The notes under the pieces are model-generated. The model made no database searches, was not told the DNA's origin, and saw only the letters and a program-made list of their open reading frames with translations. Of a DNA stretch of 64,000 nucleotides, positions 1 to 64,000 are shown in pieces. Every line of letters begins with the position of its first letter. Within the stretch, counting starts at the first letter, position 1. Source of the stretch: Alphaproteobacteria bacterium. Its GTDB lineage: Bacteria > Pseudomonadota > Alphaproteobacteria > Rhizobiales > Devosiaceae. The position numbers and the translations under genes were made by a program. The DNA lies in the NCBI GenBank assembly GCA_018818925.1, contig JAHJQZ010000159.1, positions 62,001 to 126,000 of the forward strand, given 5' to 3'.

Positions 1-2
1 CG

Positions 3-1817
3 AATGCCTTGAGCGGCATGCGCACGACCCAGGACGGCCTCACCGTCCTGTCGCGCAACGTCGCCAATGCCGGCGCCAGCGGCTATCACCGCCAGAGCGT
101 CGTCATCAAGGACATGAATGGCGGCTCGAGCACCTATTCCAGTTTCGTCGGTGTCGAGCGCGCCTTCGTCTCATCGCTCGAACGCGCCTATGTGCGCGAA
201 GTCGGCGACATGGGCTATGCCGATGTGCGCAACACCTTCCTCGAGCGGCTGGAGGTCGCCTTCGGCAAGCCGGGCGACGCCAACTCGCTCGACACGCTTC
301 TGCAGGATTTCACCAATTCCATGCAGGCGCTGGCGGTCAGCCCCGAGGACTATGCCACCCGCGCCACCACCATCTCTTCGGCGCAGACGCTGGCCCAGGC
401 GCTCAACGGCCTGTCCGGCACCGTCCAGGAGCTGCGCCAGGAAACCGAAACGCAGATCGCCGCCGAGGTCGACACGCTCAACCAGAGCCTGCAATCGTTG
501 CGCGACATCAATGTCAGGCTGTCCGACTATTCGCTCGACGAGGCCTCGCGCCTCAGCGTGCTCGACGAACGCGACCGGCTGGTGGCGCGGGTATCCGAAA
601 TCGTCGACACCCAGGCCGTCTACCGCACCGATGGAACGGTGGCGCTGATGACCAAGTCCGGTCTCGGCCTGCTCGACCAGGGGGCGACCACTTTCACCTT
701 CGCACCGGCCGGTGCCCTCAGCGCCAATTCGCTCTACGCCATCGACGACGCCGAGAACGGCGTCGGCGTCCTGACGGCCTATACACCGTCCGGGTTGCGG
801 CTCGACGTGCTCGACCAGAAAATCGTCCAGTCCGGCCGGCTCGCCGCGCTCGTCGAGTTGCGCGATACCACGCTGGTGCAGACCCAGGCGCAGCTGGACA
901 GCATCGCCGCGGCGCTGGCCCAGGCACTCAATACCAATGAGACCGCGGGAACGGCGGTGACCGGTCCGCCGGACGGATTCGATATCGGCATGGCCGACAT
1001 CGCCAAGGGCAACGAGGTCTCGTTCAGCTACGTCCAGTCCGGCCAGAGCCGCGATGTCCGAATCGTTCGGGTCGACGACCCGTCCAAGCTGCCGATGGAC
1101 TACAGAACGCCGGGCGGCGAACGCGTCATCGGCGTCGATTTCTCAGGCGCCGCCGGCTCCGTCGCCGCCCAGCTCAACGCCGTGCTCGGACCGGGCATAA
1201 GTTTTGCCGACGACGGAACGACGCTGAGCATTCGCGACGACGGCGGCGTCAATTCCACGATCACTTCGGCCAGCAAGAGCACCAGCTCGACGGCGACGCA
1301 AGGGGCAGGGCTCGCGCTCAACCTGTTCACCGACCTCGGCGACCAGGCCTATACCGGCGCGCTCGATGGCGAACCGCAGGCGCGCGGCTTTGCGGCGCGC
1401 ATCACCGTCAATTCGGTCATCGCCAACGACAATTCCCTGCTGGTGCAGTATGATTCCGGCGGTACGCTCGGCGATCCGGCCCGCGTCGACTACATGCTCG
1501 ACCGCATGGAGACGGTCAATTTCCGCCCGGACAACCAGCAGCTCAAGGAGCTCGGCGGCTATTCGCTGTCCGGCGACCTCCAGAGCCTCGTCCAGCAGGT
1601 CATCAATTACCAGGGCGACATGATCGCCAACGCCAAGTCGGCGCTCGACACCCAGCAGATCGCCCTCGACGCGGTCGAGTTGCGCATGGATGCCGAATAC
1701 GGCGTCAGCATCGACGAGGAAATGGCGCGCCTCATGGAATTGCAGAACGCCTACGCCGCCAGCGCCCGCGTCGTTTCGATCGCCCAGGAGCTGATCGACG
1801 CATTGATGAACATTTAG
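3..1817 (+). CDS. flgK: Flagellar hook-associated protein FlgK (HAP1), 5' end outside window
   Basis: First junction protein between hook and filament, exported by the flagellar type III system. The reading frame is open from base 3 and begins NALSGMRTTQDGL, matching the FlgK N-terminal helix, so the true start lies upstream; an in-frame TTG at 9 is internal. The motif NVANAGASGYHRQ is the rod/hook-family N-terminal signature. The C-terminus (EEMARLMELQNAYAASARV, ending ELIDALMNI) is the classic FlgK ending. About 604 residues are visible, longer than enterobacterial FlgK, with a variable middle. flgL follows after 10 bases, so the two are co-transcribed. Confidence 0.93.
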   Translation, partial: NALSGMRTTQDGLTVLSRNVANAGASGYHRQSVVIKDMNGGSSTYSSFVGVERAFVSSLERAYVREVGDMGYADVRNTFLERLEVAFGKPGDANSLDTLLQDFTNSMQALAVSPEDYATRATTISSAQTLAQALNGLSGTVQELRQETETQIAAEVDTLNQSLQSLRDINVRLSDYSLDEASRLSVLDERDRLVARVSEIVDTQAVYRTDGTVALMTKSGLGLLDQGATTFTFAPAGALSANSLYAIDDAENGVGVLTAYTPSGLRLDVLDQKIVQSGRLAALVELRDTTLVQTQAQLDSIAAALAQALNTNETAGTAVTGPPDGFDIGMADIAKGNEVSFSYVQSGQSRDVRIVRVDDPSKLPMDYRTPGGERVIGVDFSGAAGSVAAQLNAVLGPGISFADDGTTLSIRDDGGVNSTITSASKSTSSTATQGAGLALNLFTDLGDQAYTGALDGEPQARGFAARITVNSVIANDNSLLVQYDSGGTLGDPARVDYMLDRMETVNFRPDNQQLKELGGYSLSGDLQSLVQQVINYQGDMIANAKSALDTQQIALDAVELRMDAEYGVSIDEEMARLMELQNAYAASARVVSIAQELIDALMNI

Positions 1818-1827
1818 GACACCGAAC

Positions 1828-3729
1828 ATGCAGATATCCAGATCGCTGTTTCCGGTTGGTGGCGCGTATAAATCGGTGCAATCTCTCAATCAGGTGCTGC
1901 AAAAACTTCAAGTGCAGCTTGCAACTCAGGAGAAGGCCGCCACCCTTTCCGAACTCGGCACGGACCGCGTGTTCGACCTGACGCTTCGCTCGCGGCTGTC
2001 GCGGCTCGAGGCCTTCGGCACCAATATCGACACAACGACATTGCGGCTCGATTTCCTCGACAACGCCGTGACGCGGCTCAACGAGATCGAAGGCGAGGTG
2101 CGCGGCGATCTCAGCGCCGGCGGCATCGGATCCGACGGCATCTCGCTGGCATCGGCGACACAGACAAGCTACGCCCGGCTCGACGAGGTGCTGGCCATCC
2201 TCAATTCCGACCTCAACGGCCGCCAGATGTTCGCCGGCAACCGGACCGATTCCCGTCCGGTGGTGAACACCGACCTGCTGCTCGACGGCGACGGCACTCA
2301 TGCGGGCCTCAAACAGCTCATTTCCGAGCGCAAGCGCGCCGACGCCGGCGGCCTGACGGCGCTCGGGGACATGACCAACGGGCATGGGCGCGTCGATATC
2401 GACCAGATCCAGCTCGGCGCCGCCATTCCGGGCGCCCTCAACGAAGTCGTCATCTCCGAATCCGCGACGCCGAACGGCCCGAGCGTGACCGGCGTCGCGA
2501 CGACATTGGCCAATCCGGCCTCGGTCACAGTGACGCCGGCTGGCGGTGCGCCGGCGCCGGCGACCGTGGCGTTTGCCGGCGGCGCCGATCTCATCGCCGA
2601 CGGCGACCAGCTCACCGTCAACGTCCAGCGCCCCGGTGGCCTTGTCGAGCCCTATACCTTTACGGCGGTGACGACGCTGAGCGTGCCGCCGGTGGCCGGC
2701 GAATTCGCGATCGTCGCCGGCGATGAAAATGCCACTGCGGCCAATTTCAACGCCGCCTTCGCCGATGTGTTCCAAGCCGATACCGTGACGGTGGCCGAGG
2801 ATGGCGCGCACGCCTTCGGCATAAAGCTCAACGGCATCAGCACCGATTCGAGCGATCTGACGGTAACGGCGCAAACCACGACGCAGCCGCATGCCCTGCA
2901 AATACGGGTCGACTCGCTGCCGCAGGAAGGGGAGACGATCACGGTCAACTACGCGCTGCCGGACGGCTCGACCGGCAGTTTCGAGATTGCTGCCGTGACG
3001 ACGACGCCAGCCCAGCGCGGTGAGTTCACCATCGGCGCCGATACCGATGCTACGGCAGCCAATATCGCCACCGCCATCGCAACCCAGTTCGACCATTTGC
3101 GCGACACGGACCTCGCCGCTGTCTCCGCCGACCTCGCCGCCGAGAGCATGATCGCCGCCAATGGCGAAACGCCGATGCGGGTCGTCGATCCCGGCACCGG
3201 CTTCGCCGACGCGGTGGCGATGGGTGTGGCCGACCCGGCGAACACCGTCATCTGGTATTCCGGCCAATCGACCACCGGCTCGGCCCGCCAGACCGCTTCG
3301 GCGCGGGTCGACGAGAGCACCACCGCCTATTACGGCGTGCTCGGCAACGAGCAGGGCATAGCCGAACTGGTGCGCGCCACCGCCGTCATGGCCGCCGAGA
3401 GCTTCTCGACCAGCGTCACCAGCGATTCCGACCGCTTCCAGGCACTGGCGCAGCGGCAGGTCGTGCGGCTTGCCGAAATGAACAACGGCACGAGCGGATC
3501 GATCGAGGTCATCGCCCTCGAACTCGGCTTGGCGCAGGCCACGGTCGGCTCGGCTTCCGAGCGGCACGCCACCTACGGCGCCCAGCTCGAGACCATGTTG
3601 AGCGAAATCGAATCGGTCGACATCAACGAAGTCGCCATGCAGCTCCTGGCGGTGCGCACCAATCTCGAAGCGAGCTACCAGACCATGGCGCGCCTGGCCG
3701 ACCTGCAGCTTGTCAACTTCATGAGCTAG
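1828..3729 (+). CDS. flgL: Flagellar hook-associated protein FlgL (HAP3), enlarged
   Basis: Second junction protein linking the FlgK ring to the filament. The N-terminal coiled segment (SLNQVLQKLQVQLATQEKA) and the C-terminal helix (LAVRTNLEASYQTMARLADLQ, then LVNFMS) are FlgL/flagellin-like. At 633 residues it is about twice the usual FlgL length. The extra region, roughly residues 190-450, is Thr/Ala/Val-rich beta sequence with two related modules that begin GDQLTVNV and GETITVNY, resembling Flagellin_IN-type modules of the two flagellins nearby. AGGACA precedes the ATG. A strong hairpin terminator follows the stop. Confidence 0.88.
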   Translation: MQISRSLFPVGGAYKSVQSLNQVLQKLQVQLATQEKAATLSELGTDRVFDLTLRSRLSRLEAFGTNIDTTTLRLDFLDNAVTRLNEIEGEVRGDLSAGGIGSDGISLASATQTSYARLDEVLAILNSDLNGRQMFAGNRTDSRPVVNTDLLLDGDGTHAGLKQLISERKRADAGGLTALGDMTNGHGRVDIDQIQLGAAIPGALNEVVISESATPNGPSVTGVATTLANPASVTVTPAGGAPAPATVAFAGGADLIADGDQLTVNVQRPGGLVEPYTFTAVTTLSVPPVAGEFAIVAGDENATAANFNAAFADVFQADTVTVAEDGAHAFGIKLNGISTDSSDLTVTAQTTTQPHALQIRVDSLPQEGETITVNYALPDGSTGSFEIAAVTTTPAQRGEFTIGADTDATAANIATAIATQFDHLRDTDLAAVSADLAAESMIAANGETPMRVVDPGTGFADAVAMGVADPANTVIWYSGQSTTGSARQTASARVDESTTAYYGVLGNEQGIAELVRATAVMAAESFSTSVTSDSDRFQALAQRQVVRLAEMNNGTSGSIEVIALELGLAQATVGSASERHATYGAQLETMLSEIESVDINEVAMQLLAVRTNLEASYQTMARLADLQLVNFMS

Positions 3730-3753
3730 CGGCCCAAAACTGACCGAAAACGA

Positions 3754-3778
3754 AAAAGGCCCGCCATGCGGGCCTTTT
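3754..3778. terminator. Bidirectional intrinsic terminator between flgL and flaF
   Basis: An 11-bp perfect stem (AAAAGGCCCGC / GCGGGCCTTTT) with a CAT loop sits between the convergent flgL and flaF genes. Flanking A and T runs make it functional on both strands. Confidence 0.85.
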
Positions 3779-3801
3779 GCTTGTCTTTGGCCATGTACGG
3801 C

Positions 3802-4191
3802 TTAGCCGGCATCGCCGCCCGGCGGCGCCATGGCGCGCAATCCGGCGGCCAGTTCGCGATTGATGTTGATCAGCGCGTCGAGTTTGCGCGCCTCCGGGTT
3901 GCGCAACAGCTCAAGCTGGCGGTTCATGATGAACAGCCCGAGATTGGCGACGTTCTGCCGAATCTGTTTCGGCAGCGGATTATCGTCGCGGGTCACGGAG
4001 GTCATGAACACCGTCCATAGCCGCCGGTTGAACAGCATGGCGGCTTCCAGGTCGGCCTGGGCATCGTCCCAGTTGTCGCGGATTCGCTGGAAATGCGCAG
4101 CCGACTTGGCCAGCAGGCTGGATTCAAGCTGACGCGGAGTCGCCGTTTGCTTGGAGACCTTGTTATAGGCGTTCAGCGCTTGGTTTTGCAT
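3802..4191 (-). CDS. flaF: Flagellar biosynthesis regulator FlaF
   Basis: FlaF-family protein of 129 residues, found only in alphaproteobacteria. In Caulobacter FlaF is needed for flagellin synthesis and secretion and works against FlbT. The N-terminus (NAYNKVSKQTATPRQLES) and the RRLWTVFMTSV segment are family hallmarks. Its start lies 29 bases inside the 3' end of flbT, so the two are translationally coupled. GGAGG stands about 13 bases before the ATG. It is the last gene of the leftward flagellin-flbT-flaF group. Confidence 0.93.
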   Translation of the reverse strand: MQNQALNAYNKVSKQTATPRQLESSLLAKSAAHFQRIRDNWDDAQADLEAAMLFNRRLWTVFMTSVTRDDNPLPKQIRQNVANLGLFIMNRQLELLRNPEARKLDALININRELAAGLRAMAPPGGDAG

Positions 4192-4567
4192 TCGCTAGAA
4201 GGTCCTCCTCGTAGCGTATCAACTTGCCCGCAGCCTTCAGCGCTTTGTAGAGTTTGCCGGTTAATATCTCGTTATTGATTTCGTCGATCAGCGGAAACAT
4301 CGACGGGGCAGCGGCCAGAATGTCGTCCACGAGGCGGAAATACTGCTGTTGCAGCTTGCGCGTGTCGTCCTCGAGGTACATGAGCTGCACCGCCAGATAG
4401 ATGCGCTTGGCAGGCGAATCCGCCGTCTCCGCCGTAAGGATGTCCTTTTCCCTGAGGATCGGGGCACGACCGTCGATGAACAGCCGCGCCCGCTGATCGG
4501 AATTGGTGACCACGCAGTTCCCGATGATAAGCCGTTCGCCCGGCTTGAGCTCCACCTTGAGTGACAT
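4163..4567 (-). CDS. flbT: Flagellin translation/stability regulator FlbT
   Basis: FlbT, 134 residues, acts post-transcriptionally on flagellin mRNA; in Caulobacter it binds the flagellin 5' leader and promotes decay when the hook is unfinished. Family features are MSLKVELKPGERLIIGN at the start and the ILREKDILTAE and RIYLAVQLMYL segments. GGAG lies about 9 bases before the ATG. It sits 157 bases downstream of the 796-residue flagellin and overlaps flaF by 29 bases. The pairing with its target flagellin genes supports the assignment. Confidence 0.95.
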   Translation of the reverse strand: MSLKVELKPGERLIIGNCVVTNSDQRARLFIDGRAPILREKDILTAETADSPAKRIYLAVQLMYLEDDTRKLQQQYFRLVDDILAAAPSMFPLIDEINNEILTGKLYKALKAAGKLIRYEEDLLANAKPSAERL

Positions 4568-4724
4568 GGTGATGTGCTCCGACGCGTTGTTCTTGAGGCG
4601 CTACTCTGCCAAGCAATTGTGCGTTGCTTTTCTGCAAAGGGAAAGGGGCACGGCACGCCCGGATTCGGTTTCATGCGCAAAACGCCAGACAAAACCGGTC
4701 GACGCGCATGGCGAGGTCGAGAAA

Positions 4725-7115
4725 TCAGAACAGACGCAACACGTTCTGATCCGCCTCGGAGGCCAGCGAAAGAGCCGTGGTCGACAATTGCTGCCGGGTT
4801 TGCAGTGCCAAAAGATTGGCGGCCTCTTCATTGGTGTCGGCAAGCGTCAGGTTGGCGGCGCCTGTTTCGAGCGTGTTGATCATGCGCTTGGTGAAGTCCT
4901 GGCGCGATTCGACGACATTGAGGTTGGCGCCGAAGGTCGAGGCCTGGGCGCGCAGGTGGTCCGTCGCCGCCGTGAGGCTGTCGAGCGTCGCCTCGACATT
5001 GGCGTCAGACTGGAAATAGCCCTGGGCCGCCATGGACAGTCCGAGACCGGCATAGCTGAAGTTGACGCCGGAAATCGTGAGCTTTGACGAGGCATCCTCG
5101 TTGAAAATCACCGAAAGGTCATTGCCGTCGAGCAGGTTGACACCATTGAAGCTGGCATCGCGCGCGATGTCCGAGATCTGCCGCAGGATGACGTTGAACT
5201 GGCTTTCGAGCTCGGCGCGCACGGTGCTGTCGACCGTGGTGGGCTGGATTGGCGTGGTGGAATTGACCAGACCGAATGCCTCTGCGACCGCATCGTCGGG
5301 ATTTGCCAGCGAATCGTTGGAGGTGATCGTCACCGTGTCGCCGCCGGTGGTCGCTTCGATGGTGAGGGCACCGGTATCGGCATCGATGGTGGCAATGCCG
5401 CCGGCCAGATTGTCGAGCGCCTGCTCGAGTTCGGCGAACGAGCTGATCTGATTGACGCCATAGCCGAAGGTCAGGGACAAAAGGGTGTTGGTGCCCACCT
5501 GGATGTTGAGCTGGTCGCCGGAAACGATCCCCGTGGTCGCGGTCAGGAGATTGTTGGTTTCCCCGGCGGTCAGCCCGAAGCTCGTCAGCGCCGTCGGCGT
5601 GCCGCCGATGACGATCGAATCCTGGGCCTTGTCGGTCGTTATGTTGATCTCGCCGCGCGAATCGACCGAAGCCGCGCCGCCCGACAGGCTTGCCAGGGCG
5701 GCGTTCAGCTCGGCGATCGACTTGACCTCGCCGGTGCCGGTGCCGAACCGCACCGTCAGGGTGGTGTGCGTCGCGATCTTGATGTCGATCGTGTCGCCCT
5801 GCTGCACGGCGCCCTGGGTCAGAAGATTGCCGGGGTTGTAGGTCGACTGATTGACATTGCCGCTGTCGCCAACCGCGCCGGCATCCGAGCCGAGCAGGTT
5901 GAAGGCGGCGAGCGTGCCGTCGCCGGCGCCCTGGGAGAAGCGCAGGCCGGTGCCGAAATCGACGGAATTGGCGATCGAGGTGACGACATTGTTGCCAACC
6001 ACCGATGCCGAGACCGTCGCGGACAGCCCGTCGATGGCGGTGGCCAGTTCGGCGAGCGACTTCGGCGCCGATGCGCCGGTGCCGAAGGTGATGGTGCCGA
6101 GCGCAGTATAGATGCTGCCCGAACCCGTGGCGACGGTCAGCGTGTCGCTAGCGGCGGCCAGGGAATCGAACGCTGCGTTGCGCGTGATCAGCCGGTCGGC
6201 GGCCTGGCCGGCGATGGCCGTGCCGGTTGCCGCAAAACCGAGATCTGTCAGAATGCTGGCATCCAGCGCCGCGCCGCTGTCCCGGCCGGTGACGCGAATG
6301 GAGCCGACGCTGGCGTCTTCGGCCGTCAAGGTCAGGTTGCCCGAGCCGGCCCCGCCCGCGATGACGGAGCTTGTGCCACCGCCAAGCTGGTCGAGGGCGG
6401 TGTTGATGGCCGTGCGGAAGTTGCCGAGCGTGGCATCGAGCTGGACGCTCAGGGTGGCGTTCGTCGCATCGCCGCCGACCGTGGTGGTTCCCGTGCCCGC
6501 CGCGACAAAGCTCACCGTCAAGGTGTCAATGCCGGAACCGGTGTCGATCTCGATCGTGAACGTGTCGTCGATCTGTAGGGAGCCGGCCGCATTGAGAAGA
6601 ATCGCGTCGCCACCATAGGCCGTTGCACCGCCCAGCGTCACCGCGCCATCGGCCCGGTCGGCGCCGACCGTGAAGGTTGATGTCGCAAAGGCGTCGGCGG
6701 TGAGACCAGCCGGCACGGCCACAGTGTTGTCGCCGTTGACCACGGACAGCGCCTGCGGATTGTAGGTTGCGCTCGTCGAGCCGACGACTTCGTTCTGGAT
6801 CACCCGTCCGGGCGTCTGCAGGGCCTGGCGCGCCGTCGCCTGCGCCGTCTCGATGAGCTGGGTGATCGCGGTCACGCCATTGTTGGCAGTCTCGAGCGTC
6901 TGGGTGGCGCTGTTGACCGAATCGAGCAATCGTCCGAGATCGCCGGCGCGGGCGCTCAGGGAGGAAGCGGTGAAAAAGTTGGTGGCGTTGTCGAGGGCGG
7001 AATTGACCTTGAGCCCGGTCGCGAGTCTTTCCTGGGTCTTGCCGAGCAGGCCCGCCGTTTTCTGCAGGCTCAACAGGTTGGCACGAACCGCCTTGGATAG
7101 AGTTACATCAGCCAT
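4725..7115 (-). CDS. Large flagellin (796 aa)
   Basis: Filament subunit. The start MADVTLSKAVRANLL at 7115 is preferred over one seven codons upstream because it aligns with the neighbouring flagellin and has GGAGGG about 11 bases upstream. The first ~160 residues (RLATGLKVNSALDNATNFFT) and last ~150 (RQDFTKRMINTLETGAANLT, ending QNVLRLF) form the conserved D0/D1 core. Between them lie about four beta-rich modules of 80-110 residues, the last two opening GDTIDIKIATHTTLTVRFG and GDQLNIQVGTNTLLSLTFG. Typical flagellins are 270-500 residues. A CtrA-like box lies at 7158-7172. Confidence 0.93.
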   Translation of the reverse strand: MADVTLSKAVRANLLSLQKTAGLLGKTQERLATGLKVNSALDNATNFFTASSLSARAGDLGRLLDSVNSATQTLETANNGVTAITQLIETAQATARQALQTPGRVIQNEVVGSTSATYNPQALSVVNGDNTVAVPAGLTADAFATSTFTVGADRADGAVTLGGATAYGGDAILLNAAGSLQIDDTFTIEIDTGSGIDTLTVSFVAAGTGTTTVGGDATNATLSVQLDATLGNFRTAINTALDQLGGGTSSVIAGGAGSGNLTLTAEDASVGSIRVTGRDSGAALDASILTDLGFAATGTAIAGQAADRLITRNAAFDSLAAASDTLTVATGSGSIYTALGTITFGTGASAPKSLAELATAIDGLSATVSASVVGNNVVTSIANSVDFGTGLRFSQGAGDGTLAAFNLLGSDAGAVGDSGNVNQSTYNPGNLLTQGAVQQGDTIDIKIATHTTLTVRFGTGTGEVKSIAELNAALASLSGGAASVDSRGEINITTDKAQDSIVIGGTPTALTSFGLTAGETNNLLTATTGIVSGDQLNIQVGTNTLLSLTFGYGVNQISSFAELEQALDNLAGGIATIDADTGALTIEATTGGDTVTITSNDSLANPDDAVAEAFGLVNSTTPIQPTTVDSTVRAELESQFNVILRQISDIARDASFNGVNLLDGNDLSVIFNEDASSKLTISGVNFSYAGLGLSMAAQGYFQSDANVEATLDSLTAATDHLRAQASTFGANLNVVESRQDFTKRMINTLETGAANLTLADTNEEAANLLALQTRQQLSTTALSLASEADQNVLRLF

Positions 7116-7157
7116 TTGACCCGGACCCTCCGACACACCAAGCGCCAGTCGCGCTTA

Positions 7158-7172
7158 TTAAGAAATTGGTAA
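7158..7172. promoter_or_regulatory. CtrA-like box upstream of the 796-aa flagellin
   Basis: TTAA-GAAATTG-GTAA, one mismatch from the CtrA consensus TTAA-N7-TTAA, 43-57 bases upstream of the flagellin start. Regulation by CtrA is inferred from the motif only. Confidence 0.45.
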
Positions 7173-7243
7173 CTTCTCGTGTGACGTGATTCGCGGGAAC
7201 TGGAAAAGGGGTTTGGGACGAAGGAGGGGAGTGCTCCCCAGAA

Positions 7244-7275
7244 AAGAAAAAAGGCGGGCCGAAGCCCGCCTTTTT
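7244..7275. terminator. Intrinsic terminator after the 1010-aa flagellin
   Basis: A 7-bp stem GGCGGGC/GCCCGCC (7253-7259 and 7264-7270). Read on the minus strand it has a TTCG tetraloop and is followed by a TTTTTTC tract. It directly follows the stop of the larger flagellin and separates the two flagellin transcripts. Confidence 0.85.
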
Positions 7276-7296
7276 CGTGTTTGACTTCTAGAACGA

Positions 7297-10200
7297 CTAG
7301 AACAGACGCAGCACGTTCTGGTCGGACTGGGAGGCCAGCGACAGGGCCGTCGAACTGAGCTGCTGGCGGGTCTGCAGAGCGAGCAGGTTGGCCGCTTCCT
7401 CGTTGGTATCGGCCAGCGTCAGGTTGGCGCCGCCGGTCTCGAGGGTGTTGATCATCTTCTTGGTGAAGTCCTGACGGGTCTCCACCACGGAGAGGTTCGA
7501 ACCGAAGCTTGTCGCCTGCGACCGGAGCGAACTGATCGCGCTGTCAAGAGAGGTCAGCACGTCGTTTATGTTGCCATCGGTCTGGAACGATCCGGACGCG
7601 ACGCGCGACAGGTTGAGACCCGAGGCGTTGAAGGTCACGCCCCTGATGTCGAGCTTGGATGACCCGTCTTCGTTGAAGATAACGTTGAGGTCGTCGCCGG
7701 CCAGCAGGTTGACGCCGTTGAACGAAGCATCGGCGGAGAGCTGATTGATCTGCGAGAGCAGGTCATTGTACTGCTGTTCCAGCGAAGCCCGCTGGGTGCT
7801 GTCCGTCGTCGTCGCCGACACGGCAACCGTCGAGTTGGTCAAGCCGAAGGATTCGGCCACGGCATCGGTGCTCGAGGTAACGGTAATGTTCTCTGAGCCA
7901 TTGGTGGCCGAGATCGTGATCGCGCCCGTCGTCGCATCGATGCTGGCCGTGCCGCCGCCAAGATTGCCGAGGGCCGTTTCCAGTTCGCTGAAGGTGTTCA
8001 CCTGCCCAGTGCCCGTGCCGAAAGTCACGGTCAGCGGACCATTGGTGCCGACCTGGATGGTCAGGGTGTCGCCGGCGGCAATATTGGTGTCGTCGATGAG
8101 CGTGCTGGTTTCCCCGGCTTCGAGACCGAAACTCGACAAGGCCGAGTCGGTGCCGCCGATGGTGATGCTCGTGCCGGCCTTGTCGGCGGTGATGTTGATT
8201 TCACCGTCGCTGTTGACCGAAGCGGCGCCGCCTGCGAGCGACTGCAGCTTGGTATTGAGTTCGCCGAGCGTCGACACCTGGTTGGTGCCGGTGCCGAACG
8301 TCACCGTCAGGGTCGTCGAAGAGCCGACCTTGATGTTGATCGTCTCACCCTGATGAACCTTGCTCTGGGTCAGAAGATTGGTCGGAGTGGCAACCGTCGC
8401 GATGGTCGGCGCGGTGGTTGAATCCGGAGTTTCGCCGAAGGCCGTCAGCGTGTCGGCGCTGTCGGTCGTGAAGACAAAGCTCGAGTCGGCGTCATTCTCA
8501 TTGGCATTGGTCAGGGTGATGGCCGCCGTGCCCGTGGCCGTGCCGGTCGCGTTGACATTGGCAAGGTTGTTGAGGGCGGAGATCAGCCCGGCCTTGGTGT
8601 TGATCTGACCGGCGCCGGCGCCGAAGACGATCTGGGTCTGGGCGGAACTGCCGACCGAGATGTTCAGCGTTGCTCCGGCCGCTGCCAGGGCCTGATAGGC
8701 CGAGTTGCGGCTGAAGAACCTGTCGGTGGTCGTGCCGTCCTGGTATTCCGCACCGACTGCTTCGAGGTTGAGATCGGCAACATTGGTCCCTGTCACGTCA
8801 CGAATGCGGATGGAATCCGCGCTCGATGCCGTCGAGGAGTTGATGGTCAAGGCACCCGTGGCCGCGGCCGAGACGCTGACGCCTTCTGCGTCGAGCGTGG
8901 TGTCGAGAGCCGATGCCAGTTCGGCCAGCGTGCGTGTAACGCCGATCGACAGGGAGTTCGTTCCCTGAACGGCGGCGCCGGAGGCGTTGAAGGTGACCGT
9001 GTGGTCGACGCCATCGACCGTGACGATGAAGCTGTCATTGGCGGCGATGCCGAGAGACGCCAGGGTGCGATCGTCTGGACTGTAGGAGGCTTCGAGACCG
9101 AGAGCCGCAACCGGCGCGGCACCGGCAAAGGCGACATCCTCGCCAGCGATGCCGGTGATGTCGATGGCGGTCGTGCCGTTGGCGACGGCGTTGACGCCGG
9201 TGAAGGCGTTAAGGGTCGACACCAATTGGGCGAGCGTGCCCACCTGGTTGGCGGCGGCACCAAAGGTGACGACTTCCGCACCGCCCGTGTCGGTCGTGAC
9301 GGTCAGCGTGCTGCCGGCGCCCGCAAGCACCTGCAGGTCGGCGTTCCTGGTGAACAGGTAGTCGCCGTTGACGCCGCCGGTCACGGCGGTTTCACCGGTG
9401 ACATCGCCGGCCGCCAGGCCGAGTTTGGTCAGCGTGGCACCGGCTTCGCCGTCCTGCACCCGGATGGAATTGGTCGTGGCGTTGGACGTAAAGGTGATCG
9501 GACCATCGGCGGCACGAGAGACGGTGATGCCGGTTGCGGTATTGGCGCTGAACAAGGTCGCCAAAGCACTGGCGAAAGTATCGATCGTGGCGTCGACTTC
9601 GATGTCGAGAGTATCGACTCCTTGAGTGACGGCAGCGGCGTTGGCGGCAAGGAAATTGACAGTCTTGGTGCTGCCGTTGACGGTGAAGACCAACTGGTCG
9701 TTGGCGGCGAGCGAACCGGCGCCGGCGGCGCTCAACAGAGTACCGTCGGTAACGGAGTCGGCGGATGCGAAGGCGGCGATGGTGGCGTCGGCGGCGATGG
9801 CGTCGGTCGTGATGAACGCCGTCTGTTCACTGCCGGAGGCCGTGATCGCTACCGCTGTGTCGGCCGTGCCCGACGCCAGGGCATAGGTCGCGGCGGCATC
9901 GGCGGTGATGACGCCGGCGGCCGTGCCGGTTGCGACGCTGTTGTCGCCGGTGACCTGGGCCAGTTCCTTGGGATTGAAGGTCGCGGCGGTGTCGCCGACG
10001 ATCTTGTTCTGCGTGGTCTGGCCGGCGGTCTGCAGCGACTGGCGAGCGGTCGCCTGGGCGCTTTCGACAAGCTTGGTGATCGCGGTCAGGCCATTGTTCG
10101 CCGCTTCGATCGTTTGCGTCGCGTTGCCGACGGCGTCGAGAAGACGACCGAGATCGCCGGCGCGGCTATTGAGGGACGAAGAGGTGAAGAAGTTGGTCGG

Positions 10201-10329
10201 GTTGTCCAGAGCGGAATTGACCTTGAGGCCGGTAGCGAGACGCTCCTGCGTCTTACCGAGAGAAGCGGCGGTGCTCTGGAGATTGAGGAGGTTCGATCGA
10301 ACCGCCTTCGAGAGAGTGATATCGGCCAT
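7297..10329 (-). CDS. Very large flagellin (1010 aa)
   Basis: Filament subunit, paralogue of the flagellin downstream. The first ~165 residues (MADITLSKAVRSNLLNLQS, RLATGLKVNSALDNPTNFFT) and last ~150 (RQDFTKKMINTLETGGANL, ending QNVLRLF) are nearly the same as in the 796-aa protein. The central ~680 residues contain about six modules of 80-105 residues with the pattern G-D/E-T/S-hydrophobic, a TFG/VTFG turn, LAEL-like helix and a closing FGLE/LGL. The last two modules match those of the paralogue, so the size difference is about two modules. AGGAGT lies 6 bases before the ATG. Its own terminator follows. Confidence 0.93.
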   Translation of the reverse strand: MADITLSKAVRSNLLNLQSTAASLGKTQERLATGLKVNSALDNPTNFFTSSSLNSRAGDLGRLLDAVGNATQTIEAANNGLTAITKLVESAQATARQSLQTAGQTTQNKIVGDTAATFNPKELAQVTGDNSVATGTAAGVITADAAATYALASGTADTAVAITASGSEQTAFITTDAIAADATIAAFASADSVTDGTLLSAAGAGSLAANDQLVFTVNGSTKTVNFLAANAAAVTQGVDTLDIEVDATIDTFASALATLFSANTATGITVSRAADGPITFTSNATTNSIRVQDGEAGATLTKLGLAAGDVTGETAVTGGVNGDYLFTRNADLQVLAGAGSTLTVTTDTGGAEVVTFGAAANQVGTLAQLVSTLNAFTGVNAVANGTTAIDITGIAGEDVAFAGAAPVAALGLEASYSPDDRTLASLGIAANDSFIVTVDGVDHTVTFNASGAAVQGTNSLSIGVTRTLAELASALDTTLDAEGVSVSAAATGALTINSSTASSADSIRIRDVTGTNVADLNLEAVGAEYQDGTTTDRFFSRNSAYQALAAAGATLNISVGSSAQTQIVFGAGAGQINTKAGLISALNNLANVNATGTATGTAAITLTNANENDADSSFVFTTDSADTLTAFGETPDSTTAPTIATVATPTNLLTQSKVHQGETINIKVGSSTTLTVTFGTGTNQVSTLGELNTKLQSLAGGAASVNSDGEINITADKAGTSITIGGTDSALSSFGLEAGETSTLIDDTNIAAGDTLTIQVGTNGPLTVTFGTGTGQVNTFSELETALGNLGGGTASIDATTGAITISATNGSENITVTSSTDAVAESFGLTNSTVAVSATTTDSTQRASLEQQYNDLLSQINQLSADASFNGVNLLAGDDLNVIFNEDGSSKLDIRGVTFNASGLNLSRVASGSFQTDGNINDVLTSLDSAISSLRSQATSFGSNLSVVETRQDFTKKMINTLETGGANLTLADTNEEAANLLALQTRQQLSSTALSLASQSDQNVLRLF

Positions 10330-10408
10330 TTAGAACTCCTATTCTGGGAACCGATTACTAGACACGCCTCTTCCTGAGGGTGTTGTGCCGAAGTATCCCT
10401 GCGAGCCT

Positions 10409-10423
10409 TTGAAAATTGGTTAA
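10409..10423. promoter_or_regulatory. Possible CtrA-like box upstream of the 1010-aa flagellin
   Basis: TTGA-AAATTGG-TTAA, one mismatch from TTAA-N7-TTAA, 80-94 bases upstream of the flagellin start. The AAATTGGT(T)AA part resembles the box at 7158. The rest of the 264-base interval 10330-10593 shows no recognisable gene; a weak palindrome-like stretch GCGGCAGAAGCGCCGG starts near 10450. Confidence 0.35.
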
Positions 10424-10593
10424 AAACATTGGCAAAAATTGTGGCGTGTTAAGCGGCAGAAGCGCCGGGAATCCGGCGTATCGCGGGCAAGCGGCAATGT
10501 CGGGATGTGGCACGACGGTGCCAATGGTTAACGAATGCGCGCGCCCCACCGCGTGAGTCGGGCACGGGATCCGGTCAGCGTTGTCGGCCGGTC

Positions 10594-11112
10594 TCAGGCG
10601 ATCTTTTCGATCGCGTTGAGCCAGTCGGGATTCGCCGCGGCGGGCAGGGATAGCGGCGAGCCGCTCTGGACACGATCATAGGCGGCGAGTTGTTGGGCCT
10701 CGACCGGATGATTGTCATCCTTTGCCGGAACGAATGGCGCGGCGTCGCCGGAATCCGCCCGGTCGTCGGCGGCGCTCGGACTAGACTCATCGCCCAGGAT
10801 TTCGCCGGGCGGGTCTGCAAGCGCGAGCGCCGCGAACTGATCCGGGCTTGTCGACGGCTTGAAATCCTCGCTGATCAGCGAGGCATCGAACAAGGTTTGC
10901 GGCGGCAGGGACGGATCCGTGCCCGGCGGGCGGGGGCTGGGTTCGGCCTTGGCGGCCGGATCGCGGGTGGCAGACTGTTTCTGTTCCGAGCTGCCGGCAT
11001 TTGCCTTTTCGGACGATTCGACGGGCCGCGTGTCAGGGCGCGGTGCGACAGGGCGCACGACCAATGGCGGCGTGACGACGGCAACGGGCTCAGGCGCGAA
11101 TATCAGGCTCAT
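10594..11112 (-). CDS. Pro/Ala/Ser-rich hypothetical protein in flagellar cluster
   Basis: 172 residues; no family recognised. The composition is low-complexity (many P, A, S, D), so most of it is probably disordered: the N-terminus has VAVVTPPLVVRPVAPRP, the middle is acidic, and only the last ~30 residues (AYDRVQSGS, PDWLNAIEKIA) look foldable. No signal peptide or membrane segment is visible. GAGG lies 8 bases before the ATG. It sits between flgN-like and flagellin genes on the same strand, with its own CtrA-like box, so a flagellar role (export substrate, chaperone or length control) is possible but unproven. Confidence 0.65.
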   Translation of the reverse strand: MSLIFAPEPVAVVTPPLVVRPVAPRPDTRPVESSEKANAGSSEQKQSATRDPAAKAEPSPRPPGTDPSLPPQTLFDASLISEDFKPSTSPDQFAALALADPPGEILGDESSPSAADDRADSGDAAPFVPAKDDNHPVEAQQLAAYDRVQSGSPLSLPAAANPDWLNAIEKIA

Positions 11113-11213
11113 GGGACGACCTCACGTCCATTTGAAGCAGCCTGCATCATGGCACGCCCGTATTTCCACCGCCTTTCCGTGATGCTTCCAAGTTTAGTAA
11201 AATCAAGAATGTG

Positions 11214-11228
11214 GTAAAGAATTCGTAA
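11214..11228. promoter_or_regulatory. GTAA-N7-GTAA box upstream of the Pro/Ala-rich protein
   Basis: GTAA-AGAATTC-GTAA, a two-mismatch variant of the CtrA consensus centred on GAATTC, about 100 bases upstream of the gene starting at 11112. The 16-mer GGTAAAGAATTCGTAA occurs again, inverted, at 58183-58198. Confidence 0.35.
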
Positions 11229-11323
11229 GACTCGCGCGCTTTGAATCCTTTCAAAGCAACCTTCCGGGCTAGACTCGGCCGGTCGGGAAATGACTTGCGA
11301 AAACCCGGCTGGTTCTTTTGCAG

Positions 11324-11788
11324 CTATAGAGCGCGGTTGATCGCAAGTCCGGCCGCCTGCGACTTGGCGGGCGGCGTGGCGCCGGTCGCGCCATAGGTCT
11401 TGTTGCCCTGTTCAGCCCCGACGGCCCTGGCGACGTCGGCGAGCAGGTCCTCGGCCACGGTGCGCGCCGTCGCCAGAACCCTCAGATTCTCGGCCATTTG
11501 CGTGGCGAGACTCTCATGGCGCCGCTTGAGCCGGTCGAGCTGGTCCGGGATGGCGACGTGCAGCCGCTCGGCCTGCCGCTGCACCGCCCGGGCCAGAACG
11601 GTGTAGTCCTCCGCCGCCTGCGTCTTGCCGGCGGCCAATCCGGCCGCGTCGCTGAGCTTGCCGGCCCGGAGCAGCATGGTTTCGCGGCTCAGGATGTCGA
11701 CGAGCCGCGTCAGCGCTTGGTCGGTCTTGGCGCACAGTTCGGCCGGATCGGAGCGGTCGAGGGTTTCGATTCGTTGAGCGGCGGTCAT
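11324..11788 (-). CDS. FlgN-like flagellar export chaperone
   Basis: 154 residues, mostly predicted helix. FlgN-family proteins are cytoplasmic chaperones that bind the C-terminal helices of FlgK and FlgL before export. The visible pattern fits: helical N-terminal part (AELCAKTDQALTRLVDILSRETMLLRAGKL) with the FlgN-typical 'LxxLLxxExxaLraGd' spacing, then LKRRHESLATQMAENLRVL in the second half, and a disordered tail. AAGGGA lies 8 bases before the ATG. It starts 16 bases after the flgJ-like stop, so it belongs to the flgI operon. Sequence divergence keeps the family call moderate. Confidence 0.7.
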   Translation of the reverse strand: MTAAQRIETLDRSDPAELCAKTDQALTRLVDILSRETMLLRAGKLSDAAGLAAGKTQAAEDYTVLARAVQRQAERLHVAIPDQLDRLKRRHESLATQMAENLRVLATARTVAEDLLADVARAVGAEQGNKTYGATGATPPAKSQAAGLAINRAL

Positions 11789-11804
11789 GGCGAAATCCCT
11801 TGCG

Positions 11805-12104
11805 TCAGGGCTGGAGACTGGGGCGGGGCGCTGCTTCCTGCTGCTGCAGGAGCGTGCGCATGATGTCGTCGGCGAGCCCGATGCCGCCGGACTGGGCGAT
11901 CTGGTCGGCCAGGAATTCCGACTGCATGGACCGCCAGGTCTCCTCGGCCTGGCCGCCGCCGAAGGCGCCGTCGGTCTCGATGCCCGACATCATCTGCTTG
12001 ACAAGCGTATTGAGAAAAACGCCTTCGAGTTCGGTGGCCTGCTTGCGGATGGCGCTGAGCTGCTGGGGGTCGCGGGCATAGGCGGTGGAAGCGAGCGCGT
12101 CCAT
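11805..12104 (-). CDS. flgJ: Rod-binding protein FlgJ N-terminal domain type (no muramidase domain)
   Basis: 99 residues corresponding to the rod-binding N-terminal domain of FlgJ, which caps the growing rod. Family residues include the QLSAIRKQATELEGVFLNTL helix followed by VKQMMSG, and FLADQIAQSGGIGLADDIMR near the end. The C-terminal peptidoglycan hydrolase domain of enterobacterial FlgJ is absent, as is usual in alphaproteobacteria. Its ATG overlaps the flgI stop (TGATG), a sign of translational coupling. Some annotation systems call this form 'rod-binding protein' or chemotaxis protein CheL. Confidence 0.85.
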   Translation of the reverse strand: MDALASTAYARDPQQLSAIRKQATELEGVFLNTLVKQMMSGIETDGAFGGGQAEETWRSMQSEFLADQIAQSGGIGLADDIMRTLLQQQEAAPRPSLQP

Positions 12105-13234
12105 CACATCACCTCGATTTCGGCCTGGAGGGCGCCGGCAGCCTTGATGGCCTGCAATATGCCGATCAGGTCGCGCGGTGAGATGCCGAGGGCGTTGAGG
12201 CCGTCGACGAGCTGTTGCAGCGTCACCGATTCCGGAATGGTGGCGAGGTTGCTGCCGGTCGAGGATACCTGGACGTCGGAACGAGGCACCTGGGTGGTGT
12301 CGCCCTGGGCGAGGGCGTTGGGCTGGCTGACCTGCGGCGTCTCGGCGATGGTGACGGTCAGGTTGGCCTGGGCCACGGCGACGGTCGAGACGCGCACGTC
12401 GCGCCCCATGACAATGATGCCGGAGTTCTCGTCGATGACGATCTTGGCCGGCTGGTCGGTCTGTACCACCAATTGCTCGATATCGGTCAAGAGGTCGACG
12501 ATGCCGCCCTCGAAGGTCGGTGGCAGATAGAGGCGGACGGTCGACGGATTCTCGGCGACCGCCGTCGGCTCGCCCATGAAATCGTTGATGCCGAGCGCGA
12601 CGCGGCGGGCTGTCGTCAGGTCGGGATTGCGCAGCGACAGGCGCAGCGTCTTCAGGCTCGCCATGTCGAAACCGATCTCGCGTTCGACCAGCCCGCCCGA
12701 CGAGATGCGTCCCGTCGTCGGCACGCCGGACGTGATGCTGGCCGCGTCGGCCTCGGCCTTGAAGCCGTTGATCGTCACCGGACCCTGGGCGATGGCATAG
12801 ATTTCGCCATCGGCGCCGAGCAGGGGGGTGACGAGCAGGGTGCCGCCCTGCAGGCTGTCGGCGTCGCCGAGCGCCGAGACATTGACGTCGATGCGCGATC
12901 CCTGCGCCGCGAAGGGCGGCAGGTTGGCCGTGACCATGACGGCGGCGACGTTGGCGGTGCGAACCGTCTCGCCGCGCGTGTTGACCCCGAGCCGTTCGAG
13001 CATGGCCTGAAGGCTCTGGCGGGTGAACGGCGCGTTGTTGAGGCTGTCGCCGGTGCCGTTGAGGCCAACGATGAGGCCGTAGCCGACCAATTGGTTCTCG
13101 CGGATGCCCTCGATGTCGACGATGTCCTTGATTCGGGCGCTGCCCGCCATGGCGGCCGACGGCGCCAGAACGACGAGGACGACGGCCAGTACCGCCATCA
13201 GTCGTTGGAACGTCGCTGGAAATGTGCTCGGCAT
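12104..13234 (-). CDS. flgI: Flagellar P-ring protein FlgI
   Basis: Periplasmic P-ring subunit that surrounds the rod in the peptidoglycan layer. The start at 13234 (MPSTFPATFQRLMAVLAV) gives 376 residues, a clean Sec signal peptide ending around PSAAMAGS, and AAAGGGGA upstream; a start 18 codons earlier lacks these. Family motifs: ARIKDIVDIEGIRENQLVGY, YGLIVGLNGTGDSLNN, and the C-terminal QQLVDGLNALGISPRDLIGI. The gene heads a leftward operon flgI-flgJ-flgN and diverges from fliX across a region with a CtrA box. Confidence 0.97.
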   Translation of the reverse strand: MPSTFPATFQRLMAVLAVVLVVLAPSAAMAGSARIKDIVDIEGIRENQLVGYGLIVGLNGTGDSLNNAPFTRQSLQAMLERLGVNTRGETVRTANVAAVMVTANLPPFAAQGSRIDVNVSALGDADSLQGGTLLVTPLLGADGEIYAIAQGPVTINGFKAEADAASITSGVPTTGRISSGGLVEREIGFDMASLKTLRLSLRNPDLTTARRVALGINDFMGEPTAVAENPSTVRLYLPPTFEGGIVDLLTDIEQLVVQTDQPAKIVIDENSGIIVMGRDVRVSTVAVAQANLTVTIAETPQVSQPNALAQGDTTQVPRSDVQVSSTGSNLATIPESVTLQQLVDGLNALGISPRDLIGILQAIKAAGALQAEIEVM

Positions 13235-13412
13235 GGTCTCGGTCCCCTTTGCCTTCCGTCCCCACGGAATGCGGTCTGTCGACATCAATGCCAGAAGCGT
13301 GCCAAATTGCGCCGCAGGGTTGGGCGACCGGGTAATCGTCTGAATTCAAACGAGAAGCGCCGCCAGACCGGACCGGGGCCGCGTCGTCGAGACTCTGTCG
13401 GAGGCAAGGACA

Positions 13413-13428
13413 TGCAGAATTTGCCGGG
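13413..13428. promoter_or_regulatory. Inverted half of the CCCGGCAGA palindrome (flgI side)
   Basis: TGCAGAATTTGCCGGG; its right half, TGCCGGG, is the inverted counterpart of CCCGGCA in the palindrome at 13453. The two flank the CtrA box on opposite sides. A binding site for a flagellar activator is inferred. Confidence 0.4.
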
Positions 13429-13431
13429 TTG

Positions 13432-13446
13432 TTAAGGCTCTGTTAA
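13432..13446. promoter_or_regulatory. CtrA box between flgI and fliX
   Basis: A perfect TTAA-GGCTCTG-TTAA, matching the CtrA consensus TTAA-N7-TTAA, in the 273-base divergent region between flgI (-) and fliX (+). Binding is inferred from the match and the flagellar context. Confidence 0.65.
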
Positions 13447-13452
13447 CGCCGG

Positions 13453-13469
13453 CCCGGCAGATATTGCCG
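13453..13469. promoter_or_regulatory. CCCGGCAGA palindrome between flgI and fliX
   Basis: CCCGGCAGATATTGCCG contains a perfect inverted repeat CGGCA-N5-TGCCG. Near-identical copies occur at 21591 and 29750, always beside a CtrA-type box in a divergent flagellar promoter. It resembles the class of ftr elements bound by FlbD in Caulobacter; that identity is my inference. Confidence 0.6.
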
Positions 13470-13507
13470 AAACCAATTGTTAACCATCGGGGGTGCCGTA
13501 GCGCCAG

Positions 13508-13927
13508 ATGAAGATCGAAGGGCCGTATCGCCGGCCGGCGGTCGGCGGCAAATCCGCTGCCGGCGGCGCCGGTGCGGGGCGTCCGGCCTTCACGATCGGC
13601 GAGGCGCCGGTCGCCGGCCGTGCCGACAGCGTCTACGCCGCCAACGCTCCGACGGAAATCGACGCCATTCTGGCGCTTCAGGCCGTCGACGACCCGCTGC
13701 AGGGCCGGCGCAAGCGGATCAGGCGCGGCCATGCGCTGCTCGACAATCTCGAGGCGCTCAAGCTCGAGGTTCTGACCGGAACGGTGAGCGAAGCCAGACT
13801 CGACAGGCTGCTGTTCCTGGTGCGTCAGGCCAAGGTCCGCGAGGCCCCGGAACTTGACGACTTGATTGAGGAAATCGAGCTAAGAGTATTGGTAGAGCTC
13901 GCTAAACTCGGCCGATACGTCAGCTGA
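13508..13927 (+). CDS. fliX: Flagellar assembly regulator FliX
   Basis: FliX, 139 residues, is the alphaproteobacterial trans-acting factor that couples basal-body assembly to the activator FlbD and so to late flagellar gene expression. Family signatures are the N-terminal MKIEGP, the central EIDAILALQ segment, and the conserved C-terminal helical region (GHALLDNLEALKLEVLTG through ELDDLIEEIELRVLVELAKL). The Gly/Ala-rich stretch at residues 13-40 is variable in the family. It diverges from flgI; the shared promoter region carries a CtrA box and the palindrome. The ribosome-binding site is weak. Confidence 0.95.
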   Translation: MKIEGPYRRPAVGGKSAAGGAGAGRPAFTIGEAPVAGRADSVYAANAPTEIDAILALQAVDDPLQGRRKRIRRGHALLDNLEALKLEVLTGTVSEARLDRLLFLVRQAKVREAPELDDLIEEIELRVLVELAKLGRYVS

Positions 13928-14003
13928 AATTCTGACCTTATTCGTGGTGACCCATCCGTGTTAGGCACGCTGGCGATCCGCGCTTGCCCGGATGCGGCCT
14001 CGA

Positions 14004-14015
14004 CTCTATATAGAG
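14004..14015. promoter_or_regulatory. 12-bp palindrome upstream of dksA
   Basis: CTCTATATAGAG is a perfect palindrome 30 bases before the dksA ATG, in the expected promoter or operator zone. Function unknown. Confidence 0.3.
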
Positions 14016-14044
14016 CCGTCTTTGTCTCAAGGAGTGAGTCACCA

Positions 14045-14464
14045 ATGGGCGCTGAACTGGACCTGTCGGAATATCGCCCCTCGGACGATGAGCCGTTCAT
14101 GAATCCGCGGCAGCGTGAGTACTTCCGGCGCAAGCTCGAAACCTGGAAGGACGAGATCCTGCGCGAAAGCCGGGAAACCCTCGACAACCTTCAGGAAGAA
14201 AGCCAGAACCATCCTGATCTCGCCGACCGCGCCTCTTCCGAGAGCGACCGGGCGCTGGAACTGAGGACGCGTGACCGCCAGCGCAAGCTTATCGCCAAGA
14301 TCGACGCGGCGCTCAAGCGCATCGAGGACGGCACCTATGGCTATTGCGAAGAGACCGGCGACCCGATCGGGGTCGCAAGGCTCGACGCCCGCCCCATCGC
14401 AACGCTGTCGCTCGAGGCCCAGGAGATGCATGAGCGCCGCGAGAAGGTCTATCGCGACGAGTGA
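14045..14464 (+). CDS. dksA: RNA polymerase-binding transcription factor DksA
   Basis: 139-residue DksA, which binds the RNA polymerase secondary channel and, with ppGpp, resets transcription during starvation. The start MGAELDLSEYRPSDDEP has AAGGAG 10 bases upstream. The coiled-coil region is FRRKLETWKDEILRESRET to DRQRKLIAKIDAALKRIEDG. The zinc-finger region keeps only one of the four cysteines of E. coli DksA (C101, in YGYCEETGDPIG); the others are Thr, Ser and Ala. Reduced-cysteine DksA is known in alphaproteobacteria. It follows fliX and ends in an intrinsic terminator. Confidence 0.95.
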   Translation: MGAELDLSEYRPSDDEPFMNPRQREYFRRKLETWKDEILRESRETLDNLQEESQNHPDLADRASSESDRALELRTRDRQRKLIAKIDAALKRIEDGTYGYCEETGDPIGVARLDARPIATLSLEAQEMHERREKVYRDE

Positions 14465-14576
14465 GCTTTATGGCGCGCAATTGCGCGTCAAGATGCATCC
14501 GAACGCCCGAATCGCTTTGCGCGCCGGGCATAGCGGGGCCTGAACGCCGCGCCGCTGTCGTCTTTACCACCGCCGT

Positions 14577-14598
14577 ACCCGCCTTGCGGCGGGTTTTT
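14577..14598 (+). terminator. Intrinsic terminator after dksA
   Basis: Stem ACCCGCC/GGCGGGT (14577-14583 and 14588-14594) with a TTGC loop, followed by TTTTT. Its T-tract touches the stop codon of the convergent ABC-F gene. Confidence 0.85.
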
Positions 14599-16190
14599 CA
14601 TTTCAGCACGATTTCCCGCGTCGTCTCGATGGCACGAAGAAAGGTCCGGTCGTGACTGACGACCAGCAGGGCGCCGTCATAGGCGGCTAGCCCGGCCTCG
14701 ACCGCTGCCAGCGCGTCGAGGTCGAGATGATTGGTCGGTTCGTCGAGGATCAGCAGGTGCGGCGGCGTGCCGGTGCCGATGGTCGCGGCGAGCCCGGCGC
14801 CGAGCCGCTGGCCACCGCTCAGGTCGCCGACCATCCTGTTCGTCATGTCGCCCCGGAAGCGGAAGCGCGCCAGCGCCGCCCGGCATTCGGTTTCCGTCTC
14901 TTGCGGATTGAGCTTCAGATAGTTGTCGCGGATCGACAGGCGTGGATCCAGGATCGATACGGCCTGGTCCAGCATCGCATAGGGAACGTCGATGCGCGCT
15001 TGGCCGCGTCGCGGGGTCAAGGCGCCGGTCAGAAGGGCAAGAAGCGTCGACTTGCCCGAACCGTTCGGACCGATCAGGGCGATGCGCTCCGGTCCGATTA
15101 TATCGAGCGAAAAACCGGCGATTACGTCGGTTTCGGCTGCATGACCGCCGAAAAGGCCGACGGCCTGCAGCACGCGGCGGCTTGCCGGCAGGCCGGTCGG
15201 TGCCAGCGACACGGTGATCGGAACCAGCACCTCGATCCTCGATTGCGCCTCGGCCAATTCCCCCTCGGCCTCGGCCCTGAGCCTTGATGCGGTATTGGCG
15301 CCGTCGCCGCCGCTCTTTTCGGCCGTGTCGCGCATGGCGTTGAGCAGGATTTTCGGCATGCCGCCCCTGGCGCGGAGGGCCTTGCCGGCGCTGTCCCGGC
15401 GCGCCTTGCGCTCCTTTTGCTGCTGTGCCCGGCGCTCCGTGAGCCTGAGCTGGCGTTCGGCATGGGCAAGAGCGCCTTCCGCCGCCACCAGCTCGGCCGC
15501 CTTCATTTGGCTGTAGATTTCCCAGCTGCCGCCATAAACGGACAGACCGAGCGAGGTCAGTTCGGCGATGTGGTCCATTTCGCCAAGAAGCGTGCGGTCG
15601 TGGCTGACCACGATGGCGCCGCCGGCCCAGTCGTGCAACAGCGCCCGCACCAGCTCACGCCCGTCCGCGTCGAGATTGTTGGTCGGCTCGTCGAGAAGGA
15701 TGAAATCCGGGGTATCGAAGGTGAGGGCGGCGAGGGCGGCACGGGTCGCCTGCCCGCCACTCAGCGCATCGATCCGGCAAAGAGGCGAAAATGCCGGCAA
15801 ACCGATCCGACCGAGCGCCTCATCGATCCGCGCCGGTAGCGTCCAGTCGGCTGTCGCGAAATCCATTTCCGTTCCCGACCCGGCTTCGACGCGGTCGAGC
15901 CGCGCGAAGGCCTCGCGAAGGCCGAACAGGTCGACAATGGTTCCGCCGACGATTGCCGCCGGGTTCTGCACCAGCATGCGCACCGTGCCGGCAACCTGGA
16001 TTGAGCCGGTCTGAAGCGGCAGGCGCCCGACGATCAGGTTGAGCAATGTCGACTTGCCGACGCCGTTGCGCCCGATCAGCCCGGTGCGGCCGGCAGGAAA
16101 AACGACATCGAGATCGGAGAAAAGAGCGGTGCCGTCGGGCAGCCTATGGCTGACGGCCTTCACGATTATGGCAGCAGTTGAAACAGGCAT
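14598..16190 (-). CDS. ABC-F family ATPase
   Basis: 530 residues with two ABC ATPase domains and no membrane segments, the ABC-F layout of ribosome-associated translation factors and antibiotic-protection proteins. Domain 1 has Walker A GRNGVGKST (near residue 40), LSGGQATRAALA and FILLDEPTNNLD. A charged linker (LRLTERRAQQQKERKARRD) follows. Domain 2 has GPNGSGKST, LSGGQRLGAGLA and LLILDEPTNHLD. It looks closest to the Uup/YheS-like or short-linker forms, but the substrate or ribosomal role cannot be read from sequence. It stands alone between convergent dksA and a downstream carboxypeptidase. Confidence 0.88.
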   Translation of the reverse strand: MPVSTAAIIVKAVSHRLPDGTALFSDLDVVFPAGRTGLIGRNGVGKSTLLNLIVGRLPLQTGSIQVAGTVRMLVQNPAAIVGGTIVDLFGLREAFARLDRVEAGSGTEMDFATADWTLPARIDEALGRIGLPAFSPLCRIDALSGGQATRAALAALTFDTPDFILLDEPTNNLDADGRELVRALLHDWAGGAIVVSHDRTLLGEMDHIAELTSLGLSVYGGSWEIYSQMKAAELVAAEGALAHAERQLRLTERRAQQQKERKARRDSAGKALRARGGMPKILLNAMRDTAEKSGGDGANTASRLRAEAEGELAEAQSRIEVLVPITVSLAPTGLPASRRVLQAVGLFGGHAAETDVIAGFSLDIIGPERIALIGPNGSGKSTLLALLTGALTPRRGQARIDVPYAMLDQAVSILDPRLSIRDNYLKLNPQETETECRAALARFRFRGDMTNRMVGDLSGGQRLGAGLAATIGTGTPPHLLILDEPTNHLDLDALAAVEAGLAAYDGALLVVSHDRTFLRAIETTREIVLK

Positions 16191-16326
16191 GAGGCGTAAG
16201 AATCCGGTGAGCGGGAAGGGTTTTCGCGTTCACGTCGGTCCTCATTTTGCACCGTCCTGTTGGTGTTGCGCCTGAAACCGCTACATAGGCGAGCAGGCGG
16301 CCGAATACAACCAGCCGCCGCCATCG

Positions 16327-17820
16327 CTACCCCCCGTACCGCGCCTTGAGATGGCTCTCGAAATACTCGGCCCGGAGCGGTTCTCCCGTGGCAAAGACCA
16401 TCAGCTCCGGCGTCGAGCGGTTGGAGCCCTGCGACCAGATTTTTTCGGCGCGCCAGGCATTGATGCGGGAAAAATCGCCTTTCTTCATGTCCTCGCCGAT
16501 ATCGGGCAGGTCGCGCTGCAGCGCGGCGCGTTGCTGCGCTGCCATCATGGCGCCGAGCGTGTAGGAGGGAAAATAGCCGAACGAGCCGCCCGACCAGTGC
16601 ACGTCCTGCATCGGCCCGTTGACCGCGTCGTCTATAGTCGAAAGGCCGAGCGAGGCCGTCATCTTGTCGTCCCAGATTTCGGGAATGTCGCGGACCTCGA
16701 TCTCACCGGCGAGCAGCGCCTTCTCGATCTCGTAGCGCAGGATGACATGCAGCGGGTAGGTGACTTCGTCGGCATCGACCCGGATCAGGCCCTTTTCGAC
16801 AAGATTGACATGGGCGATGACGTCGTCGACCGTCCAGTCGGCGAGTTCGATGCCCATGTGCTTGCGCAGGATTGCCAGGCCCCAGGCCCAGAATTCCGGC
16901 GAACGGGCGATCTGCATCTCGTTGAAGAGGCTCTGGCTTTCATGCATGGCCATGCCGCGCGCCCTGGCATTCGGCCAATGGGCTCCGGTCTTGGGCAGGC
17001 CCTGTTCGTACTGGGCATGGCCGGTTTCGTGCAGCACCGCCATCAGCGAGGGCAAAAAGGCATCGGTGCGATAGCGCGTTGTCATGCGGATATCGGTCGG
17101 CACGCCACCGGTGAACGGGTGATGCGAGACATCGAGCCGGCCGTGGTCGAAGTCGAAGCCGAGCGCCCTGGCCATCTCGACGCCGAGCGCGGTCTGGTTC
17201 TCGACCGGAAACGTACCCTTGAGCGGCCGCAGCGCCCGGCTGGCGAGCCGCCGTTTCTGCGCTTCGAGCGCTTCGGGAAGGAAATCTGTGAGGAAGGCGC
17301 GCAGGCGTTCGAAGACCGGATCGATGTCGGCGACGCGATTGCCCGGATCGTATTGCTCCATCAAGGCGTCGTAGGGCGCGAGCCCGAGGATTTCGGCCCG
17401 CATCGCCGCCTCCTCGCGTGTCAGCCGCACCACCTCCTCGAGCACCGGCCGGAAAAATGTCCAGTCGCCCCTGGGCCGCGCCTCGCGCCAGACCTGCATG
17501 GATTTGGTCCGCGTCTCGGTCTGGCGCCGGACGAAGGCCGTCGGCAGGCAGGTCATGTTGCGGTAGACGCGCCCGAACTCGGCGAGCGCCAGGCGCTGCG
17601 CCTCGCTGTCGATCTCGCGCTCGGCGGCGGCGATCCAGTCCGCGACCTCGGGGGCGGTGGCCGTCTCGTGATGAATGCCGGCCAGAACCGCCATGGCCTC
17701 GGCCCGCTTGTCGCCGCCGCCCACCGGCATGAAGATCGCCTCGTCGGCGTCGAGAATCGCCTCGGCGTGCCCCAGACCCTCGAGTTTCACGCACAATTCA
17801 TCGAGTTTTTGCCAGGACAT
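16327..17820 (-). CDS. M32-family metallocarboxypeptidase (Taq type)
   Basis: 497-residue zinc carboxypeptidase that removes C-terminal residues from peptides in the cytoplasm. The start MSWQKLDELCVKLEGLGHAE is chosen because it matches the family N-terminus and normal length of about 500; the open frame extends 91 codons further upstream without family similarity. The zinc-binding HETGH is at residues 264-268, followed by the conserved ESQSLFNEMQ and HVNLVEKGLIRVDADEVTYP segments containing the second-shell acidic ligand. No signal peptide. Neighbours give no functional link. Confidence 0.93.
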   Translation of the reverse strand: MSWQKLDELCVKLEGLGHAEAILDADEAIFMPVGGGDKRAEAMAVLAGIHHETATAPEVADWIAAAEREIDSEAQRLALAEFGRVYRNMTCLPTAFVRRQTETRTKSMQVWREARPRGDWTFFRPVLEEVVRLTREEAAMRAEILGLAPYDALMEQYDPGNRVADIDPVFERLRAFLTDFLPEALEAQKRRLASRALRPLKGTFPVENQTALGVEMARALGFDFDHGRLDVSHHPFTGGVPTDIRMTTRYRTDAFLPSLMAVLHETGHAQYEQGLPKTGAHWPNARARGMAMHESQSLFNEMQIARSPEFWAWGLAILRKHMGIELADWTVDDVIAHVNLVEKGLIRVDADEVTYPLHVILRYEIEKALLAGEIEVRDIPEIWDDKMTASLGLSTIDDAVNGPMQDVHWSGGSFGYFPSYTLGAMMAAQQRAALQRDLPDIGEDMKKGDFSRINAWRAEKIWSQGSNRSTPELMVFATGEPLRAEYFESHLKARYGG

Positions 17821-18156
17821 GGAGCGGCCATTTCTTCGGTTGGAGGTTTGGGGTGTACCCGATTTTGCCACCGCCCGAAAGTCTTGGAGCCAGGGCCCGA
17901 CCCCATCGGGCCGGAGCGCGGCGTGAGCGAACTCCGCCCCGCGATGGTGATGGGCCTTCGCAACGGGACGATGCGGCGGCTCGGCTAGGCACGAGGGCCC
18001 GCAAAACCAAAGAAGGCGCGACCGGATTGCGGCCGCGCCTTCTTTGTTTGCCGGCGCGCAAGGGGCGGGCGCCGGGCGGGCACGGACGCGCAAAGGGGGA
18101 AGCGTCCGTACCGGGGAAAATGGCGGCGGGTTGTTGTCCTGCCGCCCGTTGCGTCT
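17821..18156. other. 336-base intergenic region with one hairpin
   Basis: Between the carboxypeptidase start and the flgH stop. It holds the inverted repeat at 18008-18046 and presumably the carboxypeptidase promoter. I see no gene here; open frames on both strands are low-complexity Arg/Pro/Ala readings. Confidence 0.5.
18008..18046 (-). terminator. Long-stem hairpin downstream of flgH
   Basis: A 13-bp perfect stem CAAAGAAGGCGCG / CGCGCCTTCTTTG with a 13-base loop, about 110 bases after the flgH stop. On the minus strand it is followed by only a short T-run (GGTTTTGC), so it may terminate the flgFGAH transcript or stabilise its 3' end. Confidence 0.55.
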
Positions 18157-18894
18157 CTAGAAAGGCAGGATCGCGTCGAGAATCTGGGTGCCGTAGCGCG
18201 GCTGCTGCACGTCGGTGATCTGGCCGCGGCCGCCATAGGCGATCCTGGCTTCGGCGATCTTGGCGGACTCGATGGTGTTGTCGTTGGCGATGTCCTCGGG
18301 ACGGACGATGCCGGCCACGATCAGGTCGCGAACCTCGAAATTGACCCTGACCTCCTGGCGTCCTTCGATGACCAGGTTGCCGTTGGGCAGCACCTGGGTG
18401 ATTACGGCGGCGATCTGGGTATTGAGGGTCTCGGACCGGTTGACGCTGCCGACGCCGCTGTCGCCGAGCCCGGAACTGGTCGTCACCGCCGCGTCGGCGG
18501 TGACATCGGCCGGCGCGACGCTGTTGAAAACCGAGCCGAGCACACCGCCGACACCGGTTTCGCTGGTCGAGGAGCGGGTGCGCGAGGTCTGGTTGGCAAA
18601 CTTGGCCTGGTCGGAGATGGTCACCTTGATCGTGAGGATGTCGCCGATCTTTCGGGCCCTCTGGTCCTTGAAAAAGCCCTTCGCGTCGGAGCGGTAGAGC
18701 GAATTGGCCTGATAGGCCACCGGATCGGCGGCCGGCATCGGCATGGTGACCGGGTTGTAGCCCGGCTGTGCCGTCGGGTCGGCGATGGCGGTCAGCGTCG
18801 GCGCTTCGCCGACCCTGGCCAGCTTGTCGAGCGCCGAGCAGCCGCCAAGGCTGGCCACGAGCGCGACGCCGATGAGGATGCGGATGGCGTTCAT
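18157..18894 (-). CDS. flgH: Flagellar L-ring lipoprotein FlgH
   Basis: Outer-membrane L-ring subunit, 245 residues. The signal peptide ends in the lipobox LGGC with Cys19 as the lipidation site. Family motifs: SLYRSDAKGFFKDQRARKIG, GDILTIKVTISDQAKFANQT, and the C-terminal FEVRDLIVAGIVRPEDIAND. GGGAGAG lies before the ATG. It starts 11 bases after flgA and is the last gene of flgF-flgG-flgA-flgH. Confidence 0.97.
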   Translation of the reverse strand: MNAIRILIGVALVASLGGCSALDKLARVGEAPTLTAIADPTAQPGYNPVTMPMPAADPVAYQANSLYRSDAKGFFKDQRARKIGDILTIKVTISDQAKFANQTSRTRSSTSETGVGGVLGSVFNSVAPADVTADAAVTTSSGLGDSGVGSVNRSETLNTQIAAVITQVLPNGNLVIEGRQEVRVNFEVRDLIVAGIVRPEDIANDNTIESAKIAEARIAYGGRGQITDVQQPRYGTQILDAILPF

Positions 18895-18905
18895 CTTGGC
18901 TCTCC

Positions 18906-19865
18906 CTAGCGGACGGAGCTGGCCATGGCGCCGAAATCGGCGATGGTCACCAGCCCGGTGTCGGCAGCGACGGCCGACAAGGTCTTGTTGGACATCAGGT
19001 TGAGCACCTGCACGGCTTCGCCGCGGGCGGCCTCGCCGAGCGAGGTGCCCTTGACCGTGAGGGTCAGCGGACCGGAGCGGTAGACGATGGTCACCGCCTC
19101 GTTGCGGGCGATGAGCACCGCCTCCCTCAGGTCGCCCGGCTGCAGCATCTTGCCGGCGCGGGCCGGGCGCTTGAGCTGCTTGCCGACGACCTGGTCGAGT
19201 GTTGCGTAGCTGCCGGTATCGGCGGTGCGCACCGGCACCATGCGCATCTCGACATCCTCCGGACCGATGACGGCATCGGCCGAAAGGGCGGCAACCAGAT
19301 GCGGCACGGCCACGACCAGGTCGGCACGGCCGCTGAGATCGACCGGCTCTTGCCGGCCGGACACCATGAAGCGCGCGACGAACTGGCCGGACCCGCCGGC
19401 ATAGCTCAGCGACACGAGCCGGACCGGGTCGATGTCGGTGTCGGCCGTTACGTCCGGCAGCAGCACGTTGAAGCTGATCTCGGCCTCGACGCCGTCGACA
19501 AGCGTGCCGCGCTGCCTGAGCGCCTGCTCGACAAGCCTGCCGTATCGGGCGGCGCCGATCGTCTCGCCGAAGCGGGCGACGGTGACGGACGGCGCGCCGG
19601 GCAGAACGAAGTCGGTCAGCCCGATCCGCGCCGCGGCGACGCGGACGGCGTCGAGCGTGACATGTCCGGTCGTGCCGGGTGCCGGCGCGCGGAACAGCGG
19701 TTCCTCGGCAAAAAGGTCGGCGCCCTCGAACATGTCGCCGACGGTGACGATCGGGGTCGAGACCATGATCTCGGACTTGAGGACCGGCGCGGCGAGAGCG
19801 CCCGTGGCCGCTAGGGCGGCGCCAAGTCCGGCGCCGAAAAGCGCGAGTGCGAGGGTGCGTGTCAT
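18906..19865 (-). CDS. flgA: Flagellar P-ring assembly chaperone FlgA
   Basis: Periplasmic chaperone for P-ring (FlgI) assembly, 319 residues with a Sec signal peptide ending near ATGALAAP. The C-terminal SAF/ChapFlgA region is clear: AVIGPEDVEMRMVPV, DQVVGKQLKRPARAGKMLQP, and VTIVYRSGPLTLTVKG. The protein is longer than enterobacterial FlgA (about 220), with an extended N-terminal half as is common in Hyphomicrobiales. GAGGAGG precedes the ATG; flgG ends 12 bases upstream and flgH begins 11 bases downstream. Confidence 0.95.
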   Translation of the reverse strand: MTRTLALALFGAGLGAALAATGALAAPVLKSEIMVSTPIVTVGDMFEGADLFAEEPLFRAPAPGTTGHVTLDAVRVAAARIGLTDFVLPGAPSVTVARFGETIGAARYGRLVEQALRQRGTLVDGVEAEISFNVLLPDVTADTDIDPVRLVSLSYAGGSGQFVARFMVSGRQEPVDLSGRADLVVAVPHLVAALSADAVIGPEDVEMRMVPVRTADTGSYATLDQVVGKQLKRPARAGKMLQPGDLREAVLIARNEAVTIVYRSGPLTLTVKGTSLGEAARGEAVQVLNLMSNKTLSAVAADTGLVTIADFGAMASSVR

Positions 19866-19877
19866 TGTTCAGCCTCC

Positions 19878-20663
19878 TCAGGTCAGATTGGCCGTGGCGC
19901 GGAGCATCTCGTCGGCGCCGGAGATGACGCGGGCGTTCATCTCGTAGGCCCGCTGCGCCGAAATCATGTCGGCGATCTCGGTCACGGCATTGACGTTGGA
20001 CATTTCGAGATAGCTCTGCAGCAGATCGCCGACGCCATTGGTGCCGGGCATGCCGGTCTGCGGGGCGCCGCTGGCCGGGGTTTCCGAGAACAGGTTCTCG
20101 CCGATGGATGCGAGGCCGGCGGTGTTGACGAAGGTCGCAAGCTGTACCTGGCCGAGTTCGGTCGGCGTCGACTCAGTGCCGATATAGGCCTCGACGACGC
20201 CCGAGGCGTTGATCGCGATGTCGCGCGCGTCTTCCGGGATGACGATTCCGGGCTGGACCGTATAGCCGTCGACGGTGACGATCTCGCCGGTGGCGCTGCG
20301 CTCGAACGAGCCGTCACGGGTATAGGCGGTGCGCCCGTCCGGCAGGGTGATGACGAAATAACCTTCGCCGCGGATCGCCAGATCCAGTTCCTTTTCGGTC
20401 GGCACCACGCTGCCCTGGCTGGTGACGCGCGAGGTGGCGGCGGTCCGCACTCCCGAGCCGATCTCGACGCCGACCGGCACGATGGTGCCGGCGTCCGAGC
20501 TCTGCGAGCCGGCGCGGCGCAATTGCTGGTACAAAAGATCCTGGAATTCGGCGCGCTGCTTCTTGTAGCCGGTGGTGCGCATGTTGGCGATGTTGTTGGA
20601 AATTACTTCGACATTGCGCTCCTGGGCGGCCATGCCGGTTGAAGCGATGTAAAGGGCTCTCAT
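19878..20663 (-). CDS. flgG: Flagellar distal rod protein FlgG
   Basis: Distal rod subunit, 261 residues, the normal FlgG length. It begins MRALYIASTGMAAQERNVEV with the rod signature SNNIANMRTTGYKKQRAEFQ, includes the FlgG-specific QLRRAGSQSSDAGTIVPVG and GYFVITLPDGRTAYTRDGSF, and ends NVNAVTEIADMISAQRAYEM ... DEMLRATANLT. GGAAGGGA precedes the ATG. It lies 16 bases after flgF. Confidence 0.98.
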   Translation of the reverse strand: MRALYIASTGMAAQERNVEVISNNIANMRTTGYKKQRAEFQDLLYQQLRRAGSQSSDAGTIVPVGVEIGSGVRTAATSRVTSQGSVVPTEKELDLAIRGEGYFVITLPDGRTAYTRDGSFERSATGEIVTVDGYTVQPGIVIPEDARDIAINASGVVEAYIGTESTPTELGQVQLATFVNTAGLASIGENLFSETPASGAPQTGMPGTNGVGDLLQSYLEMSNVNAVTEIADMISAQRAYEMNARVISGADEMLRATANLT

Positions 20664-20679
20664 CTTGCTGTTCCCTTCC

Positions 20680-21423
20680 TCAGACCAGTTCGCCGAGCTT
20701 GCGGATTGCGGTGCGCCTCAGGTCGTCCTGGCGCTGGACGAATTGCGCCACCATTTCATAGGTGCGGTTGATGCGGATCATCTCGGCCGTTTCGGCGACG
20801 CCGGAGACGTTGGAGTGCTCGAGCATGCCGTGATGGACGCGGGTCTCGACGGCGGCCTGGCCGGGATCGGCGTCCGACGCCGCATAGAGCGAATTGCCAA
20901 GATGGGCCAGCGACTGCGGGTCGGCGAACTCGACCAGAGCCAGGCGACCCTTGGAGCCGGCGCTCGACAGGATCGAGCCGTCGGACCCGAAGCGGATGTC
21001 GGTCTCGGACGGTGCGAAAACGATCGGACCGCCTTCGCCGAGCACGGGATCGCCATCGGCGGTGACGAGCGTTCCGCCTGCATCCAGATGCAGGGCGCCA
21101 TTGCGCGAATAGGCTGGTCCATTCGCCGTCTGAACGGTCAGAAAGCCGGGCCCTTCCAGCGCCATGTCATAGGTGCCGCCGGTCTGGACGATGGGGCCGG
21201 GTTTGAAATCGTGTAGTGTCGCCCAGTCGGCGGTGTAGTGCAGGGCGCGATCGCTCAAGGGAAACGTTTCGGCGCTGGCCAGCGGCTGGACGTGATCCTC
21301 GAACAGCATCTTTTCGGCCTTGAAACCGAAAGTGTTGATGTTGGCGAGGTTGTTGGCGACGACGTCCAGTTGTCGCCGCAAGGCGATCTGGCGCGACAAG
21401 CCGATAAGTGGCGCGTTTTCCAT
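20680..21423 (-). CDS. flgF: Flagellar proximal rod protein FlgF
   Basis: Proximal rod subunit, 247 residues from the start MENAPLIGLSRQIALRRQLD, which has AAGGGGAAA upstream; a further ATG 22 codons earlier is less likely. Rod signature VVANNLANINTFGFKAEKM; mid-region GGTYDMALEGPGFLTVQT; C-terminal NVSGVAETAEMIRINRTYEM. First gene of the leftward flgF-flgG-flgA-flgH operon, diverging from fliL over a region with a CtrA-like box and the palindrome. Confidence 0.96.
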   Translation of the reverse strand: MENAPLIGLSRQIALRRQLDVVANNLANINTFGFKAEKMLFEDHVQPLASAETFPLSDRALHYTADWATLHDFKPGPIVQTGGTYDMALEGPGFLTVQTANGPAYSRNGALHLDAGGTLVTADGDPVLGEGGPIVFAPSETDIRFGSDGSILSSAGSKGRLALVEFADPQSLAHLGNSLYAASDADPGQAAVETRVHHGMLEHSNVSGVAETAEMIRINRTYEMVAQFVQRQDDLRRTAIRKLGELV

Positions 21424-21590
21424 TCTGCGCGTTTCCCCTTGTCTTTCCGGTATCCTGACTTCCCCAAGCCGGGTTACCGACAAGAGCAATGCAGACGCCG
21501 TGCCAGACCAGAAAACGTAACGAAATCAATTTGCTATAAACGAGGCGCCGCTGCGTCGCCCGGCATTGATCGCATTTGAGGCAAGTTTTG

Positions 21591-21607
21591 CCCGGCAGAA
21601 ATTGCCG
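21591..21607. promoter_or_regulatory. CCCGGCAGA palindrome between flgF and fliL
   Basis: CCCGGCAGAAATTGCCG, perfect inverted repeat CGGCA-N5-TGCCG. It differs from the 13453 copy at one position. Located in the 271-base divergent flgF/fliL region. Confidence 0.6.
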
Positions 21608-21621
21608 CAAGGGGGCAAAAG

Positions 21622-21636
21622 GTAACCATTCGTTAA
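21622..21636. promoter_or_regulatory. CtrA-like box between flgF and fliL
   Basis: GTAA-CCATTCG-TTAA, one mismatch from TTAA-N7-TTAA, 59-73 bases before the fliL start and 15 bases from the palindrome at 21591. Confidence 0.55.
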
Positions 21637-21694
21637 CTCTCTTTGCCTTAGCTCAGGCAAGGCAGTCCCGGAACCGGCGGGACGAGGTGCGGCA

Positions 21695-22177
21695 ATGACG
21701 GACGAAGTCGATAGCGTAAACGGCGAAGAACAACTCGAAGCCCCGCCGAAAAAGAACCGCATGATGCTCTTCATCATCGTCGGCGCGGCCGTGGTGCTGC
21801 TGCTCGGCGGCGGCGCCGGTGCCTATTTCATGTTTTTTGCGGGCGCGGGAAGCGCGGAAGCCGGCGCCGAGGTTTCGCCGGTCTTCGACTACGATCTGCC
21901 GACAATGACGGTGAACCTCAATTCCGACAAGGCTGAATTCCTCAAGCTTTCCGTTTCCCTAGAGCTGTCCGACGAATCGATGGTCGAACTTATCGAGCCG
22001 CGCATGACGCGCGTGATCGATGCCTTCCAGGTCTATCTGAGGGAGCTGCGCCGATCCGACATCGAGGGCAGCGCCGGCATCTATCGGCTCAAGGAGGAGC
22101 TGAGACGCCGCGTCAATCTCGCCATCTATCCGGCGGAGGTACAGGGAATCCTGTTCCGCGAGATCCTGGTGCAATAG
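21695..22177 (+). CDS. fliL: Flagellar basal body-associated protein FliL
   Basis: Inner-membrane protein that surrounds and supports the stator, 160 residues. A charged N-terminal tail is followed by one membrane helix (about 24-50, MMLFIIVGAAVVLLLGGGAG) and a periplasmic domain with VFDYDLPTMTVNLNSDKAEF and the C-terminal VNLAIYPAEVQGILFREILV. GAGG precedes the ATG. First gene of fliL-fliM-DUF6468-motE, ending 9 bases before the fliM start. Confidence 0.95.
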   Translation: MTDEVDSVNGEEQLEAPPKKNRMMLFIIVGAAVVLLLGGGAGAYFMFFAGAGSAEAGAEVSPVFDYDLPTMTVNLNSDKAEFLKLSVSLELSDESMVELIEPRMTRVIDAFQVYLRELRRSDIEGSAGIYRLKEELRRRVNLAIYPAEVQGILFREILVQ

Positions 22178-22186
22178 GAGCCGATC

Positions 22187-23350
22187 GTGGCCAAACCGGA
22201 CGAGGACGACAAGCTGGCCGAGGAATGGGGCCTCAATCTCGACGACAAGCCCGGTGGTGGTGGCGGCGGCGACGACGCGATGGCGGCCGAATGGGCCGCC
22301 ATGATCGAGGGCGACAACGGCGACGAGGATTCCGGCGGCGCCGACCGCGTTCTCAACCAGGACGAAATCGACAATTTGCTCGGCTTTGATCCCAATGCCG
22401 GCGGCGACATCGAGCTGACCGGCGTGCAGGCCTTGATCAATTCGGCGCTGGTTTCCTACGAGCGCCTGCCCATGCTCGAAATCGTCTTCGACCGTCTGGT
22501 GCGGCTGACGACGACGAGTCTTCGGAATTTCACCTCCGACAATGTCGAAGTCTCGCTCGAATCGATCACCTCGGTCCGGTTCGGCGACTATCTCAACTCG
22601 ATCCCGCTGCCGGCCATCCTTTCCGTCATCAAGGCCGAGGAATGGGAGAATTTCGGGCTTCTGACCGTCGATTCGAGCCTTATCTACTCGATGATCGACG
22701 TGCTGCTCGGCGGTCGCCGCGCCGGCGGCGTCATCCGGGTGGAAGGCCGGCCCTACACGACCATCGAGTTGGCGTTGGCCCGCCGCATGATCGAGGTCAT
22801 CCTCGAGGACACCCACAAAGCCTTCGAGCCGCTGACCCAGGTCAATTTCAGTCTCGAACGGCTCGAGACGAACCCGCGCTTCGCCGCCATCTCGCGGCCC
22901 GCCAACGCCGCCATCCTCGTCGATCTGAGGATCGACATGGATGATCGCGGCGGCAAGATCGAAATCCTTCTGCCCTATGCCACCATCGAACCGATCCGCG
23001 AACAGCTCCTGCAGATGTTCATGGGCGAAAAGTTCGGCCGCGACCCGATCTGGGAGGGACACCTGGCGACGGAAATCTACGCCGCCGACACCAATATCGA
23101 CGCCATCCTGCACGAAATGGACCTGCCGCTCTACGAGGTGATGAGTCTCAGCGTCGGTCAGACGATCATGTTCGACCGCGCGCCGGCCGATCCGGTCAAG
23201 CTTAGGGCCGGCACCACCGACCTCACCGAGGGGGTGATGGGCCATATCGGCAAGAACGTCTCGGTGCGCGTGTCCCGCCCGCTCAGGCCGCCGCGCGTCA
23301 CCATGGCGGTTTTCGAGGCCCTCGACGAACACCTGGAGAAGAACAAATGA
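22187..23350 (+). CDS. fliM: Flagellar motor switch protein FliM
   Basis: C-ring switch protein that binds CheY-P and sets rotation direction, 387 residues, GTG start with TAGGAG upstream. The CheY-P-binding motif NQDEIDNLLGFD lies at residues 57-68, after an unusual acidic N-terminal extension that contains two similar Trp motifs (EEWGLNLDD and AEWAAMIEG) and a poly-Gly run. The CheC-like middle domain (VRLTTTSLRNFTSDNVEVSL, then MIDVLLGGRRAGG) and the C-terminal SpoA-like domain (LPLYEVMSLSVGQTIMFDR) are present. Its stop overlaps the next start (ATGA). Confidence 0.96.
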   Translation: MAKPDEDDKLAEEWGLNLDDKPGGGGGGDDAMAAEWAAMIEGDNGDEDSGGADRVLNQDEIDNLLGFDPNAGGDIELTGVQALINSALVSYERLPMLEIVFDRLVRLTTTSLRNFTSDNVEVSLESITSVRFGDYLNSIPLPAILSVIKAEEWENFGLLTVDSSLIYSMIDVLLGGRRAGGVIRVEGRPYTTIELALARRMIEVILEDTHKAFEPLTQVNFSLERLETNPRFAAISRPANAAILVDLRIDMDDRGGKIEILLPYATIEPIREQLLQMFMGEKFGRDPIWEGHLATEIYAADTNIDAILHEMDLPLYEVMSLSVGQTIMFDRAPADPVKLRAGTTDLTEGVMGHIGKNVSVRVSRPLRPPRVTMAVFEALDEHLEKNK

Positions 23351-23778
23351 TGGGATTGCCGCTCGGTATCGTCGTCGAGGGACTGGTATCGGTCCTGCTC
23401 CTTTTGACGATCGGCTACGCCATCGTCCTCAACGAGCGCCTGAAGCGCCTGCATGCCGACCGTGACACGCTCAAGCAGGCCGTGGCTGAACTGGTGCTCG
23501 CCACCGACAAGGCCGACAGGGCCGTTTCCGAACTCCGGCAGACGGCGACCGAGGCCGAGCTGGCGCTGGGCGCCCGCCTGCAGGAGGCCGACCGATTTGC
23601 CGTGGAACTGGCCAATCACGTCACCTCCGGTCAGGCCGTCATGGCGCGCATCGCCCGGATACTCGAGGTCTCGCGCGAGCGCGACGCGCCGCCCAGCCCG
23701 CAGACGCCGGCCAATCGTGCCCAGGAAGCGCTGAAACGCCTGAGGACGCACCAGATGGAAAAAGGTGAGGCGGCGTGA
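23347..23778 (+). CDS. DUF6468 domain protein between fliM and motE
   Basis: 143 residues. An N-terminal membrane helix (about 7-28, GIVVEGLVSVLLLLTIGYAI) is followed by a long helical, probably coiled-coil region (RLKRLHADRDTLKQAVAELV onward) and a Pro-rich patch. This domain is common next to fliM in alphaproteobacteria; its function is not established. The ATG overlaps the fliM stop and its stop overlaps the next GTG start, so the three genes are tightly coupled. A role near the motor is suggested by context only. Confidence 0.85.
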   Translation: MMGLPLGIVVEGLVSVLLLLTIGYAIVLNERLKRLHADRDTLKQAVAELVLATDKADRAVSELRQTATEAELALGARLQEADRFAVELANHVTSGQAVMARIARILEVSRERDAPPSPQTPANRAQEALKRLRTHQMEKGEAA

Positions 23779-24614
23779 GATCGATTCGCCTGCTCCCCGT
23801 CGTCGTCGTTGCCGCCCTGGCACTGCTCGTGCTCAAGGGATTCAGCCTGTTGACCGAGGGCAGCTACGTCCTGACCGGCATGGAACTGGTGCAGGCGCAG
23901 GACGAGGGCGCCAGTCCCGAGGCGCAAGCGGAAGAGCCGGTCCCGGCGCCGACGCTGGCCAATCCGGCGCAGACGGCCAGCGAGGAGCGGACCGGGATCG
24001 GCATCACCGAGGACCAGGCCGCGGCGGCCGATCGCGCCTCGGAAGAGCTGTTCTCGCGCGCCGGGCCGGCGCCGATCAATTCGACCCAGCTCGACGCCGT
24101 GCCGTTCGAGATGAACAAGGCCGGCGAGAAGGTGCCGCTAGCCAATTCCGACGGCTCGACCGACACCGAGAAGGCGGTGCTCGAACGCCTGAGCGACCGG
24201 CGAGCCGAGCTCGACCTTTTCGAAAACGAGCTCAGGGCCCGCCAAGCCGTGGTCGAGGCCGCCGAGCGCCGCCTCGGCGAGCGCGTCGACCAGCTCAAGC
24301 TGCTCGAGGAGCAGATCAATGCCCTTGTCGAGCGCAAGAAGGCGGCCGACGACGAGCAGTTCAAGGGCCTTGTCTCCATGTACGAGACCATGAAGCCCAA
24401 GGACGCCGCCAACATTTTCGACCAGCTCGGCGACGACGTGCTCTACCGCGTCGCCATTTCGATGAACCCGCGCAAGATGGCGCCGATTCTGGCGGAAATG
24501 GCGCCGGCCCGCGCGCAGGAGCTGACCACGCTCATGGCGGCGCAGGAGCCCGAACCGACCCTTGACGAGGCCGGTACCGACCTCACGCAATTGCCGCAGA
24601 TCGTCGGACAATAG
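23775..24614 (+). CDS. motE: MotE-family periplasmic chaperone (MotC chaperone)
   Basis: 279 residues with an N-terminal signal/anchor (LLPVVVVAALALLVLKGFSL), a variable Ala/Glu-rich linker, a coiled coil (about 145-200, RRAELDLFENELRARQAVVE) and a C-terminal MgtE-N-like domain (FKGLVSMYETMKPKDAANIF, LGDDVLYRVAISMNPRKMAP). This is the layout of MotE, shown in Sinorhizobium to fold and stabilise the periplasmic motility protein MotC. The GTG start overlaps the stop of the preceding gene. No motC is visible in the window, although a large periplasmic protein gene follows. Confidence 0.85.
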   Translation: MRSIRLLPVVVVAALALLVLKGFSLLTEGSYVLTGMELVQAQDEGASPEAQAEEPVPAPTLANPAQTASEERTGIGITEDQAAAADRASEELFSRAGPAPINSTQLDAVPFEMNKAGEKVPLANSDGSTDTEKAVLERLSDRRAELDLFENELRARQAVVEAAERRLGERVDQLKLLEEQINALVERKKAADDEQFKGLVSMYETMKPKDAANIFDQLGDDVLYRVAISMNPRKMAPILAEMAPARAQELTTLMAAQEPEPTLDEAGTDLTQLPQIVGQ

Positions 24615-24634
24615 CTGCAAGCCGAGCTCGACGG

Positions 24635-24649
24635 TTAAGCCAGCGTTAA
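24635..24649. promoter_or_regulatory. CtrA box before the 1124-aa envelope protein
   Basis: A perfect TTAA-GCCAGCG-TTAA between motE and the next gene, 25 bases before its ATG. It suggests an independent promoter for that gene. Confidence 0.6.
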
Positions 24650-24673
24650 AGCGGGCTTTCTAGACTGGTCCGA

Positions 24674-27600
24674 ATGAGTTCGAACGCGGGCACAAGGGTG
24701 AGTCCTGCACCGCCCATCGCCGGATCGACATATTGGCTGGCGCGCGCGGTGCGACTGGCCGTTTTGGCATGGATTGCCGCATTCCTGATCATGGCCCCGG
24801 CCGCCGCCCAGACGGTGCCCGTCGACAACGTCCGGCTGCAGGTCATCGCCGAGGAGGGCTACGGCCGGCTGGTGTTCGATTTTTACGAATCGCCGGACCT
24901 GCCCGAATACAAGGTCAGCTCCAAAAACGGCGTGCTGATCATCGCCTTTGCCAATCCCATTGCCATGAGGCTCACCGACATCCCGGCCGTCCTGCCGGAC
25001 TATGTCACCGTCGCCCGTCTCGACCCGGACCGGACCGGGCTGCGGCTCGGCCTCAAGGGCGCCTTCCGCATCAATACGCTCGTAGCCGGCGAGAAGCTGT
25101 TCGTCGACATCCTGCCGGCCGACTGGACCGGCATCCTGCCCGGCCTGCCCTCCGAGGTCATCGACGAACTGTCGCGGCGGGCCCGCGACGCCGCCGTCGA
25201 TGCGGAACGCCAGCGCAAGGCCGAACTGGTCGCTTCGGGCGAGCCGGAAGTGAAGCTCAGCGTCGGCCGCAACCCGACCTTCATCCGCCTGCAATTCGAC
25301 TGGAACCTCGACACCGGCGCCAAGTTCGCCTTCGAGCCGCCGCAGGCGCGGCTGCACTTCGCCCTGCCGGTGCCCCTCGACCTGTTCGATCTCAAGGCCA
25401 GTCTGCCAACCGAGATCGTATCGGTGGCAAGCGAGGTGACGCTCGACGGATCGGACCTGATCCTCACCTTTGCCGAGGGCGTCGAGCCGCGCTTTTATGA
25501 AAACACCAAGCGCCAATACGTCATCGACATCGACCTCCAGGACGGCCCCGAGGCGGTGGATATCTTCTCGCTTTTGCCGCAGGCGCAGGTCGTTGTGCCC
25601 GACAGCAGCGCCCAAACCGAGGCGGCGGTCAATTCCGACGACGTGTCGATGCCGCGTGAAACCCCGATTGTCCGGCCGGAGGTGACAACCATCGGCGCCA
25701 CGGTGCGCGTCGCTTTCCCCTTCGCCGTCAGGACGGCCGCCGCCGTGTTCCGGCGCGGCGACATCGTCTGGCTGTTCTTCGACACCGCCTCGACGATCGA
25801 ACAGCCGCCGGACATGAGCGCGCTCATGTCCGTGGCGGACAGTTTCGATGTCGTGCCCGCCAACGGCACCCAGATCGTGCGCATGCATCTGTCGCAGGAC
25901 CGGCTGGCGACGCTGGCGTCCGAGGGCCAGTCATGGGTGCTCTCGCTCGGCGACCTGCTGCTCTCGGCCGAGCAGCCGCTCAAGTTCACCCGCATCCAGG
26001 ACGCAAGCGGTGCCTTCTCGATGGAGGCCAACCTCGAAAATCCCGCCGCCGTGCACGAACTGCGCGACCCCGAGGTCGGCGACATGCTGTCGGTCGTCAC
26101 CGCCTATCCGCCGTCCCGCGCCGTTGTGCGCGCCCTGGATTTTGTCGATTTTTCCGCTTTGAAGACCGTGCACGGCCTTGCCATCAAGCCCAATCACGAC
26201 GAGGTCACGGTCGAGATCGCCGATGCCCAGACCGTCGTCATCGGCGCGGCGCGCGGGCTCATCGTTTCGGCGCCGCAGGGTGCCAATGCCCGCGACGCCC
26301 GGGCCGAAGCACAGGTGCGCGACGGCTATATCGATCTCAACGCCTATGTCGAACTCGACTTGGGCAATTTCACCCGGCGCCTCGAGGAAATGCAGCACCG
26401 CGCCGCTGACGCGGAACGCAAGCTGCACGATTCGGCCCGTCTTGATCTGGCGCGCTTCTATCTGGCCAACCAGATGGGCTATGAGGCCATTGGCGTCGTC
26501 GACTTCCTTGAAACCGAACTGGTCAACAAGCAGCTCGAATCCGAGCTCCGGCTGATCCGGGCGGCCGCCAATGTCGCGGCCGGCCGGCCCGAGGACGCGC
26601 TCGCGGACCTCAATGGCGAGGACATGTCCGCCGAGGTCGACGCCGTGATGTGGCGCACGATCGCCCGTGCCGATTCCCTCGATTTCGCCGGCGCCCGTGC
26701 CGACGCGCTCGCCTCCGAAGAGATTGTGTCGGCCTATCCGAACTGGGTGCAGACGGCTTTTCTGATGGCCGGGATACGCGCCGGTCTCGAGACCGGCGAC
26801 GACGAGCTGGTCGCGCGCCTGCTCGGCAAGATCGACACCGCAACCCTCGATACCGAGCAGCTCACCCGCTACGAGTTCTACTCGGGCCGGCTCGATGAAG
26901 CACAGGGCCGCTTCGACGAGGCGCTCGACACCTATGGGCAGGTGATCGCCGCGGATGTCCGCCCGACGCGTGCCGAGGCGATCTTCCAGACGCTGAAGCT
27001 TCTCGATCACATGAACCGGCTCGACGCCGTGCGCGCCGCCGAAACGCTGGCCGCCGAGGTCATGGTCTGGCGCGGCGGCGAGCTGGAAGCGGATATGATG
27101 ACGCTTCTGGCCGAGCTCTATTTCCGCACCCAGGATTTCCGCAACGCCTTCGAGACGGTGCATGCGGTGGCGCTCACCCACGCGCAAAGCCCGGAAGTGC
27201 AGCGCTTGCTCGAACAGGCGCGGCAGAATTTCGCCGACCTCTATCTCAACGGTCAGGCCGACGCGATGCAGCCGGTCGAGGCGCTGACGCTCTATTACGA
27301 CTATCGCGAATTCACCCCGCCCGGCGCCCGCGGCGATGAGATGGTGCGCAATCTGGCGCGGCGGCTGGTCAAGGTCGATCTGTTGAGCCAGGCGGCCGAA
27401 CTGCTCGACTATCAGATCAGCAATCGCCTCGAAGGCGCCGCCAAGGCACAGATCGCCGCCGACCTCGCCGTGATCGATATTGCCGACCGCAAGCCGGACA
27501 AGGCGCTCGAAGCGCTCAACATTTCACGCATGGCCGGTCTGCCGCCCTCGCTCGAACGCCAGCGCCGCGTCCTCGAGGCGCGGGCGCTGATCGATTCCGG

Positions 27601-28048
27601 CCGCGAGGATCTGGCGCTCGACCTGTTGGCGTCGATGGACGGACGCGATTCCGACCTGTTGCGCATCGATGCCCATTGGCGCTCCAAGCGCTACCAGGAC
27701 GCGGCCGAGCTGATCGAGCGGCTCTACTCGATCTCGAACGTCGCCCAGCCGATGACGCCGACGGCGCGCTCCAACATCGTGCGCGCCGCCGTCGGCTTCG
27801 TGCTCGCAAACGACCGCATCGGGCTGTCGCGCTTGCGGTCGAAATTCGGCGAGGCCATGGCGGAAACGCCGGAATGGCCACTGTTCGATTTCGTCACCGG
27901 CGAAGTCGAGGTGACCAGCAACGAATTCCGCAAAGTCGCAAAACAGGTCGCCGACATCGATTCCCTCGACGCCTTCCTCAAGTCCTACAGCGACATCTAC
28001 GCCGCGGACGGTTCGCTGGCGCCGTCGCGCGCCGCCGACAAGGGCTAG
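24674..28048 (+). CDS. Large exported helical-repeat (TPR-like) protein in flagellar cluster
   Basis: 1,124 residues. The start has a membrane/signal segment (about 20-46, VRLAVLAWIAAFLIMAPAAA) and then beta-rich AMIN-like modules (VRLQVIAEEGYGRLVFDFYE; VKLSVGRNPTFIRLQFDWNL). From about residue 560 it is helical with TPR-like repeats (ARFYLANQMGYEAIGVVDFL; FYSGRLDEAQGRFDEALDTY). Similar long proteins occur in flagellar loci of Hyphomicrobiales without a firm function. Placement after motE and a private CtrA box suggest a periplasmic motor or envelope role. The TAG stop opens a short sequence shared with the dispersed repeat. Confidence 0.8.
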   Translation: MSSNAGTRVSPAPPIAGSTYWLARAVRLAVLAWIAAFLIMAPAAAQTVPVDNVRLQVIAEEGYGRLVFDFYESPDLPEYKVSSKNGVLIIAFANPIAMRLTDIPAVLPDYVTVARLDPDRTGLRLGLKGAFRINTLVAGEKLFVDILPADWTGILPGLPSEVIDELSRRARDAAVDAERQRKAELVASGEPEVKLSVGRNPTFIRLQFDWNLDTGAKFAFEPPQARLHFALPVPLDLFDLKASLPTEIVSVASEVTLDGSDLILTFAEGVEPRFYENTKRQYVIDIDLQDGPEAVDIFSLLPQAQVVVPDSSAQTEAAVNSDDVSMPRETPIVRPEVTTIGATVRVAFPFAVRTAAAVFRRGDIVWLFFDTASTIEQPPDMSALMSVADSFDVVPANGTQIVRMHLSQDRLATLASEGQSWVLSLGDLLLSAEQPLKFTRIQDASGAFSMEANLENPAAVHELRDPEVGDMLSVVTAYPPSRAVVRALDFVDFSALKTVHGLAIKPNHDEVTVEIADAQTVVIGAARGLIVSAPQGANARDARAEAQVRDGYIDLNAYVELDLGNFTRRLEEMQHRAADAERKLHDSARLDLARFYLANQMGYEAIGVVDFLETELVNKQLESELRLIRAAANVAAGRPEDALADLNGEDMSAEVDAVMWRTIARADSLDFAGARADALASEEIVSAYPNWVQTAFLMAGIRAGLETGDDELVARLLGKIDTATLDTEQLTRYEFYSGRLDEAQGRFDEALDTYGQVIAADVRPTRAEAIFQTLKLLDHMNRLDAVRAAETLAAEVMVWRGGELEADMMTLLAELYFRTQDFRNAFETVHAVALTHAQSPEVQRLLEQARQNFADLYLNGQADAMQPVEALTLYYDYREFTPPGARGDEMVRNLARRLVKVDLLSQAAELLDYQISNRLEGAAKAQIAADLAVIDIADRKPDKALEALNISRMAGLPPSLERQRRVLEARALIDSGREDLALDLLASMDGRDSDLLRIDAHWRSKRYQDAAELIERLYSISNVAQPMTPTARSNIVRAAVGFVLANDRIGLSRLRSKFGEAMAETPEWPLFDFVTGEVEVTSNEFRKVAKQVADIDSLDAFLKSYSDIYAADGSLAPSRAADKG

Positions 28049-28137
28049 AGCATGCGTTTTTTATTCCATGAAAACGTGACACGACCGAGCGGGCCGTTTC
28101 CATCAATACATGAAACGCGCTGGCGAATGCCCCGTTT

Positions 28138-28869
28138 TCAGATCGCCACGAAGCTGTTGACCAGCGAGCCGGCGACGAGGTGCCAGCCGTCGACCAGAAC
28201 GAAAAAGATCAGCTTGAACGGCAGCGAGATGATGACCGGCGGCAGCATCATCATGCCCATCGACATCAGCACCGATGCCACCACCATGTCGATGACGATG
28301 AAGGGCAGGAACAACAGAAAGCCGATTTCGAAGGCCCGCCGCAATTCCGAAATCATGAAGGCCGGGATCATGATCTGCAGCGGCAGGTCGGCAATGGTCT
28401 CGGGCGGCGGTTCGCCCGACATGTCGATGAAGAGCTGCACGTCCTTGTCGCGGGTATTGGCCGCCATGAAGACATGGATCGGCCGCGCCGCCTCGGTGAA
28501 GGCCTCCTGGATTTCGATTTCGCCCGCCAGAAGCGGCGCGATGCCCTGGTCGTAGGATTGCTGCAGGGTCGGTCCCATGACGAAGACCGTCAGGAACAGC
28601 GCCAGCGACACCATCACCGCGTTGGGCGGCGCGGTCTGAAGGCCGATGGCGGTGCGCAACAGCGACAGCACCACCACGATGCGGGTGAAGCTCGTCACCA
28701 TCACCAGCACCGACGGCGCCAGCGACAGGATTGTGACCAGGGCTATGAGCTGCATGGCCCGCTCGGTCAGCGTCGCATCGTCGCCGAAATCGACGGAAAT
28801 GTCCTGCGCCAGTCCGGGCGTGGCAAAAAATAGCGCGACCAGGGCGAAGGCCAGCGCGCCGCCAAGCAC
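28138..28869 (-). CDS. fliP: Flagellar type III export gate protein FliP
   Basis: Core export-gate membrane protein. The GTG at 28869 gives 243 residues, the normal length, with an immediate signal sequence (LGGALAFALVALFFATPGLA). An ATG at 28977 would add 36 residues lying entirely within fliO, giving an unusual 95-base overlap. Family motifs: LVMVTSFTRIVVVLSLLRTA, PPNAVMVSLALFLTVFVMGP, MIPAFMISELRRAFEIGF and the C-terminal LIFFVLVDGWHLVAGSLV. Downstream partner of fliO. Confidence 0.96.
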   Translation of the reverse strand: MLGGALAFALVALFFATPGLAQDISVDFGDDATLTERAMQLIALVTILSLAPSVLVMVTSFTRIVVVLSLLRTAIGLQTAPPNAVMVSLALFLTVFVMGPTLQQSYDQGIAPLLAGEIEIQEAFTEAARPIHVFMAANTRDKDVQLFIDMSGEPPPETIADLPLQIMIPAFMISELRRAFEIGFLLFLPFIVIDMVVASVLMSMGMMMLPPVIISLPFKLIFFVLVDGWHLVAGSLVNSFVAI

Positions 28870-28882
28870 TGCGCGCCACGGT

Positions 28883-29620
28883 TCAGTTGTCCTTTTGCGC
28901 CTCGCGCGTGTCGTTGCCGTCGCGGTCAAAATGGGGCTCTTCACGAAAATCCGCGTGTTCGGAGCCGGCGCCGGCATCGTTCGGGACCGGGTCGGTATCG
29001 GATTGTTTATCTGAGTCGGCCGGTGGCGATGACGGACGTAGCGCGGGGCTGGGGATAAAGTCCGGCTCGCGCCGCTCGGTTTGCCGCAAGAGAGGCGAGT
29101 GGCGCATCGAGGAGCGCGTCGTCATGCCGGCGCCGCGCGCCGCCATGAGATCGGGCGGCAGATTGGTGCCGCGAACCCGCGCCGGCCCCGACGCGACGGC
29201 GGGTTGCGCCGGCTGGACCGGCGGGAGCGTCTGGGCGGACGGCGCCGGCGGCGGCGCCACGGGCTGGGTCTGGTGGGCCGCAGCTCCCGGCTGGCCCGGC
29301 TGCGGCGGACGCATCGGCCGCCCCAATGGCGGCCCGGTGAAGATACTGGTCTCGACGACCAGGTCCTGTGCCCCGCCGATCAGCAGCAGGTGTTCGACAT
29401 TGTCGCGCCTTATCAGCACAAGCTGGCGTTTCTGGTCGACCGGCGCGACGTCAACGACGCCGAGGCGCTTGGCCCGCCCGCGCGAGGCGCGGCCGGTGGC
29501 GTTGAACACCAGCTTGAGCGCCCAGACGCCGAGAATGATCAGGACCAAGACCACGACAAGGGCGACCAGAACGGTCACGACCGCGTTGTCGCCGCCGAAC
29601 AGGCTGAGAAGGGGACCCAT
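28883..29620 (-). CDS. fliO: FliO-family flagellar export protein with long cytoplasmic tail
   Basis: Bitopic protein that helps assemble the FliP/FliR gate. The start MGPLLSLFGGDNAVVTVLVA at 29620 has GGAG 9 bases upstream; an ATG 9 codons earlier has none. One membrane helix (about 12-38) precedes the small conserved FliO domain (RLGVVDVAPVDQKRQLVLIR, EHLLLIGGAQDLVVET). The remaining ~150 residues are Pro/Gln/Ala-rich and probably disordered. It diverges from flgB and lies upstream of fliP on the same transcript. Confidence 0.88.
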   Translation of the reverse strand: MGPLLSLFGGDNAVVTVLVALVVVLVLIILGVWALKLVFNATGRASRGRAKRLGVVDVAPVDQKRQLVLIRRDNVEHLLLIGGAQDLVVETSIFTGPPLGRPMRPPQPGQPGAAAHQTQPVAPPPAPSAQTLPPVQPAQPAVASGPARVRGTNLPPDLMAARGAGMTTRSSMRHSPLLRQTERREPDFIPSPALRPSSPPADSDKQSDTDPVPNDAGAGSEHADFREEPHFDRDGNDTREAQKDN

Positions 29621-29703
29621 GAAAAACTCCAAAACCGCGACCGGCATCGTCCAGTCAGGTCGTTTTTGCCTATCACATCGCGTGAAACCTGCAAAATGCG
29701 AGG

Positions 29704-29719
29704 CCCGGCGAGGTTTGCC
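29704..29719. promoter_or_regulatory. Degenerate CCCGGC palindrome copy (fliO side)
   Basis: CCCGGCGAGGTTTGCC matches the ends of CCCGGCAGAAATTGCC with a changed centre. It lies on the fliO side of the CtrA box at 29729. Confidence 0.3.
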
Positions 29720-29728
29720 TGCACTTTG

Positions 29729-29743
29729 TTAACGTCACGTTAA
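29729..29743. promoter_or_regulatory. CtrA box between fliO and flgB
   Basis: A perfect TTAA-CGTCACG-TTAA in the 213-base divergent region, about 90 bases before flgB and 109 before fliO. Confidence 0.65.
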
Positions 29744-29749
29744 CTATCA

Positions 29750-29766
29750 CCCGGCAGAAAATGCCC
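29750..29766. promoter_or_regulatory. CCCGGCAGA palindrome between fliO and flgB
   Basis: CCCGGCAGAAAATGCCC, six bases after the CtrA box, the same order and nearly the same spacing as at flgI/fliX. An inverted half-site TTGCCGGG follows at 29776. Confidence 0.55.
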
Positions 29767-29833
29767 ATAGCGAGATTGCCGGGTCGGAATCATTTGCCGG
29801 TCTGGCGCATATGGGCGCGGAAAGGAAGTTCGC

Positions 29834-30238
29834 ATGGGAATCCTGCAATTGTCCATGTTCAGCCTTTTGGCCGACAAGATGCGTTGGCACCAGGCGCGGC
29901 AGGGCGTTCTGGCGGAGAACGTCGCCAATGCCGAAACGCCGGGCTTCCAGGCCCGCGAGCTCAAGCCTTTCGACCTCGAGGTGCAAAAGAGCCGGGCCAG
30001 CCTGACCCCGCTCACCACTGCGGCGACGGAACCGGGCCATTTCAGCGTCTACAACGCCTCGAGCGCCGGTTATCCGACCACGACCGATTTCGGCTACGAG
30101 ATCACGCCGGAGGGCAATGGCGTCACGCTCGAGGAGCAGATGACCAAGGTCGCCGAGAACCAGCTCGACTACCAGACGGTGACCGCGCTTTACACGCGTT
30201 CGGTCGGCATCATCAAGACCGCGCTCGGCCGCGCCTGA
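29834..30238 (+). CDS. flgB: Flagellar proximal rod protein FlgB
   Basis: Rod subunit, 134 residues, built on the MS ring side. The rod signature is LAENVANAETPGFQARELKP and the C-terminus LDYQTVTALYTRSVGIIKTA is typical. AAAGGAAG lies before the ATG. It heads the rightward flgB-flgC-fliE-fliQ-fliR-flhB run, 17 bases before flgC, and shares a CtrA-box promoter region with fliO. Confidence 0.96.
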   Translation: MGILQLSMFSLLADKMRWHQARQGVLAENVANAETPGFQARELKPFDLEVQKSRASLTPLTTAATEPGHFSVYNASSAGYPTTTDFGYEITPEGNGVTLEEQMTKVAENQLDYQTVTALYTRSVGIIKTALGRA

Positions 30239-30255
30239 TCAGGGAGCAAAACGTC

Positions 30256-30669
30256 ATGTCCGATTTCGTCAAGTCGCTCGCCCTCGCCGCCTCGGGTCTC
30301 AATGCCCAGTCGGCGCGCATGCGCATCATCGCCGAAAACCTCGCCAATGCCGATTCGACCGGCAAGACGGCGGGGGAGGACCCGTATCGCCGGCGCATCC
30401 CGACCTTCGAATCGGTGTTCAACCGCGAACTCGAAGGCAGCGAGGTCAAGGTCGGGCGGGTCACCTACGACATGTCCGCCTTCGAACAGCGCTACGAACC
30501 CGGCCACCCGGCCGCCGACACCAATGGCTACGTGCTCTATCCCAACGTCAATTCGCTGATCGAGGCGATGGACATGCGCGAGGCCCAGCGCACCTACGAA
30601 GCCAATCTCAACGTCGTCACCTCGACCCGCCAGATGATCGGCCAGACCATCGACATTCTGAGGCGCTAG
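30256..30669 (+). CDS. flgC: Flagellar proximal rod protein FlgC
   Basis: Rod subunit, 137 residues. Start MSDFVKSLALAASGLNAQSA, preceded by AGGGAG. The signature AENLANADSTGKTAGEDPYRR and the FlgC-specific GYVLYPNVNSLIEAMDMREA are clear; it ends IGQTIDILRR. Its TAG stop is immediately followed by a dispersed repeat (30668-30764) that separates it from fliE by 124 bases, inside what is otherwise a compact operon. Confidence 0.96.
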   Translation: MSDFVKSLALAASGLNAQSARMRIIAENLANADSTGKTAGEDPYRRRIPTFESVFNRELEGSEVKVGRVTYDMSAFEQRYEPGHPAADTNGYVLYPNVNSLIEAMDMREAQRTYEANLNVVTSTRQMIGQTIDILRR

Positions 30670-30764
30670 AGCATCTTGCGCAAAAGCGGCAACCGGTTTT
30701 GCGCCTGAAACCACGCGACGACAACAAAACGAGTGGCGAAGCGGTTCGGGTTGAACGCCCGCCG
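30668..30764 (+). repeat. Dispersed intergenic repeat, copy A
   Basis: Begins AGAGCATC right after the flgC TAG stop, contains AACCGGTTTTGCGCC and GGCGAAGCGGTTC, and ends around TTGAACGCCCGCC. It shares both blocks, in the same order, with copies at 52281 and, inverted, at 57958. Confidence 0.6.
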
Positions 30765-30793
30765 CTCAAGCCGCAACGAGGGAGTGAACCGCC

Positions 30794-31123
30794 ATGGCCA
30801 TACCGTTTTCCGTCGCCAGCGCCGCCTATGGACAGACCCAGCGCCTCGTGCCCGACGCCAAGGGCCTGCTCAATCCCTCGAGCCTGACGAGCGCAGCCGG
30901 GCAGGGTCCCGATTTCGGCCAGCTCGTCTCCCAGAGCATCGAGGGCCTGGTCGAGGCCGGCAAGACCTCCGACACCCTGTCGACCGATTTCATCAACGGC
31001 AATGCCAATATCGTCGATGTCGTCACGGCAGTGTCGCAGACCGAGCTGGCCATCGACAGTCTCGTCGCCATTCGCGACCGCGTCATCTCCGCCTATGAGG
31101 AAATCATGCGGATGCCGATCTAG
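30794..31123 (+). CDS. fliE: Flagellar hook-basal body protein FliE
   Basis: 109 residues; FliE joins the MS ring/export gate to the rod. The first ~45 residues are variable; the conserved part is DFGQLVSQSIEGLVEAGKTS followed by NIVDVVTAVSQTELAIDSLV and ends AYEEIMRMPI, the usual FliE ending. GAGGGAG precedes the ATG. Downstream of flgBC, upstream of fliQ. Confidence 0.94.
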   Translation: MAIPFSVASAAYGQTQRLVPDAKGLLNPSSLTSAAGQGPDFGQLVSQSIEGLVEAGKTSDTLSTDFINGNANIVDVVTAVSQTELAIDSLVAIRDRVISAYEEIMRMPI

Positions 31124-31258
31124 CCGGAAGAACGCCCGCCCGGAAGGCCGGCCTTGCCGCGCGAAACAGGCGCTTTCCGGTTGGCAAACCACCGGCTGCA
31201 ATTGCGCCGGCGCACGGGGCACCGGACAATAACGCGACGATTCTGGGGAGAACCAACC

Positions 31259-31525
31259 ATGTCGGGCGCCGATATTCTCGACATTGCCGGTGACGCCATC
31301 TGGACCATGATCTTTCTGGCCGCGCCGATGATGATCATCGGCCTCGTGGTCGGCGTCGTCATCGCGCTGTTTCAGGCCCTGACCCAGATCCAGGAAATGA
31401 CCCTTGTCTTCGTGCCGAAGATTCTCGCCATTTTCGTCACCATGCTGCTCGCCCTGCCATTCATGGGCGCTACGATGAACGGCTTCATGACCCGACTGGT
31501 CGACAAGATCGTCACCGGGGGCTGA
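31259..31525 (+). CDS. fliQ: Flagellar export gate protein FliQ
   Basis: 88 residues, two membrane helices, the normal FliQ size. Start MSGADILDIAGDAIWTMIFL, preceded by GGGGAG. The conserved region VALFQALTQIQEMTLVFVPK appears here as IALFQALTQIQEMTLVFVPK. Part of the FliPQR export gate; fliR follows after 70 bases. Confidence 0.96.
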   Translation: MSGADILDIAGDAIWTMIFLAAPMMIIGLVVGVVIALFQALTQIQEMTLVFVPKILAIFVTMLLALPFMGATMNGFMTRLVDKIVTGG

Positions 31526-31595
31526 CAGGGATGGGAAGCGGAGCGCGGCGGTTTTTCGTCAAGGACGGCGCCGCTTTTGCCGGAAGGGGCGGCCA

Positions 31596-32369
31596 ATGAC
31601 CATCGCCATCGACTGGCTGCCCGAGGCCGCCTATCTCTACCTGATGGTCTTCGCCCGTGTCGGCGCCCTGATCATGCTGGTGCCGGTTTTCGGCGAGGGC
31701 TTCCTCAACACGCGGGTGCGGCTCGGCATCGCTTTGGCGCTGGCGCTCGTGCTCTATCCCATCGTGACCCCAGAACTGCCGGCCCAGCCCGGCGGCATGA
31801 TGGCGGCGATTGGCCTCTTGCTACACGAAATGGCCGTCGGTCTCATTCTCGGCGCCATCGCGCGGCTGATCGGCTCGGCGACGCAGGTTGCCGGCTCGAT
31901 CATCGCCTATCAGATCGGCCTCGGCTTCGCCCAGATCGCCGATCCCAGCCAGTCCGGGGTGCAGGGCGCCATCGTCGGCAATTTCCTCGGCCTTCTTGGC
32001 CTGGTCATGGTGCTCGCCACCGACCTGCACCACCTCGTCATCGCCGCCATCTACGACAGCTACATGGTCTATCCGCCGCAAACGCCGTTGATGTTCGCCG
32101 ATGCCTTCGAGCTGGCCTGGCAGGTGGCGGCCCAGAGCTTCGTGGTCGGCGTGCAGCTCGCCGCGCCCTTCATCATCTACGGCCTGATCTTCAACCTCGG
32201 GCTCGGCATCCTGAGCAAGCTCATGCCGCAGCTTCAGGTGTTCTTCATCGCCATGCCGGCCAGCATCAGCCTCGGCATGATCCTTCTGGCGCTGCTCGTC
32301 GCCTCGATCTCGGCCTGGTATCTCAACCATTTTTCGACCGAGATACGCATTCTGATGGGTCAGGGTTAG
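31596..32369 (+). CDS. fliR: Flagellar export gate protein FliR
   Basis: 257 residues, about six membrane helices, part of the FliPQR gate. Recognisable parts: FARVGALIMLVPVFGEGFLN, GLIFNLGLGILSKLMPQLQV, and FFIAMPASISLGMILLALLV. GGAAGGGG lies before the ATG. flhB begins 15 bases after its stop, the usual order. Confidence 0.96.
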   Translation: MTIAIDWLPEAAYLYLMVFARVGALIMLVPVFGEGFLNTRVRLGIALALALVLYPIVTPELPAQPGGMMAAIGLLLHEMAVGLILGAIARLIGSATQVAGSIIAYQIGLGFAQIADPSQSGVQGAIVGNFLGLLGLVMVLATDLHHLVIAAIYDSYMVYPPQTPLMFADAFELAWQVAAQSFVVGVQLAAPFIIYGLIFNLGLGILSKLMPQLQVFFIAMPASISLGMILLALLVASISAWYLNHFSTEIRILMGQG

Positions 32370-32384
32370 GAAAGCGGTCGCCAG

Positions 32385-33461
32385 ATGTCCGACGAACCCG
32401 ACAAGTCAGAAAAGACAGAAGACCCCTCGCAACGAAAACTCGAGGAAGCGCGGCGCAAGGGCGACGTCGCCAAGAGCCAGGAACTGACAACCTGGTTCAT
32501 GATGCTCGGCTCGACGCTTTTGTTCGCCATCATGGCGCCGGTGTCGAGCGCTGCGCTTGTCAACGAGCTCGTCCAGCTCATGAACAATGCCGGCGACATC
32601 GATCTCGAGGGTGGCGGATTCACCCTGTTCATCAACAATTTCGCCCTTGGCATGCTCGGTGTGGCGCTGCTGCCGCTGGTCTTTCTCGCCTTCTTCGCCA
32701 TTGCCGGCAATCTCGTCCAGCATGCGCCGCTTTTGTCGATCGAACCGATCAAGCCCAAGTTCAGCCGCATCTCGCCGATTGCCGGCGCCAAGCGGATGTT
32801 TTCCAGCGAGGCGCTGTTCAACTTCGTCAAGGGGCTGATGAAGATCACTGTCGTGTCGGTGGCGTTGCTCGTCGTCATCTGGCCCGAGATGTCGCGCCTC
32901 GATACCCTGATTACCGGCGATCTCGCCATGCTGATGCCGGTCTTCCTCGAACTGGCCCTCAAGGTGTTCGGCGTCGCCATCGCCATTGTCACCGTCATCG
33001 CCGGTGCCGACTTCGCCTACCAGCGCTGGAAATGGTGGGAGCGCCAGAAGATGACCGTCAAGGAGGTCAAGGACGAATACAAGCAGATGGAGGGCGATCC
33101 GCATGTCAAGCAGCGCATCCGCCAGATCCGCAACGAAAAGGCGCGCCAGCGCATGATGCAGGCCGTGCCCGAGGCGACCGTGGTGATCACCAACCCGACC
33201 CATTATGCCGTGGCGCTCAAATATGAACGCGGCATGCGGGCGCCGGTCTGCGTGGCCAAGGGCGCCGACCGCATCGCCCTCAGAATCCGCGAGATCGCCG
33301 GCGAAGCCGACGTGCCGATCGTCGAGAATCCGCCACTGGCGCGGGCGCTCTATGCGAGCGTCGACAACGACCAGTCCATTCCGGTCGAACATTTCAAGGC
33401 CGTCGCCGAGGTCGTCGGCTACGTTATGCGCCTGAAACAAAAGCACAGATGGCGCGCATGA
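32385..33461 (+). CDS. flhB: Flagellar export switch protein FlhB
   Basis: 358 residues: charged N-terminus (SEKTEDPSQRKLEEARRKGD), four membrane helices, then the cytoplasmic switch domain. The self-cleavage motif NPTH is at residues 270-273 (VITNPTHYAVALKYE); cleavage after the Asn changes export specificity from hook to filament subunits. Downstream helix VPIVENPPLARALYASVD is standard. Last recognised flagellar gene of the run; cckA follows after 155 bases on the same strand. Confidence 0.97.
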   Translation: MSDEPDKSEKTEDPSQRKLEEARRKGDVAKSQELTTWFMMLGSTLLFAIMAPVSSAALVNELVQLMNNAGDIDLEGGGFTLFINNFALGMLGVALLPLVFLAFFAIAGNLVQHAPLLSIEPIKPKFSRISPIAGAKRMFSSEALFNFVKGLMKITVVSVALLVVIWPEMSRLDTLITGDLAMLMPVFLELALKVFGVAIAIVTVIAGADFAYQRWKWWERQKMTVKEVKDEYKQMEGDPHVKQRIRQIRNEKARQRMMQAVPEATVVITNPTHYAVALKYERGMRAPVCVAKGADRIALRIREIAGEADVPIVENPPLARALYASVDNDQSIPVEHFKAVAEVVGYVMRLKQKHRWRA

Positions 33462-33616
33462 CGGCCCGGTGGCGCCGACGCGCAAAACCCGCGCCCCGCC
33501 CTACCCAAATCAGGCAACGCTTTGCTAGATTGCCCGACGGGCGCGACTCGCGGCCACCCCGATACGGCGCTGTCAAGGCGTCGGATCACGAACCGGGACG
33601 ATGAGGAAGCCAAGCC

Positions 33617-36184
33617 ATGTCGGTTACCCCTGTTGACGGCGACACCTATCCCGAACCGGTCTCGGTGCGCACTTCGGGCTTTTCGAGCGTGTGGCGCGTC
33701 CTGCTGCTGGCTTTGGCCTTCATCGCCATCGCGGTGGTCTTCTCGCTCTATGGCGAGCAGATCCCGTCCGATCTCATCCTGTTGTTCCTCGGCCTTCTCG
33801 GCGTTGTCGGCGTTTTCTGCCTGTTCGCCCTCGCCGCCGGCCTCTTCCGCTTCTCCGGCGGGGATTCGCGCCGCACCCTCAGCCATGCCGTGGTCGACGG
33901 ACTGCCCTACGGCGCCGTCGTCTCCGAACGCGATGGGCGGATCATATATGCCAACCAGTCCTATGCCCGCATGTCCGGCGCGGCGGGCGACCGCATGCCG
34001 GCCGGCGTGCCGCGCCTGTTCGCCTCCGAACCCGAGGCGAGCGAGGCCATGTACCGGCTAGCGCGGGCCGCCCGCGAAGGCAGGCCGGTCAGCGAGGACA
34101 TCAGGCTTTCCCACCCCTTGCGCGGCGCCGCGCAGGCGCCGGGCCGGCCGGCCTGGTACCGCGTCTCGGTCAGGTCGCTGCCGCCGGTCGAGGGCCGTGA
34201 CCGGCCGCTGGTCATCTGGTCGCTCGAAAACATCTCCCTCGATCGCGAGCGCCAGGACAACATCTATCGCGAGCTGCAACGAGCCATCGACTATCTCGAC
34301 CACGCCCCGGCTGGGTTCTTTTCCGCCGAACCCGAGGGCGGCCTGACATTCCTCAACTCCACCCTGGCCGACTGGCTCGGCTACGACCTCGCTTCGTTCG
34401 ACAGCGGGGCCCTCAGGCTCAAGGACATTGTCCATGGCGAAGGTGCCAGCCTTTTGATGGGCGGGCGGCCCGACGGCGAGATCCGCACCGAGATCATCGA
34501 TATCGACCTGGTGCGCGCCAACGGCACCACCTTTCCGGTCAGGCTCCTGCATCGGGCCGCGCGTCTGGCCGACGGCGAACTCGGCGAAACCCGCACGCTG
34601 GTGCTCGACCGCACCGGTGGCGCTGCCACTGAGGACGCGCTGCGCGCCGCCGAAATCCGCTTTTCGCGCCTGTTCAACCAGACCCCGTTCGCCGTCGCCT
34701 CGCTTGATGCCGACGGGTGCATCGTCACGGCCAATGCCCCGTTCACCCGCGTCTTCGCCGTCGCCGCCGCCGAGCGCGCCGTCGAGACTCGGCCGCTCTG
34801 CGACCTTGTCAGCGAAGACCAGGGGCCGGCGGTGCGCAAGGCCATCGCCGACACCATCGCCCGGCGCTCCGACGTCGAGCCGATCGACGCCAATCTCGCC
34901 GAGCATCCGGACCAGGCGGTGCGGCTCTATTTCAACGCCTCGGAAAGCGAGGAGGGCAAGCCCGACCGGGTCATCGTCCACGCCCTCGACATGACCGAGC
35001 AGCGCCGCCTCGAAGCCCGCTTCGCCCAGGGCCAGAAGATGCAGGCGGTCGGCCAGCTCGCCGGCGGCGTCGCCCATGATTTCAACAACGTTCTGACCGC
35101 CATCATCGGCTTTTCCGACCTCTTGCTTTTGAAGCACAAGCCGTCCGACCCGTCTTTCGGCGATCTCATGCAGATCAAGCAGAGCGCCAACCGCGCCGCG
35201 GCGCTGGTCCGGCAATTGCTGGCCTTCTCGCGGCGGCAGACCCTCAGGCCGCAGATTCTGGAACTGGCCACCCATGTCGACGACCTGACCGAGCTGTTGA
35301 AGCGCCTGATCGGCGAGCAGATCAGTCTCGACGTTTCGCACGAGCCGGGTCTTTGGATGGTACGCGCCGACCTCGTGCAGATCGAACAGGTGGTCATTAA
35401 CCTCGTGGTCAATGCCCGCGACGCCATGCCGAATGGCGGCGCCATCCAGTTGCGCACCCGCAACGTCCTCGAAGCCGAGGCCGAGACATTCCATTACCGC
35501 GGCATGCCGCCGGCCGAATACGTCCTGATCGAGGTGGCCGATACCGGCACCGGCATGAGCAAGAAGACCATGGAAAAGATCTTCGAGCCGTTCTTTTCAA
35601 CCAAGGAACTGGGAAAGGGCACCGGCCTCGGCCTTTCCATGGTCTATGGCATCATCAAGCAGACCGGCGGTTTCATCTATGCCGATTCCGAACTGGGCGT
35701 TGGCACGACCTTCCGCATTTTCCTGCCGCGTCATATTCCGACCGAGGAGGAGGTGCCGACCCGCACGGTGGCGCAGCCGGTCAGGGACCTGACCGGGCGC
35801 GAACGCATCATGATCGTCGAGGACGAGGAAGACGTGCGCAATTATTCGGCGCGGGCGCTGGCCACGACCGGCTACGAGGTCCACGCCGCCGCTTCCGGCG
35901 AGGAAGCGCTCGAAAAGCTCGCCAGTATCGACGGCGCTTTCGACCTGATCATTTCCGACGTCGTCATGCCGGAAATGGACGGACCGAGCCTTTTGAAACA
36001 TGTGCGCAGGCTCTATCCCGATCTCAAGGTCATCTTCGTGTCCGGCTATGCCGAGGAAAGCGTCCGGCGCGACCTCGAGGACGACCGCTCCGTCGAATTC
36101 CTGCCCAAGCCCTATTCGCTCGACCAGATCAATTCCAAGGTCAAGGAAGTCTTGCAGGCCAGCAAGGAAACCGAACCGGCGTGA
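33617..36184 (+). CDS. cckA: Cell-cycle hybrid histidine kinase CckA
   Basis: 855 residues. Two membrane helices (about 26-45 and 52-76) precede PAS-like sensing domains ([40 protein letters not shown]). The kinase H-box [20 protein letters not shown] has His487. ATP-binding motifs are [25 protein letters not shown] and [11 protein letters not shown] receiver domain carries the phosphate-accepting Asp781 ([15 protein letters not shown]). This matches CckA, which feeds phosphate through ChpT to CtrA and CpdR and controls division and flagellar genes. GAGGAAG precedes the ATG. Position after flhB is functionally apt. Confidence 0.93.
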
Positions 36185-36207
36185 GGCGGGCAGACTGACA
36201 TCTTGGC

Positions 36208-36322
36208 CTCCGTCATTGCGAGCGCCTGAAAGGCGCGCGGAAAACCAGCAGGCTAGATGCGCCTATGCAGGTTGTCTCCTGGATTGCTTCGCAGGCTACG
36301 CCTCCTCGCAATGGCGTGACGC
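36208..36322. repeat. Intergenic palindromic element (CGTCATTGCGAG type)
   Basis: Ends are inverted: CGTCATTGCGAG at 36211 and CTCGCAATGGCGTGACG at 36305. Inner sequence includes CTGGATTGCTTCGCAGGCTACG. The shape is that of a small dispersed palindromic repeat known from many proteobacterial intergenic regions. It fills much of the 327-base gap between cckA and the sugar symporter; I see no gene in the rest. Confidence 0.55.
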
Positions 36323-36511
36323 AGATCTGCAAACGATCCAAAACCAGTTCTCATACGCGTGTTTCAGGACGCGGCTCGACTCCAGCCGAAAGGGCGCCAC
36401 CTCAATGGCGACATCCCTGATCGGTGTGGGCAATAATGGCGGGCCTGTTTCATCTGCTTTGAATAGCAGCGCAACACGTCCATAAACGATGCATTCATTG
36501 GGGGGGCAGTC

Positions 36512-37882
36512 TTGACGACAACACCATCGACGCGCCTGAGCCTGCGCACCAAGCTCGCCTATGGCTTCGGCGACGTCACCGGCGCGGTGATCTCGGCGGT
36601 CTACGGCTTTTTCATGCAGGCTTTCCTGCTCGACGTGGCCGGCCTCGCCCCGGCGGCGGTCGGGCTGATCTTTGCCGCCGCCCAGATATGGGATGCTGTT
36701 ACCGATCCGATGATGGGTCGCCTGTCGGACAGGACGCGCAGCCGCTGGGGGCGGCGGCGGCCGTTCCTTTTGTTCGGCGGCGTGCCCCTGGCTCTGGCCT
36801 TCCTGTTGCACTGGCTGGTGCCGCCGGTCGGCGGCGCCTGGCTTGTCGCCTATTATTTCGTCGTCGCCCTGTTGCTGCGCACCGCCTTCACCGTCATCTC
36901 GATCCCCTATGCCGCCCTGACGCCCGATCTCGCCCCGGACTATGACGGGCGCACCAGGCTCAACATGTACCGCTTCGCCTTTTCGCTTCTCGGCGCGCTG
37001 GTGGCGGTCATCGCCCATCCGCTCATCGTCGCCGGGGTGGGCGATGTCTATGCCGGTCATGTCGTCAGCGCCGGCATCTGGGCCGTGGTGATCGTGGTTT
37101 CGACCCTGACCTGCTTTGCCTTCACGCGCGAACGCGACGACCTGATGGTGCGCGCCGATACCGGGCTGAGCTATCGGCGGCGGCTCGGCATCGTCTTTTC
37201 CAACCGGCCCTATCTCATCGCCACGTCGCTGTTTCTTCTGAGCTGGGTGGCGCTGCAATTCGTCCAGGCCAACCTGTTGCTCTATGCCCGCTACTGGCTC
37301 GACGCCGAGGCGCAGTTCACCTCCTTCGTCGCGCTTCTGCAGATCTCGGCGGCGCTGTCGCTGATTGGCTGGACCGCCTTTTCCAGCCGCTTCGGCAAGA
37401 AGGTGACCTATGTCGCGGGCGTTTCCCTCTGGGCCACAATGCATGTGGCCATGTTCTTCATAGCGCCCGGCCAGGATGTGGCTTTGTACACAATCGCCCT
37501 TTTCGCCGGCTTAGGCCTCGGCTCGGCCTATCTTATCCCCTGGAGCATGTTGCCCGACACCATCGAGCACAACGAGATCAGAACCGGTGAGCGCCAGGAA
37601 GGCCTGTTCTACGGTTTCTTCGTCTTCCTGCAAAAACTCGCCCTCAGCATCGGACTTGGCCTGTCCGGCGTCGTGCTCGGGCTTGCCGGCTATGCCACGC
37701 CCGCCGTGGTCGACGGCCAGCTCCAGTTCGCCCAGCAACCCGATAGCGCCCTTCTGGCACTGAGACTCTTCGTCAGCCTGGTGCCCGCTTCTATCCTTTT
37801 CGTCTCCATTCCGTTCGCGCTTGCCTATCCTATCGGCAAACGCGAGCACGGGGAAATGCAGCAAACTCTGGCCGAACGTTAG
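36512..37882 (+). CDS. GPH/MelB-type MFS sugar:cation symporter
   Basis: 456 residues with about 12 membrane helices. The GPH-family signature is strong near the N-terminus: KLAYGFGDVTGAVISAVYGF, then DAVTDPMMGRLSDRTRSRWG and RRRPFLLFGG; helix 4-5 has SIPYAALTPDLAPDYDGRT. Family members import glycosides, pentosides or hexuronides with Na+ or H+; the substrate cannot be told. The start is TTG at 36512 with GGGGGG upstream. It is a single gene between cckA and recA with no sugar-catabolic neighbours. Confidence 0.85.
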   Translation: MTTTPSTRLSLRTKLAYGFGDVTGAVISAVYGFFMQAFLLDVAGLAPAAVGLIFAAAQIWDAVTDPMMGRLSDRTRSRWGRRRPFLLFGGVPLALAFLLHWLVPPVGGAWLVAYYFVVALLLRTAFTVISIPYAALTPDLAPDYDGRTRLNMYRFAFSLLGALVAVIAHPLIVAGVGDVYAGHVVSAGIWAVVIVVSTLTCFAFTRERDDLMVRADTGLSYRRRLGIVFSNRPYLIATSLFLLSWVALQFVQANLLLYARYWLDAEAQFTSFVALLQISAALSLIGWTAFSSRFGKKVTYVAGVSLWATMHVAMFFIAPGQDVALYTIALFAGLGLGSAYLIPWSMLPDTIEHNEIRTGERQEGLFYGFFVFLQKLALSIGLGLSGVVLGLAGYATPAVVDGQLQFAQQPDSALLALRLFVSLVPASILFVSIPFALAYPIGKREHGEMQQTLAER

Positions 37883-37964
37883 GACGCTGCGGCGGGCTGG
37901 TCCCGCTCCGGTTCGCCGATTCGCCGGGAGCCTGCTTTCCCGTCGACATGTTCCGCATTCGTTC

Positions 37965-37994
37965 TTGACAGATCGCGGACATAATGAGAACAAT
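37965..37994 (+). promoter_or_regulatory. Probable recA promoter
   Basis: TTGACA (37965-37970), 18-base spacer, AACAAT (37989-37994; 4 of 6 matches to TATAAT). The -10 overlaps the SOS-like half-sites listed next. Confidence 0.5.
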
Positions 37995-38002
37995 ACCGGT
38001 AC
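37977..38002 (+). promoter_or_regulatory. SOS-like operator upstream of recA
   Basis: Three half-sites spaced by seven bases: GGAC-N7-GAAC-N7-GTAC. The alphaproteobacterial LexA box is GTTC-N7-GTTC, read GAAC-N7-GAAC on the other strand; each adjacent pair here has one mismatch. Its overlap with the -10 region suits repression. Confidence 0.5.
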
Positions 38003-38074
38003 GAAAAGCCGACATCGCGGCTATGGACATGCATTGCCCGGCGGCGGGCGACATGAAATAAGGAGGTTGACGAG

Positions 38075-39160
38075 ATGCCGGCACAACAGCTTCGGATCGT
38101 CGAAGGGGGCGCAATGGACAAGCAGAAGGCGCTGCAAGCGGCCTTGAGCCAGATCGAGCGCAGCTTCGGCAAGGGCTCGATCATGCGCTTGGGCGAGAAT
38201 GCCTTGGTCGAGGTCGAATCGATCTCGACCGGCTCGCTCGGCCTCGACATCGCGCTCGGCATCGGCGGGCTGCCGCGCGGCCGCATTATCGAGATTTTCG
38301 GGCCGGAAAGCTCGGGCAAGACCACGCTCGCCCTGCATGTCATTGCCGAAGCCCAGAAAAGCGGCGGCATCTGTGCCTTCATCGATGCCGAACACGCTCT
38401 CGATCCGATCTATGCCCGCAAGCTCGGCGTCAAGGTCGATGATCTCTTGATCTCCCAGCCCGACGCCGGCGAGCAGGCGCTTGAAATCGCCGACACTCTG
38501 ATTCGCTCCGGTGCCATCGACGTTCTGGTCGTCGACTCCGTTGCGGCGCTGACGCCGCGCGCCGAGCTCGAAGGCGAGATGGGCGACAGCCTGCCGGGCC
38601 TGCAAGCCCGCCTGATGAGCCAGGCCATGCGCAAGCTGACCGGCTCGATCTCGCGCTCCAAGGGCATGGTCATCTTCATCAATCAGATCCGCATGAAGAT
38701 CGGCGTCATGTTCGGCTCGCCCGAAACAACCACCGGCGGCAACGCCTTGAAATTCTATTCGTCGGTCCGCCTCGATATTCGCCGCATCGGCGCCATCAAG
38801 GACCGCGAGGAGGTCGTGGGCAATCAGACCCGCGTCAAGGTGGTCAAGAACAAGCTGGCGCCGCCTTTCCGCCAGGTCGAATTCGACATCATGTATGGCG
38901 AAGGCATCTCCAAGACCGGCGAATTGCTCGATCTCGGCGTCAAGTCCGGCATCGTCGAAAAGTCCGGTGCCTGGTTCTCCTTTGACAGCCAGCGGCTGGG
39001 GCAGGGGCGCGAGAATTCGCGCCAGTTCCTCAAGGATAATCCGGAGATCGCCGCCCAGATCGAACTCGGTATCCGCGAAAGCTCCGGCCTCTTGTCCGAG
39101 GCGCTGATCGGCGACGGCGGCGAGGGCGAATCCGGCGACGACGGCGGCAGCGACAGCTGA
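38075..39160 (+). CDS. recA: Recombinase RecA
   Basis: 361 residues; forms the nucleoprotein filament for strand exchange and triggers LexA self-cleavage. The start at 38075 has AAGGAGG upstream and gives the usual Hyphomicrobiales N-terminus before [20 protein letters not shown]. Walker A GPESSGKT is at residues 76-83; [20 protein letters not shown] and [20 protein letters not shown] cover Walker B and loop 2. The acidic C-terminal tail ([16 protein letters not shown]) is typical. A hairpin terminator follows; alaS lies downstream. Confidence 0.99.
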
Positions 39161-39525
39161 TCCGGCATAAGGCATCCGGTCGACCCGGGTTTCATATTTC
39201 GCTTTCCCAAAGCAACTCGGGCGCCTCGCAAGGGCGCCCGTTTTCTTTAAGGCGGGCCTTGCCCGTCCGACCGCCGCGCATACGGCGCATAAAACCTGAT
39301 CGACAATTGCGGCATGCCACGTCGGTGCGGGGCAGGACAAGGAAGGCCGGCATCGCGCCAAAAGCGATGCGACAACAAAAACCTAGGCCGAACACGTCAT
39401 TTCGGTCACAACCCTATCTGCGCCAAGCCGCGATTGTCTGGACCAGAAGCCGGCGTCGCGATACAAGGCACGTCGAATTTCCTCGTGGCCGCACTTTTGC
39501 GGCCCTTTGTCTTGCAGGACGAGTT
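39161..39525 (+). other. 365-base recA-alaS intergenic region
   Basis: Holds the recA terminator (39218-39247) and the alaS leader. A hairpin GGCCGC-ACTTTT-GCGGCC at 39487-39504 stands 21 bases before the alaS ATG and could affect its translation. No gene is recognised in the interval. Confidence 0.45.
39218..39247 (+). terminator. Intrinsic terminator after recA
   Basis: Stem CGGGCGCC/GGCGCCCG (39218-39225 and 39233-39240) with a 7-base loop, followed by TTTTCTTT. Confidence 0.85.
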
Positions 39526-42189
39526 ATGGCGAGCGTCAACGACATCCGGTCGACCTTCATCGAGTTTTTCGGCAGGAACCAGCATGTGCCCGTGGCGTCG
39601 AGCCCGCTGGTGCCGCGCAACGACCCGACGCTGATGTTCACCAATGCCGGCATGGTGCAGTTCAAGAACGTTTTTACCGGGATCGAGAAGCGCCCGTACA
39701 AGACAGCCGTGACCTCGCAGAAATGCGTGCGTGCCGGCGGCAAGCACAACGATCTCGACAATGTCGGCTTCACCGCCCGCCATCTCACTTTCTTTGAGAT
39801 GCTCGGCAATTTTTCCTTCGGCGACTACTTCAAGGAGCGCGCCATCGAATTGGCATGGACGCTTCTGACAAGCGATTTCGGTCTGCCCAAGGACAGGCTA
39901 CTGGCAACCGTCTATCACGAGGACGACGAGGCATTCGGCCTGTGGAAAAAGATCGCCGGCCTGCCCGACGAGCGCATCATCCGCATCGCCTCCTCGGACA
40001 ATTTCTGGTCGATGGGCGATACCGGCCCCTGCGGCCCGTGTTCGGAAATCTTTTTTGACCACGGCGACAGGTTCTGGGGCGGCCCTCCCGGCAGCCCGGA
40101 GGAGGACGGCGACCGCTTCATCGAGATCTGGAATCTCGTCTTCATGCAGTTCGACCAGGCGGCCGACGGCAGCCGCACCGATCTGCCGCGCCCCTCGATT
40201 GACACCGGCATGGGCCTTGAACGTTTCGCGTCGGTCTTGCAGGGCACCAACAATGTCTTCGAGACCGACATGTTCAAGGCGCTGGTCGACGCGGCGGCGC
40301 ATGCGACAGGCACGGCGACCTCCGGCGATGCGCTGACATCGCTCAGGGTCATCGCCGACCATTTGCGCTCCATGTCCTTCCTCATCGCCGAAGGTGTGCT
40401 GCCGTCCAATGAAGGCCGCGGCTATGTGTTGAGGCGCATCATGCGCCGCGCCATGCGTCACGCCACCATGCTCGGGACTTCCGAGCCGGTGATCCATCGC
40501 CTCGTGCCGACCCTGGTTACGGAAATGGGCCAGGCCTATCCCGAGCTCGGGTCGGGGCAGTCGATGATCGCCGAGACGGTACGGCTCGAGGAGGAGCGCT
40601 TCCTCAAGACACTTGGGCGCGGCCTCGCCATCCTCGAGGAGGAGACCACCGGCTTCCAGCCCGGTGACATTCTCGACGGCCAGACGGCCTTCAAGCTCTA
40701 CGATACCTTCGGGTTCCCGCTCGATCTGACCCAGGATGCCTTAAGGACCCGCGACATCAAGGTCGACACCGACGGTTTCAATCAGGCCATGTCGCGCCAG
40801 CGCGCAGAGGCGCGCAAAAACTGGGCCGGCTCGGGCGAGGCAGCCTCGGCCGAAGTCTGGTTCGCCATTGCCGACCGGGCGGGGCCGACCGAGTTCCTCG
40901 GCTACGAGACCGAGGACGCCGAGGGCGCCGTCACGGCGCTGGTGCGCGATGGTGCCGAGGTCGAGAGCCTCGGCCCGGGCGAGGAGGGCTTCGTCATCCT
41001 CAACCAGACGCCGTTCTATGGCGAAAGCGGCGGCCAGGTCGGCGATACCGGCACCATGTCCGGCGAGGGCGTGGTGCTGGACGTGCTGGAGGTCAGCAAG
41101 CCCGCTGGCGGCGTCTTCGCCCACAAGGTCAAGGTGGTGGAAGGCCTGGTCCTTATCGGCGCGCCGCTGGCCCTGACCGTCGATCACGCCCGTCGTACCG
41201 CCATTCGCGCCAACCATTCGGCGACCCATCTGTTGCACGAGGCGCTGAGGCAGGTGCTCGGCACCCATGTGGCGCAAAAAGGCTCGCTGGTTTCGCCGGA
41301 CCGGTTGCGCTTCGATTTCTCGCACACAAAGTCCATGTCGAACGCAGAGATCGCCGAGGTCGAACGCCTCGCCAACGCCATCGTCCTGCAGGACGCGCCG
41401 GTCGAGACGCGGCTGATGGCGGTGGACGACGCCCGGGCCGCCGGCGCCATGGCGCTGTTCGGCGAAAAATACGGCGACGAGGTGCGCGTCGTGACCATGG
41501 GCACGGCCCGCGAGGGCGACAAGGCCGGCAAGACCTATTCGATGGAGTTGTGCGGCGGCACCCATGTCCGGCGTACCGGCGAGATCGGCGTCGTCAGCGT
41601 CGTGCAGGAAACTTCGGTCGCCGCCGGCGTTCGCCGCATCGAAGCCCTGACGGCCGAAGGCGCGCGGCGCCACTTCGCCGAACAGGAAGCCGAGTTGAAG
41701 GCGATAGCCGGCGTTCTCAAGGTGGCACCCAAGGATGCGCTGCCGCGCATCGAAGCGCTGCTCGAAGAACGCCGCCAGCTCGAACGCCAGCTCTCCGAGG
41801 CCCGCCAGAAACTGGCGCTTGGCGGCGGCGGTTCCAGCGCGCCGGAAGGCCCCGAGACGGTCGGCGGCATCGCCTTTGTCGGTCGCGTCGTCGAAGGCCT
41901 GGCGCCCAAGGACCTGCGCGGCATGATCGACAGTGCCAAAAAGCAGATCGGCTCCGGCGTCGTCGCCATGATCGGCGTGACCGAGGACAACAAGGCCGCC
42001 ATCGCTGTCGGGGTCACAGACGACCTGATTGCAAGATACTCGGCTGTCGATCTGGTGCGTGTCGGTTCCGAACTGCTTGGCGGCAAGGGCGGCGGCGGGC
42101 GGCCCGACATGGCCCAGGCCGGCGGGCCGGACGGCACCAAGGCGATCGAGGCGATCGCCGCCATTCGCGCCGCGCTTCAGTCGGCCTGA
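39526..42189 (+). CDS. alaS: Alanyl-tRNA synthetase
   Basis: 887 residues, the normal bacterial length; charges tRNA-Ala and edits mischarged Ser/Gly. The start [20 protein letters not shown] is preceded by AGGACGAG; the open frame upstream is not AlaS-like. Class II core: [18 protein letters not shown] and the [18 protein letters not shown] region. The editing-site zinc ligands are HSATH (His564, His568) and CGGTHV (Cys676, His680). The C-terminal oligomerisation region has [12 protein letters not shown]. recA-alaS adjacency is usual in this order. Its 3' end overlaps the convergent EamA gene by 13 bases. Confidence 0.98.
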
Positions 42190-43169
42190 CGCCGGACCTC
42201 CGAAGCGTCCGCGGCCTTTTCGCCGGGTGCGTCGGCCTCGGCGCCAGCGACCGAAGCGGTGCTGTTGCGCCGCCAGAACCGGCGCGGCGCCGACAGGAAG
42301 GCGAAGCCGCCGACCGGGCTGCGATTGCCGCCCGAGGGGAAGCACAGATAGCCGGAAAGGGCCATGATCAGCAGCCCCACAAGGGTGAACGGTCCCGGAA
42401 TTTCGGCAAAGACCAGCGCCCCCAAAGTCACCGCCCAGACGATCTGGATGTACTGGGTCGGCGCCACCCAGGCCATCGGCGCATTCTTTGCCGCCTGGAT
42501 GATCAGCACATTGCCGAAGCCGCCAATGGTGCCGACGGCGGCGAGCGTCAGCATCTGCATCGGTGTCGGAGCGAATTGCAGGCCGAGGCCGGCCATGGCG
42601 ACGGCATTGAGAACCAGCGCATAGCTCACCGAGTAGCCGATGATGGTGATGCGCTTTTCGGTCTGCGACACCTGTCTGAGGATGATCGAGACGATCGCGG
42701 CCAGCACTGTCGCCGACAAGGCGGTGATGTGTCCGAGCTGCAACTCGCGAAAGCCCGGCCGAACCACCAGCACAACCGCGGCGAAGCCGAGCGCCAGCCC
42801 GGCCCAGCGTCCCGGCGTCATTTTTTCCTTGAGCACGATCACCGACAGCACGGTCGAGAACACCGGCGTCATGAACAGGAGCGCATAGGCTTCGGCGAGC
42901 GGGATGTGGGTGAATGAATAGACCACGCACAAAACCGCGACGAAACTCAAGATGCCGCGGAGGTGAAGGCGCTTGGGTGCTTCGGACCGGAACATGTCGC
43001 GCAGGCGCTCGGATTTCGGCCGCGTGAGAACCACCGGCAGCATCGAAAACAGCGCCGTCCAAAAGGCGATCAGGAACGGGTTGACGCCGGCGCCGAGACT
43101 TTTAATCAGGGCATCGCCATAGGCGTAGACGCTATAGGCGGCGAGCCCAAAATAAACGCCGACAGGCAT
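42177..43169 (-). CDS. EamA/DMT-superfamily transporter
   Basis: 330 residues with about ten membrane helices arranged as two EamA repeats, the RhaT/EamA layout of small-molecule exporters. Repeat 1 has [20 protein letters not shown] and [20 protein letters not shown]; repeat 2 has [21 protein letters not shown] ~55-residue hydrophilic C-terminal tail follows the last helix. Substrate unknown. It is convergent with alaS, overlapping its last 13 bases, and stands alone. The region 43170-43416 upstream shows nothing recognisable. Confidence 0.88.
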
Positions 43170-43416
43170 TGAAACGAGACCGAAACGGAGGGAGCGGCGT
43201 TAACGATAATCCCTTCTCCCCGCAACGTCGACACAAATCACGCCCGATGGCGCCCCGCCGCGGGACCGCAATCGCGATTGCGGCTCCGGGGTTAGCCGCT
43301 GTGGCATGAAGTGGAGCCAGCACCGGCGCGCGGCGCATCCGACTAGCCGGGGGGCGAAACGCGCGGGAAAGGGCGCGTGGTGACCGAGCTGTCGCGCCCG
43401 TTCCGACAGGCCGGTG

Positions 43417-44421
43417 TCAACCGTCGATGCCGGCGGGCGCCATGCCGCGACCGAGCGCCGGGCCGATGACCTCGATGCGGTTTGTCCACACATAGCCGTC
43501 GAAATGCGCCGGGATCAGATTCAGTTCCTCGATGCTGTCAATGCCGGCGGTACCGGCGTCCGAAAGCGCCATGGGGCCGAGCAGGATGATTTCGCTGCCA
43601 ACGGCGCGCATGCGTTCGCCGAAGCGATGGGGCCAGCCCCAGAGCAGGGGAGCGTAATTGGCCGGCACGATGATTTTGGTATCGCGACAGGCCGGGGGCA
43701 CGTAGCCGGTCCAGCCATAGAGCAGGTAATCGATCAGGCAGGTCTTTGCCGCCGGAGCGCCATAGGCCTGCAGGCCGGGGACGAGGGCGTTGATATGGTC
43801 TGAAGGCGGCTGGCCGCCATAGGCCGACCAGATGCGGACGCGCCAGTCCGGCCGTTCGGCGAGGCGGGCCGCGAGCATGTCGGCTTCCCCCGGGTCATTA
43901 CTCTTGAAATTGACCAGAAACCGTCCGCCTTTCGCGCCGTCGAGCATGTCGGCCAATTCCGGCATCGGGCCGATATTCCGGCCTCGGAAGGGGAAGGTAA
44001 TGCCGCCGTCCGCCGTGTAGCCATAGCCGATGTCGAGCGCCTGCAATTCGGCGAGGCTGAAATCGCGCGTGGCGCCCGTGCCTTCAGTGCGGCAGTCGAT
44101 GGTCCAGTCGTGGAATATCGCCACTCGTCCGTCGCGCGTCGGCGCGATGTCGAATTCGACGATGTCGGCGCCGCTATCGAAGGCGGCCTGTGCCGAAGCG
44201 ACGGTGTTTTCGAGAAAATCGTGGCGCGGCGGATGGATGCGTTCCGCCGTGCAGGTGTCGTTGGTGAGGTTTTCGCGCGAAAAGGTCTGGTGGACGCCGC
44301 GATGGGCGATCAGGCGCAGTTTCGCCTCCGGATTGGGCGCGGCGAACCAACTGGCGTTGAACAGCAGCACCGCGACGACAAAAAACCCAAAGGCGGCGAG
44401 CAGACGGACGAACAGGCGCAT
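43417..44421 (-). CDS. Glycerophosphodiester phosphodiesterase family protein, membrane-anchored
   Basis: 334 residues from the start at 44421 (MRLFVRLLAAFGFFVVAVLL), which has GGGAAG just upstream. One N-terminal hydrophobic segment anchors or exports it. GDPD catalytic motifs are present: LIAHRGVHQTFSRENLTND (His-Arg), then FLENTVASAQAAFDSGADIV, EFDIAPTRDGRVAIFHDWTI (Glu, Asp, second His). The enzyme class splits glycerophosphodiesters into glycerol-3-phosphate and alcohol, here probably at the outer face of the membrane. It lies downstream of the GIN-domain genes but 124 bases away. Confidence 0.88.
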   Translation of the reverse strand: MRLFVRLLAAFGFFVVAVLLFNASWFAAPNPEAKLRLIAHRGVHQTFSRENLTNDTCTAERIHPPRHDFLENTVASAQAAFDSGADIVEFDIAPTRDGRVAIFHDWTIDCRTEGTGATRDFSLAELQALDIGYGYTADGGITFPFRGRNIGPMPELADMLDGAKGGRFLVNFKSNDPGEADMLAARLAERPDWRVRIWSAYGGQPPSDHINALVPGLQAYGAPAAKTCLIDYLLYGWTGYVPPACRDTKIIVPANYAPLLWGWPHRFGERMRAVGSEIILLGPMALSDAGTAGIDSIEELNLIPAHFDGYVWTNRIEVIGPALGRGMAPAGIDG

Positions 44422-44545
44422 GGTCTTCCCAAAAAAGAGCATGCGAGCGTTCGCCGGCAAGTGCGGCAACAAATCGACGGACCCGCGACAAACGTGAAAA
44501 GGGCGGCGCGCCGGCCGCCCTCTGAATGCCGAGAAAGCCTCGCGT

Positions 44546-45271
44546 CTATTGCATGCGCAGGCTGCCGCCGCTCGAGGATTCGACATTGACCGATTCCGGG
44601 GTGCCGCCGAGCCGGACGCTGGCGCCCGAGCTCAATGAACCGGTGACGCGGCCCTCGGCCTGGAACGAAGCCGAGGCGCCGCTCGATCCATCGACATCGA
44701 CATCCTTGCACGACAGCTCGCCAGCGCGAATGCTGGCGCCGCTCGACACCTCGATCGCGGCCGTGTCGCAGGTGCCGGCCAGTTCGATGCCGGCGCCGCT
44801 GCTGGCGGCGAGCGACAGGGTTCCGACTTCGACCTTGGCGATGTCGATGCGGGCGCCCGACGAAGCGTCGAGCGTGGCCGCTTCGCCCTCAATCAGATCG
44901 GCCTCGACCGAAGCGCCCGAGGAGGCCGACACGCCCGAAAGGTTCGGCAGGGTGATGTAGAGCGTCGCGTCGTTGTCGAAATGCATCATGTTCAGCAAGC
45001 CGCCGGAGAAGATGATGTCGAGCAGGTTGGTATGGCGCCTGGCCCGCAATTCGCCGTTGCGCACGTCGAGATCGATCTGGTCGAGCACGCCATTGCGCTT
45101 GGTCTCGATGCGCAGCGACTGCGATTCGCCCCGGGTGATGACGGCGGTGAGCCCAGTGGCTATGGCGACCTTGTCGAAGCTGTCGAGGTCGTAGCTGCGG
45201 GATTCGGCCAGGGCGCCGGTCGCCGCCAGGAGGGAAAGCGCCGCGCTCGCGGCAAGTACGGATTTGCGCAT
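44546..45271 (-). CDS. GIN-domain (DUF2807) exported protein 1
   Basis: 241 residues from MRKSVLAASAALSLLAATGA; a second ATG four codons upstream is possible. The signal peptide ends near GALAES. The rest is the putative auto-transporter adhesin head GIN domain, a right-handed beta-helix-like fold: SYDLDSFDKVAIATGLTAVI, then repeating short turns (VSASSGASVEAD; LDASSGARIDIA; LAASSGAGIELA; VSSGASIRAGEL). Function is not established; such proteins are periplasmic or surface-associated. A paralogue lies directly upstream on the same strand, 125 bases away. Confidence 0.87.
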   Translation of the reverse strand: MRKSVLAASAALSLLAATGALAESRSYDLDSFDKVAIATGLTAVITRGESQSLRIETKRNGVLDQIDLDVRNGELRARRHTNLLDIIFSGGLLNMMHFDNDATLYITLPNLSGVSASSGASVEADLIEGEAATLDASSGARIDIAKVEVGTLSLAASSGAGIELAGTCDTAAIEVSSGASIRAGELSCKDVDVDGSSGASASFQAEGRVTGSLSSGASVRLGGTPESVNVESSSGGSLRMQ

Positions 45272-45395
45272 GATGAGCCCCATCGGTTTCGGTATCGGCC
45301 TGCAAATCGGCAGCCAACCTCATCGACGCAAGAGCACGAAACGGTCAATACGACGCGCCGCATGCCCTTGAAATACGCCCACCTCACACCATGAG

Positions 45396-46136
45396 CTAGC
45401 AAATGGTCAGGGTTCCGCCGCTGCTCCTGCCGACCTCGACGATTCCGGGCCGCCCGTTCAGCGTGACATTGGCGCCGTTGCGCACATGGCCGGAAACCCG
45501 TTCGAGGGCCGTCGCCTCGACGACGGCGCCGCCCGCGGCCTCGATCTTCATCTCCGTGGCGGCAAGCTCGACGGCGGAAATGCGGCCGCCGCTCGAACAC
45601 CTGATGTCCAGCCTGTCGCAGGCACCGCCGATTTCGATGATGCCGCTTGTGGTCGCGACGAGGTTGACATCGTCGGCCTTGGTGGCGGCGACGGTCAGCA
45701 CGGCGCCGGTCGAGACGACGGCGGCGAACGTCTCGCCGAGTGCGACATCGATCGTGACATTGGCGCCGGTTGCCGCCGTGACACCGCTCAGCACCGGCAA
45801 TGTCACAAAAAGCGTGGCCTCGCGGGCGAGGTTGAAAACCGAACCGGCAATAAACGCGCCCAGCGGGTTGCCGCCATGCCTGGCGCGCAAGGTGCGCGCG
45901 ACGACCTCCACCTTGATCCGCTCGAGCAATTGCCGGTTCCCGGCCTCGAGGCGCACCGATTGTCCGCTGCCCGGACTGACGACGGCACGAAGTCCGCTGG
46001 AGCAGTCCACGTGGTCGAATTCCGGCAGGTCGAAGGTTTTCGACACGGGCGGAGCCGTTTCCGTGTGAGCCATGTGCACCGCCGCCGGAAATGAAAGGAA
46101 AATCGCGTCCATATCCGCCATAGCGAAAAGTGGCAT
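45396..46136 (-). CDS. GIN-domain (DUF2807) protein 2, no clear signal peptide
   Basis: Up to 246 residues; paralogue of the neighbouring GIN protein with the same layout (KTFDLPEFDHVDCSSGLRAV; VTAATGANVTIDVA; IRCSSGGRISAVEL; GRSSGGTLTIC). Several in-frame ATGs exist near the start (MPLFAM, MADMDAIF, MAHTETAP) and none gives a convincing Sec signal peptide, unlike its partner. Its turns are less regular, so it may have diverged in function or lost export. Alternatively the true start lies elsewhere. It is downstream of icd by about 120 bases. Confidence 0.78.
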   Translation of the reverse strand: MPLFAMADMDAIFLSFPAAVHMAHTETAPPVSKTFDLPEFDHVDCSSGLRAVVSPGSGQSVRLEAGNRQLLERIKVEVVARTLRARHGGNPLGAFIAGSVFNLAREATLFVTLPVLSGVTAATGANVTIDVALGETFAAVVSTGAVLTVAATKADDVNLVATTSGIIEIGGACDRLDIRCSSGGRISAVELAATEMKIEAAGGAVVEATALERVSGHVRNGANVTLNGRPGIVEVGRSSGGTLTIC

Positions 46137-46259
46137 GCCGCGTCCAGTGCCAAGGTGCCGAACACAGCAGACAAAGCGTCGCGTTGCGGTCAGGAATGCG
46201 CCGAGTGAAAGAAAAGGCGGCCGCGGGCGCCTTGTGCATTCGCCGGTGGAAGGCCGGGT

Positions 46260-47471
46260 TCAGGCCATGGCCGTGTCGAGATTGGCGGCGATGGCATCGA
46301 GAAAACCGATCGTCGACAGCCATTCCTGGTCGGGACCAACCAGAAGCGCCAGGTCCTTGGTCATCTGGCCGGCCTCGATGGTGGCAATCACGGTTTTTTC
46401 CAGCGTTTCGGCAAAGCGGTTCAGTTCGGCATTGTCGTCAAGCTTGGCCCGGTGGGCGAGGCCACGCGTCCAGGCAAAGATCGAGGCGGTCGAATTGGTC
46501 GAAGTCGCCTTGCCCTGCTGGTGCTGGCGGTAGTGGCGGGTGACGGTGCCGTGCGCCGCTTCCGCCTCGACGGTCCTGCCGTCTGGCGTCATTAGCACCG
46601 AGGTCATCAGGCCGAGCGAGCCGAAGCCCTGCGCCACGGTGTCGGACTGCACGTCTCCGTCATAATTCTTGCAGGCCCAGACATAGCCGCCCGACCATTT
46701 GAGCGAGGCGGCGACCATGTCGTCGATGAGGCGATGCTCGTACCAGATCTTCTTGGCCTTGTACCCGGCCTCGAACTCGGCTTCGTAGACCTCCTGGAAG
46801 ATGTCCTTGAAGCGGCCGTCATAGGCCTTGAGGATAGTGTTCTTGGTCGACATGTAGCAGGGCACGCCGCGCTGCAAGGCGTAGTTGAGCGAGGCGCGGG
46901 CGAAATCGCGGATCGACTCGTCGAGATTGTACATGGCCATGGCGACGCCGGGGCCCGGTGCCTTGTAGACCTCGTGCTCGATGACCTGTCCATCCTCGCC
47001 GGTGAACTTGATGGTCAGCGTGCCGGCGCCCGGAAAGCGGAAATCGGTGGCCTTGTATTGGTCGCCGAAAGCGTGGCGGCCGACGATGATCGGCTGGGTC
47101 CAGCCGGGGACGAGGCGCGGCACGTTGCGGCAGATGATCGGCTCGCGGAAGATGACGCCGCCCAAAATGTTGCGGATGGTACCGTTGGGCGACTTCCACA
47201 TCTTCTTGAGGCCGAATTCCTCGACGCGGGCCTCGTCCGGGGTGATGGTGGCGCATTTGACCCCGACGCCGTATTTGGCGATGGCATGGGCGGAATCGAC
47301 GGTCACCTGGTCGTCGGTCAAGTCGCGATTCTCGACGCTCAAATCGTAGTAATGCAGATCGATGTCGAGAAAGGGGGTGATCAGCTTGTCCTTGATCGCC
47401 TGCCAGATGATCCGTGTCATCTCGTCGCCGTCGAGTTCGACGACCGGATTCGCGACTTTGATCTTGCTCAT
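46260..47471 (-). CDS. icd: NADP-dependent isocitrate dehydrogenase
   Basis: 403 residues, the homodimeric type of alphaproteobacteria and eukaryotes rather than the E. coli type. It converts isocitrate to 2-oxoglutarate with NADPH production in the TCA cycle. Motifs: [20 protein letters not shown] at the start, substrate-loop [12 protein letters not shown], the metal-site region [20 protein letters not shown] and the cofactor-site [24 protein letters not shown]. Length and ends are complete. A possible promoter lies at 47513-47540. Confidence 0.98.
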
Positions 47472-47512
47472 GAAATGGTGCTCCGCCTCGTGCCGGGTGA
47501 AAATGTCGCGCC

Positions 47513-47540
47513 CCTATAGCACCAAGCACGAGAAGCGCAA
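47513..47540 (-). promoter_or_regulatory. Possible icd promoter
   Basis: On the minus strand TTGCGC, 16-base spacer, TATAGG, 42 bases before the icd ATG. Only partial consensus matches. Confidence 0.3.
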
Positions 47541-47578
47541 AGGCTTCGGCGAAGTCGACCGAATTCGAGTTCCGGAAG

Positions 47579-47980
47579 TCAGTTTGCGACGGGTGAGGCG
47601 CCGCCGCTCTCCGGCACGACGCTAGCGCGTCCGTCGCGCCGCGCCCGTTCGCGAGCGAGAATTCCCTCGGCGTCGAGACCGCTGATCGGCGCGCCGCCAT
47701 CGGTGGGGATGTCACCGGTCAGTTGCAGGTCGAGATAACGTCCGCAACACACCCTGAGGAACGAGGCGAAATTGTCGATGTCGCGGCCTTCCTCGAGGGA
47801 TTCGGCATAGAGCCTGGCAAGGAGTTGGCCGAGACTCAATCCGTCGCGGGCACCAATGTCCTCAAGCACGGCCCAGAAGAACCTTTCGAGCCTGACCGAG
47901 GTGACATAGCCGTCGAGCCGAAGTGAGCGCGTGCTCGCGTCCCACTGGTCAGGATCGGCGCCGATGAACAGCCTGCACAT
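47579..47980 (-). CDS. Ribbon-helix-helix domain protein
   Basis: 133 residues from MCRLFIGADPDQWDASTRSL, with GGGAGG upstream. Residues 17-70 (TRSLRLDGYVTSVRLERFFW, AVLEDIGARDGLSLGQLLAR) are the alphaproteobacterial RHH_4-type ribbon-helix-helix domain, in which the beta strand LDGYVTSVRLE would contact DNA or another ligand. The C-terminal third is variable and charged. Genes of this type are frequent as single units; their targets are unknown. It is upstream of icd, separated by the icd promoter region. Confidence 0.8.
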   Translation of the reverse strand: MCRLFIGADPDQWDASTRSLRLDGYVTSVRLERFFWAVLEDIGARDGLSLGQLLARLYAESLEEGRDIDNFASFLRVCCGRYLDLQLTGDIPTDGGAPISGLDAEGILARERARRDGRASVVPESGGASPVAN

Positions 47981-48068
47981 GCTCAATCCCTCCCAGATCC
48001 AGATGCGCGAACGGCAAGCGTGGGCTTGGCGGCCCACGCTTGTCCAGACCGATCGATGGTCGCAGCGA

Positions 48069-48653
48069 TCACGCGTGCGTGATCCTTGTTCCGAGAACGG
48101 CAAGAAACTGGGCGATCCAGGCCGGATGGGCCGGCCAGGCCGGGGCCGAGACGAGATTGCCGTCGGTCACCGCCTCGGTGACCGGGATTTCGGCATAGTG
48201 CCCGCCGGCCAGCGTCACCTCGGGGCCGCAAGCCGGATAGGCCGAACAGGTGCGCCCGGACAAAACGCCGGCGGCGGCGAGAATCTGGGCGCCATGGCAG
48301 ATGGCAGCGACCGGCTTGTTGGTGTCAAAGAAGTGCCTCACGGCCGCGATCACCGCCGGGTTGAGCCTCAGATATTCCGGGGCACGACCGCCGGGGATGC
48401 AAAGGGCATCGTAGCTTTCGGGCCTGACCTCGGCGAATGTCGCGTTGAGAGCAAAATTGTGGCCGCGTTTTTCAGAATAGGTCTGGTCGCCCTCGAAATC
48501 GTGGATCGAGGTGGCGATGGTGTCGCCGGCCTTCTTGTCCGGGCAGACGGCATGAACACTGTGTCCGATCGCCAACAGTGCCTGGAACGGCACCATGGTT
48601 TCGTAGTCTTCGCCGAAATCGCCGCAGATCATCAGGATTTTCTTTGCGCTCAT
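48069..48653 (-). CDS. DJ-1/PfpI family protein
   Basis: 194 residues from [20 protein letters not shown] with GGGAGG 6 bases upstream. The DJ-1/PfpI fold is shown by [12 protein letters not shown] (conserved Glu), [15 protein letters not shown], and the nucleophile elbow [20 protein letters not shown] with the reactive Cys in AICHG. Family members include proteases, chaperones and glyoxalase III-like deglycases; which applies here cannot be decided. It stands upstream of the ribbon-helix-helix gene on the same strand. Confidence 0.88.
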
Positions 48654-48730
48654 CTCACCCTCCCTTGACAAGCCAAGCGGCGATTATGTCATGCAGCAAT
48701 GACAAGGGGGTGGTAGAGGAGTACTACGCT

Positions 48731-49072
48731 CTACTTTGGCGGCAGGGTCGCGACGAAGGCGTCGGCGCGGGCGATCCATTCTTCGAGTGCCGCATCATCC
48801 TCGAGCACGTCGCCCCCGACCTCGACGAAACCGGACATGGTCCTGTCGCCCATGGTCATGGGCTGCGCGCCGGGGCGGGCGAGGGCGGCGTCATGGGCGT
48901 GCTTGCCGACGCGGACCAGGAGATTGCCGCCCTTCATCGGCGCCACCAGCATGTTGCCGTCGATCATGAAGGCCATGGCGCCGAACATCTTCTTTTCGAC
49001 AATGCCGGGCCTGTCGGCGAGCGCGGCGCGAATGCGGTCGGCCAGTTCGACGACGGCGAGATCGGTCGCCAT
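48731..49072 (-). CDS. TfoX N-terminal domain protein
   Basis: 113 residues containing only the TfoX N-terminal domain: VEKKMFGAMAFMIDGNMLVA, NLLVRVGKHAHDAALARPG and MSGFVEVGGDVL. Full TfoX/Sxy proteins control competence, but short single-domain versions like this are common and uncharacterised. It starts 3 bases after the GFA gene stop, so the two are co-transcribed. Confidence 0.85.
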   Translation of the reverse strand: MATDLAVVELADRIRAALADRPGIVEKKMFGAMAFMIDGNMLVAPMKGGNLLVRVGKHAHDAALARPGAQPMTMGDRTMSGFVEVGGDVLEDDAALEEWIARADAFVATLPPK

Positions 49073-49075
49073 GGC

Positions 49076-49468
49076 TCAGTCCTTGGTCGGCACGGACGGA
49101 TCGACCGGGAACCAGGCCGGCTTTTTGGAGAACCAGACCGTCATGGCGGGCCGGAACCAGTCGGAAGTGTCGAAGGCGCCGACCGAAATGCCGAGCATGT
49201 CGGGCGCCTTGGCATTTTCGGAGAACAGCCGCGAGCCGCAGACCGGACAGAAGTGTCGCGTGCGGCGGCTGCCGCTATCGGCGAAATTCTGGTAGCTCTT
49301 GGTCTCGCCCGAAATGGTCACGGCGCTTCGGTTGAAAAAGGCCTGGGCGTTGTGTCCGGTGCCGGTGGTGCGCCGGCAGTCCTCGCAATGGCATTGCGCC
49401 ATGCGCACGGGTTCTTCGGAAACCGTGAAGCTGACCGCGCCGCATTGGCAGTGTCCGCTCGCCTGCAT
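49076..49468 (-). CDS. GFA-family zinc protein
   Basis: 130 residues from MQASGHCQCGAVSFTVSEEP; GGAGG lies 9 bases before. Zinc ligands follow the GFA/CENP-V pattern: CQCG (first pair), CHCEDCRRTTG (second set) and FCPVCGSRLF (third pair). The family was named for glutathione-dependent formaldehyde-activating enzyme, but most members have no proven activity. Forms a two-gene unit with the TfoX-N gene. Confidence 0.87.
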   Translation of the reverse strand: MQASGHCQCGAVSFTVSEEPVRMAQCHCEDCRRTTGTGHNAQAFFNRSAVTISGETKSYQNFADSGSRRTRHFCPVCGSRLFSENAKAPDMLGISVGAFDTSDWFRPAMTVWFSKKPAWFPVDPSVPTKD

Positions 49469-49596
49469 GATGTCGTCCTCCGCTTGGTCGGCGGAAACTG
49501 GCATGGTCGCGGCGGGGCGGCAATTCATTTGTGCTTGAACCGCGCCGAAGGATTGTCCATCACAGGGCGCGCCCGCATCCCACCGCGAATTGAACC

Positions 49597-50160
49597 ATGT
49601 CCGCCTTGTATCCCATCGTCACCGACCGCCTGATCCTGCGCCGTTTGCTGCTGGATGATTTCGAGGCGCTTCATGCGTTCCTGAGCTTGCCGGAGGTGGC
49701 GCAATACCAGTTCTGGGAGCCCATGGACCGCGACAAGGTCGCCGAAAAGCTCGCCGACTGGATGACGCTCGACGGTGAGGAGGGCCGACATCTCGAACTC
49801 GGTGTCGTGCTGAAATCGAGCGGCCGGTTGATTGGCGACGTCTTTCTCGGCTTTCGCGATCTCGAGGCGCGGCAGGGGGAGATCGGTTTCTCGCTCCATC
49901 CGGACGTCCAGCGCCAGGGCTATGGTTTCGAGGCGGTCGGGGCGTTGATCGATCTCGGGTTCGAACACTACGCCTTGCACCGCATTTTCGGGCGTTGCGA
50001 CGCGCGCAACCCGGCGTCCTACAAGCTGATGGAAAAGCTCGGCATGCGCCGCGAGGCGCATTTCCGCGAGCACGCGCTGTTCAAGGGCGGCTGGGACGAG
50101 GAATATTATTACGCCATTCTCGAACACGAATGGCGGGCGAAAAACGGGCCGGCATCCTGA
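49597..50160 (+). CDS. GNAT N-acetyltransferase (RimJ/RimL-like)
   Basis: 187 residues of the RimJ/RimL type: TDRLILRRLLLDDFEALHAF at the start, GEIGFSLHPDVQRQGYGFEA containing the acetyl-CoA loop (Q/R-x-x-G-x-G/A), and ASYKLMEKLGMRREAHFREH. The acceptor is unknown. Its stop overlaps the next start (TGATG), so it is translated together with the TrmJ-like methyltransferase. No strong ribosome-binding site is seen. Confidence 0.88.
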   Translation: MSALYPIVTDRLILRRLLLDDFEALHAFLSLPEVAQYQFWEPMDRDKVAEKLADWMTLDGEEGRHLELGVVLKSSGRLIGDVFLGFRDLEARQGEIGFSLHPDVQRQGYGFEAVGALIDLGFEHYALHRIFGRCDARNPASYKLMEKLGMRREAHFREHALFKGGWDEEYYYAILEHEWRAKNGPAS

Positions 50161-50975
50161 TGGCCGGCACCGACCGCACCCAGCCCATGAATTTCGATCC
50201 GGCGCCGGCAATCATCCTGTGCGAACCGCAACTGGGCGAGAATATCGGCACCGCCGCCCGCGCCATGGCCAATTTCGGCCTGTGGGACCTGCGGCTCGTC
50301 GCGCCGCGCGACGGCTGGCCCAACGACAAGGCCCGCGCCGCCGCCTCGCGCGCCGACCACGTCGTCGATCGCATCAGGGTGTTCGACACGCTGGCCGAGG
50401 CGATCGCCGACCTGTCGCTGGTCTATGCGACGACAGCGCGCCGCCGCGAACTGGCGCATGAGGTGATCGGCCCCGACGAGGCGGCGCGGCGCCTCGCCCG
50501 CCATATCGGGTCCGCGCAGCGGGCCGGGATGGTGTTCGGGCGCGAGAAATGGGGCCTCTACAACGAGGAAGTGGCGTTGTGCGACGCCATCGTCACCTTG
50601 CCGGTCGATCCGGCCTTCGCCTCGCTCAACATCGCCCAGGCGGTGCTCGTGACCGCTTATGAATGGCGGCGCGAGACGACCCAGGCGGCGCTGCCCTTTT
50701 CGAGCACGGAAGCAAGCCTTGCCAGCAAGGACGAATTGATGGGCATGTACCTGCAGCTCGAGGAGGCGCTCGACCGCTCGGGATTCTTCAAGACGCCGGA
50801 AAAGCGCCCGACCTTCATCATCAATCTCAGGACCATGCTCGGCAAGGCCGGCTTTTCCGACCAGGAGGTCCGCACATTGCGCGGCATCCTCGCCGCGCTC
50901 GACCGCCGGCACCTTTATGACAAGCCGGGCAGGGGGCTGCCGCGGCGCGGCAGGGGCAAGGCGTCGGACGAATAG
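50160..50975 (+). CDS. tRNA/rRNA 2'-O-methyltransferase, TrmJ-like (SPOUT)
   Basis: 271 residues. SPOUT-family motifs: IILCEPQLGENIGTAARAMA (motif 1), GMVFGREKWGLYNEEVALCD (motif 2) and ASLNIAQAVLVTAYEW (motif 3, part of the SAM-binding knot). TrmJ methylates the ribose at position 32 of several tRNAs. The C-terminal helical region (LEEALDRSGFFKTPEKRPTF) is the TrmJ extension. Start overlaps the GNAT stop. The symbol is withheld because related family members modify other positions. Confidence 0.88.
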   Translation: MAGTDRTQPMNFDPAPAIILCEPQLGENIGTAARAMANFGLWDLRLVAPRDGWPNDKARAAASRADHVVDRIRVFDTLAEAIADLSLVYATTARRRELAHEVIGPDEAARRLARHIGSAQRAGMVFGREKWGLYNEEVALCDAIVTLPVDPAFASLNIAQAVLVTAYEWRRETTQAALPFSSTEASLASKDELMGMYLQLEEALDRSGFFKTPEKRPTFIINLRTMLGKAGFSDQEVRTLRGILAALDRRHLYDKPGRGLPRRGRGKASDE

Positions 50976-51038
50976 GTTTTGACGCCCGGCGGCCGCCGTG
51001 GCACAGGTTTGTCCCCGCACCCGCCGCAGACCAGCCAG

Positions 51039-52280
51039 ATGACCGCCGAAACCGGCCGGACGCCCCTGTCCGACAAGGCCCTTCACTACAGGAGCTATCG
51101 GCTGTTCTGGTTCGCCAGCGCCGCGGCGCCCTTTGCCGCCAACATCATTTCGGTGGCCGTGGGCTGGCAGATCTACGACATCACCCGCAATCCCCTGTTT
51201 CTGGGCTATGTCGGTCTGGCCCAGTTCCTGCCGGCGCTTGTGCTGGTCCTGGTCACCGGTCTGGCCGCCGACACCTTTCCGCGCCGGCTGATCATGGCGG
51301 TCTGCCTTGGCGTCGAGGTGATCTGCGCCGGAATTCTCCTGCTCACCGCCTTTGGTCACATCATGGAGATTTGGCCGATCTATGTGGCGCTGGTCATGAT
51401 CGGCACCGCCCGCGCCTTCATCGCGCCGGCGGCGTCCTCGCTCGCCCCCAATCTGGTGCCACCCGAGGCACTCGGCAACGCCCTGACGCTCAACGCCACC
51501 GCCTGGCAATCGGCCAATATCGTCGGCCCGGCCATCGGCGGGTTGCTCTACGGCATCGCCCCGGGCGCCGCCTACGGCACGGCGGCCGTCTTGATGAGCA
51601 TTGCCGGCTTCCTGATCCTGTCGATCCCGAAGCCCCCGCAGGCGCGGCGCGGCGAGACCAAGACGCTCGAAACGCTCCTGGCCGGCTTCCGTTACATCTG
51701 GCGCGAAAAGATCGTGCTCGGCGCCATCTCGCTCGACATGTTCGCCGTGCTGCTCGGCGGCGCCGTAGCGCTGCTGCCGGTCTATGCCCGCGACATTCTC
51801 GAGGTCGGCCCGCTCGGACTTGGCCTCTTGCGCGCCGCGCCGGGGATCGGCGGCATCGCCATGGCGCTGTACCTGCAGCGCTTTCCGGTGCGCGATCATG
51901 CCGGACACATCCTTCTGGTCTGCGTGGCGCTGTTCGGCCTGTTCACCGTCGTCTTCGGCGTCTCGACCGCGGTCTGGCTTTCGATCGGGGCGCTTCTGCT
52001 CATGGGAGCGTTCGACATGGTCAGCGTCGTCCTGCGCGAAACCCTCATTCAGTTGTGGACGCCGGACCAGGTGCGCGGCCGCGTCTCGGCCGTCAACGCC
52101 GTGTTCATCGGCGCCTCCAACGAACTCGGCGAGTTCCGCGCCGGGCTCGTCGCCGCCAGATGGGGCACGGTCTTCGCCGTCGCTATCGGCGGCGCCGGAA
52201 CCATGATGGTGGCGGGCCTGTGGTCGGCCATCTTCCCGTCCATGCGGAAACAGCGCCGCATCGACAGGCGCGGCGTCTAG
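51039..52280 (+). CDS. MFS transporter (EntS-like)
   Basis: 413 residues from MTAETGRTPLSDKALHYRSY. The family fits the MFS_3/EntS-type exporters: N-terminal ALHYRSYRLFWFASAAAPFA, VGWQIYDITRNPLFLGYVGL, then ADTFPRRLIM (loop 2-3), and IQLWTPDQVRGRVSAVNAVF in the second half. About 11-12 helices. Substrate unknown. Its TAG stop is followed at once by copy B of the dispersed repeat. Confidence 0.85.
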   Translation: MTAETGRTPLSDKALHYRSYRLFWFASAAAPFAANIISVAVGWQIYDITRNPLFLGYVGLAQFLPALVLVLVTGLAADTFPRRLIMAVCLGVEVICAGILLLTAFGHIMEIWPIYVALVMIGTARAFIAPAASSLAPNLVPPEALGNALTLNATAWQSANIVGPAIGGLLYGIAPGAAYGTAAVLMSIAGFLILSIPKPPQARRGETKTLETLLAGFRYIWREKIVLGAISLDMFAVLLGGAVALLPVYARDILEVGPLGLGLLRAAPGIGGIAMALYLQRFPVRDHAGHILLVCVALFGLFTVVFGVSTAVWLSIGALLLMGAFDMVSVVLRETLIQLWTPDQVRGRVSAVNAVFIGASNELGEFRAGLVAARWGTVFAVAIGGAGTMMVAGLWSAIFPSMRKQRRIDRRGV

Positions 52281-52431
52281 GCGCAAGAGCATCGTGCGCA
52301 CAAGTGGGGCCCGGTTTTGCGCACTTCGAACCGTCCTTTGGCCAATCGTGCCAGTGGCACGATTGGAGGCGAGAAGACGATGCGATCACAATGACGGAGC
52401 GACCAAGCGGTTCCACTTGAACCCGCGCCGT
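52281..52431 (+). repeat. Dispersed intergenic repeat, copy B (longest)
   Basis: Starts after the MFS TAG stop (AGAGCATC at 52286), has GCCCGGTTTTGCGCAC, then a ~45-base insert with the hairpin AATCGTGCC-AGT-GGCACGATT (52344-52364), then CACAATGACGGAGCGACC and AAGCGGTTCCACTTGAACCC shared with copies A and C. Confidence 0.55.
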
Positions 52432-52460
52432 TCCAGGACGAGCCAAACAAGGCGGTTTTC

Positions 52461-53402
52461 ATGTCCGTTCTCACCCAGGCCCTGCCCATTCTCCTGCTCA
52501 TCGCCATCGGCGTCGGCTTGCGGGTCTTTTCCGTCATCACGGCCGCGACCGTCGAGGATTTGAAGACACTCGTCGTGACGCTGGTCCTGCCCAGCGTCCT
52601 GTTCACCGTTTTTCTCGACCTCGACTTCCAGCCGGCCTATGCCGGCGTCTTCGTGCTCGTCGCCGCGATCTGCCTTGCGCTGCTGGTGCTCGGGCGCTGG
52701 CTCGGCAGGCGACTGGCGCCGAACCGGCCCTATTTCCCGTTCATGCTGACCGGCTTCGAATACGGCATGCTCGGCGTGTCGCTGTTCGGTGCCGCCTATG
52801 GCTTCGGCAATATGGGCTATATCGCCATCGTCGACCTCAGCCACGAGTTCTTCATCTGGTTCGTCTATGTGCCGCTGCTGATGGTTCTGCGCGACGGCGC
52901 CAGCCGGCCCTCGACCATTTTAAAGCTGTTCGTCACCTCGCCGGTGATCATCGGCCTGGTCGGCGGCATCGTGCTCAATGCCCTCGGCCTGTCGGAGACC
53001 ATCAAGACCGCGCCGGTCGTGTCCAGCGTCTATCAGGTGATGACGCTTTTGATCGCCATGGCGGTACCGATCATCCTCATCATCGTCGGCTATGGCACGT
53101 CCATCCGCCGCGAGGGCCTTCGCGAAGTGCTGTTCGTGGTCGGCCTGCGCTACGCGATCATCGTGCCGGCGGCGCTCATCCTCAATCATTTCGTCATTGC
53201 CGGCGTGTTCGGGCTCGGCCAGCCGTTCCAGGTGGCGTTCTTCTCGCTGATGATCCTGCCGCCATCCTTCATCATCCCGGTCTTCATGCAGACGGCCAGC
53301 GCCGGCGACAAGGCCTATGTCACCAACGTCCTCGCCGTGTCGACGGTGGTGACCCTTGTGATCTTTTCGGTCTATCTCGGGCTCAATCCGGGCCTCGTCT
53401 GA
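52461..53402 (+). CDS. AEC-family (auxin efflux carrier-like) transporter
   Basis: 313 residues, about ten membrane helices. AEC features: MSVLTQALPILLLIAIGVGL start, FMLTGFEYGMLGVSLFGAAY in the first half, TSPVIIGLVGGIVLNALGLS at the middle, and GQPFQVAFFSLMILPPSFII in the second half. Bacterial members move small acids or osmolytes; the substrate here is unknown. AAGGCGG precedes the ATG. Convergent with DUF305, with a terminator between. Confidence 0.88.
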   Translation: MSVLTQALPILLLIAIGVGLRVFSVITAATVEDLKTLVVTLVLPSVLFTVFLDLDFQPAYAGVFVLVAAICLALLVLGRWLGRRLAPNRPYFPFMLTGFEYGMLGVSLFGAAYGFGNMGYIAIVDLSHEFFIWFVYVPLLMVLRDGASRPSTILKLFVTSPVIIGLVGGIVLNALGLSETIKTAPVVSSVYQVMTLLIAMAVPIILIIVGYGTSIRREGLREVLFVVGLRYAIIVPAALILNHFVIAGVFGLGQPFQVAFFSLMILPPSFIIPVFMQTASAGDKAYVTNVLAVSTVVTLVIFSVYLGLNPGLV

Positions 53403-53424
53403 GGCGCGGGACAACGGTTTCGGC

Positions 53425-53458
53425 GCGCGGGGCGGTCCTAGGTCCGCCCCGCGCGGGT
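53425..53458. terminator. Hairpin terminator between AEC and DUF305 genes
   Basis: An 11-bp perfect GC stem GCGCGGGGCGG/CCGCCCCGCGC (53425-53435 and 53444-53454) with an 8-base loop. Only a short T-run follows. It lies between convergent genes and may serve both. Confidence 0.65.
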
Positions 53459-53460
53459 TT

Positions 53461-53859
53461 CTATTGCCTGGCGAGCCAGTCGCGCATCGCCGCGATCTCG
53501 GCGGTCTGGGCGTCGATGATCGTCTGGGCCAACTGCTTGACCCAGGGATCGTCGCCATAGTCCAGGACAGCCTTGGCCATGTCGATAGCCCCCTGGTGAT
53601 GCGGAATCATGCCGCAGATGAAGGCGTCGTCGATGTCCTCGGCCATCATGCCGACGCCCATGCCGCTCATGCTCGTCATCGACTGCATCAGCGCTGCATG
53701 CGCTTCGTCGGACGAAATCGGCACTTGCGACATCATTGGATGGTCCATCTCCGGCACGGAACCGCAAATGTCCGGCAGGTCTTCGGCAAGGGCCGGCGCG
53801 GCGGCAAGGGCCAGAACCGCAAGGCAGCCGCCAAGGGCGGCAAGTCGGGTGATCGTCAT
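53461..53859 (-). CDS. DUF305 exported protein
   Basis: 132 residues. A Sec signal peptide ends near AAPALAED. The DUF305 core is FICGMIPHHQGAIDMAKAVL with the conserved His-His pair and many Met and His residues around it (MDHPMMSQ; MTSMSGMGVGMMAEDI). DUF305 proteins are periplasmic, often beside metal-handling genes; the Met-rich region here suits copper or silver binding, but this is not shown. CGGAGAA precedes the ATG. The next gene upstream encodes a small Cys-rich exported protein. Confidence 0.88.
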   Translation of the reverse strand: MTITRLAALGGCLAVLALAAAPALAEDLPDICGSVPEMDHPMMSQVPISSDEAHAALMQSMTSMSGMGVGMMAEDIDDAFICGMIPHHQGAIDMAKAVLDYGDDPWVKQLAQTIIDAQTAEIAAMRDWLARQ

Positions 53860-53892
53860 TCTTTTCTCCGGAAATTGAGCTGCGAAACAGAC

Positions 53893-54249
53893 TCAGGCAA
53901 AAGGCTTCGGCGGCTCTTCCGGAGGATCGACAAGGTAGGAGGTGAACGACATGCCTATGCGCCAGTAGCCGGCGACGGGCGCTCCGTCGACCGGCAACGG
54001 CGTTGCGTCGGTCGCGACGAAGGCGAGGCAGGCCGAGCTGCAGCACGCGGCACAAGGCTTTGCGGTCTGCCCCATATCCTTGGGACAATGCGTGTGATCG
54101 AGGGCCTGAATGACGGACGCGGCCTGGCTCGGTGCCGCTGCGGCAACGCCAGCGACGTTCGCCGATAGCGCCAACAGCGCCAGGCCGAATGCCAGCGCCG
54201 CCAAGACGCGGGCGAACTGGCTTGGTCTGGCGACGCGGCGTTGCGGCAT
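53893..54249 (-). CDS. Small Cys-rich exported hypothetical protein
   Basis: 118 residues from MPQRRVARPSQFARVLAALA; a signal sequence with a hydrophobic core (LAFGLALLALSANVAGVAAA) follows. The mature part has HTHCPKDMGQ, then CAACCSSACLAF, and a Pro-rich end. No family recognised with confidence; the cysteine cluster recalls small DUF2946-like metal-resistance proteins. Its stop is 33 bases upstream of the DUF305 start, so the two probably form one unit with a shared metal-related role (inference). Confidence 0.6.
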   Translation of the reverse strand: MPQRRVARPSQFARVLAALAFGLALLALSANVAGVAAAAPSQAASVIQALDHTHCPKDMGQTAKPCAACCSSACLAFVATDATPLPVDGAPVAGYWRIGMSFTSYLVDPPEEPPKPFA

Positions 54250-54299
54250 TTTTGGACACTCCGAGTAAAGTATTGCTCCGTGCAGATTGTGGCTTATGC

Positions 54300-54328
54300 T
54301 TGACACCGTCCTGCCTGCGCCATAGAAC
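54300..54328 (+). promoter_or_regulatory. Probable rpsD promoter
   Basis: TTGACA (54300-54305), 17-base spacer, TAGAAC (54323-54328; 4 of 6). It would give an rpsD leader of about 230 bases. The whole interval 54250-54566 has no recognised gene. Confidence 0.5.
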
Positions 54329-54338
54329 CCGCTCAACC

Positions 54339-54415
54339 TGACGGCCCTTGCGGGCCATCAGGCGCACCCGGGATTTCCTCAAGGGGGAGTCTGTCGGTTT
54401 TCTCGCGAGAGGAAA
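54339..54415 (+). promoter_or_regulatory. Structured rpsD leader (two hairpins)
   Basis: Hairpin 1: TGACGGCCC-TTGC-GGGCCATCA (54339-54360). Hairpin 2: GTTTTCTC-GCGA-GAGGAAAC (about 54396-54415). Both lie between the predicted promoter and rpsD. S4 autoregulation through leader structures is known in other bacteria; here it is a possibility only. Confidence 0.35.
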
Positions 54416-54566
54416 CAGAGGAGGGCGCGGATCCTTCACCTTCGCGGTGCGCGCCGCCGGTCCGCCGGTGGGCGCGGGCAATGCCGCGAAATTTGTGGTG
54501 GGACACGCGGATCGGGCCTTTTGTTTAGGCGCGCGCTGTCCCGAGCGTCTCTTGAAAGGACACGCG

Positions 54567-55184
54567 ATGTCGAAGCGCCATAGCGTCAAGCACAAAATCG
54601 ACCGCCGTCTCGGCGAAAACATCTGGGGCCGGCCCAAGAGCCCGCTCAACATCCGCGCCTATGGACCGGGCCAGCACGGCCAGCGCCGCAAGGGCAAGCT
54701 CTCCGACTTCGGCCTGCAATTGCGGGCCAAGCAGAAGCTCAAGGGCTATTACGGCTCGATCTCGGAAAAGGCCTTCCATCGCTACTATGTCGAGGCCTCG
54801 CGCCAGCGCGGCGACACCGGCGAATTGCTGGTCGGCCTTTTGGAAAGCCGTCTCGATGCCATCGTCTACCGCGCCAAGTTCGTGCCGACGGTCTTTGCGG
54901 CCCGCCAGTTCGTCAATCACGGCCATGTCACCGTCAATGGCAACAAGGTCAATATCGCCTCCTATTCGTGCAAGCCGGGCGATGTCATCGAGGTCAAGGA
55001 ACGCTCCAAGCAGATGGCCCTGGTGCTTGAGTCCGTCCATCTCGCCGAACGCGACGTGCCGGACTATATCGAGGTCGATCACAACAAGATGGTCGCCACC
55101 TACCAGCGCACGCCCAATCTCGGCGACGTGCCCTATCCGGTTCAGATGGAACCGAGCCTCGTCATCGAATTCTATTCGCGCTAA
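54567..55184 (+). CDS. rpsD: 30S ribosomal protein S4
   Basis: 205 residues. Start [20 protein letters not shown] with GAAAGGA upstream. The S4 RNA-binding domain spans about 95-155 ([40 protein letters not shown]). It binds 16S rRNA early in 30S assembly. As in many alphaproteobacteria it is a single gene away from the main ribosomal operons. No zinc-ribbon cysteines at the N-terminus (C- form). A strong terminator follows. Confidence 0.99.
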
Positions 55185-55205
55185 TCAGCTATCAAACCGA
55201 ATATG

Positions 55206-55234
55206 AAAAGGCCGCCTCTCGGGGCGGCCTTTTT
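55206..55234. terminator. Intrinsic terminator between rpsD and the BacA-like gene
   Basis: Stem GGCCGCC/GGCGGCC (55210-55216 and 55223-55229) with a TCTCGG loop, flanked by AAAA and TTTTT, so active in both directions between convergent genes. Confidence 0.85.
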
Positions 55235-55248
55235 CGTTGCGCCGGAGA

Positions 55249-56625
55249 TCACACGACGCCGACCGTCATCTCGACATGGGCCGGAGGTGCGCCCGCAGGG
55301 ATCGATCTTTCGAAATGCACCAGACGCTTGTGAACCGAAAGGAGTTCGACGATGGTCGACCACGCCCGGGCAAAGAACTGGAACGAAGTCGACACCTGGC
55401 CGAAAGCCAATTGCACCTGCTGGTAAAGACCGAGCGTCAGGGCGCCGGCAAGGATCGAGGGCGACAACGCGAGTAGCGGGATGTAGCCGGCGACCGACAG
55501 GTAGCCGTACCGGGCCAGGTTGAAATAGGTGTAGTGAAAATAGAGCCGGAAATAGTTCTTCTGCACCTTTGCGAAGAGCTCTCGGGCGGTCAGCGGTTCA
55601 GCCCGCGCCGCGTCGTCCTCGCCATAGACCAGCTCCTTGCGATAGGCCGCTTCCACCAACTGGTTCTGAAAGTTCAGTCCGGGCAACTTGACCCCGACTC
55701 CAGCCAGAAGCACCGTCCCGAGCGCCGCAGCGAGCAGGGCGACCCAGACAAGGCTGCCCGGCACCTGCTCCAGCAGCGGCAGATGCGTGATGTTGACCGA
55801 CAGCGCCCACAGGATGGGCAGGAACACCGCCAGGGTGATCAGGGAACTGAAGAAACTGGTGCCGAGATCCTCGACGATCGACGCAAAGCGCATTGTGTCT
55901 TCCTGCACCCGCTGCGCCGCGCCTTCCGTTGTACGAATGGTCTGCCAGTAGGTCATGTAGTAATTGTTCATCGCCTTGCGCCAGCGAAATACGTAATGCG
56001 ATGTATAGAAGGCTAGTAGCACAAGAACGAGGATGTTTGGCAGCAAGACCGCAAAAATGAGGATTACCTGAGTATAGTATTCTCCCGGATCAACGGAACC
56101 GGGTTGCGACAGTGCCATCTGCACCATGTTGAAGAAGGTGCCGGACCAGTCATTGATGAAAGCATCGACCTGCACGTTGAAGTAGATAACCAGAAGTATT
56201 CCGGCAGAACCAACCACAGACCACATGTACCATTCGTTGCGTTTGTAAAAATACCAGAATACGCAGAAAATAATAGCGCTCAGGATGATGTATTCGTATT
56301 GCCAGATCTTGGCCCCATTCAGGAAGTTAGCGTCCTCGACCAGGCAGTCGGGGAGGTTTGTGGTGTTGGGCGTTGCAGTCGCCCCCGATTCTGGTGTCGC
56401 CAGCGTCGCACCGTCTCCAGTGCTTCCCTCTTCCGACGCGGCTTGCGCCGCCTTGATCTCGGCAGCCTGATCGGGGTTGCAGATGGCCGGACTTGTGAAC
56501 CGATCGATGCTGATGACGGCGCGGAGGCCGTCGCCAATTGTGAACCAGCCGAGCAGGGCAATCGCGAGCCACAATACGGCGGCGGGGAAAAAGATGCGCG
56601 GTTCGGGGAAAAACGAACGAAACAC
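55249..56625 (-). CDS. SbmA/BacA-family peptide transporter
   Basis: 458 residues, GTG start with GGGAGA upstream. SbmA/BacA features: MFRSFFPEPRIFFPAAVLWL, the FRWRKAMNNYYMTYW region, EGAAQRVQEDTMRFASIVED and ARAWSTIVELLSVHKRLVHF. Members are proton-driven importers of peptides and antibiotics; in rhizobia BacA is needed for symbiosis. Between helices 1 and 2 is an Ala/Thr/Gly-rich loop bounded by Cys49 and Cys94, longer than I expect for the family. No ATPase domain. Bases ~55,950-56,300 are AT-richer than the neighbours. Confidence 0.85.
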   Translation of the reverse strand: MFRSFFPEPRIFFPAAVLWLAIALLGWFTIGDGLRAVISIDRFTSPAICNPDQAAEIKAAQAASEEGSTGDGATLATPESGATATPNTTNLPDCLVEDANFLNGAKIWQYEYIILSAIIFCVFWYFYKRNEWYMWSVVGSAGILLVIYFNVQVDAFINDWSGTFFNMVQMALSQPGSVDPGEYYTQVILIFAVLLPNILVLVLLAFYTSHYVFRWRKAMNNYYMTYWQTIRTTEGAAQRVQEDTMRFASIVEDLGTSFFSSLITLAVFLPILWALSVNITHLPLLEQVPGSLVWVALLAAALGTVLLAGVGVKLPGLNFQNQLVEAAYRKELVYGEDDAARAEPLTARELFAKVQKNYFRLYFHYTYFNLARYGYLSVAGYIPLLALSPSILAGALTLGLYQQVQLAFGQVSTSFQFFARAWSTIVELLSVHKRLVHFERSIPAGAPPAHVEMTVGVV

Positions 56626-57046
56626 GGCGGCAGGTCTCCCTGGAAGGATTCAAGACAGACGACAACGTCATCTAATCGACACACCATGGTGCCCGCAAGC
56701 GCGCACACCGCCAAGTGAGCCGGCGTTTGACGCCGGGAGAAACGCCCGGTTCCGACAAAACCGGTCCAAACCGACCTTGCATTAAATCTAATATTGAGAT
56801 TAATAGGCGAGTCGCATTTGACGTCGTGGCAAGCCGAGGCGGCGATAAACAACCCGCTCTGCGGGGATCGGGTTTCGCTCTCCTGGCTCCGCCCCGCATC
56901 GACACGGCACGACACGACACGTCCTTCGGGGCGGCAGGCCGGAGACACTCCTCCCTCCCACTCGGCCCGCCGCCCTTCTTTTTTATGGACTTTGTGCCCG
57001 GCGCCGTTCCGCGCTATCACCGCGTCTCCAGCATGCCGGAGCCGCA
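56626..57046. other. 421-base divergent region between the BacA-like gene and ttcA
   Basis: Includes an AT-rich patch (56778-56806) with an inverted repeat listed separately. No gene is recognised; short open frames here are low-complexity. Confidence 0.45.
56781..56804. promoter_or_regulatory. AT-rich inverted repeat upstream of the BacA-like gene
   Basis: AATCT-AATATTG-AGATT (56785-56801), extendable to ATTAAATCT/AGATTAAT with one bulged A. It stands out in GC-rich surroundings and looks like an operator, about 160 bases from the GTG at 56625. Confidence 0.35.
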
Positions 57047-57946
57047 ATGACTGCCCTTGCCGATGTCGATGACCCTTCCGAGACGGACAGTGCCCATCCG
57101 TTGTTTGCCGAAGCGCCGAAGACGGTCGGCTTCAACAAGCTGAGAAAACGGCTGATCCGCAACGCCCGCCAAGCCATCGAAACCTTCGGCATGGTCTGTC
57201 CCGGCGCCCGCTGGCTCGTGGCGCTTTCGGGCGGCAAGGATTCCTTCGGCCTCCTGGCCGTGCTGCTCGATCTCAAATGGCGGGGCCTGCTGCCGGTCGA
57301 TCTGCTGGCGGTCAATCTCGACCAGGGCCAGCCCGGCTTCCCCAAACAGGTGCTGCCGGACTATCTTTCTGCCATCGACGTCGCGCACCGCATCGACTAC
57401 CGCGATACCTATTCGATCGTTACCGACAAACTGCCGGAAGGCGCGACCTATTGCTCGCTGTGCTCGCGTTTGCGGCGCGGGCATCTCTATCGCATCGCGC
57501 GGGAGGAGGGGTGTTCGGCCCTGGTGCTCGGGCATCACCGTGAAGACAGTCTCGAAACCTTCTTCATGAACCTCATCCATGGCGGCAAGCTCGCCGCCAT
57601 GCCGGGCAAGCTGTTGAACGACGAGGGCGATGTCGAAGTCCTGCGGCCGCTGATCTATTGCGCCGAGAACGATCTCATGAAATTCGCCGAGGCCATGCGC
57701 TTCCCGATTATCCCGTGCAACCTGTGCGGCTCCCAGGACGGGCTCGAACGCGTGGCGATGAAGCAGATGCTCGAGGATATCGAACGCCGCATGCCCGGCC
57801 GCAAGGACGTGATGATCCGCGCCCTGGGCAATGTCCGCCCCGGCCATCTGCTCGATCCGCGCCTTTTCGACTTCGGCGACTTGCAGGCGCGCCCGACAGA
57901 GGGTTCGGCGACGAACGAAGGCAAGGGCGCGGGGCAGGGCGCCTAA
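57047..57946 (+). CDS. ttcA: tRNA 2-thiocytidine biosynthesis protein TtcA
   Basis: 299 residues; adds sulfur to C32 of certain tRNAs using ATP and an iron-sulfur cluster. PP-loop SGGKDS is at residues 61-66. The cluster-binding CxxC motifs are CSLC (Cys136, Cys139) and CNLC (Cys224, Cys227). Other conserved parts: [20 protein letters not shown] and KAMPGK-like [18 protein letters not shown] lies 5 bases before the ATG. Its end faces an inverted copy of the dispersed repeat. Confidence 0.96.
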
Positions 57947-57957
57947 TACGAGCGCAC

Positions 57958-58041
57958 GCTCAGGTTGAGCCGCTTCGCCGCTCTATCTCATTGTGGCCGC
58001 ATCGCTTTTTCGGAAAACCGGTTCCCACTCGCGCGCTGCCG
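57958..58041 (-). repeat. Dispersed intergenic repeat, copy C (inverted)
   Basis: On the minus strand: GAGTGGGAACCGGTTTTCCG, then GATGCGGCCACAATGAGA and GGCGAAGCGGCTCAACCTGA, the same block order as copies A and B. It directly follows the TAG stop of the small ORF at 58042-58125. Confidence 0.6.
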
Positions 58042-58125
58042 CTAGACCGGCAGCGACGCATAGGCGGCGATCATAAGGCCCATGGCGAGGATGAAAAGCA
58101 CGGAAAGGGATAAGGTTTTAAGCAT
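58042..58125 (-). CDS. Candidate 27-residue membrane peptide
   Basis: ATG to TAG, 27 residues, starting MLKTLSLSVLFILAMG and ending IAAYASLPV. It is one hydrophobic helix with a single Lys near the N-terminus, so it would insert in the inner membrane or be a short signal-like peptide. No family recognised. Upstream is a weak CAGGTCC rather than a clear ribosome-binding site. In favour of it being real: a GTAA-N7-GTAA box 58-72 bases upstream, and a dispersed repeat directly after its TAG, as seen after two longer genes. Confidence 0.45.
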   Translation of the reverse strand: MLKTLSLSVLFILAMGLMIAAYASLPV

Positions 58126-58182
58126 CTGAAGGACCTGAGGCCGGATGGAATCGCACCGGCGGAAAATTTGTGCTGGAAGTGT

Positions 58183-58198
58183 TTACGAATTCTTTACC
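58183..58198 (-). promoter_or_regulatory. GTAA-N7-GTAA box between purS and the small ORF
   Basis: On the minus strand GGTAAAGAATTCGTAA, the same 16-mer as at 11213-11228. It lies 58-73 bases before the small ORF and just past the purS stop. Confidence 0.35.
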
Positions 58199-58219
58199 GC
58201 GCCCGAAAGGCCGTGCCGA

Positions 58220-58462
58220 TCATGTGCGCAGTTCAATTGCATAATTCTCGATAACGGTGTTGGCCAACAGCTTTTCGCACATATCCCTAACGGCGGCTTC
58301 GGCCTGGGCGCGGTCGGTCTTATCGAGCGCGACATCGAAGACCTTGCCCTGACGCACCCCGGCGATGCCGGAAAACCCGAGACTGGCGAGCGATCCGACG
58401 ATGGCCTGGCCCTGCGGATCGAGAACCCCCGGCTTGAGGGTGACGGTGACGCGTGCGTGCAT
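58220..58462 (-). CDS. purS: Phosphoribosylformylglycinamidine synthase subunit PurS
   Basis: 80 residues, full length for PurS. It bridges PurQ and PurL in the enzyme complex for the fourth step of purine synthesis. Motifs: MHARVTVTLKPGVLDPQGQA and GVRQGKVFDVALD; the C-terminus NTVIENYAIEL is typical. AGGAAG lies 7 bases before the ATG, and purC ends 10 bases upstream. purQ and purL do not follow, unlike in many relatives. Confidence 0.97.
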   Translation of the reverse strand: MHARVTVTLKPGVLDPQGQAIVGSLASLGFSGIAGVRQGKVFDVALDKTDRAQAEAAVRDMCEKLLANTVIENYAIELRT

Positions 58463-58472
58463 GTTCAGCTTC

Positions 58473-59237
58473 CTATTGTACCAGCCGCGGCCCGGTGGCC
58501 AGCGCGTTGTCGATCTCGACCAGAATGCCGAGCCGCTGGGCCACTTCGCGATAGGCGTCGACAAGTCCGCCGAGATCCTCGCGAAACCGGTCTTTGTCGA
58601 GCTTGTTGCGCGTCTTCACGTCCCATAGACGGCAACAGTCGGGAGAAATCTCGTCGGCCAGGACGATGCGCATCAGGTCGCCTTCGTAAAGCCGGCCGCA
58701 CTCGATCTTGAAATCGACGAGCTGGATGCCGACGCCCATGAACAGGCCGGAAAGGAAATCATTGATCCGGACCGCGAGCGACATGATGTCGTCGAGTTCC
58801 TGCGGATTGGCCCAGCCGAAGGCGGTGATGTGCTCCTCGGAGACCATGGGGTCGTGCAGGGCGTCGTCCTTGTAGTAGAACTCGATGATCGAGCGGGGCA
58901 GGGGCGTGCCCGATTCGAGTCCGAGCCGCTTGCACAGCGAACCGGCGGCGACATTGCGGACCACCACTTCGAGCGGAATGATCTCCACTTCGCGAATCAA
59001 TTGCTCGCGCATGTTCAGGCGACGGATGAAATGGGTCGGAATGCCGAGGGCGTTGAGCCGCGTGAAGATGAATTCAGAGATGCGGTTGTTGAGCACGCCC
59101 TTGCCATCGAGCACTTCATGCTTGGCGCCGTCGCCGGCGGTGGCATCGTCCTTGAAATGCTGGATAAGCGTGCCGGGCTCGGGACCCTCGTAAAGGATTT
59201 TCGCCTTGCCTTCGTAAATCCTGCGCCGACGATTCAT
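58473..59237 (-). CDS. purC: SAICAR synthase PurC
   Basis: 254 residues; joins CAIR and aspartate with ATP in purine synthesis. Motifs: [20 protein letters not shown] at the start, [40 protein letters not shown] and the substrate signature [20 protein letters not shown]-like stretch. Complete length. Divergent from the ATPase zeta-subunit gene; purS follows after 10 bases. Confidence 0.98.
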
Positions 59238-59505
59238 CGGTTCAAATCCGCCCGTTTCTGATTTGAGAAATGCTCATGTCCCCAGCAGGGCGCCTTCATG
59301 CGCCGTTTCGACCCTTCAATGCAAGTTCTTTCGCGAGTGCCGCTGGCATAGCAGATTCTCGGGCCGGCGCACCTGCGGCGGGGCGTTGACCGCAGAAATC
59401 GGCGCCATTACGCGCGCAAATATTGATTTGGGATTGGAATGGCTCTATCTCCGGCGCGGCTTCGGCCTTGGCCGGCCGGTCGCACGCGTCTCCGAAGGAG
59501 AAAAG

Positions 59506-59829
59506 ATGAGCACGTTCGATGACCGCAAGAAGGCCGAGGAGGCCCGTCAGGCGCTCAAGGAAGAGCTGTGCTTCAAGGCCGAGGCGCGGCGCAACAAGCT
59601 GATCGGGCTGTGGGCCGCCGAGCGCATGGGCCATGCCGATCCGGCCGCCTATGCCCGCGAAGTGGTCGTCGCGGCTCTGGAGCTGCCGGGCGACGACGAC
59701 ATCGCCGGCAAGGTGCTCGGCGATCTCGAGGCCGCCGGCCAGCCGATCACCCTCGCCGAGTTCCACAAGCTGGCCGACGCGTATTTCGCCGTCGCCCAGG
59801 AACAAGTGATGCAGGATGTGAAAGGCTGA
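59506..59829 (+). CDS. F1-ATPase inhibitor subunit zeta (DUF1476)
   Basis: 107 residues from MSTFDDRKKAEEARQALKEE with AAGGAG upstream. This matches DUF1476, identified in Paracoccus as the zeta subunit that blocks ATP hydrolysis by F1-ATPase in alphaproteobacteria. Conserved stretch: CFKAEARRNKLIGLWAAERM, then YAREVVVAALELPGDDDIAG. The frame extends upstream but the RBS and family N-terminus fix this start. Convergent with the glycosyltransferase downstream. The 268-base interval to purC holds the divergent promoters; nothing else is recognised. Confidence 0.92.
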   Translation: MSTFDDRKKAEEARQALKEELCFKAEARRNKLIGLWAAERMGHADPAAYAREVVVAALELPGDDDIAGKVLGDLEAAGQPITLAEFHKLADAYFAVAQEQVMQDVKG

Positions 59830-59899
59830 TCCTCGCCTGAAGGCAGGCTCGAAACGAGCGGTTTCGCAAGCACCGGGGACCGGCCGAAGCGCCAGGTCG

Positions 59900-61033
59900 C
59901 TAAGCCGCCGCGCGGCGCTTGAGCGTCCAGATGATGCGCGGAATGACCGACAGGAACTGTTCGGTCGTCGCCTGCCAGGAAAACTGGCGGGCATATTCGG
60001 GGCAAAGCGAGCGGTCGCTCGCGAGCGCGGCCAGAGCAGCTTTCTTCAGGTCCTCGTCCATCACTCCGACGCGCGGATCGGCTAGGACGTCGAGCGGGCC
60101 GGTGACCGGATAGGCGGCGACCGGTGTGCCCGAAGCCAGCGATTCGATGAGCACCAGCCCGAAGGTGTCGGTGCGGCTCGGGAAGACGAAGGCATCGGCC
60201 GAGGCGAAATAGGTCGCCAGTTCCTCTCCCTCCCTGTGGCCGACGAACATGACTTTCGGATATTGCCGGGCCAGCCGGGCGCGGATTGGGCCGTCACCGA
60301 CGACGATCTTGGTGCCGGGCAGGTCGAGCTTGAGGAAGTCCTCGATGTTCTTTTCCACCGAAACGCGCCCGACATAGAGAAAGACCGGGCGCGGCACGCC
60401 GAGATCGGTGCGCAGGTCGGGATGGAACTGACCGAGGTCGACGCCAAGCGGCCAGATGGCGGTATTGGTGAAGCCGCGGACCTGAAGCCGTTCGGCGACC
60501 GTCTTGGTCGGCACAAGGCACACCTCGGCTGCGGCGTGGAAGCGCTTCATGATCGGATAGGTCCAGCCGAGCGGCACCGGCAGGCGGGCCCGAAGGTATT
60601 CGGGAAACTGGGTGTTGTAGGCCGTCGAGAACGGCAGGCCGCGCTTGACGCAATAGCGCCGGACCGCGCCGCCCAGCGGGCCTTCGGTGGCGATGTGGAT
60701 CGATTCCGGCTTTAGCCGCTCGATGGCATGGCGGATCTTGCGCCTGTTGACCAGCGACAGCCTGATCTCGCTATAGCCGGGCATCGGTACGGTCCAGAAC
60801 GAATCGGGCGCCATGACGGTGACGGCGATGCCGCGCGATTCGAGGTTTTCCTTCAGTCGTTCGATAACCCGGACGACGCCGTTGATCTGCGGATGCCAGG
60901 CGTCGGTGACGATGAGAATGGAACGCGGCATGCCATCGACCCGCTTCATGATGAAACGGCGGCGCGAAAACCGGCTGACGCCGGCCCGCCGGGCCGCCGC
61001 TTCGGAAGGTTGGGAGTCCTCAACCCTTGTCAT
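59900..61033 (-). CDS. GT4-family glycosyltransferase
   Basis: 377 residues. N-terminal ILIVTDAWHPQINGVVRVIE and C-terminal FPSRTDTFGLVLIESLASGT (with the E-x7-E-type nucleotide-sugar motif) place it in GT-B family 4, close to SqdX/MgtA-like glycolipid glycosyltransferases. The middle YVGRVSVEKNIEDFLKLD is the GT4 domain. The ATG at 61033 overlaps the previous stop (ATGA); internal Mets at 60952 and 60931 are alternatives. Coupling to the second glycosyltransferase suggests one glycolipid or glycan pathway. Confidence 0.88.
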   Translation of the reverse strand: MTRVEDSQPSEAAARRAGVSRFSRRRFIMKRVDGMPRSILIVTDAWHPQINGVVRVIERLKENLESRGIAVTVMAPDSFWTVPMPGYSEIRLSLVNRRKIRHAIERLKPESIHIATEGPLGGAVRRYCVKRGLPFSTAYNTQFPEYLRARLPVPLGWTYPIMKRFHAAAEVCLVPTKTVAERLQVRGFTNTAIWPLGVDLGQFHPDLRTDLGVPRPVFLYVGRVSVEKNIEDFLKLDLPGTKIVVGDGPIRARLARQYPKVMFVGHREGEELATYFASADAFVFPSRTDTFGLVLIESLASGTPVAAYPVTGPLDVLADPRVGVMDEDLKKAALAALASDRSLCPEYARQFSWQATTEQFLSVIPRIIWTLKRRAAA

Positions 61034-62283
61034 GACGCGTCGACCAGAGCCTCGATCCTTTTCACAGCCGTGCCGGCGCCGTCCTCGGCGTCGAGCGTGT
61101 CGCCGAGGCGTCGCGCCGCTTCGGCATAGTCCGTATTGCAGACGAGCGCCTCGAGGCCATCGGCAAGTCTCCGGCCCGTCAGGTGCTTGAGCAACACCGG
61201 TTCGGGTCCGCATCCGAGCGCATGTACCCGCTCACCCCAATACGGCTGGTCGAAAAACTGCGGCACCACGAAACTCGGCCGTCCGGCCGTCAGCCCGGCC
61301 AAGGTCGTGCCGGCACCGCCGTGATGTACGACCGCCCGCATCAGGGGAAATAGTTTGTCATGGGGCGCCTTGTCCAACAAAAAGCAGTTGCGCGGGACCT
61401 CGGCGCCGCCGAGACCGCCCCAGCCCCTGGCGAGAACGGCGCGCCCCGACCAGAACTCGAGCGCCTCGCGGATGATCGCTTCGTTGCGCGCCGAACCGAA
61501 GGACATCGAACCGAAACCGATATAGACCGGCGCCTCGCCTTCATCCAGAAACACCTGTAAATCCGCGGGAATTTGCCATTCCGGGTGTTCATCGAGGCGC
61601 CAGGCACCGGTGACGAGGGCATTGTCCGGCCAGTCTTTCGGTCGCGGGGACACCGCTTCGGGATAGGCGTGGATCGTCGGCACAGGACCCGCGCGGAGTG
61701 CCTTTGCGAAACCGGTGCGAAAAAAGCGCCCATACCCGACCGAGGGACGCAGCAAATAGCGCGGCAGGTCGTAAAAGCTCTGTTGCGCGGCCAGGACGAG
61801 ATAGGACAGCGGATCGAACGGTGCGGGCAGTTTCGGTCCGATCCCGGCGATATAGGCGTGCTCGCGGGTCGGCAGCAACGGCTGGAACAGCGCCATGATC
61901 GCCGGGATGCCGAGTGCGCCCGCGACGTCGAGCGCATGCGTGGTGTTCATGTGATAAACCAGCGCATCGGCGCCGCGCGCCAGTTCGGGAAAGGTTCTTG
62001 CGGCATTGTAGTGCAGCCAGAACCCGTCATAGGCGGCGCTCAACATCGCGCTCAACGAATGCTTCTGCATGGCGGCGTCGAAATTGCCCTGGCCGAGCAG
62101 GGCCTGCATGTCGCCGCCGAAATCGAAGAATTCGACGCCGTTGGCCGCGATGAAACCTTGGAAATCGCTCGGTGCCCCGATGACGGGGTCGTGGCCGGCG
62201 TGGATCAGGGCGCGTGCCAGCGCCACGAAAGGGCGGATGTCCCCATGCGTGCCGATGGCGGCAATGGCGATCCGCTTTCCCAT
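61030..62283 (-). CDS. GT1/UGT-type glycosyltransferase
   Basis: 417 residues from MGKRIAIAAIGTHGDIRPFV with AAGGGA upstream. The start motif (GTHGDIRPFVALARAL) and the donor-binding end (HHGGAGTTLAGLTAGRPSFV, PQFFDQPYWGERVHALGCGP) are those of the UDP-glycosyltransferase family that includes sterol glucosyltransferases, flavonoid and macrolide glycosyltransferases. A central AVYIGFGSMSF-like stretch (APVYIGFGSMSFGS) fits. Acceptor unknown; probably lipid-like. Stop overlaps the start of the GT4 gene. Confidence 0.88.
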   Translation of the reverse strand: MGKRIAIAAIGTHGDIRPFVALARALIHAGHDPVIGAPSDFQGFIAANGVEFFDFGGDMQALLGQGNFDAAMQKHSLSAMLSAAYDGFWLHYNAARTFPELARGADALVYHMNTTHALDVAGALGIPAIMALFQPLLPTREHAYIAGIGPKLPAPFDPLSYLVLAAQQSFYDLPRYLLRPSVGYGRFFRTGFAKALRAGPVPTIHAYPEAVSPRPKDWPDNALVTGAWRLDEHPEWQIPADLQVFLDEGEAPVYIGFGSMSFGSARNEAIIREALEFWSGRAVLARGWGGLGGAEVPRNCFLLDKAPHDKLFPLMRAVVHHGGAGTTLAGLTAGRPSFVVPQFFDQPYWGERVHALGCGPEPVLLKHLTGRRLADGLEALVCNTDYAEAARRLGDTLDAEDGAGTAVKRIEALVDAS

Positions 62284-62439
62284 GGCGTGCGAAATCCCTT
62301 CAGATCGCCCGGCGTCGAAGCCGTCCCGGCATGCCACCATATCCGCCCGCAGTGGCGCCCGGCCAGCAAACACATAGTGCGCCGCGGCGATTCTTTAAAC
62401 CGGACAGGCCGAACCGCGTCGCGGCGGCTTTTCCACCCT

Positions 62440-63006
62440 TCAGCGCTGATCGGCCGGTCCGAGGCGCTTGAGGAAGCGGGCGAACATCAGCATGCCCTCC
62501 GGCCAGGGGCCGTGGCCGGAGTCGACATTGATATGGCCAACCTCGCCGGCATCCACGAGATCCGATCCCCAGGCATTGGCAAAATCGGCCGCGGTGTCGA
62601 AGTCGCAATAGGGATCGTTGCGGCTGGCGATCAGCATGGAGGGAAAGGGCAGGGGATCGCGCGGCATTGGCGCGAAATCGTGGCTGACGCCTGGCAGGAG
62701 TTGCGGGCGGTTCCAATCGGACATGCCGACGAGAAAGGCGCCGCGCACGGACCTGGGCAGCGATGGCGCCGCATGCGCGACCGTGGCGACGCCGATCGAA
62801 TGCGCGACCACGACCGCCGGCTTGTCCGTGGCCGACGCCGCCTCGATCAGCGCCCCGATCCACATGGCGCGATCCGGTCGGTCGAAATACGGCACCACCA
62901 CCCGTCTTGCCGTCGGCATCCCGGCGATCCAGCGGCTCTGCCAGTGCTCGGGGCCCGAATTGCCGAGACCGGGAAGGACAAGGATATCGACGGCGGCGAT
63001 TCTCAT
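62440..63006 (-). CDS. RBBP9/YdeN-family alpha/beta hydrolase
   Basis: 188 residues. The fold is shown by VDILVLPGLGNSGPEHWQSR (oxyanion region), nucleophile elbow VVVAHSIGVATVAHA (Ser in HSIG), Asp in SRNDPYCDF and the catalytic His in GHINVDSGHGPWPEG. This is the RBBP9/YdeN group of serine hydrolases, substrate unknown. It begins 9 bases after the purB stop and is therefore likely co-transcribed with purB; no metabolic link is evident. Confidence 0.88.
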   Translation of the reverse strand: MRIAAVDILVLPGLGNSGPEHWQSRWIAGMPTARRVVVPYFDRPDRAMWIGALIEAASATDKPAVVVAHSIGVATVAHAAPSLPRSVRGAFLVGMSDWNRPQLLPGVSHDFAPMPRDPLPFPSMLIASRNDPYCDFDTAADFANAWGSDLVDAGEVGHINVDSGHGPWPEGMLMFARFLKRLGPADQR

Positions 63007-63015
63007 GCGTTCTGC

Positions 63016-64000
63016 TCAAGCTGCGCCGAAGACGCGGGCAAAGATCGTGTCGACATGCTTGAGATGATAGAAGTCGTCGAACATGGCGTCGATCGCCTCG
63101 GGACTGAGCGCGGCGGCGACGTCCGGATCGGCCTTCAGGAGTTCGGCGAACTTGCCGGAACGATCGCCCTGCATCTGCCAGACCTGCATGGCATTGCGCT
63201 GCACCGCGGCATAGCTCGCCTCGCGGCTCATGCCGGCCTGGGTGAGGGCGAGCAGCACGCGCTGCGAATTGTGCAACCCGCCGAGCGCGTCCATGTTCCT
63301 TCGCATGGTCTCGGGATAGACGACGAGGTTCTCGACGACATTGGTCAGCCGGGCCAGGGCGAAATCGAGCGTGATGGTGGCGTCGGGGCCGATCATGCGC
63401 TCGACCGAGGAATGCGAGATGTCGCGTTCGTGCCAGAGCGCGACGTTTTCCAGCGCCGGCGTCACCATGCCCCTGACAAGGCGGGCGAGGCCGGTGAGGT
63501 TTTCCGACAGCACCGGATTGCGCTTGTGCGGCATGGCCGAGGAGCCCTTCTGGCCCTTGGAGAAGAATTCCTCGGCCTCCAGCACCTCAGTGCGCTGCAA
63601 ATGCCTGACTTCCGTGGCCAGCCGCTCGACTGAAGAGGCAATGACGCCGAGCGTGGCGAAATACATGGCGTGGCGGTCGCGCGGAATGACCTGGGTCGAG
63701 ACCGGCTCGACATCGAGGCCCAGCTGCGCCGCGACATAGCTTTCAACCGATGGATCGATATTGGCGAAGGTGCCGACGGCGCCGGAAATGGCGCAGATGG
63801 CGATCTCGGCGCGTGCCGCGGCGAGCCGCGACCGGGCGCGGTCGAATTCGGCATAAGCCTCGGCCAGCTTGACCCCGAAGGTCGTCGGCTCGGCATGAAT
63901 GCCGTGGCTGCGCCCGATGGTGATCGTCCGCTTGTGCTCGAAGGCCCGGAGCTTGAGGGCATCGAGCAAAACGCCGATATCCTCGATCAGGATGTCCGAG
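63016..64000 (-). CDS. purB: Adenylosuccinate lyase PurB, 5' end outside window
   Basis: The frame is open to the window end, so the N-terminal part is missing; about 328 residues are visible. It splits SAICAR and adenylosuccinate in purine and AMP synthesis. Signatures: TIGRSHGIHAEPTTFGVKLA (catalytic His region), the superfamily motif SSAMPHKRNPVLSENLTGLA and WHERDISHSSVERMI. The first Met of the open frame at 63969 (TTG) is internal. Read with purC and purS nearby, purine genes are clustered but interrupted by glycosyltransferase and hydrolase genes. Confidence 0.97.
   Translation of the reverse strand, partial: SDILIEDIGVLLDALKLRAFEHKRTITIGRSHGIHAEPTTFGVKLAEAYAEFDRARSRLAAARAEIAICAISGAVGTFANIDPSVESYVAAQLGLDVEPVSTQVIPRDRHAMYFATLGVIASSVERLATEVRHLQRTEVLEAEEFFSKGQKGSSAMPHKRNPVLSENLTGLARLVRGMVTPALENVALWHERDISHSSVERMIGPDATITLDFALARLTNVVENLVVYPETMRRNMDALGGLHNSQRVLLALTQAGMSREASYAAVQRNAMQVWQMQGDRSGKFAELLKADPDVAAALSPEAIDAMFDDFYHLKHVDTIFARVFGAA

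Follow-up and report, generated by a model that had tools for sequence, protein, structure and literature searches.

Two large flagellins of a Devosiaceae-like alphaproteobacterium differ mainly by one alpha-beta pair of outer modules

The 64,000-nucleotide stretch of DNA analysed here, referred to below as the window, derives from a Devosiaceae-like member of the order Hyphomicrobiales and carries two flagellin genes on its minus strand: A (4725..7115; 796 aa) with four outer modules in the order alpha-beta-gamma1-gamma2, and B (7297..10329; 1010 aa) with six, in the order alpha-beta-alpha-beta-gamma1-gamma2. The alpha-beta unit is doubled in B, and the 214 additional residues of B match one such unit. 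We consider it probable that A and B are paralogues that both act as filament flagellins, that B became the longer one by tandem duplication of this unit, that the gamma modules form continuous beads, and that B would widen a mixed filament.

Results

Both proteins score above the curated cut-offs of Flagellin_N and Flagellin_C (26.6 and 23 bits), with 50.5 and 37.7 bits for A and 51.4 and 37.4 bits for B. The lengths given in the first-pass annotation were confirmed, that of A counting from the ATG at 7115; an alternative GTG seven codons upstream would give 803 residues. A aligns over residues 1-795, end to end, with the 752-aa NCBIfam model PRK12688 (NF009330; E 2.1e-82), albeit the scores of A and B (277.7 and 330.4 bits) stay below the model cut-off of 614. 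The neighbourhood is flagellar, with FlgI and FliX nearby, the flagellin regulator FlbT (4163..4567, minus strand; PF07378, E 1e-41), the flagellin assembly regulator FlaF (3802..4191, minus strand; PF07309, E 1.4e-33), FlgK, hook-associated protein 1 (9..1817, plus strand; PF22638, E 3.3e-42), and a 633-aa FlgL-like hook-filament junction protein (1828..3729, plus strand). The latter was assigned from FlgL models, below their cut-offs, and from an alignment; it has a doubled outer domain, whose tandem inserts score 96, whereas none of 500 shuffles exceeds 60. An intrinsic-terminator-like hairpin of 13 pairs followed by a T run (7247..7276, minus strand) lies just after B, between B and A, and has the longest stem among the 10 such sites found in 3700-11300, where 6.7 were expected. 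A promoter upstream of A was looked for and not found. A second flagellar locus is present in the genome, which encodes several flagellins.

A profile seeded from author-chosen module cuts detects four modules in A and six in B, spanning 97-135 aa each, in line with the four versus six middle modules initially proposed. All lie on the minus strand. In A these are alpha (module 1, aa 171-305, 6201..6605, 17 bits), beta (module 2, aa 311-421, 5853..6185, 31 bits), gamma1 (module 3, aa 429-526, 5538..5831, 66 bits) and gamma2 (module 4, aa 522-627, 5235..5552, 53 bits). In B the extra unit consists of alpha (module 1, aa 199-316, 9382..9735, 34 bits) and beta (module 2, aa 327-423, 9061..9351, 41 bits), and is followed by the inner alpha (module 3, aa 420-535, 8725..9072, 38 bits), the inner beta (module 4, aa 540-644, 8398..8712, 40 bits), gamma1 (module 5, aa 649-747, 8089..8385, 71 bits) and gamma2 (module 6, aa 743-841, 7807..8103, 59 bits). 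The last two modules are common to both proteins, as had been suggested: gamma1 is 64.9% identical between A and B (Z 35.8 versus 100 shuffles) and gamma2 57.4% (Z 27.2).

The internal repeat similarity on which the original proposal depended is present in B. With 45-residue ungapped windows, its middle region gives eight self-match diagonals (133, 97, 92, 83, 80, 68, 63 and 61) above 58, the highest value seen among 20 shuffles; in A the best self-matches score 105, 54 and 49, the shuffles having been made for B only. The beta modules of B match at an offset of 213 (ungapped score 92) and reach Z 13.6 in a gapped comparison; the alpha modules match at offsets of 216-221 with ungapped scores of 48-50, below the shuffle maximum, and a gapped Z of 10.9. 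B1-B3 and B2-B4 are mutual best matches among the ten modules of the window. The offsets of 213-221 fit the 214-residue difference in length, so that the earlier equation of this difference with about two modules can be stated more narrowly, as one alpha-beta pair. The two units of B are 41% identical to each other and about 54-55% at the DNA level. A search for long exact DNA repeats within A and B gave only three self-matches of 51-53 columns, both genes taken together, and short simple repeats. Pairwise similarity is absent in several alpha-beta pairs (B1-B2 Z 0.5, B1-B4 0.2, A1-B4 -1.0), and the assignment of all ten modules to one family rests on profile and fold.

The ends of the two proteins, previously described as nearly identical, proved only similar: identity is 76.8% across the 112 residues compared at the N terminus and 68.2% across the 176 at the C terminus. 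At the DNA level they are 75% and 65% identical, with dS of about 1.0 and 1.4, respectively. Recent gene conversion of the ends is ruled out by these values, and the divergence indicates that A and B are old paralogues.

An AlphaFold model of the gamma1-gamma2 pair of B (pLDDT 89.5) contains two continuous alpha/beta domains, in each of which strands and helices follow one another in the same sequence. The term beta modules used at the outset was therefore incomplete, the confidently modelled pair being alpha/beta. In this model, and in the model only, the gamma modules at least appear as continuous beads on a string rather than nested halves. The full-length model of B is poor (pLDDT 70.3), falling below 50 in residues 135-195 and through most of module 4. 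Its helical D0/D1 core matches that of solved flagellins across 214 residues, with Z reaching 17.9. The gamma pair resembles the outer domains of FlgK, FlgE, FliD and flagellins, all at Z below 8 and, for the FliD, FlgK and FlgE outer domains, at 7.0 or less; flagellar axial proteins make up 19 of its 20 best structural rows. Foldseek by itself yielded nothing at an E of 0.001 or lower, and the only match of a module to solved structures by sequence was a designed protein (E 0.48). Flagellin_IN (PF07196) matches 9 of 30 aligned module pairs with E values no higher than 1, the best being 9.9e-7; the gamma1-gamma2 pair of B is not among them, and neither full-length A nor full-length B is matched within that limit. 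Within module-bearing frames of relatives it exceeds its cut-off in L187 (44 bits) and in the FlgE of L178 (23 versus 22.7).

The flagellins L175 (794 aa) and L077 (751 aa), from two other families, have the alpha-beta-gamma1-gamma2 layout of A, and a second six-module flagellin was not seen among the relatives examined. These observations sustain the idea of module gain or loss, the unit being double in B and single in A and these relatives. In a tree of 54 modules, those of A, B and L077 cluster according to their position (alpha, beta, gamma1 or gamma2): A module 1 forms a clade with B1, B3 and L077 module 1 (98/92), and A module 2 groups with B2, B4 and L077 module 2 (92/83). Within these groups B3 and B4 both branch with L077 and not with B1 and B2, leaving the unit of A outside (forks of 98/84 and 97/74). 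The inner unit of B, which adjoins gamma1 as in the relatives, scores 282 and 268 against the L175 and L077 units, the outer unit only 211 and 215. The alpha-beta trees are star-like: the B units are sisters at 27/0 in one tree and do not join in the best tree of a second, where their grouping has a p-AU of 0.175. The core tree places L077 with L083 and other flagellins, in disagreement with the module tree, which places it with A and B.

The module family extends to other flagellar proteins. The unrelated flagellin of the second system in the same genome has three modules, two of them recent tandem duplicates (82% nucleotide identity). These score 21.2, 20.0 and 11.7 bits with the single-module profile in a set of 151 sequences (best shuffle 5.6), whereas the module-pair alignment retrieved only A and B from the genome at E up to 10; being seen by the single-module profile only, they represent the outcome of a small search. 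Tandem module duplications of their own also occur in flagellins L078, L090 and L043. Three relatives have the family in FlgL and others have it in the hook protein FlgE, including a 1032-aa FlgE with five modules, three of which are 84-94% identical to each other. Identity between FlgE and flagellin modules reaches 69%, so that modules seem to pass from gene to gene. FlgK and FlgL of the window have no detectable module (best 6.1 and 6.2 bits, versus 6.5 for shuffles of other proteins). The lengths of FlgL and flagellin were compared across 24 of 37 same-family genomes, the other 13 being dropped for want of a complete flagellin or complete FlgL span in the data set, with rho 0.35 (p 0.095) by genome and rho 0.71 (p 0.005) for genus means; a comparison of 5 with 9 genera gives a one-sided p of 0.021, or 0.053 without the genus of the window. 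Since these statistics ignore kinship, the relation is suggestive only. We tentatively propose, with slightly more doubt than confidence, that throughout the external flagellum of Hyphomicrobiales one outer-module family serves as a freely used building block, which multiplies in tandem and crosses from one to another of the hook, junction and filament genes; the thickness of these three structures could then change together.

Discussion

The doubling in B can be read directly from the module order, and its direction has to be inferred. Because relatives in two families have the layout of A and no second six-module flagellin was seen, gain in B is likelier than loss; it is favoured by parsimony only, and the trees do not resolve it. 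If the six-module layout were ancestral, A and the four-module relatives would each have lost one alpha-beta unit via repeat recombination. This would suit the grouping of B3 and B4 with the single unit of L077 to the exclusion of that of A, and the B units are more diverged (41% identity) than the gamma pairs of A and B (57-65%), from which the duplication may predate the A/B split and have been followed by loss in A. However, at least three independent losses (A, L077 and L175) would be required, tree support is weak, and more than four detectable modules were found in none of 162 flagellins having both ends and in none of 11 more in further loci; some cut or split flagellins of relatives show up to five. 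We judge an ancestral six-module state unlikely. Acquisition of the outer unit of B by recombination from another flagellar gene, instead of duplication in place, is unlikely as well: the conflicting positions of L077 and the identity of up to 69% between FlgE and flagellin modules in relatives would agree with it, but the B units are mutual best matches among the ten window modules and a donor was not found. That the repeat is an assembly artefact is hardly credible; the genome is a draft of 177 contigs, but units of about 54-55% DNA identity are far too diverged for misassembly, which rules this out.

With regard to the filament, the modules might have no effect on its width, B being a minor flagellin or the modules serving adhesion, phage escape or antigenic variation. 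We regard this as rather unlikely. It finds some backing in PMC8931119, according to which the outer domains of different bacteria are conserved neither in structure nor in function; on the other hand, PMC6248924 and PMC4823718 describe, respectively, giant flagellins giving filaments of at least 30 nm and 68-kDa flagellins building the thick subpolar filament of B. diazoefficiens. In the preferred reading, gain in B, the D0/D1 core is common to A and B, as are gamma1 and gamma2, the two outer modules closest to the C-terminal core; one alpha-beta pair would have been tandemly duplicated beside the original pair in B and then diverged. Both proteins could enter one filament via the common core, and the extra modules of B would lengthen its surface arm, giving a filament that is wider or resembles a sheath more closely. 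If A and B form separate transcription units, as the hairpin between B and A may hint, the cell could vary the A:B ratio. The pair offers a natural experiment, in which two flagellins from one cell combine related cores with either four or six outer modules.

That flagellins become giant via internal duplication and then form filaments of 30 nm or more is already published (PMC6248924), and the pair described here adds an alphaproteobacterial example. The giants of Bermanella marisrubri and Oleibacter marinus exceed 1000 aa and carry a central tandem duplication present as one copy in shorter relatives; B, unlike A, likewise exceeds 1000 aa, and its modules 1-2 repeat as modules 3-4. Those giants are from Gammaproteobacteria, with a single predicted flagellin and a duplicated 'DE' region of one unit, whereas here a two-module unit is doubled in an alphaproteobacterium, alongside a shorter paralogue; the likeness is one of length and architecture. 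On the question raised there, whether tandem repeats fold serially or as split, nested halves, the gamma model favours serial folding, and the FlgE and FlgL modules of relatives bear on the further question of whether other flagellar parts are correspondingly large. Literature on Geovibrio flagellum structures yielded nothing useful. By analogy, a thick or decorated filament is plausible for A and B. The genome resembles that of Bradyrhizobium diazoefficiens, whose FliC1-4 form the thick filament (PMC4823718), in having several flagellin genes and a second flagellar locus. Related flagellins occur in Bradyrhizobium records, although in those of 747-767 aa, among the 45 longest listed, the present profile detects just one or two modules. 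Finally, the screw-like filament of Sinorhizobium meliloti (PDB 7sn9, which matches the C-terminal core of B) is likewise built from an alphaproteobacterial flagellin, with surface-domain contacts between subunits; that protein has 395 aa and one outer domain, and the portion of PMC8931119 consulted mentions no module repeats.

Modular repeats in the two flagellins

Flagellins B (1010 aa; 7297–10329) and A (796 aa; 4725–7115, downstream of B) are both encoded on the minus strand. A module profile grown from ten A and B pieces and their relatives gave counts of four modules for A and six for B, in keeping with the first-pass annotation, which had estimated these counts from the sequence, and the ten pieces, cut as modules, align on one pattern. 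The order is alpha-beta-gamma1-gamma2 in A and alpha-beta-alpha-beta-gamma1-gamma2 in B. BLAST comparison of A with B gave two overlapping registers (A 32–796 on B 265–1010 and A 1–756 on B 1–790), as expected if B holds an internal duplication. When the middle of B was compared with itself in ungapped windows, eight diagonals exceeded the maximum of 20 shuffles. The beta modules of B matched at an offset of 213 with a score of 92; its alpha modules, at offsets of 216–221, gave ungapped scores of 48–50, not above the shuffles, and a gapped Z of 10.9. Pairwise Z scores, determined against 100 shuffles, were high for modules of the same type (B1–B3 10.9, B2–B4 13.6, A3–B5 35.8 and A4–B6 27.2). 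Some alpha–beta comparisons gave values near zero, so it is the profile and the fold that place all modules in a single family.

An AlphaFold model of the gamma1–gamma2 pair, based on an alignment of 30 module pairs, reached a pLDDT of 89.5 and a pTM of 0.65, with each module forming one continuous domain whose strands and helices follow the same order. In the full-length model of B (pLDDT 70.3, pTM 0.41) the fold is reasonable for the core and for modules 1, 3, 5 and 6, in part for module 2, and poor for module 4 and residues 135–195. Flagellar axial proteins made up 19 of the 20 best rows in a structural comparison with the gamma pair (Z of 7.0 for FlgK, 6.6 for FlgE2, 5.9 and lower for FliD, about 5 for Vibrio flagellins). 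Because every structural Z lies below 8, the modelled likeness is a common arrangement and not proof of kinship. A Pfam scan with E up to 1 found Flagellin_IN in 9 of the 30 module pairs and DUF1522 in three, along with scattered unrelated families, e.g. LEA_2 in one pair at 2.9e-6.

Gain or loss of the alpha-beta unit

Modules from A, B and the 751-aa flagellin of a relative (L077) grouped by position in a module tree, and trees of concatenated alpha-beta units were star-like. The two units of B appeared as sisters with a support of 27/0 in one tree, and in a second this pairing was neither favoured nor rejected (p-AU 0.175). The inner unit of B aligns better than the outer one to the alpha-beta units found in L077 and L175, the latter a 794-aa flagellin with the layout of A. 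A single gain in B accounts for the layouts in fewer steps than separate losses in each of A, L077 and L175, and gain of one unit is therefore the clearly, though not overwhelmingly, favoured reading over loss.

Genomic setting

The source genome is a 3.18 Mb draft in 177 contigs. FlbT and FlaF also lie on the minus strand downstream of flagellin B, followed on the plus strand by FlgK and a FlgL-like protein; FlgI and FliX lie on the opposite side of the locus. A is probably transcribed separately from B, as judged from a terminator-like hairpin (7276–7247, minus strand) directly after B; no promoter was identified upstream of A.

Contig C4 of the same genome carries another flagellar locus (L037), which encodes a 623-aa flagellin of a different type (12441–14312, minus strand), near FlgE, FlgK, a FlgL-like protein and a sigma factor containing regions 2 and 4 (14450–15331, minus strand). 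The layout of this cluster is similar to that of the RpoE6 cluster of Azospirillum brasilense, as outlined in parts of PMC12826043. The profile detected three modules in this flagellin, and its middle holds a tandem duplication of ~300 bases (gene bases 559–856 and 868–1171; 82% nucleotide identity, 73/100 residues identical), less diverged than that in B.

Modules in related flagellins

With B as query, 50 of 61 genomes, own included, gave matches; the named scan of the best 80 of 559 relatives gave, by title, mostly Hyphomicrobiales. Among 162 different flagellins with both ends from the loci sampled, 0, 1, 2, 3 and 4 modules were detectable in 10, 59, 73, 13 and 7, respectively, counts that are lower bounds because the profile detects few modules in some 750-aa flagellins. 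Only one of the 162 exceeds 1000 aa, a 1032-aa protein (L057, 5773–8868, plus strand) that adjoins an 802-aa flagellin in a genome of the same family; besides its three detected modules it may carry outer parts of another type. The flagellin at L078:5998–8193 (plus strand) has three modules with very short branch lengths (0.02–0.21) and is a recent repeat expansion, in a part where the record has ambiguous residues.

With the middle of B as query, 17 of 397 genomes of the order matched at E 1e-10, own included, and the stretches examined cover all 16 others (G038 among them). Apart from G038, three or four modules were found in each of the 11 flagellin frames with both ends around these matches. 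Truncated frames carry at most four, with a fifth in L181 if a 6-bit match is counted, and a flagellin split over two frames (L187) has five, one at 9 bits. L175 and L176 (751 aa) share the layout alpha-beta-gamma1-gamma2; the L176 protein was judged the same as that of L077, module positions being among the grounds.

The module in hook and junction proteins

Four frames from the same set of stretches carry the module and were assigned to FlgE by Pfam and NCBIfam, with FlgE models below cut-offs and the FlgEFG subfamily model above. They encode 1032 aa with five modules of 26–62 bits (L178:5207–8302, minus strand), 670 aa with two (L180:1674–3683, plus strand), 671 aa with two, one at 8 bits (L189:1646–3658, minus strand), and 671 aa with one (L190:2405–4417, plus strand). 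The best of 200 shuffles, 40 for each of five module-bearing frames without flagellin ends, scored 6.5 bits. Modules 2–4 of the L178 protein are 84–94% identical to each other, near-identical copies that are provisional as the frame has 16 ambiguous residues, and 64–69% identical to one flagellin module of L183, a different genome of the same genus; for comparison, A3 and B5 are 65% identical. L189, L190 and L183 derive from single-contig genomes. A 622-aa frame cut at the stretch edge (L187:2–1867, minus strand) has four modules, three Flagellin_IN stretches, no flagellin ends and a weak FlgL-type match. The Pfam name 'Flagellin hook IN motif' indicates that the broader motif was already recognised in hook protein and flagellin alike; no report of this module in common between FlgE and flagellin was found in the open-licence papers searched.

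The FlgL-like junction protein of the window (633 aa; 1828–3729, plus strand) has its own doubled outer domain, not recognisable as a flagellin module with the profile. FlgL lengths in 24 tabulated genomes of the family fall into classes of about 485–500 and 610–660 aa. An alignment of 12 FlgL proteins places extra domains at differing positions: the window protein has one, a different one is common to L077 (7654–9444), L083 (2831–4621) and L098 (9403–11175), all on the minus strand, and L063 and L065 share another. The L077/L083/L098 insert is module-like: against the profile of flagellin modules it gives E values from 2e-11 to 8e-10 (12 sequences searched; strong composition bias).

Comparison with known giant flagellins

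No prior description of the A/B pair was found in the open-licence papers searched. Giant flagellins are reported in PMC6248924 from many phyla, Alphaproteobacteria included. The paper shows that the filaments of two gammaproteobacteria measure at least 30 nm, and it infers that domains were duplicated internally before a further insert was added. In Bradyrhizobium diazoefficiens, as covered in parts of PMC4823718, the thick subpolar filament consists of 68-kDa flagellins and the thinner lateral filaments of 34-kDa flagellins. The A/B pair extends this set by an alphaproteobacterial example in which a two-module unit is doubled.
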